From the NCBI GenBank assembly GCA_021108035.1, contig JAIORQ010000024.1, positions 1-64,000 on the forward strand: a stretch of 64,000 nt of DNA, read 5' to 3'. Numbering within the stretch: position 1 is the stretch's first letter; the number at the start of each line of letters is the position of its first letter. The position numbers and the translations under genes were made by a program. Below are positions 1-64,000 of this stretch, piece after piece. The stretch comes from Bacteroidales bacterium. Its GTDB lineage: Bacteria; Bacteroidota; Bacteroidia; Bacteroidales; JAADGE01. A model generated the notes under the pieces. The model saw only the letters and a list, made by a program, of their open reading frames with translations. It did not search any database and had not been told where the DNA came from.

Positions 1-111
1 TTGCAAACCTTTCGCAGTATTAATATACAGCTTCAAGGTTTGTCGCCTCAATTCTGACAAAGAAAAAACGCATGAATAATGCAGGCTATAACTGCTTGTT
101 TAAACGGAAAT

Positions 112-1434
112 TTATTCTCCAAACAAAAATTTCAGCGGATTTTTATTACATAATTTGTCCTTCACAACTTGTGAGAGTTTGGATGCAAAGAACTTTCTTA
201 AATAATCATTATAAGAATTGCTTTCAAACAAATTAATCATAAAATCAGACCCGAACATTACTTTTTCTTTCATTACAGCATTATTATTCATCTTTCTTCT
301 TAATGAATTATAAAAATGTTGGCTGTGCCCGAAATCAGAAAAATCGGTATAAGCATTCGGATATGATTTATTGCATATTATATCAATAACTTTGTTTTTC
401 CATGATTCTTTTGAATAACCCATGTGAGCAAGGTTCAATTTTAAGGTCTTATATTTTTCAAGAACCTGTTCCCATTTTTTCGGATTTGTTAATTTCTGAT
501 TATCAAATACAGATTTAAAACCACCGTTGCTGCAATGTGTTGTAATTGGAATTCCTCTGTTTATACAGAATTCATAGAGGCATTCAACTTTTGCTTTCTC
601 TGTTGCATTTTCCGGCCAAGGGTCAAAACCTAAAGGCGGATATACCTTTATTCCGGAGAAAATGAAATTATAATCGTAGTTTTCTTTATTTAAATTACCG
701 TCGAATGTTCCGAGCTTATTATAAAACTTTTGATAAAGATCTTCTCGGCTTGTGTTTAGAGAATTATAATTTCCGAAGTATTTTGTTAACAGTTTTTCTA
801 ATTCTTTTTGTTCATAATGCAATGTATTGAGCCCGAAAAAAGGATAAATTTCAAAACGCTTTCGGTTTTTTGCATGCTCTAATGTTTCTCCGGTATTATT
901 AATATTTATATGATTAATATCGTAAATTGTTTCCTTGTTAACATTTTTTGAAATGACTTGCAAATCATTTTCATAATAAAATTTAATTCCTTTGAACAAA
1001 TCTGATATTTGAGCATCAACCGGTTTTTGAGGCGGCAGTTTATAGAATACCTTCTTTTCAAACTTTTTATCAAATTGTTTTTGATTAATTGTAAAATCCA
1101 CAACAAGCGGCACCAACACAATTTTTTGATGCTTTGTTATTTCAGAAAACTTATTCCCTTTTGCTGCATTCCGTAAATAATAATCAATATACAGGAAATA
1201 ATTCCCAAGATCGTTGTCCATAATTGACAGGACATTTAATGCATCTACTCGAAGTTTAAATAAAGAACTGATTGCTCCGTATAATGATTTATCCTTGTCG
1301 GGATTATCGTTGTCTGTATCTTCTTCATCATTTTTCGATTTATCTTTACTGAAAAACCGGTCTAAAAATGCCGATAAATTCGGATGACTTAAATTGTATG
1401 CATGAAAATGTGCATCAAAAAATTTATTGTCCAT
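112..1434 (-). CDS. Amidohydrolase-like metal-dependent hydrolase (TIM-barrel)
   Basis: A 440-aa protein with the motif order of amidohydrolase-2 family TIM barrels: DAHFHAY near the N-terminus (His9 and His11 as metal ligands), THCSNGG near residue 310, LNLAHMGYS near 335 and FGSDFMINLF near 395 (the barrel-end Asp). It is longer than the usual ~300 aa. The extra length includes an Asp/Lys-rich low-complexity segment at about residues 30-50 and a large middle insertion. No signal peptide is seen, so it is probably cytoplasmic; the substrate cannot be predicted. It is the last gene of the minus-strand accessory island, 20 bases after the small secreted protein. Family is fairly sure, function is not. 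Confidence 0.7.
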   Translation of the reverse strand: MDNKFFDAHFHAYNLSHPNLSAFLDRFFSKDKSKNDEEDTDNDNPDKDKSLYGAISSLFKLRVDALNVLSIMDNDLGNYFLYIDYYLRNAAKGNKFSEITKHQKIVLVPLVVDFTINQKQFDKKFEKKVFYKLPPQKPVDAQISDLFKGIKFYYENDLQVISKNVNKETIYDINHININNTGETLEHAKNRKRFEIYPFFGLNTLHYEQKELEKLLTKYFGNYNSLNTSREDLYQKFYNKLGTFDGNLNKENYDYNFIFSGIKVYPPLGFDPWPENATEKAKVECLYEFCINRGIPITTHCSNGGFKSVFDNQKLTNPKKWEQVLEKYKTLKLNLAHMGYSKESWKNKVIDIICNKSYPNAYTDFSDFGHSQHFYNSLRRKMNNNAVMKEKVMFGSDFMINLFESNSYNDYLRKFFASKLSQVVKDKLCNKNPLKFLFGE

Positions 1435-1454
1435 GTTTATAGTTTTTTAAATTA

Positions 1455-1808
1455 TTATTCTTTTTTCTTTTTTAAAATGAAACCCAATCCGCTTGTTCCT
1501 CCCGTGCCTTGATACAGGCTTGTAAATTCCAAGGTCTCTATAAGTTCATAACCATCATCTGACATATAGTTTAAAACACCGATATAGGATTTTCGTCCGG
1601 TAAGGATTTCGGTATATTTTTCAGATTTTACAATCTCTTCGGGTTTATCGCCAAAGTCAACAACAATATTCAGTTTTTTAGAAAACATTCTTCCGGAAAC
1701 GCTTATGTAAACATATTCTTTCGATGATTGAGCAGATATTGTATCTTGAATTAATAATACAAATAGTGATACAATAATAACTTTTGTGATGATCTTTAGT
1801 TTTTTCAT
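1455..1808 (-). CDS. Small secreted protein, DUF4177-like pattern
   Basis: A 117-aa protein starting at the ATG at 1808; an upstream in-frame TTG at 1817 is less likely. Residues 1-27 form a typical signal peptide (Lys-rich start, long hydrophobic core, ending TISAQ), so it is exported to the periplasm or beyond. The mature part begins with a short strand (YVYISVSG), and its C-terminal half (LNYMSDDGYELIETL, then GLGFILKKKK) resembles the strand-helix-strand layout of DUF4177-type small proteins. No catalytic residues are recognisable. It lies between the alpha/beta hydrolase and the amidohydrolase on the same strand. Function unknown. Confidence 0.55.
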   Translation of the reverse strand: MKKLKIITKVIIVSLFVLLIQDTISAQSSKEYVYISVSGRMFSKKLNIVVDFGDKPEEIVKSEKYTEILTGRKSYIGVLNYMSDDGYELIETLEFTSLYQGTGGTSGLGFILKKKKE

Positions 1809-1938
1809 AACTTTCAATTTATATTTAAATAATTGGATTTTATACAGTTAGTTAATTACAGGCTTTAAAACAGGGTATATTATATTATGCTCTTTCAGAG
1901 CTTTTCAATTTGCTGATTCCTGCCCCCTGTGCTTTGAG

Positions 1939-2131
1939 ACTGTGTGAAAACACTCTTTTTAGAGAATAATTCAGTTGCCACGTCCTTTAGGGCGTGGTTT
2001 TGGCAATACAACATTTTGGACTTTAGCCCTGATTAACAGCAAGTTGTGGGCTAAAGCCCGGTTTTAAGTAAATACTGCTCCACGCCCTAAAGGACGTGGC
2101 AACTGAATACTTTATTCGTTTTCATACAGTC
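1939..2131. repeat. 193-bp nested inverted-repeat element
   Basis: A perfect 29-base inverted repeat (1969-1997 and 2080-2108, containing CCACGTCCTTTAGGGCGTGG) flanks an inner pair TTTAGCCC / GGGCTAAA (2022-2029, 2048-2055). Outside it, ACTGTGTGAAAAC (1939-1951) pairs with GTTTTCATACAGT (2119-2131) with one mismatch. The whole 380-base spacer 1809-2197 has no gene; further short palindromes (CTCTTTCAGAG near 1890, GTCCTTTCAGGAC near 2158) surround the element. It looks like a REP/RAYT-type or MITE-like palindrome. It could also act as a terminator for the alpha/beta hydrolase gene. Confidence 0.7.
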
Positions 2132-2197
2132 TCCTTCGTACAAGGCTGTTATATATCGTCCTTTCAGGACTTTATTTCCAAGCAATCAGTTTAAACT

Positions 2198-3868
2198 TTA
2201 AAAGCAATCACATCCGGCTGTCTCAAGAAACAATCGAATATCGCCTTTTACATCATAAATCTCTAATGCTTTGCCGTGAAGAGATGAATGCATATGATCT
2301 TTAAATTTTTTAACATTATAATTCGGAATGCAACAATATTCTTTATGAATAATAAATTGATTTTCGGTTCTTACAACCAAATCGTTATATCTGCCCATTA
2401 TTGGATAAACAATTACTGACAACATTCTGAACAAACACTTCATTTTATCGACTTGTGAATGTTTATCAAAATCATCAATAACAGGAAAGTAACAGGTATC
2501 ATCACTTACAGGTGTATTATTCATAATGCTTGTTAATGCTTTGTTTCCGGGAGTCATTACTTGGCAACCGGGCTGATTAAGGAAGAATTTTGCCGATTGA
2601 GATGCTATGCCGGCAATAAATGCAGCTGCTTTTCTGCCGCTTGCCTCGAATATATATTTCATAACCGTAAGGAATTTGGCAATATGATGCCCTGTTGTGA
2701 AATAATCAACACCGTTAGCAGAGGCAACTAATGCTGCTTTCCCTATCGGAATTTTTGTTGAATCTGCATTATAATTTGCCAGATATTGAGCCAATAATCC
2801 GCCTTGACTGGTTGCAATAATATCAACAGGCTGTTTAAATTTAAAATCATTACCCAACATTGTAAACAATGCTGTAATATTTTCCTTTGCACCCTCAGTT
2901 ACCGTAGGATAGTCAAAGGCAATAATTTGTTCGTATGTGCCGCCGTTTATAATTAAACGTTGTTTCAGCCAAGTTTTTTTGCCTTTATACAATGCCTCAA
3001 AAGATTGAGCGGTTGATGCAAAAGCACCGTGAATGAGAAAGAGGGTTTTTAAATTAGGGTCAATATCACTTGCATTTGTTATGTTAAAATCGTTTTCAAA
3101 ATTGTTGAATTTGAGCAAACAATGTTTTTCTTTTTTACCCTTACAATATTGTTTTTGTTTTATAAAATTAAGTAATTCAAATGAATCCTTTATTTCTTTT
3201 CGTGCAAACACCAATGTTTTTAAAAGAAACTGTTTTCCGGACAGGCGTGCCGTCATTGTAAATGTATTCTTTTTATTATCTGTCGGCTCATATTGAAAAC
3301 GCGGCAGGGCTTTAAATTTGTAAGTTAAACGGTCTCTTTTATTTGATTCGTGTTTGTGTGTGGCTTCAGGCATAATGTATTCTACAAGTTTTTTTCCGGT
3401 TTCGGGGTCTTTGTGTTCGTAGAAAACCAAAGCACTTTCCGTATTTTTAAGCATTAATGTGAGCCGCATTTCTGGAATATCTTTTTCTTTAAATTCGCTT
3501 TTGGGAAACTCTATACTGCTGTTATCAAAGGAAATAAATCGCTCAATCATGCGAGCATCCTCATGTAAAGCAAATATATCTTTAATCAGTTTTGCTTCAC
3601 CTTTAACAGCTCCTTTAAAGCGGTCGTTTCCGTATTCTGAAAATTGAATATCGCCTTCCCATTTTCTCATTTTACCGTCGGCAAAACCAAGTGTTCCCCA
3701 GAATCCCGGTACTTGGGCTGTGTATTCTTTTCTAAGCTTGGGGCGAATAATGTTACGCATGAAGCGTTCTTCTTTTATGGTATCTGTGCCTAATAACAGG
3801 AATCGTTTAATTTGTTTATCGCTTTTGTGCTTCAGGAAATTTTTGGAGGTTAGGGTGGTTGGTTTCAT
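2198..3868 (-). CDS. Alpha/beta hydrolase (lipase/esterase-like) with N-terminal extension
   Basis: A 556-aa protein. The C-terminal half is an alpha/beta hydrolase: LFLIHGAFAST (oxyanion region, ~277-286), nucleophile elbow IATSQGG with Ser354 (AxSxG rather than GxSxG, as in some bacterial lipases), a probable acid Asp496 in GRYNDLVV, and a His near 525-531 in KDHMHSSLHG. The first ~270 residues are not recognised and look beta-rich. No signal peptide is seen, so it is inferred to be cytoplasmic. Such domains occur in bacterial conflict and signalling proteins together with peptidases and patatins, which fits the neighbours here (PHP-ATPase 82 bases upstream, patatin beyond). Substrate unknown. 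Confidence 0.7.
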   Translation of the reverse strand: MKPTTLTSKNFLKHKSDKQIKRFLLLGTDTIKEERFMRNIIRPKLRKEYTAQVPGFWGTLGFADGKMRKWEGDIQFSEYGNDRFKGAVKGEAKLIKDIFALHEDARMIERFISFDNSSIEFPKSEFKEKDIPEMRLTLMLKNTESALVFYEHKDPETGKKLVEYIMPEATHKHESNKRDRLTYKFKALPRFQYEPTDNKKNTFTMTARLSGKQFLLKTLVFARKEIKDSFELLNFIKQKQYCKGKKEKHCLLKFNNFENDFNITNASDIDPNLKTLFLIHGAFASTAQSFEALYKGKKTWLKQRLIINGGTYEQIIAFDYPTVTEGAKENITALFTMLGNDFKFKQPVDIIATSQGGLLAQYLANYNADSTKIPIGKAALVASANGVDYFTTGHHIAKFLTVMKYIFEASGRKAAAFIAGIASQSAKFFLNQPGCQVMTPGNKALTSIMNNTPVSDDTCYFPVIDDFDKHSQVDKMKCLFRMLSVIVYPIMGRYNDLVVRTENQFIIHKEYCCIPNYNVKKFKDHMHSSLHGKALEIYDVKGDIRLFLETAGCDCF

Positions 3869-3950
3869 TTGGAGTTTGGATTTTTTTGTTATTAAATTGA
3901 TGTGTCGAATAATCAGATGCAGGAGGAGCCTGAGACCAGCGAGTCTTTTT

Positions 3951-6638
3951 CTATTCTACTAATTTATATTTCTTATTTCGTTTTTCAAAGGCTTGTTTAC
4001 CACCTTCTAAAATTTCGCATACTTTATTAATTATTTTTGGATTTTCAAGGCTACCCGAATAATAATTTAAGCTCTCATCAGAATTATTTGCAATTATAAT
4101 TTGTTCAGTATCAGCATTGACAACAAGATTTGCATTATGTGTAACAATTATTACTTGTCTAAATTTCTTTAATTCTTTGAAAATATCTATAAGCTCATTA
4201 ATAATAAATTGATTATCTAAATCATCTTCAGGTTGGTCAAAAATTATTGGTGTTGAAAAAGTATTTGTTGCAAGTTTTAAGCATAAATAAACAGTTCCTC
4301 TTTGTCCAACAGATATTTTGTCAAGTGTCTTCCCTTTATATGTTATTTTAGGTAAAACATATAAATATTCATTTCTTTCTTCTAAGTTATAAAAATAGTT
4401 TTCAAATCTTTTTATATCATAGTAATAACCGCTTTTATCTAATTCTAGTTTCATACGATTTTTAAGAAAATCACAATATGAAATATAATCATTAATTTGA
4501 AAATGATTTTCAACTTCTCCTTTATTGTTCTTCCCTTTCCATCTTCGTCCGTTAATACAGCTACGTATTCCATTATAGAACTGTTTTGTATCAAAAAAAA
4601 TGCTGCCTTTAACTGTAATATCTCTTTCAGAAAGAATTTTCTTTATTAATTGGCGTTGTTTAGGAGACCAATCTATATTTACTTCTAATAAATTATTCCA
4701 TGCAATATCAATGGTATTAACATGATTATTTAATTCATTTAAAATCTTATCAGCAATATTTATTTTTTCATTTTGTAAATCTAAAAAATCTTTTTCTTGC
4801 TCTTCAATTAAAATGAACCTGTTATCAATTGTCTCAATAGCTCGCTTATATTTATCAGCATTAGACAATAAGGTTGTTAAATCACCTTTGTATATTTCAG
4901 CAAACTTATTTTTTATTTCTTCGTTCGTATCTTTATATTTTTTTATAGATAATGTTAGTGTATCTTTTATCTTATCAATTATTTCAAGCTGTAATTTAAA
5001 ATCTATCTTAGGTATTTTTTCGTCTATTTGGTTAAATGTTTTATTTGTTTTTTGCGAAAAATCATTTAGGGTATCAATTATGTTTATTAATTTTTCTTTT
5101 TTAGTTTCAGCTTGCTGAATACTTGTTATGTTTTTTGTAAATTTTTCAAGTTTTTCTTGATTTTCTTTATTGGTTATACTTGATAATAAGTCATTATTTT
5201 TTTTTCGTAATTCTGATAAAGAAGTTTTGTTATTAATTTTAATACCATTCTCATTAGTTTCCTCAAACCACTTTAATTTAGTTTTTATTTTATCTATTAT
5301 GTCATCAATTTCATTTTGAATATTTTTTGAAAAACTAATATTCTCAATATTTAACATTCTTCGTATTTGCATTCCTAACTCTTTTGGTTTTAGTGCAATA
5401 TCTTTCACTTCATTTTGTCGAATGTATAAGAAGTCTAAATTGTGTTTTTCTGAGAAGTTGTACCAAGCTATTTCATTAATTTTATTTGACTTATTGTAGC
5501 TAATGTTAAATTTATCAGAATTCTGATATTCCTTTTCTGAGAAATTAAAACCTTTTGCAATAAAATCAACTAAAATGCTTTTTCCTTCACCCCTCCCTCC
5601 AATAATTGAAACTAAATTTGGATTAAGAGGTAAATTGAATTTTTCAAAAGTTAAATGTTCACTTTCATCTTCAAATATTTTTATATTTTTCTGTATATTG
5701 ACTTCATTAAAAAAAGGTTTTGTAAACTCTAAACCAGGATTCTCTTTTTGTACATTTACACGTTCATAAGGTTCATAAACAATTTGCTTTAATCCATCAA
5801 AAGTGGGGTCAGCTTTAATCCATGTGTATCTGTCATTAACTGGTTTGCATATATCATTAAGACTATGTGCATCTGAGCCATGAACACATGGTTTTAAACT
5901 ACCATAGTCTTTAATTATTTTTTTTGTGATATCAATTCCTCGTCCTGTAAAAAAAATACTATCATTAGGGTTTCCTGAAAAAATAAATTCTGAAAATCTA
6001 TAAATTTCTTGTCTTGTTGCAGCTAAGCTTGAATGTTGTATTCCAGAACTGCCATCTTTATTGCTATTTGAAACAGCCGTAATAGCATTGTCTCTTAACT
6101 TCTTGTTTTTATTAAAGATTTCTCTTAATTGTTTAATCCCTGTTTTAAATTGATTACAACCTTCTTCATAAGCTTTGTCTTTTATAAGGTTTTTGTTTCC
6201 TTTAAAATCTCGCCCTAATTTTATTAAATCAGTTTCTGTGCATTTATATGTATTTTCTGCATATTCAAATTCTATATTGTTAAAAAATAAACTATCAAGT
6301 TCGTCAACAATATCCGGAGAAAAAATAATATGTAAATTTATTGCTTTTTTTTTGTCTGTAACAGGTATAATGCGTAGTTCAACATTTGGCAACAACAAAT
6401 CTATATTTGAAAATTTTCCTTTATTTTTAAATTCAAGCATTTTCGTATAGCCTTTTATCGAAAAATAATCAGTTATCCCCAAAACAGAAATGTCATCTAA
6501 TTTTTCTATTTCATTAATATATTTTTCCCATTTATCTTCAATTGTTACACCTTCAAACTGATTATTAAAAACTGTTGATGGGCAATGTATATGTAAATCC
6601 CATTTTCTCCAAATTGAACCTCTTTTGTAATTATTCAT
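3951..6638 (-). CDS. TrlF-type PHP-domain / SMC-like ATPase
   Basis: An 895-aa protein. Residues ~10-260 carry PHP phosphoesterase motifs: WDLHIHCP (His16, His18), GITDY (~54), LPNVELRI (~83) and CVHGSDAHSL (~251). An ABC/SMC-type ATPase follows: Walker A GGRGEGKS at ~347-354, a long Lys/Glu-rich coiled-coil middle (~420-640), signature SVGQRG (~776), Walker B IIFDQPEDDLD (~799) and THNANL (~833). This domain order matches the TrlF family of AAA-like ATPases, often found in variable, defence-type islands. The PHP domain suggests phosphodiester hydrolysis coupled to DNA- or RNA-end sensing; that activity is inference. No signal peptide. Codon use is as AT-rich as the neighbours. Confidence 0.8.
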   Translation of the reverse strand: MNNYKRGSIWRKWDLHIHCPSTVFNNQFEGVTIEDKWEKYINEIEKLDDISVLGITDYFSIKGYTKMLEFKNKGKFSNIDLLLPNVELRIIPVTDKKKAINLHIIFSPDIVDELDSLFFNNIEFEYAENTYKCTETDLIKLGRDFKGNKNLIKDKAYEEGCNQFKTGIKQLREIFNKNKKLRDNAITAVSNSNKDGSSGIQHSSLAATRQEIYRFSEFIFSGNPNDSIFFTGRGIDITKKIIKDYGSLKPCVHGSDAHSLNDICKPVNDRYTWIKADPTFDGLKQIVYEPYERVNVQKENPGLEFTKPFFNEVNIQKNIKIFEDESEHLTFEKFNLPLNPNLVSIIGGRGEGKSILVDFIAKGFNFSEKEYQNSDKFNISYNKSNKINEIAWYNFSEKHNLDFLYIRQNEVKDIALKPKELGMQIRRMLNIENISFSKNIQNEIDDIIDKIKTKLKWFEETNENGIKINNKTSLSELRKKNNDLLSSITNKENQEKLEKFTKNITSIQQAETKKEKLINIIDTLNDFSQKTNKTFNQIDEKIPKIDFKLQLEIIDKIKDTLTLSIKKYKDTNEEIKNKFAEIYKGDLTTLLSNADKYKRAIETIDNRFILIEEQEKDFLDLQNEKINIADKILNELNNHVNTIDIAWNNLLEVNIDWSPKQRQLIKKILSERDITVKGSIFFDTKQFYNGIRSCINGRRWKGKNNKGEVENHFQINDYISYCDFLKNRMKLELDKSGYYYDIKRFENYFYNLEERNEYLYVLPKITYKGKTLDKISVGQRGTVYLCLKLATNTFSTPIIFDQPEDDLDNQFIINELIDIFKELKKFRQVIIVTHNANLVVNADTEQIIIANNSDESLNYYSGSLENPKIINKVCEILEGGKQAFEKRNKKYKLVE

Positions 6639-7045
6639 TATAATCTAATTTTGATTGTTAATGAGAATATAACCAACTAATAATTTATCACTAATTTAAT
6701 GATTATTAATCGCAGACTTATTACTCTCCAAGCTTTTCGGCTGCCGCTTTTAAAGTGTTTAATAATTAGTGTTTAGTGAATAATACACGTATTCAGGGAA
6801 ATTTTAGTTTGTCATTTATTGTGTGGTGCATCTTTTAATTGATTATTGTTTATTTGTTTAATGTTTTCAGGATTACGCTTTCCGGTTGTGAGAAAAGCTA
6901 TCAATCCTTTACAGTTTACTTTCGGATTACAAATCCGAAAGAGCGAGTAGTTACGGCGTGAAATTTCATAATAATATATTTGGTGAATTTTGCTTTTTGC
7001 TGTTTATTATGTTATTCACACCGTGACTTTTTAATGTTCGTTTAT
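6639..7045. other. Gene-free spacer with dispersed palindromic repeats
   Basis: The 407 bases between the patatin and the PHP-ATPase hold no ORF. They contain a TACTCTCCAAGCTTTTCGGC-type repeat (6722-6751), a second copy of which lies at 13033-13064; a 42-base palindromic repeat (6904-6945) whose near copy is at 8310-8351; and an imperfect pair CGGCGTGAA (near 6955) / TTCACACCG (near 7016). I see no TAnnTTTG promoter box, so the downstream ATPase may be read through from upstream or use an unrecognised promoter. Confidence 0.6.
6904..6945. repeat. Palindromic repeat, copy 1
   Basis: The core TTTCGGATTACAAATCCGAAA is a near-perfect palindrome preceded by ATCCTTTACAGTTT and followed by GAGCG. 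The same 42-base block recurs at 8310-8351 with about three differences. Both copies lie in spacers of the hydrolase island on either side of the patatin gene, like REP-type elements. Confidence 0.75.
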
Positions 7046-8251
7046 TTATATTTTTTCCCAGTCCTCAAAAGCATCCTTAAAAAACTTATGTCCTACGGAG
7101 TAGTCTAATTTATTGTCTCTGCTTATTGAGCCTTTTACGGGTTGATTTAAGATATTGCCGTTTTTCCATTCCGTAAAGCATTGTTTTACGGTTTCAATAT
7201 CTTTTTGCTTGCTTATATCCATATCCATTGCATAGAGCTTGTAAATGAATTCTTTTATCTTTTCATTATCGTCATGAAAACCGGGTTGAACGTGTATCAT
7301 GGGTGATAATCGGATAAATTGTTTGATGTTTTCTTTATGCTCATGCAAATTATCGGAAAAACGCATAACATAACTGACATAATTTGCCCAATCCGGCGGC
7401 TCGTATAATATGGTTTTAGCAAGGTTCATAACAGTTTTACCAAAAAACTTTATACCCAAACAGGGTTTAGATTTTCGATGTTTCAACACATTGATATAGA
7501 GCTTATAGAAATAACTTTTATCGTGTTGTGACATTAATTTATTGCCTGTTCCGAGTGATACAACTTGTATGCTTTCTTTGGGTACACCGGTATAAAACGC
7601 CTCAACCATTGCAGCAGTAAGCGGATTATTAAAACCGCCCAAAGCTCCGTCCCACAGATAATAAAATTGCTCTGTTCCCTTTGCTTTGAACTTTGCCGGA
7701 AAATCGAAATAATTTACCGGTGCATTGCTTGATGCATGCACGGCTTTTATAAGGTTTATTTTATCATATGTTTTTCCCGGATAACCGTATGAACGAAAAA
7801 ACTTTGCCTTATTATTGAGACAATCAAATGTTGCAACAATAATTTTAAGGCTCGTTTTGCCGATATATTCGGGCAATTCATCCATATTTCGGCTTTTGAT
7901 AAGTTTAAAAATTTCATTAAAAGCTTCATACTTTTTAGTTGTAGAATATTTCGGCCCGAAACCAAACCATTTTGTTATTCCGGTCGGGAAATATCTTTTG
8001 CTGAACGGATTGGGATAAAATATTTTCTTTCTTAATTCTTCTTTATCGAACAGTTCAATGGTTTCATCCAATGTCCAATTGCATGCAAGTGCCGCCAAAA
8101 CAATACTTCCTCCTGAATTGGCAACTACCATATCATATTCTTTCAGGATTTGATGTCCGGTTTTATCAGGATAACGTTCTTTGAGGGACAGTATTTGAAT
8201 TAATGCCCAGCTTCCTCCTCCGTCGAGGGATAGTATTTTGTATTTTTTCAT
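7046..8251 (-). CDS. Patatin-like phospholipase
   Basis: A 401-aa protein with the patatin Ser-Asp dyad. LSLDGGGSWA (residues 8-17) is the oxyanion-hole glycine loop, VANSGGS holds the nucleophile Ser46 (AxSxG instead of GxSxG), and WDGALGG holds Asp201 of the DGA motif. Family members hydrolyse acyl chains from membrane phospholipids. There is no signal peptide, so it would act from the cytoplasm on the inner membrane, as the patatin effectors of several anti-phage systems do. It lies 278 bases downstream of the 803-aa envelope protein and upstream of the PHP-ATPase, same strand. Family and active site are well supported; the role is inference. Confidence 0.85.
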   Translation of the reverse strand: MKKYKILSLDGGGSWALIQILSLKERYPDKTGHQILKEYDMVVANSGGSIVLAALACNWTLDETIELFDKEELRKKIFYPNPFSKRYFPTGITKWFGFGPKYSTTKKYEAFNEIFKLIKSRNMDELPEYIGKTSLKIIVATFDCLNNKAKFFRSYGYPGKTYDKINLIKAVHASSNAPVNYFDFPAKFKAKGTEQFYYLWDGALGGFNNPLTAAMVEAFYTGVPKESIQVVSLGTGNKLMSQHDKSYFYKLYINVLKHRKSKPCLGIKFFGKTVMNLAKTILYEPPDWANYVSYVMRFSDNLHEHKENIKQFIRLSPMIHVQPGFHDDNEKIKEFIYKLYAMDMDISKQKDIETVKQCFTEWKNGNILNQPVKGSISRDNKLDYSVGHKFFKDAFEDWEKI

Positions 8252-8309
8252 GGTTTCATTGATTAGTGTTTATACTAAATTGTTACATTGTATTTTTTTC
8301 AGATTATAA

Positions 8310-8351
8310 ATCCTTTACAGTTCGCTTTCGGATTATAAATCCGAAAGAGCG
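8310..8351. repeat. Palindromic repeat, copy 2
   Basis: Second copy of the 6904-6945 block, with the core TTTCGGATTATAAATCCGAAA here fully palindromic. The rest of spacer 8252-8529 has a pair AGTCAGAGCTTGACT (8390-8404) and AGTCAAACCCTGACT (8458-8472), another palindrome-type repeat, and no ORF. Confidence 0.7.
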
Positions 8352-8529
8352 GGTTTTATTGTTTTATTATTGCATTGTTTAGTGTTTAATAGTCAGAGCT
8401 TGACTTTACTTATTTGCATTTTGTGTTAAATTTAATGTTTTTGTTGTTTGTTTTTGTAGTCAAACCCTGACTTTTTATGACATATATTATTTTGTTTCTT
8501 TTAAATATTTATTCAATTTTCGTTATTTA

Positions 8530-10941
8530 TTAAAATCTCTTTCTTCTCCCCGGATGAATATTAATTATCGGAATATCAATTGTTAATGATATATTGTACA
8601 TCCATTGAGGATTGCTGATAACATTTCCTTCATTGTTAATTTCGGTTAATCCCGGACCGTATTGAAAACCGAAGGAAAGTGCGAGAGGGATATTGCCTCC
8701 GAAACCGTAAATAACAGATGCTCCGGGAGAAAATATATTACCAAGCTGAATTTTATTACTGTATTCTACATTTTTTGTAATAGTAGTTGTTGTATCTGTT
8801 CCGGTAATAACATAACTTGTATCATTTTCTGCTTTTAAACGATAATCAACTATTGCTCCTATGTCGATTAAACTTACAAATAAACTTACCGACCCTCCTT
8901 TTCTGAAAGAAAAAGGAGTATAAGCTACACCGACAGGAGCATATACTTTCCAAAGGTAATTTTCTTTGAAATCTAAATTTGTTTGATTTTTTAAAGCATA
9001 TCCTAAATATGAATTTATTGCAACATTATGCGGTTGATATTTTTTTAAACTTGAACTGCCGGCAGGTAAGGCTATCGATTTAATGATTTGCGATACTGCT
9101 TCGGAACTATCAGCTTGGGCAATTCTTGCTATAAACGATCCATAATAAAATGTCTTTTGAGCATATTTATTTAAGTTTTTAATTGTTTTTTTGTGATTAG
9201 ATGATTTTTTTGTAAAACCATATTCATTTTTTAATACGTTTTTAGATTTAATACTTTTTATAATTGGCCACGAGTCTTGATGAGATTTATGTTCTTTTAA
9301 AATTTTTTTATAATCTGATTTTATATCATCAGATTTATTAAGGTTTTTATCATTCAATATTTCGATAACAGTCTCAAATATATTGGATGCATTTAACATA
9401 GCTTCCGCATAGTTTTTATCATAAATATTGTCAACTGAATTTGCTAATTCTTTACTAATGGTTCTATATTTTTCAATTTTATCAAGATTAATGGTATCAA
9501 TATATTCCATGATATCGAATCCGAAGTTTATTGTATTAAGAGAAGCAAACATGTATTGTCTGTAATCATCCGATTTTAATTTAATGTTATGTTTCTTTTT
9601 ATATCTTATACTATCTTGTACATCATCAAGCTCCTCTGTAACAGAGTTGAATGTTTCAATTAAGTCACGTATTCCCATTATGTTTTTAGCCTGTTTTGAA
9701 AGAATTTCGTGAAATGTAATATCATTTTTCTTGTGTATTAATATACTTCCCTTTTTTTGTTTTGCATTGGAGACAATAATTGAATCTTGTTTAATTTCTA
9801 CGTATCCAGTATCTGTCAAAATTATACTATTTTTACATAAAATATCTCCTTCTTGAAGCACTTTATCTTCCGATAAATAAACAGAGTCTTTGTAAGGATA
9901 AAATGTAATTGCATTCATTAATGATTTTTGGTATAATAATCCTAAATAAATACGAAAAGCTATAGTGTCTTCTGTAAGTATTTTTAAATGTTGATTACTT
10001 ACCCAAGCCATAGAATTTTCGCTCCAAGTTTTTAATGTGTCACGAATTATTCTATTTGATGTTTCGGTTACTCTTATTAAGTGAGAATCATCCTGATATA
10101 TAATATCTGTTGAGTCTTTATTATTCTTTAAAATTATTGAATCGTTTTTAAATCTTAATGATTGGCTTATTAAATCAGTAGTTTGAAATAATGCAAGCAA
10201 ATTTTTAGAGTCTTCGTTGGTAGATTTTTTTAAGGCATCAATTTTTGTAATTTTATGAATAATATCAAACGAATGTTCTTTATTTTGAACATCTTCAATA
10301 ATTTTGAGAAAAATTAATACTTCGGGCAATTCTTCTACAACAAATTTATATTTGGGTAATTCAAGCAAGTCGTCTATTCTAAAAGGCAAGTTTTGAATAT
10401 CTTCCAAAAATTTATTTCGCAAAGTAGATATCCAAATAGTGTATTCGTGAGCAAGCATATTTTCAATAAAATCGGAAGTCTTTGGAAATAATGCTTCTGA
10501 TTCGGGATAATTCGTTAGAAAGTTCTTAAATCGTTGAAAGAATACTATAGTTAATTCTTCTTTTGCACTTGAAATCATAAATTGGGCTAAACCGTCTGCG
10601 ATGGTTGTTACATTTAGGCCGGAAATGCTGCCAGTTAAAATATCTTTAATTTCATTAGCATTACCCCCCCTAACTCCTTCACTTTTACCACTTATTTCAA
10701 TGAATAGATTTTGATCTTCTCCATCTACATAATTAAATGCATTGACAATTTCATTTTTCGTATTATTAATTTTTGGTTGATAATATTTATCCAAAATTGA
10801 AAATACTGTTTCTGAACTATATTTTAATTGACCTCCCTGATCTGTTTCATTTGCAAGTTTGAATGCATCATAATATGCAATTTGACCGAAATTAATAAAA
10901 GAATATGATAGAAGTAAACTAAAAATAACAATTTTTTTCAT
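8530..10941 (-). CDS. Exported protein of unknown function, helical body and barrel-like C-terminus
   Basis: An 803-aa protein I do not recognise. Residues 1-20 are a signal peptide (KKIVIFSLLLSYSFINFGQ). The middle, to about residue 640, is mostly helical, charged and Asn/Lys/Ile-rich. The last ~150 residues alternate short amphipathic strands (YAPVGVAYTPFSF, GGSVSLFVSLIDIGAIVDY, QLGNIFSPGASVIYGFGG, ALSFGFQYGPGL, YNISLTIDIPI) and end in an aromatic-rich strand. This is the look of an outer-membrane beta-domain. Its start codon overlaps the subtilase stop by 4 bases, so the two are probably translationally coupled. It is inferred to be the envelope partner of the subtilase and membrane protein. 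Confidence 0.6.
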   Translation of the reverse strand: MKKIVIFSLLLSYSFINFGQIAYYDAFKLANETDQGGQLKYSSETVFSILDKYYQPKINNTKNEIVNAFNYVDGEDQNLFIEISGKSEGVRGGNANEIKDILTGSISGLNVTTIADGLAQFMISSAKEELTIVFFQRFKNFLTNYPESEALFPKTSDFIENMLAHEYTIWISTLRNKFLEDIQNLPFRIDDLLELPKYKFVVEELPEVLIFLKIIEDVQNKEHSFDIIHKITKIDALKKSTNEDSKNLLALFQTTDLISQSLRFKNDSIILKNNKDSTDIIYQDDSHLIRVTETSNRIIRDTLKTWSENSMAWVSNQHLKILTEDTIAFRIYLGLLYQKSLMNAITFYPYKDSVYLSEDKVLQEGDILCKNSIILTDTGYVEIKQDSIIVSNAKQKKGSILIHKKNDITFHEILSKQAKNIMGIRDLIETFNSVTEELDDVQDSIRYKKKHNIKLKSDDYRQYMFASLNTINFGFDIMEYIDTINLDKIEKYRTISKELANSVDNIYDKNYAEAMLNASNIFETVIEILNDKNLNKSDDIKSDYKKILKEHKSHQDSWPIIKSIKSKNVLKNEYGFTKKSSNHKKTIKNLNKYAQKTFYYGSFIARIAQADSSEAVSQIIKSIALPAGSSSLKKYQPHNVAINSYLGYALKNQTNLDFKENYLWKVYAPVGVAYTPFSFRKGGSVSLFVSLIDIGAIVDYRLKAENDTSYVITGTDTTTTITKNVEYSNKIQLGNIFSPGASVIYGFGGNIPLALSFGFQYGPGLTEINNEGNVISNPQWMYNISLTIDIPIINIHPGRRKRF

Positions 10942-12011
10942 GGTTTATAGATTTTAATTATTGATTTATTGACTGAATCATTATATTTTGTTGATATAGA
11001 ATTGATTTTACTTAATAAATCTGCATATGGTAATTTGCCAAATGTAGAAATTGACAATGCTAATATACCGCTAAACAAAGAGGTAGAGAAGGAACTCCCA
11101 TTTTTATAAGTGTAATATTTATTTTTCCTGATTGAACATGAATATATATCTGATGCAGGTATTATATAATCTAAACTTTTCGGAAATTTATTGTTTTTCA
11201 TATTAAAATCACGATTTACAGAGCCAACAGCAATGCAGAATGGACTTTCTGCCGGATATAAAATCTCATTTCTCAAAAGGCCTTCATTGTTTCCTGCTGC
11301 TGCTATAATATATATTCCTTTTTCATGTATTTTTTTTAATTTATCCTCAATTTTTTGATAATCATAATATGTGATGGATAAACTTAAATTGATAATACTA
11401 AAATCAATCTCTGATTCCAATATAAAGTCAAATGCATTGTCTAACCAAACCCAATATGAGTTAGCAGCATCATCCAAAACTTTTAAATTAAAAATATTAC
11501 ATTTAGGGGCTACTCCAACAACTCCTATACTATTAGAACTTCTTGCACCTATGAGACCGGCTACATTGGTACCATGTCCATTTTTATCTAAATAACCTGA
11601 ATTATCATCTGTGAAATTTTTCGACTCATATTCAGTTCTAAAAAACATTCCTTCAAAATCAGGATGATTTTCATATATCCCTGAATCTAATACAGCGATA
11701 TTAATATCCTTTCCTCCCGAAGCTTTCCAATTTTCAGGAATATCTTTGAAAACTGAATTATAATTTATAAATTTATGTATATATTTTTCAACTTCAACCC
11801 CTTCAAACCCCCCACTCCAAAGATAATCACCGTTAAGATCTTCATACCATTTAGTATTGGGATTATTATCCTCACCCGGCTTTCCCTGAATTTCTTTATC
11901 TTTAACAGTAACTTCAAATCCTTTATAAATTATCCCTTTTAAATTATCTTTATTTTTTTCAGGTTTTTTTGATCTTATATATACATCATTTATTGTTTTT
12001 AATGTTTTCAT
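10938..12011 (-). CDS. Subtilisin-family (S8) serine protease with N-terminal SH3-like domain
   Basis: A 357-aa protein with a complete S8 triad: Asp109 in IAVLDSGI, His146 in NGHGTNVAGLIGA, Ser307 in NGSSFST, plus the oxyanion Asn241 in AAAGNNEG. Residues ~5-70 look like a bacterial SH3 (SH3b) domain ending WYEDLNGDYLWSGGF. There is no signal peptide and no inhibitor-type prodomain, unlike secreted subtilases, so it is predicted to be made active or allosterically held in the cytoplasm. It overlaps the upstream membrane-protein gene by 1 base and the downstream 803-aa gene by 4. Processing of a partner in the same locus is a plausible role, but inferred. Confidence 0.85.
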   Translation of the reverse strand: MKTLKTINDVYIRSKKPEKNKDNLKGIIYKGFEVTVKDKEIQGKPGEDNNPNTKWYEDLNGDYLWSGGFEGVEVEKYIHKFINYNSVFKDIPENWKASGGKDINIAVLDSGIYENHPDFEGMFFRTEYESKNFTDDNSGYLDKNGHGTNVAGLIGARSSNSIGVVGVAPKCNIFNLKVLDDAANSYWVWLDNAFDFILESEIDFSIINLSLSITYYDYQKIEDKLKKIHEKGIYIIAAAGNNEGLLRNEILYPAESPFCIAVGSVNRDFNMKNNKFPKSLDYIIPASDIYSCSIRKNKYYTYKNGSSFSTSLFSGILALSISTFGKLPYADLLSKINSISTKYNDSVNKSIIKIYKP

Positions 12012-13009
12012 TATCCTACAGGTTGTTTTTTGTTTATTTTATTCTCATCTTTTTTAATTGCCAAATAAGTTACTGAACTTATACCCATTAATACTATCAA
12101 GTTTTCATCAAGATGCGGTATTTTATTATTATGCCAAACTTCAAACATAAAATATGAAGCAACAGCAATTGTAAATACAACATTTTGAAACCTGTGAATA
12201 CTTAATCCTTTAGAGTCTGAAAGTATATTCATAAAAAAATTCTCTGATTTGTTCATTTCTTGATGACGTTCAGGGATTTTTGGGTTGTTGCTGTCATTTC
12301 TGTCAATCATTATCCCTCCTATTGTTGTTCCGGCACTAATTCCGAGAAGTGCTAAAACTTGAGGTGTAATTTCTATTTGTACTCCGGTATTACACCAAAT
12401 TACAAAATAAGCAAACAAAACAATAATTGTCCAAAATGCCATTTGTGTTCTTGATAAACTGTAAGGAGGATTCTCTTTATTGTTAACATTATCTCTTAAA
12501 ATACTGCGTCTGTTTTTGTTAATAATAAATATTATAAAAAACATTAAAATAATAATTGTAATTCCTGACCACCATTCTCGCATTAATTTCTTTTCGTCAA
12601 ATACAAGTTTAAAATTTTTATGAATCAGCTCTTTATTCTTGTTGCTTGTACCGATAAATAAATCAACAGAAACTTGTGATCTGTTTTTAGGGTTTATATA
12701 ATTTGATACAGTATCTTCATCTTCGTCAATTTTATTTAACTTGAATTTATAAAGGTGAAAGTTTTTATATACTTTTTCTAATTTGTCAACTTTACTGTTA
12801 TCAATGAATAAAAAAAGCTCGTTTATCTCTGCTTTGGTTGGATAAAGTATCATTAATTCTTCTCCGATTTCTGCTTTCTTAACCTTTGAAATTTTCACTG
12901 ACAGTACCTCTTTGTCAGAAGATTTTTTCTTTACTTGTCCTGTTGCTGCTGTACTGTAAAACAGGAATGGAATCAGTAATATATAAAACAGTTTTTTAAA
13001 TCTTTTCAT
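12011..13009 (-). CDS. Membrane protein with periplasmic domain and duplicated TM module
   Basis: A 332-aa protein. An N-terminal signal or anchor (~5-25, ending TAATGQ) is followed by a ~130-aa charged, probably periplasmic domain and then five hydrophobic segments (~160-178, 197-215, 220-241, 276-294, 303-322). The last four form two similar halves. Each begins SLSRTQMAFWT or GLSIHRFQNVVFT and ends LLGISAGTTIGG or LMGISSVTYLA, so the module arose by internal duplication. I recall related halves in uncharacterised bacterial membrane proteins but know no function. The gene overlaps the subtilase start by 1 base. Inner-membrane location is inferred. Confidence 0.6.
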   Translation of the reverse strand: MKRFKKLFYILLIPFLFYSTAATGQVKKKSSDKEVLSVKISKVKKAEIGEELMILYPTKAEINELFLFIDNSKVDKLEKVYKNFHLYKFKLNKIDEDEDTVSNYINPKNRSQVSVDLFIGTSNKNKELIHKNFKLVFDEKKLMREWWSGITIIILMFFIIFIINKNRRSILRDNVNNKENPPYSLSRTQMAFWTIIVLFAYFVIWCNTGVQIEITPQVLALLGISAGTTIGGIMIDRNDSNNPKIPERHQEMNKSENFFMNILSDSKGLSIHRFQNVVFTIAVASYFMFEVWHNNKIPHLDENLIVLMGISSVTYLAIKKDENKINKKQPVG

Positions 13010-13032
13010 GGTTCAATATTTTTTGTTTTACC

Positions 13033-13064
13033 TACTCTCTCCAAGCTTTTCGGCTTCCGCTTTT
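13033..13064. repeat. Short dispersed repeat (second copy of 6722-6751)
   Basis: Contains CCAAGCTTTTCGGCTTCCGC, nearly identical to the sequence at 6722-6751, again followed by T/A-rich sequence and AGTGTTTA. It lies in the 112-base gap between the amidase and the membrane protein. On the minus strand it can form a small AAGC/GCTT hairpin. It shows that spacers of this island share sequence. Confidence 0.55.
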
Positions 13065-13121
13065 TTTATTTTTAGTGTTTAAATGCTTTTTAAGCTTGCA
13101 TTATTAAATAAATCATTCTTC

Positions 13122-13715
13122 TCAATATAATTCCCCCATCACCCGCAAAATCGCCTCCACATGCCAATTAATAATTCTTTCTCTGCCTTCTTTGGTTAGG
13201 AGGATGTCTTTGCATTCGTCTTTGTTATCCATAAAAAAATTTTCGGTGAGGATGGCGGGCATTTTTGTTTTCAGCAAAACTGTATATCTGTCCTCTTTAT
13301 CAAGGTCGCCGTCGGAATAGTCGGTTCTTAATTTTTTGTTCGGGTATTCTTTTTTGTATTCTTCACCGAATATGGTAGCTATTTTATCGCTTTTGGTTTC
13401 TCCGGACGATGTGAAAATCTCTGATCCGTGTCCGCCGCCGGCATTGGCATGTATGCTCAAATAAAAGCATTTCTTTGCATTGTATTTGTTTGCCCTGTTT
13501 ACGCGTGTTTGAAGTGAAACATCTCTGTATTCGGGTGCAATGTTTACATAAGGAATTTTAAGTGCAGTCAGTTTCTCAATAATTCCGTTTACAATTGCTC
13601 GGTTAAATTCTCCTTCGTAAATATGCGTTCCGTCACTCCATTTCTTTTGTTTCCCTTTGGTTTGGTACTTATTGTCTATAAGTCCGCCGTGTCCGTTGTC
13701 TAATAATACTGTCAT
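13122..13715 (-). CDS. N-acetylmuramoyl-L-alanine amidase (Amidase_3)
   Basis: A 197-aa single-domain enzyme that cleaves the amide between muramic acid and the peptide stem of peptidoglycan. Visible motifs are LLDNGHGG (zinc His9), HIYEGEFNRAI (zinc Glu, ~34-36), YLSIHANAGGG (zinc His, ~90) and ILTENFFMDN (catalytic Glu). No signal peptide and no cell-wall-binding repeat is present, unlike housekeeping AmiC-type enzymes, so it needs another route to the periplasm or acts only on lysis. It is the first gene of the minus-strand island, with a TAnnTTTG box about 30 bases upstream. It could be a phage-type lysin, but no phage genes are near. Confidence 0.85.
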   Translation of the reverse strand: MTVLLDNGHGGLIDNKYQTKGKQKKWSDGTHIYEGEFNRAIVNGIIEKLTALKIPYVNIAPEYRDVSLQTRVNRANKYNAKKCFYLSIHANAGGGHGSEIFTSSGETKSDKIATIFGEEYKKEYPNKKLRTDYSDGDLDKEDRYTVLLKTKMPAILTENFFMDNKDECKDILLTKEGRERIINWHVEAILRVMGELY

Positions 13716-13744
13716 AAGATTAAGTTATTAGTGTATTTAAACTA

Positions 13745-13752
13745 CAAATATA
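13745..13752 (-). promoter_or_regulatory. Candidate -7 box (TATATTTG) for the hydrolase island
   Basis: Minus-strand TATATTTG matches the Bacteroidota TAnnTTTG -7 consensus and lies 30 bases upstream of the amidase start. No good TTG -33 element is found 19 bases further up (ATG instead). No equally good box precedes the other genes of the island, so this may be its main promoter. Confidence 0.4.
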
Positions 13753-14148
13753 AATCATACTACTATCATGTCATAATAGTTTGTATTTTTTTTTATGTTA
13801 CTCAGCATGTTTTTTTGGGTATGTGCCTGAATAATTGATACTTGGCTTTTTTTGACTGTGAAAAGAATTTATTAATAATATTAAAAATTTAACTCCAATC
13901 AAAAAAACTCAATATCTTAATGCATCGATATTGGGATGCTTTGTTTTGAAATTCATGCGAAATGCGTATGGGGAATTTAAAGTCTTTAAAATTGTTATTC
14001 GTAAAAAAATATTCATTAAAAACACACCAATTTAAAAAATGTATTCATTGCCTTAAGATATTTATCATTAATAGTAAGATTTGCTTGTTTTAAATTTACC
14101 AAATAGTCTCTGTCAGCATTCCGTTAATCAAATTTTTTTCACTATTTA
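13753..14148. other. AT-rich divergent spacer
   Basis: The gap between the divergent amidase and lipoprotein genes (13716-14219) is 504 bases and has no convincing ORF. I see only a small hairpin CAATATC/GATATTG (13909-13932) and candidate -7 boxes at each end. Confidence 0.5.
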
Positions 14149-14156
14149 TACATTTG
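14149..14156 (+). promoter_or_regulatory. Candidate -7 box (TACATTTG) for the lipoprotein gene
   Basis: TACATTTG fits TAnnTTTG and lies 63 bases upstream of the ATG at 14220. The -33 region is weak (no TTG at the 19-base spacing). Confidence 0.3.
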
Positions 14157-14219
14157 ATTTCTTTAAAATAATTTTTTTATTTATATTGCATTAATTTTAA
14201 TTTAATAATATAATATCAT

Positions 14220-14651
14220 ATGAAAAATTTAAAACTTTTTGGAATATTAATAATTTTTGCAGTATTATTTTTTTCAAGCTGCGAATCTGTTAATGAAGCT
14301 CAAGTTGTTGCAGATGAATTTTACGAAGCATATAATACAGAAGATGAAGCAAAAATGGAATCTTTATTAGATAAAGAATCTGTTATTGATGCAGGTATTA
14401 AAGATGAATTTTATAATGTATTTGACAAACATTGGCAAGCCTTTGGTAAAGTAACAACACATAAAAAATACGGTTTTTCTACCAGTACAAATAACGGATT
14501 AACAACCGTACTGTTAAAATTTAACTGTGAAACTGAAAAAGGTTCGACCGTTTATGAAAAAATCAGATTTGTAAAAAGAGGTACCGGTTACAAAATCATT
14601 CAATACGAATATAATATTGATAAAACTGTAATTGATAAAACAGAAGATTAG
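14220..14651 (+). CDS. Lipoprotein with NTF2-like fold pattern
   Basis: A 143-aa protein with a lipoprotein signal peptide ending in lipobox FFSSC (Cys about residue 20), so it is membrane-anchored. The mature part begins with a helix typical of NTF2-like or DUF4019-type proteins (ADEFYEAYNTEDEAKMESLLDKES). Alternating strands follow (TTVLLKFNCETE, YEKIRFVKRGTGYKIIQYEY). Such folds often bind small ligands or act as immunity-type proteins; no function can be assigned. A 10-bp stem hairpin follows the gene. Confidence 0.6.
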   Translation: MKNLKLFGILIIFAVLFFSSCESVNEAQVVADEFYEAYNTEDEAKMESLLDKESVIDAGIKDEFYNVFDKHWQAFGKVTTHKKYGFSTSTNNGLTTVLLKFNCETEKGSTVYEKIRFVKRGTGYKIIQYEYNIDKTVIDKTED

Positions 14652-14716
14652 GAACTGAAAAAAAAATTGCAATTCAGACGCAATTATTTTTGGTTTTTAA
14701 TTTCCTTAAACTAAAT

Positions 14717-14747
14717 AAGAAGATATATATCAGGTAAATATCTTCTT
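14717..14747 (+). terminator. Hairpin between lipoprotein and secreted-protein genes
   Basis: Perfect 10-base stem AAGAAGATAT / ATATCTTCTT (14717-14726, 14738-14747) with an 11-base loop, followed by TATAATCTTATT. It lies 66 bases past the lipoprotein stop. The T-tract is weak, so it may be an attenuator or partial terminator. Confidence 0.5.
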
Positions 14748-14785
14748 TATAATCTTATTGTTTATTATAATTTAACTTCTATATC

Positions 14786-15592
14786 ATGAAAAAAATATTA
14801 TTATTAATATTCATTATCACAATTTACATAACATCTTTTGCACAAATTGATGAAAATAAAACAAATTATTACTTTGAAACAGAATATACTGAATATAACA
14901 ATATTATTTTAAAAATAAAAAATCCTGTTTCAAAATATAATTTTGCAAAATTTGAACTAAAAATAAATAATAAAAGTGAGAACTATATTTATTTTTTACA
15001 GGAAGAATGTATATTTAAATACAAAGAAGGCAACTTTATGCCAAAAGCGACAAAACATCCGCTAATAATTAGACCTGCCGGGGAAAAAAGTCCGACACTA
15101 ACAGTTAAGGAAGGAACACATTTTTTAACTGATAATTTTGAATTCATTCCAAACGGCATATATACATTCCCTGCTGAAGGTGTTACAGCAGCAGCTGAAG
15201 ATTTTCATTTACCTCCAAGTGTAAACCAATTTACAGCAGGTAATTTTAAAATAAAAATGCTGAAAATTAAAAAAGAAACCGATGAAACTGTTGTAAAATT
15301 TGAATGTATCTATCACGGAGATAAAATTGGCATTGTTTCTCCTTCTATGGCAGTATTAAAAACAGAAAACGGAAAAGAATGGGCAAATGTCAGATCTGAT
15401 ATGAAACCAAAAATATTGCAAAAAGGCGATAAGACATCCTTTGTAATAGTGTTTGAAATCTCCGGAAAAATTACAGATATGCAATTTGCTGATATGGATA
15501 TAGTTTGGAAAAATACTTTTAGTGAAACCGATTTAAAAGAAGTAAAATTTGAAAGCAAAAATATTAAATTAAATTACGTTAAAAAAAAATAA
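14786..15592 (+). CDS. Secreted protein of unknown function
   Basis: A 268-aa protein with a clear signal peptide (residues 1-20, KKILLLIFIITIYITSFAQ). The mature part is beta-rich, with immunoglobulin-like strand patterns (YNNIILKIKNPVSKYNFAKFELKIN, TVVKFECIYHGDKIGIVSPS, SFVIVFEISGKITDMQFADM). No catalytic motif, membrane helix or sorting domain is seen. It ends 6 bases before the TTG start of the sensor-like gene, so the two are probably co-transcribed, and it may be a periplasmic partner of that receptor. That pairing is inference. Confidence 0.55.
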   Translation: MKKILLLIFIITIYITSFAQIDENKTNYYFETEYTEYNNIILKIKNPVSKYNFAKFELKINNKSENYIYFLQEECIFKYKEGNFMPKATKHPLIIRPAGEKSPTLTVKEGTHFLTDNFEFIPNGIYTFPAEGVTAAAEDFHLPPSVNQFTAGNFKIKMLKIKKETDETVVKFECIYHGDKIGIVSPSMAVLKTENGKEWANVRSDMKPKILQKGDKTSFVIVFEISGKITDMQFADMDIVWKNTFSETDLKEVKFESKNIKLNYVKKK

Positions 15593-15598
15593 TTCTGT

Positions 15599-17287
15599 TT
15601 GTTAATATTCAATAAAATATCAGGTCTTTTAAAACATAATAAAAGCATTGAACCGGATTCGGAACTTGCTCAAAGGATACTATTATTAAACTTTTCAATA
15701 ATAGCTGCTGCATTATTAAATTTAATTTTTTCAGTTATTCATTTTATTTCTTTTGATAAATCTTTAAGTATTATATTATTTTCTTTTTTTACAGCATTTA
15801 TTCTTTTATTTTATTTAATAAAAAATAACAAGAACTATTTAATTAAGGCCTATATATCTTCAATATTTATATCCATATTATTTATTTTTATTACTTTCAC
15901 CGGTGCGGGAAATAAAACAGGAATCATTTGGGGTTTAATTTATCCGGTAATTATATCGTTCACTTTTGAACGCAAAAAAACAATTATATTTTCTTTATTA
16001 TTCTTAATTATAACATTGTTAATTTTTTATATTCCAAATGATATAAATATTTGGGCTGAATATTCATCTGATTTAAAACTTCGATATCTTGCAGCATATA
16101 TTTTGATTTTGATTTTTATACAGTTTTACCTTAATCTTAAACAACAAGTAATTAATATTAAAGAAAAAAAAAATATTGAAATACAACAAGAACTATCTGA
16201 AAAAAACAAGTTCCTTTCAAACTTATCATATCAAATAAGAACACCTTTAAATAATATAACCGGTATAATAAATTTACAAAGAGAAAGTCTAAACGAAGAA
16301 GTTGTTGAAGAAGTTGAACTTTCAATCAGTAATTTAATTGCAATTATAAATTCAATACCGGAAACATTTGAGAAAAAACTTATTCCGGTGAAAGGTAAGA
16401 AAGCAAATTTTTGTTTTAACACTGTAATAAAAAAATCCTTAAAGCTCTTTCAAACAGAAAAATACAATAAACTAAAATGTTCTTTGAATCTTTCAAATAA
16501 AGTTCCTTCTCAAGTTTTCGGAGACAGATTACTTCTTATTCAAATAATAGTATCAGTTATTGATTTCTTCTATAATAATTTATCTTCTGATAATTTAAAA
16601 CTTGACATAATTTCAAAAGAAGAAAATAATAACATTATTTTAAAAATTTGTTGTCCTTTAACTGATAGTTCTTTCAATGAAAAGTTCAAAATTTCTACAT
16701 CAGAATTTGAAACAGGTTCAATACCGGAAATTTCTGTTATAAAGAATATGACAGAATCTGCTTCAGGTGATTTGAAGTTAATTATTGAAGAAAATGAATT
16801 ATCATTCCTTTTCATATTTAATTATCTTGAGGAAAAAGAAAGAAAGAAAATTTATGATAAAAAAGAAGTAACAGTTGAAGAAGACTTTTTTAAAAGTCAG
16901 AAAAAGATTCAACTTAAAGATGCAAATATATTGCTTGTAGAAGACGACATTATGAATAATAAAGTAATGACTTTAAATCTTTATAAGCATGTTAATAAGA
17001 TTATTACAGCAGAAAACGGTAAAGAAGCATTGGCCAAATATGCATCAACAAAAATAGATTTGATTTTAATGGATATCAGAATGCCTCTTATGGATGGTTT
17101 TAAAACTACGGAAAAAATAAGAGAGGCTGAACAAGGAACTGATTCACAAACACCAATTATTGCTGTTACGGCAAATGTTTCAGCAGAAATTAAGAAAAAA
17201 TGTTTTAAAGCAGGTATGAATGATTATACCACAAAACCTACAAATTTTAAACTGCTGTTAAAAAAAATGGAAGCACTCTTAAATTAA
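15599..17287 (+). CDS. Hybrid histidine-kinase-like protein with degenerate kinase core and intact receiver
   Basis: A 562-aa protein read from a TTG start; no ATG is available upstream of the first helix. About six membrane helices span residues ~27-180 and a short coiled coil follows. The H-box reads NLSYQIRTPLNNI, so the phosphoacceptor His is Tyr211. The expected N-box region (GDRLLLIQIIVSVIDFFYNN) and the following segment lack the Asn and DxGxG of a working ATP site. The C-terminal receiver is complete: VEDD (~447-450), phospho-Asp492 in LILMDIRMP, AVTANV and Lys546. It probably does not autophosphorylate and is phosphorylated by another kinase, passing the signal through its membrane or helical core. 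Confidence 0.8.
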   Translation: MLIFNKISGLLKHNKSIEPDSELAQRILLLNFSIIAAALLNLIFSVIHFISFDKSLSIILFSFFTAFILLFYLIKNNKNYLIKAYISSIFISILFIFITFTGAGNKTGIIWGLIYPVIISFTFERKKTIIFSLLFLIITLLIFYIPNDINIWAEYSSDLKLRYLAAYILILIFIQFYLNLKQQVINIKEKKNIEIQQELSEKNKFLSNLSYQIRTPLNNITGIINLQRESLNEEVVEEVELSISNLIAIINSIPETFEKKLIPVKGKKANFCFNTVIKKSLKLFQTEKYNKLKCSLNLSNKVPSQVFGDRLLLIQIIVSVIDFFYNNLSSDNLKLDIISKEENNNIILKICCPLTDSSFNEKFKISTSEFETGSIPEISVIKNMTESASGDLKLIIEENELSFLFIFNYLEEKERKKIYDKKEVTVEEDFFKSQKKIQLKDANILLVEDDIMNNKVMTLNLYKHVNKIITAENGKEALAKYASTKIDLILMDIRMPLMDGFKTTEKIREAEQGTDSQTPIIAVTANVSAEIKKKCFKAGMNDYTTKPTNFKLLLKKMEALLN

Positions 17288-17297
17288 CTAATAAAAC

Positions 17298-17329
17298 CTC
17301 CGGACATCCGCTTTAGGCGGATTCCGGAG
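17298..17329 (+). terminator. GC-rich hairpin terminator
   Basis: Stem CTCCGGACATCCGC / GCGGATTCCGGAG with loop TTTAG, 11 bases past the stop of the hybrid kinase gene. It is followed by a T-containing stretch and preceded by A-rich sequence, so it could work in both directions. Related hairpins occur at 20046 and 20133. Confidence 0.7.
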
Positions 17330-17360
17330 CGTTTAGTTTTCTTCAAATATTTATCATCTG

Positions 17361-17495
17361 TTATATGCTTTCTTTTGAAACGTTCTTCTCCAACCCTGTA
17401 CTTGCTTCTCCCGCATTATGCTGTCTGATTCTCCTATCCAAATCTTTGGTGCTGCCGGTGTAATATGTTCCGTCAGAGCATTGTAAAATGTACAT
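17361..17495 (-). pseudogene. Truncated GIY-YIG endonuclease-like fragment
   Basis: Minus-strand reading from the ATG at 17495 gives a 44-aa peptide beginning [19 protein letters not shown] and continuing [13 protein letters not shown]. This is the N-terminal half of a GIY-YIG (UvrC/URI-type) single-domain protein. Family members are ~80-100 aa; here the frame stops soon after the RRIRQHN segment, before the conserved C-terminal Glu, and the reading frame also extends a few codons upstream (ICQIGY). It is therefore a decayed remnant and not an intact nuclease. Confidence 0.7.
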
Positions 17496-17532
17496 GTATC
17501 CTATTTGGCATATTTTATAATTTAAAACCCGG

Positions 17533-17581
17533 CTTCGACAGGCTCATCCTCCATGGTTTTTGGTTACTGAGCTTGTCAAAG
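17533..17581. repeat. Inverted repeat CTTCGACAGGCTCA / TGAGCTTGTCAAAG
   Basis: Arms at 17533-17546 and 17568-17581 pair with two mismatches around a 21-base loop. This CTTCGACAGGCTCA palindrome class is common as a dispersed repeat in Bacteroidota. It sits between the GIY-YIG fragment and the 3' end of the repeat-rich secreted protein and may act as its terminator. Confidence 0.65.
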
Positions 17582-17617
17582 AATCGCAGTGATTCTCTTT
17601 TTTGTTCCGGCTACTTT

Positions 17618-19375
17618 CTACTCTATTGTATATGTCCAAAATAGGTGGATGGTTTGTCCTGATGAGGCGGCGCCATTCTTTCCGCCACCGAAATGTATAT
17701 AACTCGGCCCTGCTCCGGTAAATAACGGAGCTGTGGCATTAGCATACAAATTGTCGGTTGTTTCCACTGTCCCGTTTTGGGTTGCCCATGAGTTACCGCT
17801 GGACGCATACATGCAGACATAGTCGTTCGCAATGCTTGCTGTATAGTAGCCGAGATCAGCCTTTCCTAATGCCCACAACTTGAAAGTCTGTCCGGCCTCA
17901 ATATAGAGACTGTAGTAGAAGGTTACAGAGTTATTCGGGACAGCAGCTTCTTTTGTGACGGTATTTCTTAATCCGCCCGGTGCCTGAATCTCGCCTGCTA
18001 CCCTTACATCACCTGCAACTTCCAGCTTCTCGGAAGGACTTGTTGTACCGATACCTACATTTCCTGAAGTATTAATTATTCCCCCGCCTCCGGAAGTCCA
18101 ATCGAAAGAATTTCCTCTTAAATGGATAGCATCGCCTGAAGAAGCTCCCAAATAAGTGTTTGCTGAGTAAAGGTAAGTATTGGCACTCGAGGACTGAACA
18201 TAAAACTGATCAGGGGTGGCAATTCTGTTAGCTGCATCCCTGTAAAAATATGCATCAGTGCTGCCGATATATGTATAGCCCGTAACCAAACTGTTTCCGG
18301 CTACATGCAGGCCTTGAGAGGGCGATGATGTCCCGATACCGACATTACCGCCATTGAGCCACGAGTTTCCGGATGTATGAAGGCGAACATTCTCTGTTCC
18401 AGCCTCATTTGCCATATGAAAAACGCCGTGATTTGTCCCCCTAACACTTTCATCCCAGTTAAAGTAATATTGACCGGTGGTGGCATCAATATGGTAGTTG
18501 CCGTTTGACGGCCTTATGAATACAAACTGTCCTGCAGTATAAGAATTGAGTTTGACAGAGCCTACATTTCCTGCACTATTCTGTCCTAATTCCAAAGAAA
18601 CAGATCCGGATAGCGATGTCCATGTCCAGTTACTTACGGATGTATTTGCAACTTGCAACTTAGCCCCCGGATTCGTTGTCCCGATACCGACATTACCGTT
18701 TTCTTGCACTCTAAATAATTCATTGGCATTGCTGCCCTTTATGGCCTGATTGTTAACAATGGCAAAGTATTTATTAGTATTATTATCATTGGCATCGATA
18801 TGAAAAATCAACTCTTCGGGAGCCATGACAGACAAACCGTAATTATTATCTTCAAAGACTCCTAAATCACCTCGATTTCTAAATCGTAATTCATAGTTAG
18901 CGTCTAAATTAATGCTGCCTCCCGCAACATGAAGTTTTTGTGAGGGCCCGGTTGTCCCGATGCCGACATAGCCGCTATTTGTAATATGCAACCTCGTTGT
19001 ATTATTGGTTATAAAACCGAGTGCATAATTATCAGTATTTCCGAGGGTACGATTTTCGCCGCCGGCTTCTCCTCCGTTTGCAAAATCACCTTTGTTCATT
19101 CTACTCCATGCCGAACCGTTGTAATAGTAAAACCCCGATGTATTATCGGTTTGATAAATCATTAATCCGGTTGTCGGAGAACCGGGCGAGCCGATAATAT
19201 TTCGCTGTGCTTCCGTCATACGGGGTATCAAAATTCCTTTACTTGTGGATTCTACTTCCAACATTGCATCATCGGCAGGAACTCCTCCGCTTGCGTTTAT
19301 CATTACTCCTTGCGAAAATCCCGAAATACTCAACATTAAAAATAATGCTGAGAAAAAAATTGTTCTTAAATTCAT
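17618..19375 (-). CDS. Secreted protein with tail-fibre-like GIGTT repeats
   Basis: A 585-aa protein with a signal peptide (1-21, LFLMLSISGFSQ). Residues ~25-100 resemble the head region common in secreted Bacteroidota proteins (LEVESTSKGILIPRMTEAQR, GLMIYQTDNTSGFYYYNGSAW). Four copies of a (N/Y)VGIGT(T/S)xPxxxLxVA motif follow at about 136, 229, 347 and 441, separated by Gly/Ser/Asn-rich beta segments as in phage tail-fibre shafts. No C-terminal S74 chaperone domain and no PorSS sorting domain is seen. The DNA is visibly more GC-rich than its neighbours, suggesting transfer or strong repeat constraint. Probably a cell-surface fibre; function unknown. Confidence 0.65.
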   Translation of the reverse strand: MNLRTIFFSALFLMLSISGFSQGVMINASGGVPADDAMLEVESTSKGILIPRMTEAQRNIIGSPGSPTTGLMIYQTDNTSGFYYYNGSAWSRMNKGDFANGGEAGGENRTLGNTDNYALGFITNNTTRLHITNSGYVGIGTTGPSQKLHVAGGSINLDANYELRFRNRGDLGVFEDNNYGLSVMAPEELIFHIDANDNNTNKYFAIVNNQAIKGSNANELFRVQENGNVGIGTTNPGAKLQVANTSVSNWTWTSLSGSVSLELGQNSAGNVGSVKLNSYTAGQFVFIRPSNGNYHIDATTGQYYFNWDESVRGTNHGVFHMANEAGTENVRLHTSGNSWLNGGNVGIGTSSPSQGLHVAGNSLVTGYTYIGSTDAYFYRDAANRIATPDQFYVQSSSANTYLYSANTYLGASSGDAIHLRGNSFDWTSGGGGIINTSGNVGIGTTSPSEKLEVAGDVRVAGEIQAPGGLRNTVTKEAAVPNNSVTFYYSLYIEAGQTFKLWALGKADLGYYTASIANDYVCMYASSGNSWATQNGTVETTDNLYANATAPLFTGAGPSYIHFGGGKNGAASSGQTIHLFWTYTIE

Positions 19376-19760
19376 AATCTAAACTTAAAGAGGGTTAAAC
19401 CTTTATATATAATAATTAATGATTATCCGTATGATTACCTATTCTGAAGGATTGATTTTCTTCATTTACCCCGTCCCTAAAAATGTGAAACGGAGTTTCA
19501 ACGAAAATCATCTGAAACTTTCGTTTCACGCCTTTAGGGTTTGGGTGAACAAATTGATTTTAAAACTGTTTGAGTTGATAATAGGTCTGTATGCGGACAT
19601 TCATTAATAATATCTTAATCACAAAGATAATCGGCTTATTGAATAAAACAAATGTTTATCGGCAAAAAAAGAAGTTCGGGCCCCTGAACTGCGATTACTG
19701 AGGAAAGTCTAAGTATATATGTACGAAGGCTCAATGACCTTTCCTCTCAACTCTTCAACC
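19376..19760. other. Gene-free spacer with several palindromes
   Basis: This spacer holds an imperfect inverted repeat at 19475-19498 / 19515-19539 (CCCTAAAAATGTGAAACG and CGTTTCACGCCTTTAGGG), a near-palindrome AGTTCGGGCCCCTGAACT (19673-19690), and a pair GAGGAAAGTC / GACCTTTCCTC (19700-19709, 19736-19746). A 62-codon frame at 19419-19607 runs through the first repeat and looks fortuitous. No promoter is recognised. Confidence 0.55.
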
Positions 19761-20006
19761 TTAAAAAGGCTGTTCAGACAAAAAATCAAATACTGTCTTA
19801 AAGTATGTATCTCGGTTTGCGGCAAATATGGTATTGTGGTTTCCGTGTTCAAACAAACGGATGCTTTTCGGTTGATTCAAATATTCATATAGTTTTTTAC
19901 CGTGCGCTGCAGAAACTAATTGATCATTAACCGTATGTAAAACCGGGCTTTTACCTCTGAATGCCGAGTGCTTTTTTTGTATCGAAATATTTTTCTTATT
20001 CAACAA
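19761..20006 (-). pseudogene. C-terminal remnant of an alpha/beta hydrolase
   Basis: The 81-codon frame contains SPVLHTVNDQLVSAAHGKKL, the strand and Asp region of a serine alpha/beta hydrolase (normally PVLIIHGxxDxxV). The final IRLFEHGNHNTI with the catalytic-type His and a closing helix YFKTVFDFLSEQ follow. The N-terminal ~200 residues with the nucleophile elbow are missing and the IHG of the motif is altered. It has no recognisable start context, so it is called a decayed fragment. Confidence 0.65.
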
Positions 20007-20045
20007 GTATTGTTTTACGCATATTGAAAAGTTATATTAAAAAAC

Positions 20046-20077
20046 CTCCGGACATCAGCCAAAGGCGGATTCCGGAG
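20046..20077. repeat. CCTCCGGA-type hairpin, degenerate copy
   Basis: CTCCGGACATCAGCCAAAGG then CGGATTCCGGAG: the outer stem matches the hairpin at 17298 but the inner stem is broken. A T-run follows (20079-20086), so a plus-strand terminator is possible, yet no intact plus gene precedes it. Confidence 0.5.
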
Positions 20078-20132
20078 TGTTTTTTTCAAATATAGTATTT
20101 AAAATAATATTATATAAAATATTAAACTCTAA

Positions 20133-20156
20133 GGATTCCGCTTTTAGCGGAAGTCC
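20133..20156 (-). terminator. Hairpin terminator of ppdK
   Basis: Inverted repeat GGATTCCGC / GCGGAAGTCC with loop TTTTA, 18 bases beyond the ppdK stop on the minus strand, flanked by CCTCCGGA-type sequence shared with 17298 and 20046. It is followed on the minus strand by TTAGAGTTTAATATTTTA. Confidence 0.6.
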
Positions 20157-20173
20157 GGAGGTTTAATAAAAAT

Positions 20174-22903
20174 TTACAACTGTTCTCTGATAGTTGCTTG
20201 AGCAGCAGCCAAACGTGCAATCGGTACACGATAAGGTGAACAACTTACATAATCTAAACCGACTCTGTGACAAAACTCAACAGACGAAGGCTCTCCGCCG
20301 TGCTCACCGCAAATACCTAATTTAATATTAGGCCTTGCTTTTCGCCCTTTTTCACAAGCCATTTGAACCAATTGTCCAACTCCCTCTTGATCTAATACTT
20401 CAAACGGATCATGCTTTAAGATACCTTTTTCAATATAAATCGGTAAGAATTTACCGGCATCATCTCTTGAATATCCGAATGCCATTTGAGTAAGGTCGTT
20501 TGTTCCGAATGAGAAAAATTCGGCAGATTCGGCAATATCATCTGCTGTTAAGCAAGCACGAGGAATCTCAATCATTGTTCCCACCAAATGATCAATTTTA
20601 TCATTACGTTCTGCAAAAATCGTTTTAATTGTATCTCGTACAATATCTTCTTGCATTTTCATTTCTTCATAAGTTCCTGTTAAAGGAATCATTATTTCAG
20701 GAATAGCTGTAACCCCTCTTTTTTTCAGATTAAGACAAGCCTCAATAATTGCTCTGGTTTGCATTATTGTAATTTCAGGATATGTATTTCCCAAACGACA
20801 ACCTCTGTGACCCAGCATCGGGTTAAATTCTGATAAATCCTCAACTTTTTGTTTAATATCTGCAACTGTTACACCCATAACATCTGCCATTTCTTTTTGT
20901 CCTTTTTCATCATGAGGAACAAACTCGTGCAATGGCGGATCAAGTAATCGAACTGTTACAGGTAAATCGTGCATTGCTTCAAATACACTTTCGAAATCGG
21001 CTCTTTGAATAGGCAATAATTTCTCTAAAGCTTCTATTCTTCCTGCTTCATCTTCAGCAAGAATCATTTCACGCATTGCAACAATTTTTTCTCCTTCAAA
21101 GAACATATGTTCAGTTCTTGTTAAACCGATACCTTTTGCACCAAAATTTCTTGCTACAGCAGCATCTTTACCGGTATCTGCATTGGCTCTTACATACATT
21201 CTTGAATGTTTTTCGGCAAGATCCATTAATTTACCAAAATCACCACCTACTTCAGGATCAATTGTAGCTATTTTACCTTCATAAACTTCTCCGAGAGTTC
21301 CGTTCAATGAAATCCAATCACCTTCTTTGAATTTTACTCCGTCAGTTTCCATTGTACGAGCCTTATAATTAACGCGAATACTTCCTGCACCGGATACACA
21401 ACATTTACCCATACCTCTTGCAACAACCGCAGCATGAGAAGTCATTCCGCCTTTGGCTGTTAAAATACCTTTTGCAACGTTCATACCTGCAAGATCTTCG
21501 GGAGAAGTCTCAATACGAACTAAAATAACGTCTTCACCTTTTGCCGCTTCCGCTTCAGCATCATCGGCAAAGAATACAATTTTACCTGTTGCAGCTCCGG
21601 GAGATGCAGGTAATCCTTTTGCACAAACATTAGCAGACTTAATTGCTCCTTCATCAAAAACAGGATGTAATAATTCATCAAGTCTTTCAGGTTCTTGACG
21701 CATGATCGCTGTTTTTTCGTCAATCATACCTTCTTTAACCATATCAACAGCAATTTTTATCATTGCTGCACCTGTACGTTTACCGCTGCGAGTTTGAAGT
21801 AACCATAATTTACCGTCTTGAATTGTAAACTCAAGGTCTTGAATATCTTTATAATGTTGCTCTAATTTATTTTGAATTTTATCCAATTCTTTATATTGCT
21901 CCGGCATTCTTTCTTCCAAAGACGGATATTTTGAAGCTCTTTCTTCTTCAGAAACTTGTGCTAATTTGGCCCATCTTAAAGAACCTTCTTTAGTAATTTG
22001 TTGCGGCGTTCTGGTACCTGCAACTACATCTTCACCTTGAGCATCTATTAAATACTCTCCGGTAAAAATATTTTCTCCGGTACCGGCATCACGAGTAAAT
22101 GCAACACCTGTAGCAGAATTTTGTCCCATATTACCAAAAACCATTGCTTGAACGTTTACAGCTGTACCCCAGTCTCCGGGTATTTTATTAATTTTTCTGT
22201 AATAAATTGCTCTGTCAGTATTCCAACTGTCGAAGACTGCCATTACTGACCCCCAAAGTTGTTCCCACGGATCATCAGGAAAACTGTGTCCTGTTTGATT
22301 TTTTACGGCAACTTTAAATTTAGTAACCAATCCTTTGAGATCTTCAACATCAAAATCTGTATCGTCTTCAATGCCTTTTGCTTCTTTTAATTCTTCCATA
22401 ATTGCCTCAAAGGGATCAATGTCTTCTTTTGATTCAGGTTTCATACCGAGAACAACATCACCGTACATTTGAACAAAACGACGATAAGAATCCCAAGCAA
22501 ATCTGGCATTCCCTGATTTTTTTGCAATTCCTTCTACAGCTTCTTCATTGAGCCCGAGATTAAGTACAGTATCCATCATACCGGGCATTGAAACTCTTGC
22601 ACCTGAACGAACGGAAAGTAAAAGCGGATTTTCTTTTGAACCGAATTCAGTTCCCATAATTTTTTCAACATACTTAACAGCTGCTTCAACTTCTTTTTTC
22701 AGTATTTCAACAGTTTTGTTATTACCAATTTGATTGTACTCTGTACATACTTCAGTGGTAATTGTAAATCCGGGAGGAACCGGTACGCCAATAAGATTCA
22801 TTTCGGCAAGGTTAGAACCTTTTCCGCCGAGCAAATTTTTCATTTCTGTTTTACCTTCAGCTTTCTTATCTCCGAAGGTATATACTCTTTTCATGTCTGC
22901 CAT
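20174..22903 (-). CDS. ppdK: Pyruvate, phosphate dikinase
   Basis: A 909-aa enzyme that interconverts ATP + phosphate + pyruvate with AMP + PPi + phosphoenolpyruvate. The N-terminal ATP-grasp part shows GGKGSNLAEM and PVPPGFTITTEVC. The swivelling phospho-His domain shows KGGMTSHAAVVARGMGKCC. The C-terminal PEP/pyruvate barrel includes RTEHMFF, MLGHRGCRL, EIMIPLTG, SFGTNDLTQM and LGICGEHGG with its catalytic Cys. Length and motif order are those of the full enzyme. It is common in anaerobes using PPi-linked glycolysis or gluconeogenesis. It appears to be a single-gene unit with its own promoter (22974-23003) and hairpin terminator. Confidence 0.97.
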   Translation of the reverse strand: MADMKRVYTFGDKKAEGKTEMKNLLGGKGSNLAEMNLIGVPVPPGFTITTEVCTEYNQIGNNKTVEILKKEVEAAVKYVEKIMGTEFGSKENPLLLSVRSGARVSMPGMMDTVLNLGLNEEAVEGIAKKSGNARFAWDSYRRFVQMYGDVVLGMKPESKEDIDPFEAIMEELKEAKGIEDDTDFDVEDLKGLVTKFKVAVKNQTGHSFPDDPWEQLWGSVMAVFDSWNTDRAIYYRKINKIPGDWGTAVNVQAMVFGNMGQNSATGVAFTRDAGTGENIFTGEYLIDAQGEDVVAGTRTPQQITKEGSLRWAKLAQVSEEERASKYPSLEERMPEQYKELDKIQNKLEQHYKDIQDLEFTIQDGKLWLLQTRSGKRTGAAMIKIAVDMVKEGMIDEKTAIMRQEPERLDELLHPVFDEGAIKSANVCAKGLPASPGAATGKIVFFADDAEAEAAKGEDVILVRIETSPEDLAGMNVAKGILTAKGGMTSHAAVVARGMGKCCVSGAGSIRVNYKARTMETDGVKFKEGDWISLNGTLGEVYEGKIATIDPEVGGDFGKLMDLAEKHSRMYVRANADTGKDAAVARNFGAKGIGLTRTEHMFFEGEKIVAMREMILAEDEAGRIEALEKLLPIQRADFESVFEAMHDLPVTVRLLDPPLHEFVPHDEKGQKEMADVMGVTVADIKQKVEDLSEFNPMLGHRGCRLGNTYPEITIMQTRAIIEACLNLKKRGVTAIPEIMIPLTGTYEEMKMQEDIVRDTIKTIFAERNDKIDHLVGTMIEIPRACLTADDIAESAEFFSFGTNDLTQMAFGYSRDDAGKFLPIYIEKGILKHDPFEVLDQEGVGQLVQMACEKGRKARPNIKLGICGEHGGEPSSVEFCHRVGLDYVSCSPYRVPIARLAAAQATIREQL

Positions 22904-22973
22904 CTTAATTAATTTAATTTTTATATATTTTTATCTTTAGTTTTTTATTCAGGAACTGTTTTATGCAATCTTA

Positions 22974-23003
22974 CAAAATTAATATTAAATGCAAGAAAAC
23001 AAA
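22974..23003 (-). promoter_or_regulatory. Candidate ppdK promoter
   Basis: On the minus strand TTTG (23003-23000), an 18-base spacer and TAATTTTG (22981-22974) match the Bacteroidota -33/-7 pattern. The box lies about 70 bases upstream of the ppdK start. The rest of gap 22904-23143 shows no gene. Confidence 0.5.
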
Positions 23004-23143
23004 AAAGCAAAATGTGTTTTACAGCATGGAAAAGTATATCTTGAATTTGCAAGTTATCGGATGGCTTCTTGACAGTGAGTACTTTGTACACAAGCTTTAT
23101 ATAACACTAAAAAACTATAATACTTGCCGTTTACGGTGTTATG

Positions 23144-25159
23144 TTAAACATTCCATTTGACTCCCATAACTGTTACATCATCTATTTGGTTACAGTTTCC
23201 TTTCCATTTTTTAAATTCTTGTTCTAAAACAATTTTCTGTTTATTAAAAGGCAGTGAATTTTCTTTTAACAGTAATTCTCTAAAGCGTTTTTTTGTGAAT
23301 TTTCTTTCTTCTTCATTTATTTGATCAAAGAATCCATCTGAAAACAGATAAATTAAATCATTATTCTGAAGTTGAATTTCATGACAAATAAAATCCATTT
23401 CTATATAATGAAACCCTATGGGATTTCTTGTAGCTTTATATTCAAGCAGTTCATTATTTCTGATAATCCAAAGCGGATTGTATGCTCCTGAATATTGCAA
23501 TATATTAGTTTTTGTGTTAATTGCACAAAAAGCAATATCAAGTCCGTTTTGATTTTCGGAACCAAAAGTTCTAAAAGTTTCTTTTAATCTTTGTCGCAAT
23601 ATATTTAACACTTCACTTGAATTACTTACTTCTTTTTTTCTGACAATTTCATGCAAATAAGTAATACCGATCACAGTAAGAAAACCACCGGTTACACCGT
23701 GTCCGGTACAATCTGCAACTGCAAAAATTATGTAATCGTTAATCTTGTTAATATAGTAAAAATCACCGCTTACTTCTTCTTTTGGATTAAACAGAAGAAA
23801 ATAGTTATTAATATATGCATCAATTAGTTTTTTACTTGTTAAAAGAGCATTTTGTATAGATTTAGCATATTTAATATTGGCAATAATATCTTTATGTGCT
23901 GTTTCTATTTCTTCTTTATTTTTTATTAATTCTATATATGCTTCCTTTAATTTATTATTTTTTCTTTGTATTCTTTGTTCGTTTTTTTTTCTTTGGGTTA
24001 AATCACGCCACACAGTATGTATAATTTTTTTATTATGATATGGTATTGCTGTTAACCAAACTTCAACCGGAAAGTCTTCTCCGTTTGCTCGTGTATGCAC
24101 CCATTCAAACTTATAATTTCCTTTTTTGGAGGCAATTGCAATCATTTCTTTTGCTTTTTCATAGGATTGTCTTCCGTCGGGTTGAATTTCGGGAGATAAT
24201 TCGGCCGGATGCTTATTTAATAAATCTGATTTCTTTTTATAGCCCAGCATCTTAATAACAGATGAATTACAATCAACAAATCTATCATTATCTATAAGTA
24301 ATATTGCATCATTGCTTTTTTCAAACAATATTCTGTATTTTTCTTCACTTTCTTTTAGTGCTCGTTGAACTTTTTCACGTTCTGTAATATTTATCATACT
24401 TCCTTCATAGCAAAGTATTTCCCCTTCCTTATTTTTAATAATTCTTGCTGAGTCTAATACCGAAATAATATTACCGTCATACTTATACAATTGAAAACTA
24501 TAGCTGGTAACAGTTTTTCTTGAAGTCAATAACTTAATTTCGTCATCTCGTTTATTAGGATCAACAAAAATATTCTTGACATTTGTATTTAACAATGTCT
24601 TACGATTAGGATAATTCAGCATTTTTACAAGTGCAGGATTAGCTTCAATAATTTGACCGTTCTTATCTGTACGATATAACCCAACAGGTACACTTAAAAA
24701 CAAATTGCGAAAACGTTTTTCACTTTTTTGGAGCTTTTTTTCTGTTTTTTTTCTTATTTCAGTTTCCTTTTTTAACTTTTTCTTTGGTTTTAATAATTCT
24801 AAATGAATATTTATTCTCAATTGCAGTTCATCCTCATTAAAAGGTTTCTTGACATAATCAACAGCTCCAAGTCGAAGACCTTTTATAATATCTTCTTTCT
24901 CAACTAATGCCGACATAAATATTACGGGAATATCTTTTGTTTTATCATCATTTTTTAAAATCTTACAAACTTCAAAACCATCAATCTCAGGCATCATTAT
25001 ATCCAACAAAATCAAATCCGGGATTATTGCACGTGCTTTTTTTAATCCGAGCTTACCATTATTTGCCTTTATAATAATAATTTCTTCCGTACTTAAAATT
25101 TCAGAAACAAGTTCTGATATATTGGTGCTGTCATCAATTACTAAAATATTTTGTTTCAA
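23144..25159 (-). CDS. Response regulator-PAS-PAS-SpoIIE (PP2C) phosphatase
   Basis: A 671-aa protein from a TTG start directly before the receiver. The receiver (~1-122) has IDDS and phospho-Asp53 in LLDIMMPEIDG. Two PAS domains follow (~150-265 and ~270-392, with GxxILxxN-like NGQIIEANPALVKML), then a coiled coil (~395-440). The SpoIIE/PP2C phosphatase (~465-671) shows VSGDFYY, FAVADCTGHGVTGGF, YLFSDGFFDQ and QIDDVTVMGVKW, so the metal-binding Asp residues are kept. Such proteins dephosphorylate a partner in response to phosphorelay and PAS signals. It lies 166 bases downstream of a second SpoIIE protein and near a SiaC-like gene, its likely substrate type. Confidence 0.9.
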   Translation of the reverse strand: MKQNILVIDDSTNISELVSEILSTEEIIIIKANNGKLGLKKARAIIPDLILLDIMMPEIDGFEVCKILKNDDKTKDIPVIFMSALVEKEDIIKGLRLGAVDYVKKPFNEDELQLRINIHLELLKPKKKLKKETEIRKKTEKKLQKSEKRFRNLFLSVPVGLYRTDKNGQIIEANPALVKMLNYPNRKTLLNTNVKNIFVDPNKRDDEIKLLTSRKTVTSYSFQLYKYDGNIISVLDSARIIKNKEGEILCYEGSMINITEREKVQRALKESEEKYRILFEKSNDAILLIDNDRFVDCNSSVIKMLGYKKKSDLLNKHPAELSPEIQPDGRQSYEKAKEMIAIASKKGNYKFEWVHTRANGEDFPVEVWLTAIPYHNKKIIHTVWRDLTQRKKNEQRIQRKNNKLKEAYIELIKNKEEIETAHKDIIANIKYAKSIQNALLTSKKLIDAYINNYFLLFNPKEEVSGDFYYINKINDYIIFAVADCTGHGVTGGFLTVIGITYLHEIVRKKEVSNSSEVLNILRQRLKETFRTFGSENQNGLDIAFCAINTKTNILQYSGAYNPLWIIRNNELLEYKATRNPIGFHYIEMDFICHEIQLQNNDLIYLFSDGFFDQINEEERKFTKKRFRELLLKENSLPFNKQKIVLEQEFKKWKGNCNQIDDVTVMGVKWNV

Positions 25160-25325
25160 CTGTTTATTTTTTATTCCAACTAACGTTAAAGTTTAGTTGC
25201 TGATTATTAACTGCTTACATTTTTTCAGCTTTATGCTTATTTTTCTTTTTTCCTTCCCAAGTTAGCTAAAATATTCAACTGAATTTTTCAGTAGGGGGAT
25301 TGTTTTTAACGGTATTAATTGCACA

Positions 25326-26558
25326 TTACATTTGCCATTTCAGCCCCATAATTGTAACGTCATCAATTTGTTCATAATCTCCTGCCCAATTTTTCAGTTC
25401 TTTCTCTAAAACTTGCTCTTGTTTTACAAAATCAAATTTATGTATCTTTAATAAAAACTCTTTGAATCTTTTCCTTGAATATTTTTTTTTTGACTCACCT
25501 ACACCTCCTAATTGATCTTGAAAACCATCAGAAAATAAATATATATTATCGCCTTTTTGCAATTGAATTTGATGTGTTTCAAATTCTTTTTCAACCGGAT
25601 AGAACGCTATAGGGTTTTTTGTACCTTTATATTCTTTTAATTCATTGTTTCTGATAATATACAAAGGATTATAAGCTCCGGAGAATTGTACTGAATCTGT
25701 TTTTTTATTGATAATGCAAAAGGAAATATCCATTCCGTTTTTATTTTGTACATCGTCACCATAGGCTATAAATGCTTTTTTAACCTTTTCTCTGAGTTCC
25801 CTGAGTATTTCGCCGGAATCTAATAAACGAGATTTTTCAATAATATCATCTAAAAACGCAATCCCCAACATAGAAATCAGAGCACCTGAAACACCATGCC
25901 CGGTACAATCGGCAACAGCAAATACAATAAAGTCGTTTCTTTTTTTATAATAATAAAAATCACCTCCAATAGTTTGTTTGGGTTTGTATAAAATGAAGAT
26001 ATCTTCGGAAAGTCCCTCTTTTAAACAAGAAACGTTTGGTAATAATGAAGTCTGAACAGTCTTTGCAAAATTTATTCCGTCGTTCAGTTGTTTTGAATAA
26101 TCTTCAACTTTCTTTTTTTGAATATCCGCTTGAATTGTTTGAGTAAATAATTGTTGGTGCAACTCTTCATTCTGTTTATTGGCTTCTTTTATTTTTACTT
26201 TTTCTGCAGCTCTTACGCTAATATCTCTAAAAATACCGATTGTATTTATTACAGCCCCGTTTTGATTGTAGTTGGGAGTACCGGTAAATAATAATACCTT
26301 TTTTTTTCTCTTTTCAGTGGTAATTACTATATCATAAGTAGACTTTTTTCCCGTTTTTCGAATTTTCGTTTGATCAAGGATTTTTTTCCATTCAAAATCA
26401 TCAATAAAATCTTTAATACATCTGCCTGTGAGTTTTTCATTCGGAACATCAAAAATATTACACAGTGCAGGATTTGTATATATAAATTCCTCATTGAAAT
26501 TTATAACACATATGCCTTCTCCTATGTTCTCAATAATCTCTTGTGGTAAATTATTCAT
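25326..26558 (-). CDS. PAS-SpoIIE (PP2C) phosphatase
   Basis: A 410-aa protein. An N-terminal PAS domain (~5-115: GEGICVINFNEEFIYTNPAL, IGIFRDISVRAA) is followed by a Lys/Glu/Gln coiled coil (~118-165) and a SpoIIE phosphatase (~190-410) with IGGDFYYY, FAVADCTGHGVSGAL, YLFSDGFQDQLGG and QIDDVTIMGLKW. Its catalytic domain is clearly paralogous to that of the downstream 671-aa protein. No membrane helix is seen, so it is a cytosolic sensor. It starts 23 bases after the SiaC-like gene ends, so phosphatase and substrate candidate are likely co-transcribed. Confidence 0.9.
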   Translation of the reverse strand: MNNLPQEIIENIGEGICVINFNEEFIYTNPALCNIFDVPNEKLTGRCIKDFIDDFEWKKILDQTKIRKTGKKSTYDIVITTEKRKKKVLLFTGTPNYNQNGAVINTIGIFRDISVRAAEKVKIKEANKQNEELHQQLFTQTIQADIQKKKVEDYSKQLNDGINFAKTVQTSLLPNVSCLKEGLSEDIFILYKPKQTIGGDFYYYKKRNDFIVFAVADCTGHGVSGALISMLGIAFLDDIIEKSRLLDSGEILRELREKVKKAFIAYGDDVQNKNGMDISFCIINKKTDSVQFSGAYNPLYIIRNNELKEYKGTKNPIAFYPVEKEFETHQIQLQKGDNIYLFSDGFQDQLGGVGESKKKYSRKRFKEFLLKIHKFDFVKQEQVLEKELKNWAGDYEQIDDVTIMGLKWQM

Positions 26559-26581
26559 TAGTTATCTGTAATTCAAGTTTA

Positions 26582-26947
26582 TTAAACCTCAATTATCTTC
26601 ATCGGAATATGCAATAATTCGGTAATTTCTTCAGATAAATCTAATACATCTTCATCTCCTTTATCAACATACCAAATAATCTCAAATTTATTTCCTTTTC
26701 TGTAAAATTCAGATAACTTTATAAAAACTTGCAATATTTTTTTCCGAGAAACACTGCTGACTACATGAAAATGAAACTCACAATGCAATGTACATTTCAT
26801 TTCCGGAATATTATCATCCATCCATTTTAATACGTCATCATAAATTTCATTAATATATTCAGAAAATGATGAACCCTTTATCTCAAATTTACAATGTTCT
26901 GCTGACAGATATATAAAAGGAGATTCTTTTGTTTTTTCTAATAGCAT
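26582..26947 (-). CDS. SiaC-family regulatory phosphoprotein (DUF1987)
   Basis: A 121-aa protein when started at the ATG at 26947. A longer frame from 26977 would begin upstream of the transcript expected from the -7 box at 26967. The pattern (FEIKGSSFSEYINEIYDDVLKWMDD..., a central strand with FHVVSSVSRKKILQVF, then WYVDKGDEDVLDLSEEI) matches SiaC/DUF1987. In Pseudomonas SiaC is phosphorylated by SiaB, dephosphorylated by the SpoIIE-type SiaA, and unphosphorylated SiaC binds a diguanylate cyclase. Here two SpoIIE phosphatases follow, but no SiaB-like kinase or cyclase is visible in the window. Confidence 0.8.
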   Translation of the reverse strand: MLLEKTKESPFIYLSAEHCKFEIKGSSFSEYINEIYDDVLKWMDDNIPEMKCTLHCEFHFHVVSSVSRKKILQVFIKLSEFYRKGNKFEIIWYVDKGDEDVLDLSEEITELLHIPMKIIEV

Positions 26948-26966
26948 ATTATATATATTTTGTTCA

Positions 26967-26974
26967 CAAAAATA
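26967..26974 (-). promoter_or_regulatory. Candidate -7 box (TATTTTTG) for the SiaC/SpoIIE operon
   Basis: Minus-strand TATTTTTG fits TAnnTTTG and lies 20 bases upstream of the chosen SiaC start. The -33 region is not distinct. It supports the internal start codon. Confidence 0.35.
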
Positions 26975-27055
26975 CACATTATTTTATAAAAATAAATTTT
27001 TTATTAAATCCTAATATTATTAATAAGAAAATGTAACTTTTTTTAAATTATTACG

Positions 27056-27063
27056 TATATTTG
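27056..27063 (+). promoter_or_regulatory. Candidate -7 box (TATATTTG) for the DUF4388/roadblock genes
   Basis: TATATTTG matches the -7 consensus 51 bases before the ATG at 27114. No TTG is found at the -33 spacing. The box gives divergent transcription from the SiaC operon. Confidence 0.35.
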
Positions 27064-27113
27064 AATAAACAAAAGTAAATTTAAACTATAAAAACACCTA
27101 ATAAGCATTAATA

Positions 27114-28109
27114 ATGAATTCAAGTAAAGGTAGATTTGCCCCTCAAAAGTATAAGGGAGATATTAAGGAAATTCCGTTATATACGATTATAGATTATATA
27201 TCTTTCACATGTATTCTTTATATTGAAAACGGAGAAAATACAGGAGCTTTATTTTTCGAAAACGGAGATATAACAGGGGCAAGACTTAATAATGATTTTA
27301 ACATTAATAAAAGCAAGGATATTTTAAACTTAACCACCGGAACTTTTTCTTATCACAGATGGAAAAATGAATTTGAAATTGAAACCAAGCAATTAAGGGA
27401 TGTTTTATATTTTATTGAAATTGCAAATATAAATGCAGATATTAGTTTTATTTTTAAAAATAAACTTATATATATATATTGTTCTGATGGCGCAATTGTG
27501 GGAATTAATCCGCATCAGAAAGAAATAAAAACATTTATTGATGATATTTTAAAAGAAACGAAAGGAAATATTAAAATTAAGAGTAACGGAGGGCAAAGCG
27601 GAGATATGAAAGAATATTTCAGTGAAATTATTGATTCTGATAAAAAAGAATTAAATCTAAAAGCTGAAAATAAAAAAACATCAAATATAAATAGAATAAA
27701 GAGTTCCGGTAATAAATCAAATAATATTAAAGAATGTTTCATCAATACAGATATAATTGAGCAATCTTTTAAAAATTTAAAAGATGATTTGGAAGATACA
27801 TTTTTAGCAGGAAATATTTTTACGGCTAAAATGGGAAAACCGATATATAGTTTTAACAGTAAAACTAATCAATCAGTTTTATTTGCAAAGTTACATAAGG
27901 TAATAAATGATTTGTTTTCCAATTCAAGCTTAGGCAATATCAATGAATACTATTTACTTGATATGCAAGACAATTATCTTGTTTTTATATTAACCTTTAC
28001 TGAACATCATTTTGGATTGGTTTTTGACAAATCAAAAATACAATTAGGTTATTTATTTAATATAATAAAACCTATTTTAACAAATGATTATTATAATGCT
28101 TTAAAATAA
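27114..28109 (+). CDS. DUF4388 (PATAN-like) protein with C-terminal roadblock-like domain
   Basis: A 331-aa cytosolic protein. Residues ~12-100 follow the DUF4388/PATAN pattern (GDIKEIPLYTIIDYISF, GALFFENGDITGARLNN, TTGTFSYHRW), a signalling domain of two-component networks. A Lys/Asn/Ser-rich linker (~165-215) follows. Residues ~222-331 (LKDDLEDTFLAGNIFTAKMG... YYLLDMQDNYLVFIL... KSKIQLGYLFNIIKP) align by eye along their whole length with the 122-aa protein encoded just downstream, a roadblock/LC7-like module. Roadblock proteins regulate small Ras-like GTPases such as MglA; no GTPase gene is seen nearby. Confidence 0.7.
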   Translation: MNSSKGRFAPQKYKGDIKEIPLYTIIDYISFTCILYIENGENTGALFFENGDITGARLNNDFNINKSKDILNLTTGTFSYHRWKNEFEIETKQLRDVLYFIEIANINADISFIFKNKLIYIYCSDGAIVGINPHQKEIKTFIDDILKETKGNIKIKSNGGQSGDMKEYFSEIIDSDKKELNLKAENKKTSNINRIKSSGNKSNNIKECFINTDIIEQSFKNLKDDLEDTFLAGNIFTAKMGKPIYSFNSKTNQSVLFAKLHKVINDLFSNSSLGNINEYYLLDMQDNYLVFILTFTEHHFGLVFDKSKIQLGYLFNIIKPILTNDYYNALK

Positions 28110-28153
28110 AGCCAATTAAATAATATCTAACTTATTAATAAATATTTATAATT

Positions 28154-28522
28154 ATGGACGTAAAAAAACTAAAAAACTCAATTGAAATATTAAAGGAAGA
28201 TTTAGGTGATTCATTAGTTGCTGCCGACATATGGCCGACCGGTACGGGGCAATCTATTGCAGGGTTTAATTCCCAGCCCAAAGCTACTGCATTATTTGAG
28301 CAAGTTACTGAGTTTATGAACAAAACATTAACCGGTTCAGGCTTTCCCGGTCTTGATAAATTTTACATGCTTGATTTACAAGCTGATTCGTTAGTAATTG
28401 TACTTCAATTTGAAGGTTATCAATGGGGAATGCTTGTAAACAGTACAAAGGTTCAATTGGGTTTATTGCTCAATGTTGCAATACCTAAAGCACGAGAAGC
28501 TTTTTTAGAAGCTTTAAAATAA
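28154..28522 (+). CDS. Roadblock/LC7-like single-domain protein
   Basis: A 122-aa protein (EDLGDSLVAADIWPTGTGQS, FYMLDLQADSLVIVLQF, WGMLVNSTKVQLGLLLN). The alternating helix-strand layout is that of roadblock/LC7 dimers. It is a stand-alone paralogue of the C-terminal domain of the preceding gene, 44 bases upstream on the same strand, so the two products may form heterodimers. No catalytic residues are expected. A hairpin with T-run follows. Confidence 0.65.
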   Translation: MDVKKLKNSIEILKEDLGDSLVAADIWPTGTGQSIAGFNSQPKATALFEQVTEFMNKTLTGSGFPGLDKFYMLDLQADSLVIVLQFEGYQWGMLVNSTKVQLGLLLNVAIPKAREAFLEALK

Positions 28523-28544
28523 TAGAAATTAATACTATATTTGT

Positions 28545-28580
28545 AAAAGAGATTATCAGATTATGACAGTCTCTTTTTTT
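28545..28580 (+). terminator. Rho-independent terminator after the roadblock gene
   Basis: Stem AAAAGAGA (28545-28552) / TCTCTTTT (28570-28577), 17-base loop, running into TTTTTTTT. It is 22 bases after the stop codon at 28522. Confidence 0.75.
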
Positions 28581-28599
28581 TATTAACATAATTTTATTG

Positions 28600-29718
28600 A
28601 TGCATCTGTTTCTCATTATATTTTCAATATTCGGTATTATATATTTCTTTCAAATAAGTAAATATATATACGGCTTCAGGAAACTTAAATCATATAGAAT
28701 TATCATTGATAATATCATATTTGAAAACAAAAAAAGATTATCGGTAATAATTCCTTTTAAAAATGAAGAAAAAAACTTGGAAACATTGATACATAATCTT
28801 TCAAATCAAACTCTTAAAAATAACTTATATGAGATAATTTTAGTGAATGATAATTCAACTGATAATTCAGTAAAGGTTTTAGAACAATTGTTAAGCAATA
28901 AAGATAATTTCAAACTTATACATTCAGATTCTAAACCGGAAGGGAAAAAGACTGCTTTATCCTTCGGAATTACACGAGCGAAAGGAGATTTAATCGTAAC
29001 AACAGATGCTGATTGCACTCATAATAAAAAATGGCTTGAAACTATTCTGAATTACTATAATAAGCATAAACCAAAAATGCTTATTGCTCCTGTATTAATG
29101 CAAGGAAAAAGCTTTTTCGGGAATATGCAATCATTAGAATTCCTGAGCTTAATTGCTTCTACTGCCGGATCAACCGGAATCGGACATCCGATAATGTGCA
29201 ACGGCGCAAATTTATCTTATGAAAAAAAGGTTTATGAAGAATTTAAAGATGCATTAAACATGAAAGAAAAATCGGGAGATGATATTTTTTTATTACATAA
29301 TATAAAAAAGAAATATCCGAAAGAAATACATTTCCTAAAATCAAATGATGCGGTTGTATATACAAAAGCAGAGAAATCATTGAAATCTTTTTTCAGGCAA
29401 AGGGTAAGATGGGCTTCAAAAAGCAGCAGTTATAAAGATTCTGATTCAATTATAAGTTCAATAATTGTTTTATTAAGCAATCTTTTATTAATTGTATTGT
29501 ATGTCTTATCAATATTTGATATTAGCTTTTTAACAACAGCATTAGTGCTTACGATGTTAAAAATCATCCCTGATCTTATACTTATTTTATTATCAGCCGG
29601 TTACTTTAAAATAAAAAAACTTATTGCATATTTTCCGGTTACTATGACAGTTTATCCGTTTTATATTGTAATTACTGCTGTTGCAGGATTGTTTACTAAA
29701 AAGATTTCTTGGAAGTGA
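28600..29718 (+). CDS. Family 2 glycosyltransferase, membrane-associated
   Basis: A 372-aa protein from the ATG at 28600; an adjoining in-frame TTG at 28597 is ignored. An N-terminal membrane helix (~3-20) precedes a GT-A domain with VIIPFKNEEKNLETLI, ILVNDNSTDNS, TTDADCTHN (the DxD-type metal site) and FRQRVRWASK, a QxxRW-type acceptor motif. Two or three C-terminal hydrophobic helices (~285-370) follow. This is the layout of membrane-bound processive or lipid-linked sugar transferases. No other polysaccharide genes adjoin it, so the product is unknown. Confidence 0.85.
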   Translation: MHLFLIIFSIFGIIYFFQISKYIYGFRKLKSYRIIIDNIIFENKKRLSVIIPFKNEEKNLETLIHNLSNQTLKNNLYEIILVNDNSTDNSVKVLEQLLSNKDNFKLIHSDSKPEGKKTALSFGITRAKGDLIVTTDADCTHNKKWLETILNYYNKHKPKMLIAPVLMQGKSFFGNMQSLEFLSLIASTAGSTGIGHPIMCNGANLSYEKKVYEEFKDALNMKEKSGDDIFLLHNIKKKYPKEIHFLKSNDAVVYTKAEKSLKSFFRQRVRWASKSSSYKDSDSIISSIIVLLSNLLLIVLYVLSIFDISFLTTALVLTMLKIIPDLILILLSAGYFKIKKLIAYFPVTMTVYPFYIVITAVAGLFTKKISWK

Positions 29719-29728
29719 ACGAGTTATA

Positions 29729-29777
29729 GTTCAAAGTTCAAAGGAGTTCAAAGTTCAAAGGAGTTCAAAGAGTTATA
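29729..29777. repeat. Short tandem repeat TTCAAAGTTCAAAGGAG
   Basis: A 17-base unit repeated about 2.5 times between the convergent glycosyltransferase and PorSS-sorted protein genes, flanked by GAGTTATAG on both sides. It is too short and simple for a CRISPR array. Confidence 0.7.
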
Positions 29778-29803
29778 GAATTTTTTATGTTTACAAGTAA
29801 AAA

Positions 29804-31270
29804 CTAATGAATTATAATCAATCTTTCAGTGTAAATACTTTTTTCAGTATATATTCTTATGATATAAACACCTTCTGATAAATCAGAAATATTGATATAT
29901 TCGGGGAACAAATCGAATATCATTAAATTTCCGTTAATGTCAAAAATCTCAATCTTTTCAATATTATTTAAATCAGTTTTAAGGATATCATTTGCAGGAT
30001 TAGGATATATCTTAATTTCTTTATGAATTAAATCTTTTATTCCTGCAACAGCTTCATATACGGTTATCTCCCAATCTTGAGATAAAGGTAAAGTTTCATG
30101 ACTTACGGTATAGATTACAGGTCCGCTTGAAAAATCTTGAGAAACTCCTGATTCAGGTTCAATTGTAAAACCTTCATCTTCATAGATTGTAATAACAGGA
30201 GTTAAATTTGTTAAATCTGTTCCTATCGGAACAGGTACTGTTACTGTGTAATTTTCATTATTAATAACAGTTTCACCATTCTGTCCCGATATTTGAACAT
30301 CCAAAATATCAGGCCCGGCATTAGTAACAGATACTTCCCAAGTCTGCGAAACTTTCCCGTACTCATTATTAACTTCATATGTTACAGAGCCAAGAGAAAA
30401 ATCAACTTCTTCTTCTGATGCCGGTATTACCTGAAATCCGGCAGGTATTGTGATTGTCGGACTTAGTGCATTAAGCTCTGCTTCAACAGACATTACAATA
30501 TTTACTTTCCAATCGGGGTCATTTATAATTTCAGTTTCTGTAATTTGTCCTTCAATATTGAAAGAAAGTATTTCAGGTGTAGGATCTTCGTAAACACCTA
30601 ATAAATTCATTACCAGATGCATATCGGGAAATAAAAGCTCACTCATCGGGATAGGATCATCTACACCGCAATCACCTGCTTGTATATAGGTTGAATCAGT
30701 TTCACCGAGATCATTTGATCCAATGAAAAAACTGTGACCTTCATCTTGTCCGTTGGGAACCCAAACTTCCACGACTAATACTTGCCCCAAATTAACATTT
30801 ACATTAGGTGATACCTCAACAATCTTTAATGTGCCTGATTCATTATTATTGACATCAAATTTCAGAGTATCTCCTTTCTGTGTTAAACTGTCCTTAATAA
30901 TCGAATTATTATATTCCGACATTACATAAAGAATTATATTAACAGGTTGTGAGTTGCCTGTTCCGCTATTCGCTGCGTCTATACCAAACTCAACATTTTG
31001 TACCAACCAATCTCCGTTTATATTAAATTCTTTCTCAAGATCAAAAACTCTGTAATATGAATTTTCATAATGGATACCGCCTGAGTTACAAGAAACGGAA
31101 GTTCCGGGATCAATTATTTGACTCAAAGAGTGTGTAACCATAAAAGATTTCTCAAATGATATTGCTTCCGAAAAATTAATTGCCGGCAAGTCTTCAGGAT
31201 TTGAAAATTCTTGAGAATATATACTCACAGAAAATAATAAGATTAAAACTACAGATAATAATTTCTTCAT
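29804..31270 (-). CDS. Secreted protein with Ig-like repeats and type IX secretion sorting domain
   Basis: A 488-aa protein. Residues 1-20 are a signal peptide (LLSVVLILLFSVSIYSQ). Residues ~35-215 are a beta-rich domain of unknown role. Two related ~85-aa modules (ILSFNIEGQITETEI..., ILDVQISGQNGETVI..., each closing SQ(T/D)WEVSV or SQDWEITV) resemble DUF5018-like/Ig modules. The last ~75 residues begin IKIYPNPANDIL and end GVYIIRIYTEKSIYTERLIII, a standard type A PorSS (T9SS) C-terminal sorting domain. It is therefore exported across the outer membrane and surface-attached or released. A MITE-like repeat begins 26 bases before its start. Confidence 0.85.
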   Translation of the reverse strand: MKKLLSVVLILLFSVSIYSQEFSNPEDLPAINFSEAISFEKSFMVTHSLSQIIDPGTSVSCNSGGIHYENSYYRVFDLEKEFNINGDWLVQNVEFGIDAANSGTGNSQPVNIILYVMSEYNNSIIKDSLTQKGDTLKFDVNNNESGTLKIVEVSPNVNVNLGQVLVVEVWVPNGQDEGHSFFIGSNDLGETDSTYIQAGDCGVDDPIPMSELLFPDMHLVMNLLGVYEDPTPEILSFNIEGQITETEIINDPDWKVNIVMSVEAELNALSPTITIPAGFQVIPASEEEVDFSLGSVTYEVNNEYGKVSQTWEVSVTNAGPDILDVQISGQNGETVINNENYTVTVPVPIGTDLTNLTPVITIYEDEGFTIEPESGVSQDFSSGPVIYTVSHETLPLSQDWEITVYEAVAGIKDLIHKEIKIYPNPANDILKTDLNNIEKIEIFDINGNLMIFDLFPEYINISDLSEGVYIIRIYTEKSIYTERLIIIH

Positions 31271-31295
31271 CTGAAAATATTTATGATTTTATAAT

Positions 31296-31425
31296 TGAGT
31301 CCGCTCCGAAAAGTATAATTTCGCCACGAATTCACGAATAAAAATTACAACAATTTGATTATCTATTACATATGATTAGTAAGATTTCACAAATTCACGA
31401 AAACTTTATTTTCGGAGTGGACTCA
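31296..31425. mobile_element. MITE-like element, copy 1
   Basis: A 130-base element with terminal inverted repeats TGAGTCCGCTCCGAAAA / TTTTCGGAGTGGACTCA, flanked by TAAT on both sides (possible 4-base duplication). A second copy with the same ends and very similar interior (GCCACGAATTCACGAATAAA, AAGATTTCACAAATT) lies at 59345-59475. It has no coding capacity. It sits just upstream of the PorSS-sorted protein and downstream of the rplQ terminator. Confidence 0.8.
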
Positions 31426-31454
31426 TAATTCTTATATATTTTTACAAATATAAA

Positions 31455-31482
31455 AAAAGAGCGCTCTTTTGAACGCTCTTTT
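31455..31482 (-). terminator. Terminator of the ribosomal protein operon
   Basis: Stem AAAAGAGCG / CGCTCTTTT (31455-31463, 31474-31482) with T-run on the minus strand, 21 bases after the rplQ stop. It closes the long rpsL-rplQ run. Confidence 0.85.
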
Positions 31483-31502
31483 GAAAATATTTGGTATAAA
31501 TT

Positions 31503-32138
31503 TTATTCTTTATCTTCTTTTTTGTCTTCTGTTTCTTCTTCTTTGTCTGCTTTCTCTTCTTGTTTCACTTCATCTTTAATTTCTTCTTTTGTTTCCTCTT
31601 TTGTTTCTTCAACTTTCACTTCTTCTTGAAGATTCTCTTCTTTTACTTCTTCTTTGGTTTCAACATCATTAATATTTTCTTCAACTTGTTGAGTATCTTC
31701 AATTGTTGTTTCAGTTTTTACTTTCCCTCTGCGTGTTCTTTTTCTTTTTGATTTAGCAGCTTTTTCAGAAAAATAATTCTCATTATAATCTACTAATTCA
31801 ATAATACACATTTCAGCATTATCACCAAGACGATTTCTTGTTTTTAATATTCTTGTATATCCGCCTTCTCTTTCAGCAACTTTTAAAGAAATTTCTCTGA
31901 AAAGTTCAGTAACAGCAGATTTATTTTGTAATCTTTTAAACACCATTCTTCTGGAATGAGTAGTATCCGTTTTAGACCTGTTAATCAAAGGCTCAACAAA
32001 TGATCTTAAAGCTTTAGCCTTTGCAACAGTTGTGTTTATTCTTTTATGCTCAATAAGAGATATTGCCATATTTGATAACATAGCTTTTCTGTGAGCTTTT
32101 TTCCTTCCGAGATGATTAAATTTCTTCCTGTGTCTCAT
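31503..32138 (-). CDS. rplQ: 50S ribosomal protein L17 with long acidic tail
   Basis: A 211-aa protein. Residues 1-~125 are L17 ([49 protein letters not shown]), which lines the exit-tunnel region of the 50S subunit. The last ~70 residues are almost only Glu, Lys, Thr, Asp and Val, a low-complexity charged tail absent from E. coli L17 (~127 aa). Similar but shorter tails occur in other Bacteroidota. It starts 4 bases after the rpoA stop and is the last gene before a strong terminator. Confidence 0.95.
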
Positions 32139-32142
32139 TTCT

Positions 32143-33135
32143 TTATTCTTTTTCTAATTTATATTTACTGACGTCCATTCCGAATGAAAGTTCTCTGTTT
32201 GATAACAAATCTTCTATCTCAGTTAAAGATTTTTTACCGAAGTTTCTGAATTTTAATAAATCGTTTCTGTTATATACGACTAATTCGCCAAGAGTATCAA
32301 CATCTGCAGCTTTCAGACAATTTAAAGCTCTAACGGAAAGATCAAGATCTACCAATTGAGTTTTTAATTGTTGACGCATATGCAGTACTTCTTCATCAAA
32401 TTCTTCATTCTCTTTTTTCTCCTCAGATTCAAGAGTTATCTTTTCATCTGAGAATAACATGAAATGATGAATTAAAATTGTAGCAGCTTCTTTTAAAGCT
32501 TCTTTAGGATATATCGACCCGTCAGTATCAATATTAAAAATCAGTTTTTCATAGTCAGTTTTCTGTCCGACACGATAATTCTCAATACTGTATTTTACAT
32601 TCTTAATGGGTGTAAAAATTGAATCAACGGCAATTAAGCCAATATCACTTGTGTCAATATCATGATCGTCTGCAGAAACATATCCTCTTCCTTTATCTAT
32701 TGTCATTTCAATCTGCAGTCTTACATCTTTTTCCATATTACAGATAACCATATCGGGATTCAATACTTCAAAATCAGACATGTAATCATTTATATCACCG
32801 GCAGTAAATTTTGATTTTCCGGAAATACTTATCACAATTCTTTCGTGATCTGATTCTTCAACAAGCTGTTTGAATCTAACCTGTTTTAAATTCAGTATCA
32901 TTTGCGGTACATCCTCAATTACTCCTGTTATAGTAGAAAACTCATGTTCTACACCTTCAATTTTCAAAGATGTGATTGTGTATCCTTCAAGAGATGATAA
33001 TAATATCCTTCTTAAAGCATTCCCAATAGTTATACCATAACCCGGTTCAAGCGGACGAAATTCAAACTGTCCTGAAAATTCATCCTGTTCAATCATTAAA
33101 ACCTTATCCGGTTTTTGGAAGTTTAAAATAGCCAT
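32143..33135 (-). CDS. rpoA: RNA polymerase alpha subunit
   Basis: A 330-aa protein of normal length. The N-terminal assembly domain (~1-230) shows [21 protein letters not shown], the dimerisation helix. The C-terminal domain (~255-325) shows the helix-hairpin-helix DNA/UP-element contact region ([35 protein letters not shown]). The linker is Glu-rich. It lies between rpsD and rplQ as in most bacteria. Confidence 0.98.
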
Positions 33136-33149
33136 AAATAAAATGTTTA

Positions 33150-33758
33150 CTATTTTGAATATAATTCAACAATTAATTGTTCTTTAATGTTCTCCGGAAT
33201 ATCTTCACGTTCAGGAATATTAACAAATTTGCCTTTTAATGAATCATCATCCCACTCTATCCATGAGTATCTTGTATGAGAGCCTTTTGATAAGGAATCA
33301 GAAATTACTTCAAGAGATTTTGATTTTTCTCTGACACCAATAATATCACCCGGTTTTAAGATATAAGAAGGAATATTAACAACTTCACCGTTAACAGTAA
33401 TGTGTCTGTGTGAAACAATTTGCCTTGCAGATGCTCGTGAAGGAGAAATTCCAACTCTAAACACAACATTATCTAAACGAGATTCGAGCAGTTGAAGAAA
33501 TACTTCACCGGTAATTCCTTTACTCGAAGAAGCTTTTTTAAACAAATTATAGAATTGTTTTTCCAATAATCCGTATATATATTTAGCTTTTTGCTTTTCT
33601 TTTAATTGAATACCGTATTCTGAAACTTTTCTTCTTCTTTTGTTTGGTCCGTGCTGTCCCGGAGGATAATTTTTCTTTTCAAAAGCTTTATCAGAACCAA
33701 AAATCGGCGAACCGAATTTCCTTGCTATTTTAGTTTGTGGGCCTCTGTATCTTGCCAT
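33150..33758 (-). CDS. rpsD: 30S ribosomal protein S4
   Basis: A 202-aa primary-binding protein of 16S rRNA. The N-terminus ([23 protein letters not shown]) lacks the zinc-binding cysteines of some S4 proteins. The S4 RNA-binding domain reads [20 protein letters not shown] followed by SHRHITVNG. It is also a known translational regulator of alpha operons in other bacteria; no regulatory pseudoknot was identified here. Confidence 0.97.
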
Positions 33759-33784
33759 TATATATTATTTTTCTATTTTAAAAA

Positions 33785-34177
33785 TTAAACTCTTCTTCTT
33801 TTAGGAGGTCTGCAACCGTTGTGAGGTATAGGTGTTATATCCTGAATTTCAGTTACCATAATACCTGCTGAATGAATTGCTCTGATAGCAGCTTCCCTTC
33901 CGTTTCCCGGACCTTTAACATAAACCTTTACTCTTCTTAAGCCTAATTCATGAGCTACTTTTGCACAATCTTCAGCAGCTGTTTGAGCAGCATAAGGAGT
34001 ATTTTTTTTAGATCCTCTGAACCCCATTTTACCGGCAGATGACCATGAAATTACCTGTCCGGTATTATTTGCAAGAGTTATAATAATATTGTTGAAAGAT
34101 GAGTGAATATGAGCTTGTCCTGCAGCTTCAACAATAACTTTTCTTTTCTTAGTTTGTTTTGTACTTTTCTTTGCCAT
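33785..34177 (-). CDS. rpsK: 30S ribosomal protein S11
   Basis: A 130-aa platform protein. Recognised by [34 protein letters not shown] and the C-terminus [18 protein letters not shown]. Position rpsM-rpsK-rpsD is canonical; the gap to rpsM is 24 bases. Confidence 0.98.
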
Positions 34178-34201
34178 AATAAAGAATGATAAACTTAATT
34201 A

Positions 34202-34552
34202 TTAAAATACTCGTCTGATTTTACGTGTACGTGCATTATTTTTAGTTTTTTGACCTCTTACCGGTAAACCAATTCTGTGACGTATTCCTCGATAACAACC
34301 AATATCTCTGAGGCGTTTAATGTTCATTTGCTTTTCTGATCGAAGCTCTCCTTCAATTTTGAAATTCTCTATAATAATATTACGGATATTACCTCTTTGT
34401 TCATCAGTCCAATCTTTTACTCTAACATTCTTGTCAACATTAGCCTGTTCGAGTATTTTTTGAGCTGTCGTTTTTCCAACTCCGTAAATATATGTTAAAG
34501 ATATTTCTCCCCTTTTATTGTCCGGTATATCTACACCTGCTATTCTAGCCAT
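34202..34552 (-). CDS. rpsM: 30S ribosomal protein S13
   Basis: A 116-aa head protein that contacts the P-site tRNA and L5. It has the IAGVDIP start, the helix-two-turns-helix [12 protein letters not shown] and the basic tail [20 protein letters not shown]. It follows rpmJ by 17 bases. Confidence 0.98.
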
Positions 34553-34569
34553 AATTAAAATTTTATAAA

Positions 34570-34686
34570 TTAACCTTGTCTTTGTTTAAATCTGGGATTT
34601 TTTTTATTAATCACATAAAGCCTCCCTTTCCTCCTGACAATCTTACAATCAGCACTTCTCTTTTTAACTGATGCTCTAACTTTCAT
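34570..34686 (-). CDS. rpmJ: 50S ribosomal protein L36, zinc-less form
   Basis: A 38-aa protein read from the ATG at 34686: [20 protein letters not shown], then [18 protein letters not shown]. Of the four zinc ligands (C-C-C-H) of the classical form only one Cys remains, so it is the C-minus version typical of Bacteroidota. It sits between infA and rpsM as expected. The 100-base gap to infA shows no gene. Confidence 0.95.
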
Positions 34687-34786
34687 CTGTCTGTATTTTA
34701 TTTTATTTTTATTTATCAGATGGAACTCGCCATAATAGTCATTCCCTTGTATGATAAAGGTTTTATACCGGCTCGTTTCATTTTTT

Positions 34787-35008
34787 CTAATTTTTATATC
34801 TGTATTTTATTCTGCCTTTAGTTAAATCATACGGCGACATTTCAACCTTCACTTTATCTCCGGGCAAAATACGAATATAATGCATCCTCATTTTTCCTGC
34901 TATATGTGCAGTAATAATGTGCCCGTTTTCGAGTTCAACTCTGAACATTGCATTTGATAATGCTTCTTTTACAATACCGTCCTGTTCAATTGATGGTTGT
35001 TTGGCCAT
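34787..35008 (-). CDS. infA: Translation initiation factor IF-1
   Basis: A 73-aa S1/OB-fold protein ([59 protein letters not shown]) that binds the 30S A site with IF-2 and IF-3. It follows secY by 11 bases; the map gene often found between them in Bacteroides is absent here. Confidence 0.98.
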
Positions 35009-35019
35009 ATAAATTTAAT

Positions 35020-36366
35020 TTACATTGATATTTGTGATGCTCCTGCCCTGCCTGCTATTCTGCCGGATTTGGTAAGACCATCATAATGTCTCATTAATAA
35101 ATGACTTTCAATATGTTGTAAAGTATCCAGAACAACACCTACTAATATTAACAATGATGTTCCGCCATAAAAATATGCAAACTGATTATTTACCCCTCCT
35201 ATCATTGCAAACGCAGGTAATATTGAAATCAGAGCTAAGAAAACAGACCCCGGGAATGTTATTCTTGACATAATTTCATCTAAATGTTCAATAGTTTTTC
35301 TACCCGGTTTTATACCCGGAATAAACCCGCCGTTTTTCTTCATATCTTCTGCCATTTGAGTTGGATTTACAGTGATTGCTGTATAGAAATATGTAAAAAC
35401 AATAACCAGCAATCCATAAACAAAATTGTACCAAAATCCTGTAATATCAGAAAAAGAAGCAGCAATTGAATTTGTAGTTTCAGTATCAAAACGTGTTAAC
35501 ATCATCGGTAAAAACATTAATGCTTGTGCAAAAATAATCGGCATCACACCGGCAGCATTAACTTTTAACGGTATATATTGTCTGACTCCCCCATATTGTT
35601 TATTCCCGACAATTCTTTTCGCATACTGAACAGGTACTCTTCTTACTGCTTGTACTAAAGCAATTGAAGCAACAAACACTAAGAATAGGATTAACATTTC
35701 AACAATGAAAGCAATTAAACCTCCACCTCCTGAACCTAATTTAGAAACAAGCTCAGCAGCAAATGATTGTGGCAATCTTGCAATAATACCAATCATAATC
35801 AATAAAGATATACCGTTACCAATTCCTTTATCAGTAATTTTTTCACCCAACCACATAATGAACATAGTACCTGCTACCATTAAAATAATAGCTGAGAACC
35901 AGAACAAATCCTGACTATGCATAATAAATGCTTCAGCAGGTAACTGGTATTTAAGATTTGCTAAATAAGCAGGTGCTTGAAATCCTGTTATTAAAATAGT
36001 TAAGTATCTGGTAATTTGATTTATTTTTTTTCTTCCGCTTTCTCCTTCACGCTGTAAACGTTGGAAATACGGAACTGCCATTCCTAACAATTGAATAACA
36101 ATAGATGCTGATATATAAGGCATGATACCGAGTGCAAAAATTGATGCATTTGCAAAAGCACCGCCTGAAAACATATTAATCAAAGCTATGATTCCACCTT
36201 CACTTGCTTGTTGTTGAAAAGCTGTAATCTCATGGGGATCTACTCCAGGCAATACAACATGTGCCCCTAATCTGTATATTAAAATTAGTCCGAGAGTTGC
36301 AAGAATTTTGTTCCTAAGATCCTCAATTGCAATGATGTTCTTTATTGTCTGAATAAATTTCTTCAT
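35020..36366 (-). CDS. secY: Protein translocase subunit SecY
   Basis: A 448-aa channel subunit of the Sec translocon with ten predicted membrane helices. Family motifs are TLGLILIYRLGAHVVLPGVD, GIMPYISASIVIQL, GLLIVFTYFYTAITVNP-like sequence and the C-terminal loop GLTKSGRIAGRAG. It is co-transcribed with rplO (5-base gap), as in most spc operons. Confidence 0.98.
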   Translation of the reverse strand: MKKFIQTIKNIIAIEDLRNKILATLGLILIYRLGAHVVLPGVDPHEITAFQQQASEGGIIALINMFSGGAFANASIFALGIMPYISASIVIQLLGMAVPYFQRLQREGESGRKKINQITRYLTILITGFQAPAYLANLKYQLPAEAFIMHSQDLFWFSAIILMVAGTMFIMWLGEKITDKGIGNGISLLIMIGIIARLPQSFAAELVSKLGSGGGGLIAFIVEMLILFLVFVASIALVQAVRRVPVQYAKRIVGNKQYGGVRQYIPLKVNAAGVMPIIFAQALMFLPMMLTRFDTETTNSIAASFSDITGFWYNFVYGLLVIVFTYFYTAITVNPTQMAEDMKKNGGFIPGIKPGRKTIEHLDEIMSRITFPGSVFLALISILPAFAMIGGVNNQFAYFYGGTSLLILVGVVLDTLQHIESHLLMRHYDGLTKSGRIAGRAGASQISM

Positions 36367-36371
36367 TAATT

Positions 36372-36821
36372 TTAAATTTTTTCTGCTTTACCACCTGCTT
36401 TTTCAATAGCTTCAACAGCCGATTTAGAAAATGCATGTGCTTTTACTTCAATTTTTGCAGTTAGTTCTCCGTTTGCAAGAATTTTAACTAAATCATTTTT
36501 TTGAATAAACCCTGCATTTTTAAGAGTATCAATATCAATAGATGTTATTGATTTATCTTTTGCAAGTTTTTCAAGAATATCAATATTAATAGCTTTATAT
36601 TCTATTCTGTTGATATTTCTGAATCCAAATTTAGGCAAACGTCTGTGTATAGGCATTTGTCCTCCTTCGAAACCGAATCTTCGAGAGTATCCTGAGCGTG
36701 ATTTTTGCCCTTTATGACCTCTTGTTGCGGTACGTCCTTTACCTGAACCAATACCTCTTGCAATTCTTTTTCTCTTCTTAACTGAACCTTTAGCAGGTTT
36801 TAAATTACTTAAATCCATCAT
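36372..36821 (-). CDS. rplO: 50S ribosomal protein L15
   Basis: A 149-aa protein with the Gly/Arg-rich N-terminal extension that threads into 23S rRNA (KKRKRIARGIGSGKGRTATR, GHKGQKSRSG) and the C-terminal globular part ending AVEAIEKAGGKAE. A late-assembly 50S protein. Confidence 0.97.
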   Translation of the reverse strand: MMDLSNLKPAKGSVKKRKRIARGIGSGKGRTATRGHKGQKSRSGYSRRFGFEGGQMPIHRRLPKFGFRNINRIEYKAINIDILEKLAKDKSITSIDIDTLKNAGFIQKNDLVKILANGELTAKIEVKAHAFSKSAVEAIEKAGGKAEKI

Positions 36822-36839
36822 TAATTATTTCAGGTATAT

Positions 36840-37022
36840 TTATTTTACTTTCTCTACACTCACAAGATGTAAAACTTTTCTTACCATCCCGTTAATTTGC
36901 TCATTTTCAGTATGCTCTGCAACACTGTCAATTTTTCTTAATCTGAGTGCTTGTAATGTAGCCTTTTGCCTTTGTGTTGCACCTATACTACTTTTCTTTT
37001 GTGTAATTCTTATCTTTGCCAT
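36840..37022 (-). CDS. rpmD: 50S ribosomal protein L30
   Basis: A 60-aa protein: AKIRITQKKSSIGATQRQKA and TLQALRLRKIDSVAEH are the L30 signature. It lies between rpsE and rplO in the canonical spc order. Confidence 0.97.
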   Translation of the reverse strand: MAKIRITQKKSSIGATQRQKATLQALRLRKIDSVAEHTENEQINGMVRKVLHLVSVEKVK

Positions 37023-37033
37023 ATTGTCAATAT

Positions 37034-37552
37034 CTATCCGTTAAAAACTTTATCAACAGTAACTCCTCTGTGCTGAGAAACTGTGTACGCATCTCTCATA
37101 GATAATAAAGCATTCATAGTAGCTTTTACAAGATTATGCGGATTTGAAGAACCTTTAGATTTTGCTAAAACGTCTTTTACTCCGGCGCTTTCTAAAACTG
37201 CACGCATCGCACCACCTGCTTTAACACCTGTACCATGAGAAGCAGGAATCATAAGAACATCAGCTCCACCATATTTTGCAGTCTGCTTATGAGGAATTGT
37301 ACCGTTTATAACAGGAACTTTGACTAAACTTTTCTTTGCATCTTCAATGCCTTTTTGAATAGCAGTTGCAACTTCGCCTGCTTTACCAAGTCCGTAACCG
37401 ACAATGCCGTTTTCATTTCCGACAACAACAATAGCTGCAAAACTGAATGTTCTGCCACCTTTTGTTACTTTGGTAACTCTCTTAATAGCAACTAATCTGT
37501 CTTTAAGTTCAATATCAGTATTTCTGACTTGCTTTTCTTTACCTTTTGACAT
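37034..37552 (-). CDS. rpsE: 30S ribosomal protein S5
   Basis: A 172-aa protein at the mRNA entry channel. The double-stranded-RNA-binding-like N-domain ([41 protein letters not shown]) precedes the C-domain ([36 protein letters not shown]). The loop region linked to spectinomycin binding appears intact. Confidence 0.97.
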
Positions 37553-37558
37553 AATTTC

Positions 37559-37918
37559 TTAAAATTTGAGTCCTTCTTTTCGGGCAGCTTCTGCTAATGC
37601 TTTAACTCTGCCGTGATATAAATAACCGCTTCTGTCGAATAAGACAGATGTAATTTTTTTCTCTTTTGCTTTTCCTGCAATTTTCTTACCTACCAATCCT
37701 GCCACTTCAATTTTATTAACAATATTTTTTTCAGTAATGTCTTTTTCTTTTGATGATGCAGAAATTATAGTTTCTGAAGTAACATCATTAACTAACTGTA
37801 CATAAATATGTTTATTACTTCTGAAAACTGATAATCTTGGGATTTCAGCAGTACCGTTTATTTTTTTTCTGATACGTTTTTTAATTCGTATTCTCCTTTC
37901 TCTCTTTGATAAAGCCAT
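37559..37918 (-). CDS. rplR: 50S ribosomal protein L18
   Basis: A 119-aa 5S rRNA-binding protein ([52 protein letters not shown]). The 61-base gap to rplF contains a TTAGATTTT tandem repeat (37925-37950). Confidence 0.97.
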
Positions 37919-37924
37919 AATTAA

Positions 37925-37950
37925 TTTTAGATTTTAGATTTTAGATTTTT
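37925..37950. repeat. Three-copy tandem repeat TTAGATTTT
   Basis: Nine-base unit repeated about three times in the rplF-rplR gap. Probably slippage-derived and the only simple repeat in the spc part. Confidence 0.6.
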
Positions 37951-37979
37951 GCTTCTAAAATTTATATTCTTATTTCCTG

Positions 37980-38534
37980 TTACTCAGCAGCAGCCTTTCC
38001 GACTTTTTTCCTTACGTATTCATCTATATATCTGATACCTTTTCCTTTATATGGTTCAGGTTTTCTGAATGATCTTACTTTTGCCGCTACTTGACCTAAT
38101 AATTGTTTGTCGAAACTTTTTAAAGTAATAAATGCATTTTGTCTTTTTTCTTGTTGAACTTCAGCTATAACTTCTATAGGCATCTCAAATACAATAGGAT
38201 GAGAATAACCTACATGCAGTTCTAACAATTTTCCTTTAGTTTCAGCTCGGTATCCGACACCAATTACTTCCAATTTTTTTTCAAAGCCTGCAGAAACTCC
38301 CGCAACCATATTGTAAATTAAAACTCTTGATAAACCATGAAAAGATTTATGAGTTTTTGAATCTGACATACGAGTTACAATAACTTCTGTTCCGTTAATC
38401 TCAATTTTAATATCTTTATTAATTTTTTGAGATAATTCACCCAGTTTACCTTTTACTGTAACAACATTTTTGTCTGAAACATCAATTTTTACACCGTCAG
38501 GTATACTTATCGGTAATTTTCCTATTCGTGACAT
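37980..38534 (-). CDS. rplF: 50S ribosomal protein L6
   Basis: A 184-aa protein with two homologous L6 domains: MSRIGKLPISIPDGVKI at the start, VGVGYRAETKGKLLELHVGYSH-like sequence in the middle and the signature RKPEPYKGKGIRYIDEYVR near the end. Located near the sarcin-ricin loop and factor-binding site. Confidence 0.98.
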   Translation of the reverse strand: MSRIGKLPISIPDGVKIDVSDKNVVTVKGKLGELSQKINKDIKIEINGTEVIVTRMSDSKTHKSFHGLSRVLIYNMVAGVSAGFEKKLEVIGVGYRAETKGKLLELHVGYSHPIVFEMPIEVIAEVQQEKRQNAFITLKSFDKQLLGQVAAKVRSFRKPEPYKGKGIRYIDEYVRKKVGKAAAE

Positions 38535-38556
38535 ATCTGATTTCTTTTCCTTCTAA

Positions 38557-38955
38557 TTAATATACATAACATAATACTTCACCGCCAACTTTTTGTCTTG
38601 TAGCATCTTTATTTGTCATTACGCCATTTGAAGTAGATATTATTGCAATTCCTAATCCGTTAAGAACTCTGGGCATATCAACGGCAGACGTATATTTTCT
38701 TAAACCGGGTGTACTAATTCTTTCTAATTTAGTAAATGCCGGAGTCTTTGTTTTGGGATGATACTTAAGAGCAATTTTTATTTTACCCTGTTTATTATCA
38801 TCTTCAAATTTATAACTAAGAATATAACCTTGTTCAAATAATATTTTAGTTATACCTTTCTTTAAGTTTGAAGCCGGTATCTCAACAACTTTATGTTTTG
38901 CCATTACGGCATTTCTTATTCTTGTAAGATAATCTGCGACAGTATCTGTAATCAT
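38557..38955 (-). CDS. rpsH: 30S ribosomal protein S8
   Basis: A 132-aa protein ([20 protein letters not shown], and the C-terminal [27 protein letters not shown]). Binds the central domain of 16S rRNA and in E. coli represses the spc operon through an rplE leader structure; none was identified here. Confidence 0.98.
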
Positions 38956-38977
38956 TTTTTTAAATTTTAATGTTTTT

Positions 38978-39247
38978 TTACCAACTTGCTTTTTTTACAC
39001 CGGGAATCAAACCTTTTGATGCCATCTCTCTGAAAGTTATTCTGCTGATACCAAATTGTCTCATGTATCCTCTGGGTCTTCCGGTAAGACTGCAACGATT
39101 ATGAAGCCTTACTTTTGATGAATTTTTCGGCAATTTTGCTAAGGCTTCCCAGTCACCTTCAGCTTTATATTTTGCTCTTTTTTCAGCGTATTTTTCAACA
39201 AGCTTTTGTCTTTTTCTCTCTCGAGCTTTCATTGATTCTTTAGCCAT
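38978..39247 (-). CDS. rpsN: 30S ribosomal protein S14 (zinc-independent type)
   Basis: An 89-aa long-type S14 ([56 protein letters not shown]) without the CxxC pairs of the short zinc form. Lies 6 bases after rplE. Confidence 0.97.
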
Positions 39248-39253
39248 TCTCTT

Positions 39254-39802
39254 TTATTTTTTAAACGGAAAACCAAATTGTTTTAATAATGCATAACCTT
39301 CTTCATCAGTATTTGCAGATGTTACAAATGTTATGTTCATTCCTAAAATTTTATCAATTTTATCTAATTCAATTTCAGGAAAAATAAATTGCTCTTCAAT
39401 CCCTAATGTATAGTTCCCTCTCCCGTCCAACTTTCCTGAGACGCCTCTGAAGTCTTTAATCCTCGGAATAGCAACAACGAGAAGTTTTTCCAGAAATTCA
39501 TACATTCTGTCTCTTCTTAAAGTTACTTTAACTCCAATGGGCATTCCTTCTCTCAATTTGAAATTAGAGATATTATTTTTTGCATTTCTTTGTATTGCTT
39601 TTTGTCCGGCAATTAAAGTTAATTCTTCTTGTGCCGTATTAATAATTTTTTTATCTGCAACACCTTGTCCTATTCCTTGATTTAAAACAATCTTCTTTAA
39701 TCTGGGAGCTTGCATTACACTACTGTAATTAAATTCCTTTTTTAAAGCAGGAATAATCTCTTCATTAAATTTTTTCTTTAATGTAGGAATTCTCTTTTCC
39801 AT
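39254..39802 (-). CDS. rplE: 50S ribosomal protein L5
   Basis: A 182-aa 5S rRNA-binding protein ([54 protein letters not shown]). Overlaps the rplX stop by 1 base, so translation is coupled. Confidence 0.98.
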
Positions 39803-40131
39803 TACTTAATCTCTTGTTGGTTCTTAGATTTTTTAGAATAACGTACTAATTTACCTTTGTCGTTTAACTTTCTTCCGACTCTGGTTGGTACACCTGTTTC
39901 AGGACATACTACATTTAAATTTGAAATATGAATCGCAGCTTCTTCTTTAATAATACCACCTTCAGGATATTTTGAATTAGGTTTTGTATGTTTAGAAATA
40001 AGATTTACTCCTTCAACAATGGCTCTGTAAGTATCTCTTTTTACTTTAAGAACACGTCCTTTTTTACCTTTATCATTTCCTGATAATACTTGTACGATAT
40101 CCCCTTTCTTTATTTTAATTTTCGTTTGCAT
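39802..40131 (-). CDS. rplX: 50S ribosomal protein L24
   Basis: A 109-aa assembly initiator with the KOW motif ([37 protein letters not shown]). It starts 19 bases after rplN. Confidence 0.97.
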
Positions 40132-40150
40132 CAGAATAGTATTTTTTCAA

Positions 40151-40516
40151 TTATAAAACTTCAGGAGCGAGTGAAATTATTTTCATATTCGTTTTTCTTA
40201 ACTCTCTCGGAATAGGGCCGAAAACACGAGTGCCTCTCATCTCACCGGCAGCATTTAAAAGAACAACAGCATTATCATCAAATCTGATATAGGATCCGTC
40301 TTTTCTTCTAATTTCCTTTTTTGTTCTTACAATAACACCTCTGGTTACTGTCCCTTTCTTTATTTCGCTTGACGGGATTGCACTTTTAACGGTAACAACT
40401 ACTTTATCTCCAATAGATGCATATCGTTTTTTTGTTCCGCCTAATACTCTGATAACCAGCACTTCTTTAGCACCACTATTATCAGCTACATTTATTCTGC
40501 TTTCTTGTTGTATCAT
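40151..40516 (-). CDS. rplN: 50S ribosomal protein L14
   Basis: A 121-aa protein ([48 protein letters not shown]), at the subunit interface. Only 2 bases separate it from rpsQ. Confidence 0.98.
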
Positions 40517-40518
40517 GA

Positions 40519-40776
40519 TTACTTAGCTCTTTCAATAATTTCAACTAATCTCCATTTTTTTCTTTTACTGATCGGTCTTGTCTCAGCAATTCTTACGGTA
40601 TCACCCATTTTACATGTATCTTCCTCATCGTGAGCAATATACTTTTTGATTTTTGTAATGAACTTACCGTAAACAGGATGCTTAAATCTTCTTCGTACAG
40701 CAACAGTGATAGATTTTTGCATTTTATCACCGGTTACAATACCTATTCTTTCCTTTCTTAGATTTCTTTGTTCCAT
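40519..40776 (-). CDS. rpsQ: 30S ribosomal protein S17
   Basis: An 85-aa OB-fold protein ([60 protein letters not shown]). Confidence 0.98.
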
Positions 40777-40790
40777 TTTTAATGCTTATC

Positions 40791-40997
40791 TTATTTAGAT
40801 TTATTTTCGTTAATTTCTCTTTGTCTTAACTCTGTTTTTAAACGAGCTATAAATCTTTTTGATTCAGTTATTTGATGAGGATTTTCAAGATCAGAAATTT
40901 TATGATTCATCTTTAAACTGACCTTACTTACTTTCTCATTATCTAATCTTTCCAGAATTTCTTTAGTTGTTAATTCTCTAATTTCAGAATTCTTCAT
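40791..40997 (-). CDS. rpmC: 50S ribosomal protein L29
   Basis: A 68-aa two-helix protein (EIRELTTKEILERLDNEK, NPHQITESKRFIARLKTELR) at the tunnel exit, a docking area for SRP and trigger factor. Confidence 0.97.
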   Translation of the reverse strand: MKNSEIRELTTKEILERLDNEKVSKVSLKMNHKISDLENPHQITESKRFIARLKTELRQREINENKSK

Positions 40998-41008
40998 TGC
41001 TTGTTTTA

Positions 41009-41434
41009 TTATGAATTTTCAATGTAATCTCTACGTACAATAAATTTAGTTTTTACGGGTAATTTTTGTGCGGCAAGTCTCATAGCTTCTTTTGCAATTA
41101 CCTCAGGTACTCCGTCTGCTTCAAACAATATTCTTCCCGGTTTTACTCTTGCAACAAACAATTCAGGTTCACCTTTTCCTTTACCCATCCTTACCTCAGC
41201 AGGTTTTTTAGTTACCGGTTTATCAGGAAAAACTCTGATCCAAATATTACCTTCTCTTTTCATATATCTGGTAACAGCTTGTCTTGCAGCTTCCAGTTGT
41301 CTTCCTGTTACCCAAGCAGTTTCAAGAGATTTTATAGCAAAAGAACCAAACGCAATTGTAGTTCCTCTTGTAGAATTACCTTTCATTCTGCCTTTTTGCT
41401 GCTTTCTGTATTTTGTCTTTTTTGGTTGTAACAT
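41009..41434 (-). CDS. rplP: 50S ribosomal protein L16
   Basis: A 141-aa protein ([60 protein letters not shown]) that positions the A-site tRNA elbow. The 38-base gap to rpsC is the largest in this part of the S10 run. Confidence 0.98.
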
Positions 41435-41472
41435 TTTTCTTGTTTATTATAATAAAATATATTAATTCTATT

Positions 41473-42177
41473 TTATTTTCTTCTTCCGGTTCTTTTATTT
41501 GGTCTGTGTTTTGTTTTAGGTTTTGTAAAATCAGGAGTAAGATCTTGTTTTCCGAATTTTTCACCTCTGCAAATCCAAACTTTAACTCCGACTAAACCAA
41601 CTTTTGTTAAAGCTTCAGCAATATGATAATCAATATCTGCACGTAAAGTATGTAAAGGCGTTCTACCTTCTTTATACATTTCGTTTCTGGCCATTTCAGC
41701 TCCGTTCAGCCTACCTGAAACCATAACTTTAATTCCTTCAGCACCCATTCTCATTGAAGAAGAAATTGCCATTTTTACAGCACGCCTGTATGCAATGTTA
41801 CCTTCTATTTGCTTTGCAATATTTTCAGCAACAATAACTGCATCTAATTCAGGTTTTTTTATTTCAAAAATATTAATTTGAATATCTTTCCCTCCTGTTA
41901 TCTTTTTTAATTCTTCTTTTAATTTATCAACTTCCTGACCTCCTTTACCAATAATAATTCCCGGTCTTGAAGTTGTTATTGTAACAGTAATTAGTTTTAA
42001 AGTTCTGTCAATAATTATTCTTGATATACCTGCTTTAGCTAAACGAGTTTGGAGATATTTTCTTATTTTACTGTCTTCTTTGATCTTATCTGCATATTTA
42101 TCACCACCGAACCAGTTTGAGTCCCAACCTCTGATAATACCTAATCTGTTACTTATCGGATTTATTTTTTGTCCCAT
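41473..42177 (-). CDS. rpsC: 30S ribosomal protein S3
   Basis: A 234-aa protein of the mRNA entry site with a KH domain ([20 protein letters not shown]) and C-terminal S3 domain ([40 protein letters not shown]). Basic tail [10 protein letters not shown]. Its start overlaps the rplV stop by 1 base. Confidence 0.98.
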
Positions 42178-42578
42178 TATAATTTTTCTTTACTGTCAAT
42201 AAATAAAGTTACGTGATTTGACCGCTTTCTTATTCTGTGTGCTCTACCCTGCGGTGCAGGTCTGTATCTTTTAAGCATTCCTGCCGAATCAACACGTATT
42301 TCTTTTATAAAAAGATAATGATCTTCAGGTTTTTTACCTTCATTTTTATTTTCCCAATTAGCAATTGCAGATTTTAATAATTTTTCTAATCTGCCTGAAG
42401 CTTCTTTCGGATTATATTTCAAAATATCAAGAGCTTTCAAAATTTCTTCACCTCGAATTAAATCAGCAACCAATCTCATTTTTCTGGGAGAGGTCGGACA
42501 ATTTCTAAGAATCGCAAAATATTGATTCTTTTTTGCTTCCTTAATTTGTTCTGCTCTTTGTTTTTTACGTGCACTCAT
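42177..42578 (-). CDS. rplV: 50S ribosomal protein L22
   Basis: A 133-aa protein with the globular part ([20 protein letters not shown]) and the beta-hairpin/tail lining the exit tunnel ([20 protein letters not shown]). One-base overlaps with rpsS upstream and rpsC downstream. Confidence 0.98.
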
Positions 42579-42841
42579 TATTTTTTCTTTTTATGTCCTC
42601 TATAAGTTCTGGTTGGTGAGAATTCTCCTAATCTGTGTCCCACCATATTTTCTGTTACATATACAGGAATAAATTTTTTCCCGTTATGTACTGCAATAGT
42701 ATGGCCAACGAAATCCGGCGAAATCATAGAATTTCTGGCCCATGTTTTTATTACTTTTTTCTTTCCGGACTCTGACATTTCAACAACTCTTCTTTCAAGT
42801 TTAAAGTTGATATATGGTCCTTTTTTGAGTGATCTGCTCAT
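42578..42841 (-). CDS. rpsS: 30S ribosomal protein S19
   Basis: An 87-aa protein started at the ATG at 42841 ([20 protein letters not shown]). A frame from 42904 would add 21 residues ([16 protein letters not shown]-type) encoded by a direct repeat and absent from the family, so it is not used. Signature [20 protein letters not shown] is present. Forms the S13-S19 head complex. Confidence 0.95.
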
Positions 42842-42842
42842 A

Positions 42843-42979
42843 TTTAGTAATTTAGTTTTATAGTGATTTAGTAATTTAGTTTTAAGTAAATATTCATTAG
42901 TCAATTATTTCAATTTAGTGTCTACAAACATTTTCTTAACATATTAGTATCCTAATTTTACTAATTCACTATTTTACTT
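42843..42979. repeat. Repeat-containing spacer between rplB and rpsS
   Basis: An 18-base direct repeat TTTAGTAATTTAGTTTTA (42843-42860 and 42867-42884) and an imperfect inverted repeat (42861-42879 with 42952-42971, core TAGTGATTTAGTAATTTAG). This 138-base gap is unusual in an operon whose other gaps are mostly under 40 bases. It could be a decayed insertion or an RNA control element. Confidence 0.6.
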
Positions 42980-43816
42980 TTATTTCTTACGTTTCTTAGT
43001 TTTTCTTCTTTCAACAATATATTTATCTGATGCTTTTTTACCTCTGGTCTTAAATCCTTTAGCAAGTACACCGTTTCTTGATCTCGGATGTCCTCCTGAA
43101 GATTTACCTTCTCCTCCACCCATAGGATGGTCAACAGGATTCATTGCTACTCCTCTTACTCTTGGTCTTCTTCCTTGCCATCTTGTTCTTCCGGCTTTCC
43201 CTGATTTCAATAATGCATGATCAGAGTTAGAAACCGTTCCGATTGTTGCTCTGCAAGATGCAAGTACTTTTCTAATCTCTCCTGACGGCAATTTAAGAAC
43301 AGCAAATTTTCCTTCTCTTGAAATCAATTGGGCATATGACCCGGCACTTCTTGCCATTTCAGCTCCCTTTTTAGGTTGCAATTCGACATTGTGAACAACA
43401 GTTCCTAAAGGAATATCTGATAAAAACAAAGTATTACCGACTTCAGGTGATACTTCTTTACCTGATACTATCTTATCTCCTACTTTTAAACCATTTGGTG
43501 CAATGATATATCTTTTTTCACCGTCAGCATAAAACACCAATGCTATAAAAGCTGATCGGTTAGGATCATATTCAATTGTTTTAACAGTTGCAGGAACTCC
43601 GTCTTTATCTCTTTTAAAATCAATAATTCTGTAAGCTTTTTTATGACCGCCGCCAATATAACGCATGGTCATACGTCCTTGATTATTTCTTCCTCCGCTT
43701 TTATTCTTACCTTTAACTAATGATTTTTCACGCTTTGAAGTTGTAAGTTCTTCAAAGGTATTTACTATTTTCCCCCTCTGTCCGGGTGTTACCGGTTTTA
43801 TTTTCTTTACTGCCAT
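42980..43816 (-). CDS. rplB: 50S ribosomal protein L2
   Basis: A 278-aa protein with RNA-binding and peptidyl-transferase-proximal regions: [32 protein letters not shown], and the signature [20 protein letters not shown] (conserved His in VDHPMGGG). Basic C-terminus [11 protein letters not shown]. Confidence 0.98.
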
Positions 43817-43822
43817 TATTTC

Positions 43823-44113
43823 TTAAATATTGCTGTATAAATCAATAGTATCGCCGTCAACTAATGTAACGACAGCTTTTTTAAAAGACTTCTTTTTACC
43901 TTTAATCAAACCTGTCTTTGTAAATCGGTTTTTCCTTTTACCTCCGTAAACCATGGTATTAACATTCTCAACCGTAACATTATAATACTTCTCAACAGCC
44001 TTTTTAATTTCAACTTTATTTGCTTTTTTTTCAACAATAAATCCGTACTGATTAAGTTTTTCACTTATTTCAGTCATTTTTTCGGTTATTATTGGTTCAA
44101 TAAGGATGTTCAT
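43823..44113 (-). CDS. rplW: 50S ribosomal protein L23
   Basis: A 96-aa tunnel-exit protein (IEPIITEKMTEISEKLNQYG, FIVEKKANKVEIKKAVEKYY, VNTMVYGGKRKNRF), the docking site of trigger factor. Ends in the KKSFKKAVVTLVDGDTIDLY strand. Confidence 0.97.
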   Translation of the reverse strand: MNILIEPIITEKMTEISEKLNQYGFIVEKKANKVEIKKAVEKYYNVTVENVNTMVYGGKRKNRFTKTGLIKGKKKSFKKAVVTLVDGDTIDLYSNI

Positions 44114-44118
44114 AGTCT

Positions 44119-44760
44119 TTATTTTTCTTCTGTTAATCCAAAATTCTTATTAATTCGGTCAATTGAGCTTTCTGTTAAGACTAAAGTTTCACTGTTTAAC
44201 ACATCGTAAGTTGTTAATTCTGAAACCGTTAAGACTTTTGACCTCTTCAAATTTCGAGCTGACAAATATATATTTTTATTTTTATTAGATAAAACTAAAA
44301 GCGATTTTTTCTCATTAATTTTTAAATTATTTTGAAAATTAACGAACTCTTTTGTTTTAGGAGCCTGAAAATCAATATCTTCTACGACAAAAATATTTTT
44401 ATTTTTTGCTTTATAAGATAAAACTGATTTTTTAGCTAATTGCTTAACTTTTTTATTCAACTTAAATCCGTAATCTCTTGGTCTTGGTCCGAACATTCTT
44501 CCTCCACCTCTTAAAATAGGATTTTTCATGCTGCCTGCACGAGCTGTACCTGTCCCTTTTTGTCTTTTAATTTTTCTGGTACTTCCTCTTATCTCTCCTC
44601 TTTCTTTAGTTTTATGAGTACCTTGTCTTTGATTAGCTAGATATTGTTTTACATCAAGATAAATAACATGATCGTTAGGTTCGATATTAAAAATATCATC
44701 TGCTAATTCAACCTTTTTACCGGTTTCTTCACCGGATATATTTAATACATTAAGTTTCAT
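44119..44760 (-). CDS. rplD: 50S ribosomal protein L4
   Basis: A 213-aa protein with the tunnel-constriction loop ([40 protein letters not shown]). In E. coli L4 represses the S10 operon; no such leader is identified here. Overlaps rplC by 1 base. Confidence 0.97.
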
Positions 44761-45383
44761 TACTTCGTAATTATTATGTATGATCCTTTTGAACCCGGTA
44801 CGGATCCTTTAACTATTATAATATTATTCTCCGGAATAACTTTTAATACACGTGAGTTAATAACTTTAACTCTATCATTACCCATTCTTCCTGCCATTCT
44901 CATACCTTTAAATACTCTTGACGGATATGATGAAGCTCCGAGAGACCCGGGTGCTCTTAATCTGTTATGTTGTCCGTGAGTAGCATCACCAACTCCTTTA
45001 AAATTATATCTTTTTACAACACCTTGAAAACCTTTTCCTTTAGAATAACCTGTAACATCTACCCATGTATCATTAAAAAAAGTTTCAACAGTAACTGTAT
45101 CACCAACTTTATAATCTGCTCCTGCTTCTTCAAGAGGAAATTCAACTATCTTTCTTTTCGGAGAAGTTTTAGCATTTTTGAAATGTCCCATTTCTGCTTT
45201 ATTTGTTCTCTTTTCCTTTTTTTCGTCATAAGCAAGCTGGATTGCTTCATAACCATCGTTGTCTAATGTTTTTATTTGAGTAACAACGCATGGTCCGGCT
45301 TCTAAAACAGTGCATGGAATATTATTTCCCTCGGCACTGAAAACGGATGTCATTCCGATTTTTTTTCCAATTAATCCGAACAT
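44760..45383 (-). CDS. rplC: 50S ribosomal protein L3
   Basis: A 207-aa protein ([20 protein letters not shown], signature [40 protein letters not shown]). Its central loop approaches the peptidyl-transferase centre. Confidence 0.98.
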
Positions 45384-45413
45384 TTTTCTTTTCTTTTACC
45401 TTATTTTTTAATA

Positions 45414-45719
45414 TCAAACTTTAATTTCAACATCAACTCCACTCGGAAGTTCCAGTTTCATTAGTGCATCAACAGTTTTTGGAGTTGAACTGTATATATC
45501 AATCAATCTTTTAAAAGAAGACAATTGAAATTGTTCTCTTGATTTTTTATTTACAAATGTTGATCTTAATACAGTAAAAATTCTTTTTTTAGTTGGTAAG
45601 GGGATTGGCCCGCTTACAACTGCACCTGTTGCTTTCACAGTTTTTACGATCTTTTCAGCTGAATTATCAACTAAATTGTGATCGTATGATTTCAACTTTA
45701 TTCTAATTTTTTGTGCCAT
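45414..45719 (-). CDS. rpsJ: 30S ribosomal protein S10 / NusE
   Basis: A 101-aa protein ([53 protein letters not shown]). Also the antitermination partner of NusB. Follows fusA by 21 bases, so str and S10 genes appear to be one run. Confidence 0.98.
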
Positions 45720-45740
45720 TTACAAAAGCATTTATTATAT

Positions 45741-47846
45741 TTAAACAAATATTTTTCCCGTTAATCTTGCAATTATTTTATCTGATATCTTTGTATCAAT
45801 TTCTCCGTAATGTGAAAATTCCATAGTTGAAGATGCTCTTCCGGAACTTAAAGTTCTTAAAATTGTAACATAACCAAACATTTCTGATAAAGGAGCAGAT
45901 GCACTGATAACTTGTACATTTGTTCTTTCAGTTGTACCGTTGATTTTTGCTCTTCTTTTATTTAAGTCAGAGACAATATCTCCCAAATATTCACCGGGGG
46001 TTACTATTTCAACATCCATAATCGGTTCTAAAAGTATTGGTTTTGCTTTTACGATTGCATTTCTGAATGCTTGTCTTGCAGCAATCTCAAATGATAATTC
46101 ATCAGAATCTTCATCATTATAAGAGCCTCCTATTAATTCAACTTTTAAATTATCCAGCGGATATCCTGCAATAGTACCGTTGCTCATTGCTTGATAAAAC
46201 CCTTTCTCAATTGCCGGAATAAATATTTTTGGAATTATTGAATCATCAAGCTTATTTATGAATAAGAATTTATCTTCTTTATTCTCAAAAGGAGAAACTC
46301 GCACTTTAATATCTGCAAATCTCCCTTTACCTCCTGTTTCTTTATTAAATATTTCTTGATGCTCAACAACAGCTGTTATTGCTTCTTTGTATGATACTTG
46401 AGGTTTTCCTTGATTACATTTCACATTGAATTCTCTATCAAGTCTGTCAATTAATACCTCAAGGTGAAGTTCTCCCATTCCGGATATAATTCTTTGTCCG
46501 GTATTTTTGTCAATTTTAACCTTAAATGTAGGATCTTCTTCTGAAAGAGTTTGTAATGAAGCATTTAATTTATCAATATCTTTCTGTGCTTTCGGCTCTA
46601 TAACTACTCCGATAACAGGCTCCGGGAAATTAATATTTTCAAGAATAACTTTCTTATATTCAGATGTTAATGTATCACCTGTTTGAATATCTTTAAATCC
46701 TACAACAGTACAAATATCACCTGCAAAAACTTCCTCTATTGCAATTTGCTTATTTGCATGCATTTGGTAAATGTTTGCAAGTCTTACTCTCTTATTTGTT
46801 CTTGGGTTATATACATTCTCTTTTGCCTTAATTGATCCTGAATATACCCTGATATAAGCTAATTTACCGATAAATTTATCAGCTGCTATTTTAAAAACTA
46901 ATGCAGATAAAGGTTCATCTTTATCAGCTTTTCGTTCTACTTCATAATCATTTTTCGGATTGATGCCTTTTATCGGTGGGATATCTAACGGGCTTGGAAG
47001 AAACTCTACTATAGTATCAAGTAATTTTTGAATACCTTTATTTTTAAATGCAGAACCGCACAGTACAGGTACGATTTCCTTATTTAACACTGCTTTTCTT
47101 GCAACAGCTTTGAATTCTTCAATTGTAATTGAACTTCTGTCTTCAAAAAAACGTTCCATCATTTCTTCATCAAATTCAATAACGCTTTCTATCAATTTCT
47201 CTCTCCACTCTTCAACAGTTTCTTTTAAATCTTCAGGGACTTCAGAAATTTCATAATTCATCCCCAATTGGTCATCATCTTTCCAATTTATTGCTTTTCT
47301 TTCGAGAAGATCAACAACACCCGTATAATCATCTTCAGACCCTATTGGTATTTGTATGGGAACTGCATTTCCGCCTAATTTTTCCTTAATTTGGTCAACT
47401 ACACCAAAAAAATCAGCTCCGAGACGATCCATTTTATTAACAAATGCAATTCTCGGAACACTATATTTATCAGCTTGTCTCCAAACTGTTTCAGATTGTG
47501 GTTCAACGCCTCCTACGGCACAAAATATTGCAACTGCACCGTCCAGCACTCTTAATGATCTTTCGACTTCAACAGTAAAATCGACATGCCCGGGAGTATC
47601 AATGATATTTATTTTATATTTTTGATCATTAACATCCCAATATGTTGTTGTAGCAGCAGAAGTAATTGTAATACCGCGTTCTTGCTCTTGCTCCATCCAA
47701 TCCATTGTAGCAAGACCATCATGAACTTCACCTATTTTATAATTAATACCGGTATAATACAATATCCTTTCGGTTGTTGTAGTTTTACCGGCATCAATGT
47801 GAGCCATGATGCCAATATTACGTGTATGTTTTAAATCTGATACCAT
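45741..47846 (-). CDS. fusA: Elongation factor G
   Basis: A 701-aa GTPase that drives ribosomal translocation. All G motifs are intact: [15 protein letters not shown] (P-loop), [14 protein letters not shown] (switch I), DTPGHVDF with the catalytic His, and [10 protein letters not shown]. Domains II-V follow, ending [19 protein letters not shown]. Located between rpsG and rpsJ. Contrast with the degenerate paralogue at 49038. Confidence 0.98.
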
Positions 47847-47855
47847 TAATAATTA

Positions 47856-48332
47856 TTAAAATCTGAAATGTGCAAAAGCTTTATTTGCTTCAGCCATTCT
47901 GTGTGTTTCTTCTTTCTTTTTAAATGCTCCGCCTTCTTCTTTATATGCATCAAGAATTTCAGCAGCGAGTTTTTCAGACATAGATTTTCCTCTTCTTGCT
48001 CTGGAATACTTGATCATATTTTTCATACTGATCGACATTTTTCTTCCGAAGTTTATCTCTGTCGGTACTTGAAAAGTAGCACCCCCTACTCTTCTGCTTT
48101 TTACTTCTACCTGCGGAGTTATATTTTCAATTGCTTTTTTCCAAATTTCAAGAGGAGTTGCTTCCTCATCTTTTGTTCGTTTTTCAATAATATCTAATGC
48201 CGAATAAAAAATATTATACGCTGTATTTTTTTTACCGTTCAACATTATATTATTAACAAATTGGGTTACCATTTTGTCATTATGTTTCGGATCAGCTTGA
48301 ATTCCGAAATTTCTTTTCTTTTGATTTCTCAT
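47856..48332 (-). CDS. rpsG: 30S ribosomal protein S7
   Basis: A 158-aa protein nucleating assembly of the 30S head ([44 protein letters not shown]-like [13 protein letters not shown] end). Thirty bases after rpsL. Confidence 0.98.
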
Positions 48333-48361
48333 ACCTTATATATATATCTTATATAATATGA

Positions 48362-48736
48362 CTATTTTTTAGGTCTTTTTGTACCGTATTTTGATCTTCT
48401 TTGAGTTCTGTCATCTACACCTTGTGTATCTAATGTTCCTCTGACAATGTGATAACGAACACCGGGTAAATCTTTTATTCTGCCGCCTCTTACAAGTACA
48501 ATAGAGTGTTCCTGTAAATTATGTCCTTCACCCGGAATGTATGCATTAACTTCTTTGCCGTTTGTTAACCTTACTCTTGCTACTTTACGCATAGCTGAAT
48601 TAGGCTTTTTAGGGGTTGTTGTATAAACTCTTACACACACACCTCTTTTTTGAGGACTTGAATTAAGTGCAGGAGACTTACTTTTTCTATTAACTTTTTT
48701 TCTTCCTTTCCTTATTAACTGTTGAATTGTGGGCAT
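48362..48736 (-). CDS. rpsL: 30S ribosomal protein S12
   Basis: A 124-aa decoding-centre protein ([60 protein letters not shown]). The Lys residues whose change gives streptomycin resistance (in PKKPNS and RIKDLPG) are present, i.e. the sensitive type. First gene of the ribosomal run, with a good promoter 29 bases upstream. Confidence 0.98.
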
Positions 48737-48764
48737 TTCTGTCTGTTTTTTTGAATTTGGGGGG

Positions 48765-48794
48765 CAAAGATAGAATTATTTTTTTTTAAAGCAA
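48765..48794 (-). promoter_or_regulatory. Promoter of the rpsL-rplQ run
   Basis: Minus strand: TTG (48794-48792), a 19-base AT-rich spacer, TATCTTTG (48772-48765). This fits the Bacteroidota sigma-70 type -33/-7 consensus exactly, and the -7 box is 29 bases before the rpsL start. Confidence 0.75.
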
Positions 48795-48961
48795 TGTTTT
48801 TTAAATAAATTTTTTAGATTTATTCTTTTTTCTCTAAAATGGAGCAGATTATCTGTTTATTCGATTAATACGAATGTAAAAATTCATAAATAAAAAATTC
48901 ATTATTTACACTTATCATGCTTTGAAATGCAGGAAAGATTTTATAATTAAAAATACATATC

Positions 48962-48991
48962 TTGATTCTTATTATTTTTTTTTTAATTTTG
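48962..48991 (+). promoter_or_regulatory. Promoter of the EF-G paralogue
   Basis: TTG (48962-48964), 19-base spacer, TAATTTTG (48984-48991), 46 bases before the ATG at 49038. Divergent from the rpsL promoter in a 301-base spacer that holds no other gene. Confidence 0.7.
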
Positions 48992-49037
48992 CATCAAATT
49001 TTAAAATATATTTCTATAATAAAAAAAAAAATACGCA

Positions 49038-51197
49038 ATGAAAGTTTATAACACAGGAGATATCAGGAATATAGCCCTTGCCGGAAATGCAGGCAGCGGA
49101 AAAACCACATTAGCAGAGAATATTGCATTTGAAGGAGGAAAAATTCAAAGAAGAGGGACAATTGATTCTAAATCAACTTTATCGGATTATAGATTGGTTG
49201 AACATGAGCAAGCCGGATCAGTTTATTCTTCAGTTCTTAACAGTGAATGGGACAGTGTGAAAATTAACATATTAGATGCTCCCGGAGCCCTTGACTTCAT
49301 AGGTAGTGCAGTATCTTCAATTGCTGTTGCCGATACTACACTTTTATTATTAAACACTCAAAACGGAGTAGAAGTTGGTTCTGAAATTCATTGGAGACTT
49401 ACAGAGAAGTTTAACAAACCTGTTGTTATCATTGCAAACCATTTAGATCATGATAAAACAAACTTTGAAAAAACAATAGACCAAGCGAGAGAGAAACTAT
49501 CCAATCATGTAGCCATTATTCAATATCCTGTAAATCAGGGTGCTGAATTCAATTCTATTATTGATCTCATTACCGGAAAAATGTATAAGTGGAATAATGA
49601 CGGTACAAATCCTGAAGTTGTTGATATACCTGCAGAAGAAGCTGATAAAGCAAAAGAATTAAGGATGCAACTTATTGAGACAGCTGCAGAAAATGATGAA
49701 GCTCTTATGGAAACTTTCTTCGAAAACGAAACATTAACAGAAGATGAAATGAGAGAAGGTATATTAAAAGGTATTCTTAACAGAGGAATGTTTCCGGTTC
49801 TTTGCACTGCAGCAAAAAACAATATGGGTACACGAAGATTGCTGGATTTTGTTAAAAATGCTCTTCCTGCTCCTGATACTATGCCTGCTACCCTGACAAC
49901 TGATGATAAAGAAATTAAATTTGATGCAAAAGGTCCGAAATCACTATTCTTTTTTAAAACAAGTGTAGAAGAACATCTTGGTGAAGTATTATATTTTAAA
50001 GTAATGTCCGGTGAGATTAATGAGAGTGATGATATGATTAACTCTTCAACTCAAAATAAAGAAAGAATATCTCAAATTTTTGCGGTAAACGGGAAGAACA
50101 GAGATAACTTAAGTAAAATTGTTGCCGGAGATATTGGAGCAACCGTAAAATTAAAAGGTACTTCAAACGGAGATACATTAAGTGAAAAAGGTACAGATTT
50201 AAAATTTAAAGATATTGAATATCCAAATCCTAAATACAGAAAAGCAATCAAAGCATTAAGTGAATCAGATGATGAGAAACTTGGTGAATATCTTCATAGA
50301 TTACACGATGAAGATCCTACCTATATCTTAGAATATTCAAAAGAATTGAAACAATTGATTATTCACGGACAAGGTGATCATCATTTAAATACATTAAAAT
50401 GGCATTTAGATAATATTTTTTCAGTACAAACTGAATTCATAGCTCCTAAAATTCCTTATCGTGAAACAATTACTAAAGCTGCACAATCTGACTACAGACA
50501 TAAAAAACAATCAGGCGGAGCCGGACAATTCGGTGAAGTTCATATGATTATTGAACCACATGTAGAAGGTAAAGCAAAACCTTCAGCATTCAAGATAGGA
50601 GGTAAAGAATATACCGTTACTGTTAGAGATGAAGATGTAATTGACTTGAAATGGGGCGGTAAATTAGTGTTTTATAATTGTATTGTCGGAGGTGTTATTG
50701 ATAAAAACTATATGCCTGCAATTATTAAAGGTTTAATGGAAAAAATGGAAAACGGACCGCTAACCGGCAGTTATGCAAGAGATATCAGAGTGAGTGTATA
50801 TGACGGAAAAATGCATGATGTGGATTCAAACGAAATTTCATTTAAAATTGCGGGTTCTAAAGCATTTTCGGATGCATTTAAACAAGCAGGTGCTAAAATA
50901 TTAGAACCAATTTATAATCTTGAAGTTATGGTTCCTTCTGAAAGTATGGGAGATGTAATGAGTGATCTTCAAGGAAGAAGATCAATAATCCAAGGTATGA
51001 GCAGTGCAAAAGGTTTTGAAGTTATTAATGCAAAAGTTCCTTTAGCGGAAATTTCTAAATATGCTACTGCATTGAGTTCAATATCAGGAGGAAGAGCAAC
51101 TTTTGAAATGGAATTTGATGAATATTCTCCTGTTCCGGGAGATCTTCAAAACGATCTGATTAAAGCTCACGAAGCAGAACAAGAAGATGATGATTAG
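49038..51197 (+). CDS. EF-G paralogue (EF-G2-like) with altered GTPase motifs
   Basis: A 719-aa protein with the five-domain EF-G layout. The P-loop is intact (LAGNAGSGKT, 14-23). The switch I sequence is replaced (EHEQAGSVYSS), the G3 motif is DAPGALDF so the catalytic His is Ala84, and G4 is NHLD in place of NKMD. Domains III-V are recognisable (HGQGDHHLNTLKWHLD, KQSGGAGQFGEVHMIIEP, ALSSISGGRATFEMEFDEYS). A Bacteroides paralogue called EF-G2 is reported to support translation without GTP hydrolysis and to matter in starvation and gut colonisation; this gene matches it in size and in motif loss. Terminated by a strong hairpin. Confidence 0.88.
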   Translation: MKVYNTGDIRNIALAGNAGSGKTTLAENIAFEGGKIQRRGTIDSKSTLSDYRLVEHEQAGSVYSSVLNSEWDSVKINILDAPGALDFIGSAVSSIAVADTTLLLLNTQNGVEVGSEIHWRLTEKFNKPVVIIANHLDHDKTNFEKTIDQAREKLSNHVAIIQYPVNQGAEFNSIIDLITGKMYKWNNDGTNPEVVDIPAEEADKAKELRMQLIETAAENDEALMETFFENETLTEDEMREGILKGILNRGMFPVLCTAAKNNMGTRRLLDFVKNALPAPDTMPATLTTDDKEIKFDAKGPKSLFFFKTSVEEHLGEVLYFKVMSGEINESDDMINSSTQNKERISQIFAVNGKNRDNLSKIVAGDIGATVKLKGTSNGDTLSEKGTDLKFKDIEYPNPKYRKAIKALSESDDEKLGEYLHRLHDEDPTYILEYSKELKQLIIHGQGDHHLNTLKWHLDNIFSVQTEFIAPKIPYRETITKAAQSDYRHKKQSGGAGQFGEVHMIIEPHVEGKAKPSAFKIGGKEYTVTVRDEDVIDLKWGGKLVFYNCIVGGVIDKNYMPAIIKGLMEKMENGPLTGSYARDIRVSVYDGKMHDVDSNEISFKIAGSKAFSDAFKQAGAKILEPIYNLEVMVPSESMGDVMSDLQGRRSIIQGMSSAKGFEVINAKVPLAEISKYATALSSISGGRATFEMEFDEYSPVPGDLQNDLIKAHEAEQEDDD

Positions 51198-51249
51198 AAA
51201 CCACCACAGGAGGTTCATTGCAAAGTCAATCAAAATTTAACGCTTTTCT

Positions 51250-51298
51250 CCAATCTCTGCGTGTTTCAAAAATTCGCAGAGATTGGAATATTTTTTTC
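51250..51298 (+). terminator. Rho-independent terminator after the EF-G paralogue
   Basis: Perfect 12-base stem CCAATCTCTGCG / CGCAGAGATTGG (51250-51261, 51275-51286) followed by AATATTTTTTT. Confidence 0.9.
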
Positions 51299-51318
51299 CT
51301 TTACATAGAAATTTTTCA

Positions 51319-51326
51319 TATCTTTG
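51319..51326 (+). promoter_or_regulatory. Candidate -7 box (TATCTTTG) for the toxin-antitoxin pair
   Basis: TATCTTTG fits the -7 consensus 28 bases before the antitoxin ATG and directly after the terminator. No clear -33 TTG. Confidence 0.45.
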
Positions 51327-51354
51327 TTTACAGGAAAGATATAAAAAACAAAAA

Positions 51355-51582
51355 ATGCAATCAGTTGATTTAATATTAAATGAGTTTAACAAACTAAAAT
51401 TTGAACAACAAAAAATTCTTGTTTACAAATTATTTGACAAATTATTAAACAAAAAAGAAAACGTCCCTAAAGTTAAATCAAAGTCAAATTTTTTTAGTCA
51501 ATACAGAGGCATTGCAAAAGGATTTTGGAATACGGATGCACAAGAATACATTAATAACTTGAGAGATGCAGACAGGTTTTAA
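51355..51582 (+). CDS. Putative antitoxin of a PIN-type toxin-antitoxin pair
   Basis: A 75-aa protein from the ATG at 51355, with GGAAAG upstream. The in-frame TTG at 51283 lies inside the preceding terminator and is rejected. The N-terminus is helical (VDLILNEFNKLKFEQQKILV) and the C-terminus is a Lys-rich tail with SQYRGIAKGFWNTDAQEYIN, similar in style to antitoxin C-termini that wrap around PIN toxins. It overlaps the toxin start by 17 bases, typical of such pairs. Called mainly from context. Confidence 0.65.
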   Translation: MQSVDLILNEFNKLKFEQQKILVYKLFDKLLNKKENVPKVKSKSNFFSQYRGIAKGFWNTDAQEYINNLRDADRF

Positions 51583-52012
51583 AAGTGTTTTTATTGATAC
51601 TGCATTGTTCATTTATTTGTTGGAAGACAGCCCTGATTACGGTAATAAATCTGAAAACTTCTTTTCTTTTTGTATGAGCAAAAATATTGCAATGCATACA
51701 GGATTAATAACTTATTTAGAATTTTGCGTAAAACCATACAGAGAAAACAATTTGATATTAATTGACAAATTCAAAGAATTGATTAAGTGTTCCGGTATTA
51801 ATATGTCAGAGACATTAACATTATTTGATTGTGATATAGCATCAAAGCTACGAGCAGAAAACATAAGTTTGAAAAATTTTGATGCAATACAAATTGCAAC
51901 AGCATTAAACAATAATTGTGATATTTTTATGAGTAATGATAAAAAACTTAAAACTGTAAAAGACATAAAAATTTATACATTAGATGATTGGCAAATACAA
52001 TCAGTAAAATAA
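51566..52012 (+). CDS. PIN-domain toxin (VapC-like ribonuclease)
   Basis: A 148-aa PIN protein with the acidic metal-binding set: Asp11 in SVFIDTALFIYLLED, Glu in LITYLEFCV (~50), Asp in LKNFDAIQIATAL (~110) and Asp in IFMSNDKKL (~128). PIN toxins cleave tRNA, rRNA or mRNA when freed from the antitoxin. Partner gene overlaps immediately upstream. The catalytic set looks complete, so it is probably active. Confidence 0.85.
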   Translation: MQTGFKSVFIDTALFIYLLEDSPDYGNKSENFFSFCMSKNIAMHTGLITYLEFCVKPYRENNLILIDKFKELIKCSGINMSETLTLFDCDIASKLRAENISLKNFDAIQIATALNNNCDIFMSNDKKLKTVKDIKIYTLDDWQIQSVK

Positions 52013-52100
52013 TTTCAGAATAGACATCAGAGACTATAGAAAATCAAAATAAACAATTTTTTTACACCTCTGTTTATTAATATTTAACAGATACTGCTTT

Positions 52101-53201
52101 GTGAAGTTTCTTTTGAACATACGATTGACAATTCTTGATATATACATTATCAAGAAATTTTTAGGAACATTTATTTTCTCAATAATATTGATTATTGCTT
52201 TAGCAATTATTATAGACCTGTCAGAAAAAATTGATTCTTTTATAGAAAAACAAGTTCCCATAAATGAAATCATTTTTGACCATTATTTTAACTTCATTCC
52301 TTATTATACAAATTTATTTCTCTTCTTGTTTGTTTTTATTTCTGTTGTATTTTTTACATCAAAAATGGCAGAAAATTCTGAAATCATTTCTATTATCGGA
52401 AGCGGTATAAGTTTTAACAGATTGATGTATCCGTATTTTATATCGGCATTTGTTTTAGCTGTTGCATCATTTATGTTAAGTAATTTTATAATTCCGCCGG
52501 CTAACAGAATTCGTTTAGATTTTGAAAACACATATATAAACGGAACATATTATAACAGTGACAGGAACATACATAAACAAATAAGCCCCGGAGTATTCAT
52601 ATATATGGAAAACTTCAATACTATGTCAAATAGCGGGAATAAATTCTCAATTGAAAATTTTAAAGGAAACGATCTTAAATCAAAATTAATATCTAAAAGA
52701 GTAAAATGGGACAGCACAATAAGTAAATGGAGTGTTTTTGATTATTTCATCAGGGATATATCCGGTAATAAAGAAGTTATAACTTCCGGAAAAAGAATTG
52801 ACACTTTTTTGAGCATTACACCCGAAGATTTCCAACGTCGTGATACAGAAAAATCGACAATGGATTATACTGAACTGAACTCATTTATTGATGATATAAG
52901 ATTAAGAGGCGAAACAAATATTAATACTTACTTACTGGAAAAACATCAACGAACAGCTTTTCCTTTTTCTACATTTATTCTGACATTAATGGGTGTGTCA
53001 TTAGCTTCACGGAAAAGCAAAGGCGGTACCGGAATTAAAATGGGCTTAGGATTCTTACTAAGTTTTCTTTATATTTTCTTTATGCAAATTGCCGCACAGT
53101 TTTCAATAAAAGGCGGATTATCTCCTTTATTAGCCGCTTGGATACCTAATTTTATATTTGCAATGGTTGCCTTTTTCCTTTACCGAATTGCACCAAAATA
53201 A
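52101..53201 (+). CDS. LptF/LptG-family permease
   Basis: A 366-aa protein from a GTG start (an internal TTG at 52128 is an alternative). Hydrophobic helices occupy ~20-45, 62-86 and 105-125. They are followed by a ~150-aa periplasmic beta-jellyroll segment and three C-terminal helices (~280-295, 310-333, 342-362). LDIYIIKKFLGTFIFSIILI at the start and LMGVSLASRKSKGGTGIKMG before the last helices are YjgP/YjgQ (LptF/LptG) features. These subunits of the LptB2FG ABC transporter extract LPS from the inner membrane. A partner subunit gene is not adjacent. Convergent with eno, 14 bases apart. Confidence 0.85.
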   Translation: MKFLLNIRLTILDIYIIKKFLGTFIFSIILIIALAIIIDLSEKIDSFIEKQVPINEIIFDHYFNFIPYYTNLFLFLFVFISVVFFTSKMAENSEIISIIGSGISFNRLMYPYFISAFVLAVASFMLSNFIIPPANRIRLDFENTYINGTYYNSDRNIHKQISPGVFIYMENFNTMSNSGNKFSIENFKGNDLKSKLISKRVKWDSTISKWSVFDYFIRDISGNKEVITSGKRIDTFLSITPEDFQRRDTEKSTMDYTELNSFIDDIRLRGETNINTYLLEKHQRTAFPFSTFILTLMGVSLASRKSKGGTGIKMGLGFLLSFLYIFFMQIAAQFSIKGGLSPLLAAWIPNFIFAMVAFFLYRIAPK

Positions 53202-53215
53202 AGTTAAGGGCACTC

Positions 53216-54811
<1,596 letters not shown>

Positions 54812-55507
54812 TTAATCTTCTTCAACAATCAATTTATACCCTACTCCGTGTTTATTTATAATTTTAATTCTTGGGTCGGCTTGCAGCAATTTTCTTAATT
54901 TTGTAATATAAACATCCATGCTTCTTGCATTAAAATAATTATCACCTCCCCAAACTACTTTCAATGCACTATCCCTTCTCATTAATGAATTTTGGTGTTG
55001 GCATAATAACTTTAAAAGATCAGATTCTTTAGAAGTTAATTTGCTAATTTTTTTTTCATTTATCTTTAAAATTTGTGTGTTTGAATCAAATATTACAAGA
55101 CCTATTTGAAAAATCTTCTGTTCTCCCGTTGTATCTCTTCCTGTTCTTCTCATTACAGCTTCAATTCTGTATAATAATTCTTCCATATTAAAAGGTTTTG
55201 TAATATAATCATCAGCACCAATTTTAAAACCTTTCAAAACATCTTCTTTTAATACTTTTGCTGTTAAAAAGATTACAGGAATATCTTTATTCATAGATTT
55301 GATATTTTTAGCCAATTCAAAACCGTCTTTTTTAGGCATCATAACATCCAATATACAAAGATCATATTTCTTTTTCATGTATGCTTTGTACGCTTCATCG
55401 CCATCAATAAACAAATCAGTTTCAAATTTTTTTGCTTCGAGATATTGTTTAAGAAGAGACCCCAAATTTACATCGTCTTCAGCGAGTAATATTTTTATTT
55501 TATTCAT
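54812..55507 (-). CDS. OmpR-family response regulator
   Basis: A 231-aa protein. The receiver (~1-120) has LLAEDDVNLG, phospho-Asp54 in CILDVMMPKKDG, FLTAKVLKEDVLKGFKIGAD and DYITKPFNMEELL. The C-terminal winged-helix DNA-binding domain (~135-231) ends SMDVYITKLRKLLQADPRIK, INKHGVGYKL. It closely resembles RprY of Bacteroides in length and motif wording. Encoded 26 bases downstream of its histidine kinase. Confidence 0.93.
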   Translation of the reverse strand: MNKIKILLAEDDVNLGSLLKQYLEAKKFETDLFIDGDEAYKAYMKKKYDLCILDVMMPKKDGFELAKNIKSMNKDIPVIFLTAKVLKEDVLKGFKIGADDYITKPFNMEELLYRIEAVMRRTGRDTTGEQKIFQIGLVIFDSNTQILKINEKKISKLTSKESDLLKLLCQHQNSLMRRDSALKVVWGGDNYFNARSMDVYITKLRKLLQADPRIKIINKHGVGYKLIVEED

Positions 55508-55533
55508 TTGTTTATACTTAAAGATTGTTTATA

Positions 55534-57078
55534 TTATTCAATAATTTCATTTAAAGGCAAATTCAATATGAAACTTGTACCTGCACCAAGTTCGCTTTTT
55601 ACTGATATGCTCCCGTTATGCTCATCAATTATTCTTTTTACATAACTCAATCCAAGACCGAACCCTTTTACATCGTGAATATTTCCTGTAGGAACTCTGT
55701 AAAACTTATTAAATATTTTTTTTTGCCCTTCCTTGCTTATTCCTACACCATTATCCGAAATAATTATAAGAATAAATTCGCCGTTTGTCTTACTACTTAC
55801 TTTTATTCTCGGAGGAATATTATCTTTAGAATATTTTACGGCATTATCCAAAAGATTAAAGAATATATTAGTCAAATGTAATTTATCTCCTTTAATATTA
55901 TAATGATCAGCTCTTAAATCTGTTAAAATCTCACCTCCTTTCGTTTTCACTTTTATATCTGTAATTAAAACAGCTTGTTTAATAATATTATGAATATCAA
56001 CATCTTGTATATTATAGTGAATGTTTCCTTTTTCAAATAATGAAATTTGTAATACTTTTTCGATTTGAAATTCCAAACGTTTGCTTTCATCCCCAATAAT
56101 TTTAGTTACAGATAAAATCTCGTCTTTATCAATATTTATACTGTTATCACTTAACATTTGCGAAGCTAAGGAAATTGTTGAAACAGGTGTCTTTAATTCA
56201 TGGGTCATATTATTTATGAAATCATTTTTAAGTTCAGATAATTTTCTTTGTTTTAATATAAGATATATAATTAACGAAAAAGTAATTGTAATAATTATTG
56301 TAATGATGATTGAAATAATCATTTCTCTCGGAATATTATTCGGAAGAATTTTATTTCCGGCTTTAAAATAAACAACGAGAAAATATCTTGAAGAAAGGAT
56401 ATCATTAGGGAATAATTGTATTTCATAAGTTTGCTTCACATAATCCAAACTGAATCCTTTGGATTTGATTCTATATTCATTCATTTCATCTTTTACACCA
56501 AAAAAGTAAGATTGCTTAATATTATTCTTTTTAAATGAATTTAAAATAACTTGTTCTATTTGAACGGCATCTAATCGTTTTTCAATCTTAGTTTCTCCGG
56601 AAATCATTCTATTCAGAATGTCCTGAATAAATATTGTTTTCTTACTGATATTTGCAATTATTCTTTCTTTTAAGTCTTCCTGAGTAAACTCATCATAGCT
56701 CCCGAGAGAATCTTGAGTTTCGGCATCTATTCGATATAACGAATCGCCTTGTAAATAATAAATACTTGGTTGATTTTGCGTTGTACCATTTTCAACAAAA
56801 TCATTATCTTCAACAAAATTTTCTTCAAACAAAAACTTACTTCCGGGCAATCCTGTATTGTCTTTACTGAAAGGTACAGAAGATTGTGTGATTTGTAACA
56901 ATGCTTCCCTTTCTTCGGCAGTTTTCACAACTTCAAACAAAGCTTTATTCACACTTTCCGTGAATTTTTGTTCCTCAATAATCATAGCATTTTCTATCCA
57001 AGCTGCTTGCACTAATATCAATAATGCAACAGTTGCTGTCATTATACCCGTTAACAAGCTTATGTATTTCTTACGCAT
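55534..57078 (-). CDS. Sensor histidine kinase
   Basis: A 514-aa protein with TM1 (~8-30), a ~220-aa periplasmic sensor region and TM2 (~252-276). The HisKA helix follows with phosphoacceptor His293 in NNMTHELKTPVSTI, then a complete HATPase domain (ITNIFFNLLDNAVKYSKDN, IIISDNGVGISKEGQKKIF, GFGLGLSYVKRIIDEHNG). Gene order kinase then regulator and protein layout resemble the Bacteroides RprX/RprY pair. In contrast to the protein at 15599, all catalytic boxes are intact. The signal is unknown. Confidence 0.93.
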   Translation of the reverse strand: MRKKYISLLTGIMTATVALLILVQAAWIENAMIIEEQKFTESVNKALFEVVKTAEEREALLQITQSSVPFSKDNTGLPGSKFLFEENFVEDNDFVENGTTQNQPSIYYLQGDSLYRIDAETQDSLGSYDEFTQEDLKERIIANISKKTIFIQDILNRMISGETKIEKRLDAVQIEQVILNSFKKNNIKQSYFFGVKDEMNEYRIKSKGFSLDYVKQTYEIQLFPNDILSSRYFLVVYFKAGNKILPNNIPREMIISIIITIIITITFSLIIYLILKQRKLSELKNDFINNMTHELKTPVSTISLASQMLSDNSINIDKDEILSVTKIIGDESKRLEFQIEKVLQISLFEKGNIHYNIQDVDIHNIIKQAVLITDIKVKTKGGEILTDLRADHYNIKGDKLHLTNIFFNLLDNAVKYSKDNIPPRIKVSSKTNGEFILIIISDNGVGISKEGQKKIFNKFYRVPTGNIHDVKGFGLGLSYVKRIIDEHNGSISVKSELGAGTSFILNLPLNEIIE

Positions 57079-57138
57079 ATGCTAATACTCTTTAATAAAA
57101 CGGTTCTACTGTTATTTTAGTGGTTGATTTTAACTAAA

Positions 57139-57172
57139 TTCCTAATCATAATGTTGGTTATAATATTAGGAA
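57139..57172. other. Small hairpin in the tgt-kinase gap
   Basis: TTCCTAAT / ATTAGGAA (57139-57146, 57165-57172) with an 18-base loop, between the tgt stop and the kinase start. No T-run follows on the minus strand, so terminator function is doubtful. Confidence 0.35.
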
Positions 57173-57189
57173 CTGTTAAGAAATAACTT

Positions 57190-58320
57190 TTACAATCGCT
57201 GTGCCAGTTGTTTAACAATAATATTTTTCCAATCAGTAAATGTTCCTTTAATTATTTTTTCTCTTGCAACTCTCACAAGATCAAGATAAAATGCAAGATT
57301 ATGAATACTTGCAATTTGTGCCGCCAATCGTTCTTCACTCTTCATTAAATGACGCAAGTATGCTTTGGAATAATAAGTATCAACAAATGAAGTTCCGTTT
57401 TCATCAATCGGTGAAAAATCATTCTCCCACTTTTTATTTTTAATGTTAATCCTTCCTTCCCACGTGAAAAGCATCCCATTTCTGCCGTTTCTTGTAGGCA
57501 TCACACAATCAAACATATCGGTTCCCAGTGCAATCCCTTCCAATATGTTTTCAGGAGTCCCTACACCCATCAAATATCTCGGTTTATCTTCAGGCAATAT
57601 GTTATTAACTACCTCCAGCATTTCATACATAATCTCTGTTGGTTCTCCGACAGACAAACCACCTATTGCATTACCTTCTCTTTCAAAAGATGCAATTGTT
57701 TCTGCAGATTGAATTCGCAGGTCTTTGTATGTACCTCCTTGTAAAATCGGGAAATATGCTTGTTTATAACCATATTTTCCTTCAGTTTCATCAAATCTTT
57801 TGATTCCTCTTTTAAGCCACCTGTGTGTTAAATGCATAGAATCTTTTGCATACTTATAATCTGACGGATAAGGAAGGCATTCATCTAAAGCCATTATGAT
57901 ATCAGCACCAATACTTCTTTGCGTATCTACTACATTTTCCGGCGTAAACAAATGCTTTGAGCCGTCAATATGCGAACGAAAAGTAACACCTTCTTCTTTA
58001 ATCTTACGTATTTCTGATAATGAAAATACTTGATAACCTCCACTGTCTGTCAAGATTGGTTTATCCCAAGATATGAATTTATGTAAACCTCCCGCTTGCT
58101 CAAGAATATCAATTCCGGGCCTTAAATAAAGATGATATGTATTCCCCAAAATTATTTGTGCTTTAATATCTTCTTCCAACTCTCTTTGATGAACAGCCTT
58201 AACTGAACCGATTGTACCAACAGGCATAAAAATCGGTGTCTCTATTTTTCCGTGATCAGTAGAAATAATCCCTGTTTTTGCACTTGATTTTTTATCTTTG
58301 TTTAATATTTCAAACTTCAT
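57190..58320 (-). CDS. tgt: Queuine tRNA-ribosyltransferase
   Basis: A 376-aa enzyme exchanging G34 of GUN-anticodon tRNAs for preQ1 or queuine. Present are GNTYHLYLRPG, LTDSGGYQVFSLS (active-site Asp), MALDECLPYPSDYKYA, LQGGTYKDLR, GGLSVGEPTEIMY and FDCVMPTRNGRNG (nucleophile Asp). The usual CxCxxC zinc cluster before YLRHL is replaced by GTSFVDTYYSKAYLRHL, with no cysteines; the later His in SIHNLAFYL is kept. I believe this loss is shared by other Bacteroidota enzymes. Overall length and motifs indicate a functional protein. Confidence 0.95.
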   Translation of the reverse strand: MKFEILNKDKKSSAKTGIISTDHGKIETPIFMPVGTIGSVKAVHQRELEEDIKAQIILGNTYHLYLRPGIDILEQAGGLHKFISWDKPILTDSGGYQVFSLSEIRKIKEEGVTFRSHIDGSKHLFTPENVVDTQRSIGADIIMALDECLPYPSDYKYAKDSMHLTHRWLKRGIKRFDETEGKYGYKQAYFPILQGGTYKDLRIQSAETIASFEREGNAIGGLSVGEPTEIMYEMLEVVNNILPEDKPRYLMGVGTPENILEGIALGTDMFDCVMPTRNGRNGMLFTWEGRINIKNKKWENDFSPIDENGTSFVDTYYSKAYLRHLMKSEERLAAQIASIHNLAFYLDLVRVAREKIIKGTFTDWKNIIVKQLAQRL

Positions 58321-58339
58321 CTTATATTATTATCTTATG

Positions 58340-58364
58340 AAACTTTGTTTTTTTAGCAAAGTTT
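58340..58364. other. Small inverted repeat upstream of tgt
   Basis: AAACTTTG / CAAAGTTT (58340-58347, 58357-58364), 20 bases before the tgt start. The remaining spacer to 58590 is AT-rich with TTGTTTAA/TTGTTTAT repeats and no gene. A possible operator or part of the tgt leader. Confidence 0.35.
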
Positions 58365-58590
58365 TACTTATCCGGATTGGTTATGTGTGGGTATTGAATT
58401 GTTTATTTGTTTAATTGTTTATATGTTTATGCCAAAAACGGATTAAATTTGATTTTTGAGAAACTATTCCTTTTTGATTATCAGCTAAAAAAATTGAACA
58501 ATTCAAACATTTACACCAATGTTGATTAATTTTTTTTTTAGCTTCGCTAATATAAGTTATCACTGAAAAATTATAAAAAAGGTAAAATTA

Positions 58591-59265
58591 ATGAATAAAA
58601 GTGAGAAAAAGAGATTAAAATTCAGTTTAATACCTCCGGTATTTTTCTTGCTTATTATGTGGGTTGTAAAAATACTTGAATATTCATTTGACAATAATTG
58701 GTTTGTTTACGGAATTTTCCCTTTGAAAGTTAAAAATCTTACAGGTATTCTTTTTTCCCCTTTTCTTCATGGCGATTTTGATCATTTAATTTCAAATTCA
58801 ATTCCGTTTTTATTCTTAGGTACTGCATTGTTCTATTTTTACAGAAAATTTGCCTATAAAGTTTTTTTTTTCATATACTTATTATCAGGTTTTTGGGTTT
58901 GGATTGCAGCAAGAGAAGTATATCATATAGGAGCAAGCGGTATGGTTTACGGTTTGGCGTCTTTTTTATTTTTTTCAGGTTTGATTCATAAAAACAGGGC
59001 TTTAGCTTCTTTATCTTTAATTATTGTTTTTTTATACGGAAGTATGATATGGGGTGTACTTCCCATTTTTGAAGGAATGTCATGGGAATCACATTTATTC
59101 GGTGCTGTAACAGGATTAATTTTATCGCTTGGTTTTGCTCGAAAACAAACATTTATTAATCCGATTGAAACAGAAACATTTGATGAATTGGATGAGTTTT
59201 CAGAACCTTCAATCAGTGATGATGATTATACAAAAATTCATTACTTTTATACAGAGGAAGAATAA
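58591..59265 (+). CDS. Rhomboid-family intramembrane serine protease
   Basis: A 224-aa membrane protein with about six helices. Rhomboid features are HGDFDHLISNSIPFLFLG (HxxxN, His65 and Asn69), the catalytic Ser116 in HIGASGMVYGL and the catalytic His168 in WESHLFGAVTG. The C-terminal ~35 residues are acidic and cytosolic (EFSEPSISDDDYTKIHYFYTEEE-like). It cleaves membrane-anchored substrates; none is evident nearby. AAAAAGG precedes the ATG. Confidence 0.92.
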   Translation: MNKSEKKRLKFSLIPPVFFLLIMWVVKILEYSFDNNWFVYGIFPLKVKNLTGILFSPFLHGDFDHLISNSIPFLFLGTALFYFYRKFAYKVFFFIYLLSGFWVWIAAREVYHIGASGMVYGLASFLFFSGLIHKNRALASLSLIIVFLYGSMIWGVLPIFEGMSWESHLFGAVTGLILSLGFARKQTFINPIETETFDELDEFSEPSISDDDYTKIHYFYTEEE

Positions 59266-59344
59266 TTAAGCAGGGTATAGACAGGCTCGTTCCACTAACG
59301 TCAGAAATCCTGACCTGTCGTAGTTTAATCTGTTGTAAAAATAT
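59266..59344. repeat. Nested small inverted repeat after the rhomboid gene
   Basis: GACAGG / CCTGTC (59280-59285, 59314-59319) enclosing GTCAG / CTGAC (59300-59304, 59310-59314). The left part GTATAGACAGGCTCGTTCC is related to GTATAGAATAGGTTCATTCC at 60474, so it belongs to a dispersed repeat. Confidence 0.5.
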
Positions 59345-59475
59345 TGAGTCCACTCCAAAAAGAATATTTACGCCACGAATTCACGAATAAAAAATTACAA
59401 CATTCTGTCTGTCAGATGCTTATGGTTGGTAAGATTTCACAAATTTACGAAAACTTTGTTTTCGGAGTGGACTCA
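59345..59475. mobile_element. MITE-like element, copy 2
   Basis: 131 bases with ends TGAGTCCACTCCAAAAA / TTTTCGGAGTGGACTCA and an interior near-identical to 31296-31425 except around the middle (CTGTCTGTCAGATGCTTATG). No clear target duplication. The following 160 bases (59476-59640) show no gene. Confidence 0.8.
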
Positions 59476-59641
59476 AATAAGACAACTGCGAAGTTCTCAC
59501 TGAAAGTAATTCCGGTTTACGAATAAACATCAATAACTAACTGATAACCATACTTTGGGTCAGGAGTTCTGATATTTCGATAATCACACTATGGAATTTC
59601 GGAATATTGGAAAAACGATTTATTCAATAAGTCTAATAAAA

Positions 59642-59668
59642 AAACCTCCGAGAAATTCTCGGAGGTTT
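59642..59668 (-). terminator. Terminator of outer-membrane protein gene A
   Basis: Perfect 13-base stem AAACCTCCGAGAA / TTCTCGGAGGTTT with a single-base loop centre and a T-run on the minus strand. Confidence 0.9.
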
Positions 59669-59688
59669 AAATTAAATATAAATTCGTT

Positions 59689-60384
59689 TTAAAAACCAAA
59701 TAAATAACCTACTGAAAGACCAAAAAATATGTTTTTACTACTCGCGTCTCCTGAAATAGGATCACCGTCTTCATTATCAGGATAAGTATCAGGTCCACTA
59801 TATAAATCACTGCTTGTATTAATAAAGTTAGCTAAACCCATTCCAACATTTGCTTCAACAAAAACGCCTGAAAAAGAAGTACCAACACCTAAATTTAAAC
59901 CAAAATCAACTTTATTAAACATATCATTTTCAGTTCCGTCTTCAAAATCAGCAAAATTATCTTCTTCATCAAATACTGTTGTTTCGTCTCCAACTGTCAT
60001 TTCTCCGTTAGTTTTACAGCTGAGAGCATAGCCGAAATAAGGTCCGACAAATACATACGCAGGTCCGAAACCGGCTTTTGCACTTACTCCGACATTAAGA
60101 TAGTCTACATTAGTTTTCATGTCAATAGTCATATCATCTTCATCAGAATAAAAATCTACACCCAGTTGAGTGTAACCAATATCAAGTCTTAAATTCAATA
60201 AATCAGATAAGCCGTATTCTCCGACTAAACCTGCATTAAAACCGTTAGCCAACTTATAACCATCCGGTACCCAATAATTTGTTAAATAACCGGACATGCC
60301 ATAACCTACTTTTACACCAATTTTTTGAGCGCTCATAGTGAATACAAATAATACTGCAACACTTAATAAAAATAATTTCTTCAT
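59689..60384 (-). CDS. Outer-membrane beta-barrel-like protein, tandem copy A
   Basis: A 231-aa protein from the ATG at 60384 (MKKLFLLSVAVLFVFTMSAQ signal peptide); a longer frame to 60468 would start upstream of the -7 box at 60413. The mature part has regular amphipathic strands (GVKVGYGMSGYL, LRLDIGYTQLGVDF, VGVSAKAGFGPAYVFVGPYF, GLNLGVGTSFSGVFVEANVG) and ends with FFGLSVGYLFGF. The aromatic C-terminus is typical of 8-stranded porin-like or PorT-type barrels. It is a recent tandem duplicate of the gene at 60552: residues ~94-231 are identical. Confidence 0.8.
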   Translation of the reverse strand: MKKLFLLSVAVLFVFTMSAQKIGVKVGYGMSGYLTNYWVPDGYKLANGFNAGLVGEYGLSDLLNLRLDIGYTQLGVDFYSDEDDMTIDMKTNVDYLNVGVSAKAGFGPAYVFVGPYFGYALSCKTNGEMTVGDETTVFDEEDNFADFEDGTENDMFNKVDFGLNLGVGTSFSGVFVEANVGMGLANFINTSSDLYSGPDTYPDNEDGDPISGDASSKNIFFGLSVGYLFGF

Positions 60385-60412
60385 AATTGTATATTTTAAA
60401 TTAAACTTTCGA

Positions 60413-60420
60413 CAAAGATA
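60413..60420 (-). promoter_or_regulatory. Candidate -7 box (TATCTTTG) of copy A
   Basis: Minus-strand TATCTTTG, 28 bases before the ATG at 60384, with TTTG (60445-60442) 21 bases further up. The equivalent box of copy B is at 61277. Confidence 0.5.
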
Positions 60421-60504
60421 AAAAATAAAATAAAAAAACATCAAAATTTGAAAATATGTTATAATCAATTAGAGTATAGAATAGGTTCATTCCGCTAATA
60501 TAAA

Positions 60505-60531
60505 AAACCTCCGAGAAATACTCGGAGGTTT
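60505..60531 (-). terminator. Terminator of outer-membrane protein gene B
   Basis: Stem AAACCTCCGAG / CTCGGAGGTTT with T-run on the minus strand; one base differs from the terminator of copy A. Confidence 0.9.
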
Positions 60532-60551
60532 AAATTAAATATAAATTCGTT

Positions 60552-61247
60552 TTAAAAACCGAATAAATAACCTACTGAAAGACCAAAAAATATGTTTTTA
60601 CTACTTGCGTCTCCTGAAATAGGATCACCGTCTTCATTATCAGGATAAGTATCAGGTCCACTATATAAATCACTGCTTGTATTAATAAAGTTAGCTAAAC
60701 CCATTCCAACATTTGCTTCAACAAAAACGCCTGAAAAAGAAGTACCAACACCTAAATTTAAACCAAAATCAACTTTATTAAACATATCATTTTCAGTTCC
60801 GTCTTCAAAATCAGCAAAATTATCTTCTTCATCAAATACTGTTGTTTCGTCTCCAACTGTCATTTCTCCGTTAGTTTTACAGCTGAGAGCATAGCCGAAA
60901 TAAGGTCCGACAAATACATACGCAGGTCCGAAACCGGCTTTTGCACTTACTCCGACATTAAGATAATCAATATTAGTTTTCATTTCAACAGTCATATCAT
61001 CCTCTTCGTCATAATAATCCGTACCTAATTGATTGTAACCAATATCAAGTCTTAAACTCAATAAATCAGATAAGCCGTATTCTCCGACTAAGCCTGCATT
61101 AAAGCCGTTAGCCATCTTATAACCATCCGGCATCCAATAATTTGTTAAACAATCGGACATGCCATAACCTACTTTTACACCAATTTTTTGAGCATTCATA
61201 GTGAATGCAAATAAAACTGCAATACTTAATAAAAATAATTTTTTCAT
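60552..61247 (-). CDS. Outer-membrane beta-barrel-like protein, tandem copy B
   Basis: A 231-aa protein with signal peptide MKKLFLLSIAVLFAFTMNAQ and the same barrel-like strand pattern and FGF end as copy A. About 17 differences from copy A fall within residues 1-93 (e.g. TDYYDEEDDMTVEMKTNIDY here, VDFYSDEDDMTIDMKTNVDY in A). The rest, including the acidic loop FDEEDNFADFEDGTE and the Asp-rich loop YPDNEDGDPISGDASS, is identical. The acidic loops suggest cation contact, which is inference. Own promoter box and terminator, so each copy is a separate unit. Confidence 0.8.
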   Translation of the reverse strand: MKKLFLLSIAVLFAFTMNAQKIGVKVGYGMSDCLTNYWMPDGYKMANGFNAGLVGEYGLSDLLSLRLDIGYNQLGTDYYDEEDDMTVEMKTNIDYLNVGVSAKAGFGPAYVFVGPYFGYALSCKTNGEMTVGDETTVFDEEDNFADFEDGTENDMFNKVDFGLNLGVGTSFSGVFVEANVGMGLANFINTSSDLYSGPDTYPDNEDGDPISGDASSKNIFFGLSVGYLFGF

Positions 61248-61276
61248 AATTTATATATTTAAAATTAAACTTTCGA

Positions 61277-61284
61277 CAAAGTTA
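61277..61284 (-). promoter_or_regulatory. Candidate -7 box (TAACTTTG) of copy B
   Basis: Minus-strand TAACTTTG, 29 bases before the ATG at 61247, at the same relative place as in copy A (sequence TTCGACAAAG shared). The -33 region is weak. Confidence 0.45.
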
Positions 61285-61399
61285 AATAAAATAATTTAAA
61301 TATGAAATAATATTACAGTATTTAAAAATTCCCGACAAAATCGGTTTTTTTTTAAGTAATCAAAAAATCTATATTATTTATTCTGTTACAGAGTCGATA

Positions 61400-64000
61400 T
61401 TAAATTAATACTCTATGTTTAGTATGCTCGTTTAATACGGCATACTCTTTAGCTTGATGCATAAATGCTTGTAATCTGACTTCAATTCCTGAATCATCTT
61501 GACCGTCATAAGCTATGTTTTCCCATGGTATATTATTGTGATCTTTTCGGAATTTTGGTGATACAGATGTGATCAATGTTCCGGGCATACAGGTAAACGG
61601 AAGTATATGTACAATCCCGGAAATTCCTTTTTTCGACAATTCGGCAACAGCACCAAAAGTAATAGCCGGATCTCCGTCATAATCTTTATGAACATAAGGA
61701 TTACAAGAAACTAACATTTGATCTACCGAAACTTCTTTTTCTATATCTATCATATTACCAACTGCTTTATGTAATTTATGAGCAGAAGCATTTTGAACAT
61801 ATTTAGTTATCTTCGATTTAATAACTCCCTTATAATCACCTTTCCAAAGGCTGTCTCTGGTATATCTGTATGTTGAATAGATCAACCACTCAGAAAATGG
61901 TGCAATTAGGGTTTCTGCTCCTAACTTTTCCAATCTGTCAACTAAATAACTGCTGCAATGCGGATTATCTCTCATAAATATTTCGCCGACAATCGCAATG
62001 ACCGGTTTTCTGATACCGTTTACTCTTTTAATATTCCTGAAAGCTTCCGAACTTGCTTTTAAAACTGCATCAAGATCTTTTCCTCCGGTTTCAACAGAAG
62101 CCACAATGTTATCAAGACATACTTTATACACTTTATTGGTCTCACCTTTCACTAATTCATAAGGTCTTGTTTCTTGTTTCATTTTTCTTAAAATATCTAC
62201 TGCAACCGATCCTCTCCAAACCAACAAAGTAAACTTACTGCCTTTTCCTCCGGATAAATCTTCATATGCATTATCATTACTTGGTGAGATAAATTGTACA
62301 TCTTGATATCCCAGACGGTTAAATACTAATTTTTGAAGTTTGTTATATTGTCCGAAACGACAAGGGCCGTTATGATCCGGCATAAAAAAACTGATCTTTT
62401 TCGAATCAACACCGGTATCTTCCATTTTTTTCAAAAAACTGCCCAATGTACAGATCATAGGGAAACATTCATTTGAAGAGGTATATTTCCTGCCCAATTC
62501 AATGTCTCTTTCATTCTGCATCGGTAAAACATACGATTCCGTACCGAAATGCCTTACTGCAGCAGCAACAGCATAAGCTGCATCACACATATAAGGAAAA
62601 TAAAGAACTCTGTCTTTCATAACTGAAGCAGAAACTTCACCCGGACGATAAATTTTTTCTTCTTCTTTCTTAACTTTTTTAGACCCTCTTAAACTATCAA
62701 GAAATGCTTCAAACCTTGTTATCATTCCCGCATCTGCACTATGTTCGTCAATTTCCAGATGCAAATATGGTTTGCCCTTCATCTCTTCCCTGACAAAATG
62801 AGTCAGGAATGAATCAGGCCCGCATCTGAAATTACCGAGATAAACGACATCTAATTTCGGATTCTTTTTGACATATTTAACCGCAGAAATGATCTTTTGT
62901 CCGTTTGGCCAATACATCATATTATAATCATTAAAGACGTTCGCTTCACTCATCGGTAAAAAGTCAATCGGAATGGGTAAAACATTTTGATTGATCAATT
63001 TATCAACAACACTCAAATTAAGTTCAGGGTCACCGGTATTATACGGACGACCCAAGATGACCATTGATTCTTTATCATCCGGTAAATCAGACAATACTTC
63101 TTGTCCTCTCTTTTGAACTGCCGTTTCAAATGCTGTTTGTGCTTCATCTGCCTTTTTTATTGCTTTAACTGTTCTTGATTTGGAGATATTAAACATTTTT
63201 GACATGAAACCGGATAGTTCCTTATTTAATACCCTGCCGAAATATCTGAAATGTAAAGTCGGTATCAATAATTTATCAATATCTTTTTGATCTTTCAGTG
63301 CAGCTTTGATCATGAAAGCGTATGATTGCACCCAAGGGCAGTTACAATTATTGGTAGGATTATCTTTTTCGGCTTTAGCATTAACAATAAACGGTGTAAA
63401 AATATAATCAACTTTTTTTTCGAGCAGATTTAATACATGTCCGTGCATTAGTTCAACCGGTAAACATGTTTCAGCTATCAATATTTCAAAAGATTTAATC
63501 AGCATATGATGATCAGACGGGTCAGACAATACAACTTGAAACCCCAATTCTTCAAAATAGGTTCTCCAAAACGGAAACTGTTGATAATAAACCGCTAAAG
63601 CTCTGGGTATTCCTATTGTAATTTTACCGTTCTTTTCTTCTTCCTTATAATCACCGTTTAAAAGTTCCAATCTTTCATTAAACAAATTTGGAATTCCTTC
63701 ACCTTTACCTTTACGTTCTTCAATCTCATATTTTTCACATCTGCCTCCATAGAATAGAGCTTTGCTTTCCCCTTCAATTCTAACTCGCCTAATCTCGCAT
63801 TGATTTGAACATGATTTGCATGTAAATCGATCAACTGTATATGGTATTTTACTGATGTCAAATCCTTTGAATCTCGTTTGTTTTCCGTTATTTTTCAATT
63901 CCTCTCTTGCTAATATAGCAGCACCAATGGCTCCGGTAACATCAAAATGGGGAGGAACGGTAATTTGTTTACCGGTTACTTTTTCAAATGCAGCAACCAC
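61400..64000 (-). CDS. Acyl-CoA dehydratase activase-related protein (BadF/HgdC-HgdB type), 5' part outside window
   Basis: The frame is open at the window edge, leaving 866 C-terminal residues. It begins with the end of a BadF/BadG-type ATPase activase (VTGKQITVPPHFDVTGAIGA), then a cysteine cluster CKSCSNQCEIRRV. DUF2229/HgdB-like domains follow (ITIGIPRALAVYYQQFPFWR, AETCLPVELMHGH, NNCNCPWVQSY, SSNECFPMICTLGS, GPCRFGQYNKLQ, SCNPYVHKDYDGDP). The whole family is about 1,400 aa and resembles the activator and 2-hydroxyacyl-CoA dehydratase fused in one chain, with Fe-S ligands as radical-type enzymes need. Typical of strict anaerobes; the substrate is unknown. Confidence 0.88.
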   Translation of the reverse strand: MVAAFEKVTGKQITVPPHFDVTGAIGAAILAREELKNNGKQTRFKGFDISKIPYTVDRFTCKSCSNQCEIRRVRIEGESKALFYGGRCEKYEIEERKGKGEGIPNLFNERLELLNGDYKEEEKNGKITIGIPRALAVYYQQFPFWRTYFEELGFQVVLSDPSDHHMLIKSFEILIAETCLPVELMHGHVLNLLEKKVDYIFTPFIVNAKAEKDNPTNNCNCPWVQSYAFMIKAALKDQKDIDKLLIPTLHFRYFGRVLNKELSGFMSKMFNISKSRTVKAIKKADEAQTAFETAVQKRGQEVLSDLPDDKESMVILGRPYNTGDPELNLSVVDKLINQNVLPIPIDFLPMSEANVFNDYNMMYWPNGQKIISAVKYVKKNPKLDVVYLGNFRCGPDSFLTHFVREEMKGKPYLHLEIDEHSADAGMITRFEAFLDSLRGSKKVKKEEEKIYRPGEVSASVMKDRVLYFPYMCDAAYAVAAAVRHFGTESYVLPMQNERDIELGRKYTSSNECFPMICTLGSFLKKMEDTGVDSKKISFFMPDHNGPCRFGQYNKLQKLVFNRLGYQDVQFISPSNDNAYEDLSGGKGSKFTLLVWRGSVAVDILRKMKQETRPYELVKGETNKVYKVCLDNIVASVETGGKDLDAVLKASSEAFRNIKRVNGIRKPVIAIVGEIFMRDNPHCSSYLVDRLEKLGAETLIAPFSEWLIYSTYRYTRDSLWKGDYKGVIKSKITKYVQNASAHKLHKAVGNMIDIEKEVSVDQMLVSCNPYVHKDYDGDPAITFGAVAELSKKGISGIVHILPFTCMPGTLITSVSPKFRKDHNNIPWENIAYDGQDDSGIEVRLQAFMHQAKEYAVLNEHTKHRVLI

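Follow-up and report, generated by a model that had tools for sequence, protein, structure and literature searches.

A signal-less subtilase between a membrane protein and an exported barrel-ended protein: a candidate membrane-tethered protease module in Bacteroidota

Three consecutive genes in the 64,000-nucleotide stretch of Bacteroidales contig JAIORQ010000024.1 that was analysed (the window) are predicted to encode, in series, a membrane protein (MEM), a signal-less protein composed of a bacterial-SH3-like module and a subtilase, and an exported protein that ends in a barrel-like domain. Judging from sequence and gene context, we put the probability at roughly 45% that the three form a membrane-tethered protease module that can be switched for lysis or abortive infection. 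The module looks to be undescribed and often lies among wall- and lipid-degrading enzymes in Bacteroidota; a literature search, with most subscription papers outside its reach, returned no description of this gene set. The ORF coordinates (Table 1) agree with the overlaps by which the initial annotation had bound the three genes, and such overlaps are also present in relatives' loci: the 4-base overlap of the S8 and barrel genes in 22 of 51, and the 1-base overlap of the membrane and S8 genes in 10 of 23.

Table 1. Features of the three-gene locus and its direct neighbours in the window
Feature	Position	Strand	Details
Patatin-like phospholipase	7046..8251	-	Pfam; start not signal-peptide-like; first gene past the barrel protein, 278 bases on
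Barrel protein	8530..10941	-	803 aa ORF
C-terminal barrel-like domain	8542..9057	-	residues 629-800; model
Conserved helical region of barrel protein	10159..10599	-	residues 115-261; model
Subtilase/barrel protein overlap	10938..10941	-	4 bases; ORF coordinates
S8 subtilase, signal-less	10938..12011	-	357 aa ORF
Subtilisin catalytic domain	10971..11717	-	residues 99-347; Asp109, His146, Ser307
Bacterial-SH3-like module, N-terminal in subtilase	11808..12011	-	residues 1-68; family alignment; all-beta in AlphaFold2 model
MEM/subtilase overlap	12011..12011	-	1 base (TAATG); ORF coordinates
MEM	12011..13009	-	membrane protein, 332 aa ORF
MEM C-terminal tail -Pro-Val-Gly	12014..12022	-	candidate docking tag, proposed to bind the next gene's SH3-like module
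MEM hydrophobic segments			residues 145-163, 192-210, 217-235; weaker near 272-291, 302-319; hydropathy
N-acetylmuramoyl-L-alanine amidase (Amidase_3)	13122..13715	-	Pfam; start not signal-peptide-like; 112 bases upstream of MEM

The protease has the Asp, His, Ser triad and the subtilisin fold of peptidase family S8: it matched Peptidase_S8 in Pfam (E 2.5e-35), its AlphaFold2 model (mean pLDDT 91) found subtilisin as the best structure in Foldseek (E 4e-20), the closest sequence in PDB was 7xr8 (E 1.3e-28), and the triad residues are the sole invariant columns in an alignment of 44 sequences. Identification as a type VII mycosin (121.2 bits, below the NCBIfam cut-off of 278.75) or as the anti-phage S8 peptidase IetS (18.1 bits versus an NCBIfam cut-off of 900) was rejected; the best score among the PADLOC IetS models, which come without a cut-off, was 34.2 bits (E 1.8e-9), and that alignment covered a portion of the catalytic domain. 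The earlier observation that the protease lacks an export signal was borne out, as its start is not signal-peptide-like and neither is that of any of the 56 S8-profile matches in the relatives' loci. A longer, signal-bearing form, which had been raised as an objection, is excluded because the frame is open over 366 residues against the 357 of the ORF and thus leaves at most nine extra codons upstream. Intracellular subtilisins (PDB 7xr8, 2xrm) likewise have the catalytic domain and no signal peptide, but they carry a short propeptide where the subtilase of the window has its N-terminal SH3-like module.

A profile search recovered 78 relatives of the barrel protein, nearly all from Bacteroidota by title, and in 74 of these loci the gene directly upstream (position -1) encodes a protease, namely: i) an S8 protein with intact triad (49, with Asp, His and Ser kept in every one); ii) a cut S8 protein (2, fragments at contig ends according to the iterated profile); iii) a trypsin-like protein (21); or iv) a metalloprotease-like protein carrying HExxH (2, with M10/M12-type Pfam matches in L140). 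The S8 profile matched at -1 in 50 of the 78 loci, including L145 via the SH3-like module only, at -2 in six loci, and in none of the 853 ORFs beyond the -3 to 0 interval; the occurrence of S8 at -1 of the barrel gene is more than chance. The matches at -2 were rejected as second S8 proteins, being SH3-GH25 or SH3-GH46 proteins. All 21 trypsin-like proteins match one profile that matches no other ORF in these loci. This profile search was done because the GDSG motif alone proved too weak a marker: of seven GDSG proteins scanned, two were above a Pfam cut-off (L084, L149), two below (L087, L123) and three had no Pfam match (L105, L134, L157). The distances among S8 proteins and among barrel proteins agree modestly (Spearman 0.40; same nearest neighbour in 7 of 43). 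Of the three-gene linkage that the initial annotation proposed to look for in other genomes, that of protease and barrel protein is conserved, but the exact MEM-S8-barrel set recurs in one other locus only (L124, Parachryseolinea silvisoli), the membrane gene being mostly of another kind and the protease class exchangeable.

MEM combines a signal-peptide-like start, an N-terminal domain of some 110 residues and about five hydrophobic segments (hydropathy script). The membrane partner in the relatives' loci is usually a different, three-helix family (3TM), and MEM was rejected as a distant member of it (hhalign probability 0.9 percent, E 0.058). The curated family libraries scanned gave no convincing match for MEM, for 3TM or for the barrel protein; MEM had nothing above cut-off in Pfam or NCBIfam, and a match of L140 to the three-TM family PF20303 fell below the cut-off (E 0.0095) and was not used. 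Two further MEM matches were dropped, one in G015 (E 1e-4) on a short contig, to a protein that we presume to be WD40-like, and a weak one in G035 with stops inside.

The case for tethering comes from the last residues of these membrane proteins. Most S8 proteins of the relatives' loci begin with a bacterial-SH3-like module, and GH25, GH46 and trypsin-like proteins that take the same gene slot carry it as well; in the family alignment, SH3_3 (2.6e-8) and SH3_5 (0.0013) each matched one of 31 members, and the module of the window itself had no Pfam SH3 match. The membrane proteins encoded upstream of such a module end in glycine in 34 of 37 cases, 23 of them as -VG (the tail is mostly -VG or -KG), versus none of the 47 3TM proteins without an SH3-like neighbour (Fisher 2e-20), and after clustering at 50 percent identity the numbers are 26/29 versus 0/41 (Fisher 3e-16). 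Both MEM proteins upstream of an SH3-S8 protein end in PVG, although MEM is not recognisably related to 3TM, and none of nine MEM relatives elsewhere ends in G. The tail is missing in both 3TM proteins that precede an SH3-less S8 (L098, L067), and it is absent from membrane proteins that carry the protease as a fusion. When the rule was used for prediction in a fresh sample, the positive side came out in one of two cases (L185 with VG, not L173 with KA), and on the negative side none of 22 proteins ended in G. The tail and -1 counts in the 78 loci were made with the first 3TM profile, since the iterated one also caught SH3 and trypsin-like proteins (L145, L134); the iterated profile served to locate the ORF in loci fetched with profile A6, with one row (the SH3-trypsin protein of L169) dropped for this reason, and last residues were scored against next-gene class with the 3TM profile in 395 genomes.

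It seems very improbable that the glycine tail is no docking tag at all and merely follows from translation signals where the next, overlapping gene begins. Overlaps of 1 or 4 bases are indeed frequent among the pairs, with recurrent GTAGGATAATG-like strings, but the tail persists at gene gaps between -4 and +12 (the tail table has two larger overlaps, -8 and -38, which stem from start-codon choice) and is written with GTA, GTG, GTT or GTC and GGA, GGC, GGG or GGT codons, variation which argues that it is kept as a peptide. Moreover, a final G is missing from all 16 other pairs with a 1-base overlap in these loci, and the tail is absent from 3TM genes that lie -4 to +2 from an SH3-less gene.

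We infer that the C-terminal tail of MEM or 3TM is a dock for the SH3-like module, by which the protease is kept at the inner membrane: the free C-terminal glycine would sit in the module and the protease would be held at the cytosolic face. The C-terminus of 3TM is predicted to be cytosolic on the basis of its three helices and the charge rule, which holds after helix 1 in 26 of 31 proteins and is weak at helices 2 and 3 (13/31, and 16/31 with 5 ties). In 13 loci the membrane protein and a trypsin-like domain form a single fusion protein, and docking would be the non-covalent counterpart of these covalent 3TM-trypsin fusions. The suggestion of the initial annotation, a protease acting at the cytosolic side of the membrane protein, finds support in the lack of an export signal, in gene order, in the fusions and in a tail that tracks the module. 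A groove that accepts a glycine peptide, between beta1 and beta2, is described for a bacterial SH3 domain, that of lysostaphin, in the account given in PMC6461655; there it is wall cross-bridges that are bound, whereas here the ligand would be the C-terminal glycine of a partner inside the cell. Should the rule from glycine tail to SH3-like module be true, it could be read from sequence to predict which membrane protein holds which enzyme, and it would lend itself to a simple binding assay and help to spot such systems in unannotated genomes. A broader, more tentative proposal is that MEM and 3TM are platforms in the inner membrane that can stand in for each other, with C-terminal ends that serve as a code for the hydrolase of the next gene, -VG/-KG recruiting proteases and lysozymes with SH3-like modules and other ends going with other hydrolases, for instance amidohydrolases, patatins or amidases; this would possibly make them a modular, undescribed class of membrane-docked effectors in several phyla.

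The later steps of the proposed mechanism, like the trans-envelope signalling or gating device suggested in the initial annotation, are more conjectural. The exported partner together with the membrane protein might sense an envelope disturbance (phage entry, damage, attack), upon which the docked protease might be freed or switched on; it could then cut cell proteins, or activate the adjoining signal-less patatin and wall hydrolases, and the outcome would be lysis or abortive infection. A seed search found 22 patatins and wall hydrolases in 20 of the 78 loci, all on the same strand and none with a signal-peptide-like start, and none in the other 58; GH25, GH46 and CHAP enzymes are present in some relatives' loci, and 105 of 174 operon neighbours fall into a mixed list of 92 families. 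The signal-less patatins and wall hydrolases near some loci favour a conflict or self-lysis module.

They could also belong to a host-borne, phage-like lysis cassette, in which a holin-like membrane protein passes SH3-bearing hydrolases (the protease and lysozymes) and the amidase to the periplasm while the outer layer is opened by the barrel protein. Some of the genes are surrounded by endolysin-type enzymes that have no signal peptide and bear SH3 or peptidoglycan-binding domains, the signal-less Amidase_3 adjoins MEM in the window, and bacterial SH3-like modules of this type usually bind peptidoglycan, one example being described in PMC6461655. Endolysin-like genes are reported near some bacterial gasdermins in a review (PMC9612521). 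We nevertheless regard such a cassette as rather unlikely, as it leaves unexplained both that the last residue of the membrane protein tracks the SH3-like module and that the protease can be fused to the membrane protein; no holin family matched MEM in profile scans.

The barrel protein has a signal-peptide-like start (as do 70 of the 78 relatives), a mostly helical body and a C-terminal beta domain, modelled by AlphaFold2 with a mean pLDDT of 77. About eight strands are seen in the modelled barrel-like domain, and several small outer-membrane barrels were among its weak fold matches (Z around 4-5); ClyA/SmhB-like matches of the helical body (Z 4.2-4.9) were set aside as noise level. The protein had nothing above the Pfam cut-off (best E 0.043) and no match in NCBIfam, PADLOC or PHROGs. 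Gasdermins are made without a signal peptide, and for a gasdermin fold in the barrel protein there was no Pfam match above cut-off and all fold matches were weak. The prevalent export signal would suit a secretion or delivery route, in which the tail loads SH3-tagged hydrolases on an inner-membrane export platform, the barrel protein is the outer exit and the cargo hits competitors, and a cargo tag would fit with a module that S8, trypsin-like, GH25 and GH46 proteins have in common. Such a route is distinctly unlikely, however: no constant ATPase or known secretion gene occurs at the loci among the families listed (25 of the 92), and the protease can be a covalent part of the membrane protein. 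A link to contractile injection was likewise rejected as a rule, with the sheath family PF04984 in just 5 of 20 barrel genomes (4 over cut-off), adjoining the barrel gene only in G544, and no Phage_sheath_1 match in the genome of the window.

The distribution of the barrel system is patchy: the barrel protein occurs in 7 of 392 other genomes of the order, in 12 of another 394 genomes from the phylum sample and in none of 20 family relatives. Carriage by phages or plasmids was rejected: no relatives of the barrel protein were found in viral contigs (one two-pattern scan), among the INPHARED phages (query L090) or, for the protein of the window, among the PLSDB plasmids, and a scan of the viral contigs for MEM gave none. 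Envelope quality control, with a membrane-bound regulatory protease that answers barrel-protein folding and neighbours that are incidental, would account for the tight linkage of protease and barrel and for lytic neighbours in only a minority of loci (seed search). It is unlikely, since a patchy spread and a protease class that can be exchanged are more in keeping with an accessory system than with housekeeping. If the membrane-tethered protease reading is true, the system would be accessory and possibly defensive, and its non-enzymatic parts (MEM, 3TM, barrel protein) are all without a convincing match in the libraries scanned.

Several known systems share parts of this arrangement. Bacterial gasdermin operons, as described in PMC9612521, also join a protease to a partner that acts on membranes, and genes for lysozyme or amidase lie close to some of them, but the partner here is an exported, barrel-ended protein without a family match. 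The antiviral nuclease-protease pairs and canu loci, in the portion of PMC12799240 that treats them, similarly combine a trypsin-like protease or caspase with a constant partner; that partner is a gated nuclease, whereas here it is an exported envelope protein. In System 3 of Kaur et al. 2020 (PMC7159879), peptidases are coupled to a NucA-like endonuclease. The section on it describes, like here, trypsin-like peptidases that in several cases are joined to membrane segments, in some cases S8 peptidases, and papain-like and lysozyme-like wall enzymes, for which a proteolytic cascade is proposed; it differs in its NucA core and mostly alphaproteobacterial occurrence, and that section mentions no barrel protein or glycine tail. 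No NucA-type endonuclease was matched among the 10 proteins of the window scanned with Pfam. One 3TM locus, on a Hymenobacter plasmid (L159), lies close to genes for amidases, an S8 peptidase and a DNA/RNA non-specific endonuclease, which makes kinship with System 3 possible.

The cassette consists of three overlapping open reading frames on the minus strand, as the initial annotation had described, with overlaps of 1 and 4 bases, and it lies within a one-strand, hydrolase-rich gene run (table). The subtilase (S8; Peptidase_S8 domain in Pfam, E 2.5e-35) has a complete catalytic triad (Asp109/His146/Ser307) and a confident model (pLDDT 91) with subtilisins as top structural matches. As at most 9 further codons are open upstream of its start, a longer signal-bearing form is excluded and the proposed lack of an export signal holds. 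For the membrane protein (MEM) and the barrel protein the Pfam and NCBIfam scans gave no match above cut-off, PADLOC gave no match and PHROGs no convincing one (best for MEM: E 0.0012, 24 residues).

Coordinates of the cassette and its neighbours
Feature	Position	Strand	Remark
MEM	12011-13009	minus	
Subtilase (S8)	10938-12011	minus	
Barrel protein	8530-10941	minus	long, barrel-like end
Amidase_3	13122-13715	cassette strand	
Patatin	7046-8251	cassette strand	
TrlF-family AAA-like ATPase	3951-6638	cassette strand	NCBIfam 555 vs cut-off 350 bits
DUF7379 protein	2198-3868	cassette strand	
Amidohydro_2 protein	112-1434	cassette strand	

A profile of seven barrel-protein relatives retrieved 78 loci from GTDB genomes (by title 76 from Bacteroidota groups, one unassigned bacterium, L085, and one MAG named Williamsia, L125), which were put in one orientation and whose ORFs were called mechanically. 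Directly before the barrel gene (position -1), 74/78 encode a protease on the same strand: an S8 protein (49 loci), an S8 cut off by the contig end and recovered by the iterated profile only (L136, L141), a trypsin-like protein (21) or a protein with an HExxH motif (L140, with M10/M12-type Pfam matches, and L143). The remaining four are L112, L114 and L128, with an opposite-strand neighbour, and L118. The exact order MEM-S8-barrel recurred in one other locus (L124). The trypsin-like profile, made from three sequences that score above cut-off for Pfam Trypsin or Trypsin_2 (L084, L145, L149), matched at E 1e-4 precisely those 21 among all ORFs of the 78 loci; 20 carry a GDSG motif and L145 has GYSG. 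Gene order and exchangeability of the protease are shown by the sequences, and so are intact catalytic residues, the Asp/His/Ser triad being kept in 49/49 S8 proteins. A signal-peptide-like start was found in 0/56 S8-profile matches vs 70/78 barrel proteins, so that, by this crude hydropathy test, the proteases lack export signals. Beyond positions -3 to 0 the S8 profile had no match among 853 ORFs of the same loci. The S8 and barrel genes overlap by 4 bases in 22/51 loci, and their distance matrices correlate modestly (Spearman 0.40; 0/2000 permutations as high); since nearest neighbours coincide in just 7/43, partners may have been exchanged between loci.

The AlphaFold2 model of the barrel protein (pLDDT 77; 69 input sequences, i.e. 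the window and 68/78 relatives, the ten dropped being mostly near-duplicates or from similar loci) shows a helical body followed by a beta domain at the C-terminus. Foldseek found no match in the PDB at E 0.001 or better; VIA-align related approximately residues 629-800 to small designed and natural barrels (NspA, OprF, OmpX, PagL) at Z ~5, below the trusted level, and the predicted domain can still be described as barrel-like. Distant barrel proteins were seen in L079 (7523-16290; genome G544), ~5 kb from a contractile-sheath gene, and in L074 (4239-8276; G588), there followed by a caspase-domain protein whose start is signal-peptide-like by eye.

The membrane partner encoded before S8 is often 3TM, a family with three hydrophobic segments, found at -2 in 24, -3 in 6 and -1 in 13 of the 78 loci. 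The 13 at -1 are trypsin-like members fused to a 3TM part (12 recognised by the GDSG motif, plus L125), with uneven Pfam backing: L084 exceeds the Trypsin_2 cut-off, L123 and L087 fall short of it, and L157 gave no match. In these fusions the membrane protein itself bears the protease, which, together with the tail rule described below, lends independent support to the earlier proposal that the protease works on the cytosolic side of the membrane partner; the signalling or gating role proposed alongside is a hypothesis. No relation between MEM and 3TM is recognisable; the MEM relative in L124 (Parachryseolinea silvisoli) is 40% identical over 164 residues, and another lies five genes ahead of the barrel gene in L134. 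As 3TM is matched in 13/20 barrel genomes vs none in the window's genome, MEM may stand in for it there.

The principal new result concerns the ends of these membrane proteins. Those encoded upstream of a gene with the N-terminal SH3-like module end in glycine in 34/37 cases (23 in -VG; exceptions AVGQ, NREA, NPKA), and 3TM proteins without such a neighbour in 0/47. These 47 comprise 13 whose gene immediately precedes the barrel gene, 2 before an SH3-less S8 (L098, L067), 9 from PLSDB, 8 of which belong to other phyla, L076, and 22 drawn as a fresh sample; left out were L066 and L071 (proteins identical to L087 and L091), L077 (75-residue fragment), L174 (cut), L195 (not recovered) and L160 (missed by the profile; it ends SVAD). 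Single-linkage clustering at 50% identity, the sole correction for relatedness, leaves 26/29 vs 0/41 (Fisher 3e-16), and the tail rule is shown at this level. The prediction, recorded ahead of the fresh 3TM sample, held in 22/22 negatives (in 4 the retrieved stretch has no following ORF on the same strand, in 2 the next ORF is >200 bases off) and in 1/2 positives (L185 yes, L173 no), L169 being excluded because its gene ends are identical to L145. Counted separately, 0/9 MEM relatives elsewhere (L013-L020, L134) end in G. Because codons and gene spacing vary and such ends are rare among other ORFs >150 aa of the 78 loci (G 24/803, VG 4/803), the tail looks like a peptide signal, and the -PVG end of MEM, a protein not recognisably related to 3TM, looks convergent. 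Two 3TM proteins before amidases, L158 9272 (Caballeronia) and L159 9194 (Hymenobacter), have another shared type of end, QGGVI and EGGVA, that might be a further tail code.

Residues 1-68 of the window's S8 are all-beta in the predicted model; since this module itself has no SH3_3 match, and 1/31 family members has one (Pfam, 2.6e-8), 'bacterial-SH3-like' is inferred at the family level. About 10 of 49 S8 proteins lack it, and it also heads GH25-type (4 loci), GH46-type (2) and trypsin-like (1) proteins (one GH25 and one GH46 assigned by Pfam, the others by phmmer), so the tail more likely recognises the module than the protease. By analogy a glycine-ended ligand is plausible, because a solved SH3b domain accepts a glycine peptide in a groove flanked by its strands 1 and 2 (PMC6461655). 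With moderate confidence, we infer that the tail tethers the module to the cytosolic face of the inner membrane. With low confidence, the exported and membrane proteins might sense an envelope event and thereby release or activate the protease, which could then trigger lytic neighbours or kill the cell. The cassette is best read as a variant of protease-centred conflict modules, a known kind, and its docking principle is possibly new; among the literature examined, System 3 of Kaur et al. (PMC7159879) comes closest.

Among 105/174 operon neighbours of the 78 loci (the 69 omitted being mostly distant genes of long runs or from near-duplicate loci) the commonest Pfam families were Patatin (6), PG_binding_1 (5) and CHAP (4), followed by Peptidase_C1, VanY and PG_binding_3 (3 each). 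Single-protein seeds detected 22 patatins or wall hydrolases in 20/78 loci, all on the cassette strand and 0 with a signal-peptide-like start, and none in 58/78. Endolysin-like genes near some gasdermins are noted in a review (PMC9612521). 3TM also occurs in 13 PLSDB records (Pseudomonadota, Cyanobacteriota, Actinomycetota, one Bacteroidota), of which 10 were examined, 9 with annotation (the Nonomuraea record is unannotated): wall hydrolases, wall-binding proteins or a patatin lie ≤8 kb from 3TM in 5/9, a haloperoxidase lies just before 3TM or two small genes before it in 3/9, and 1/9 has neither type. The three haloperoxidase contexts are L163, L164 and L165, alphaproteobacterial plasmids in which the enzyme is vanadium-dependent and lies upstream of 3TM in a conserved gene run. 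In 9/22 fresh 3TM loci (L183, L186, L189-L193, L196, L197) the next gene looks amidohydrolase-like by its CHTHIF-type start; an Amidohydro_2 gene is also present in the window (112-1434). Elsewhere in the window there are an almost identical tandem pair of OMP-like genes (59689-61247) and a protein with repeated GNVGIGTT-type motifs (17618-19375), of the kind seen in phage tail-fibre-like proteins.
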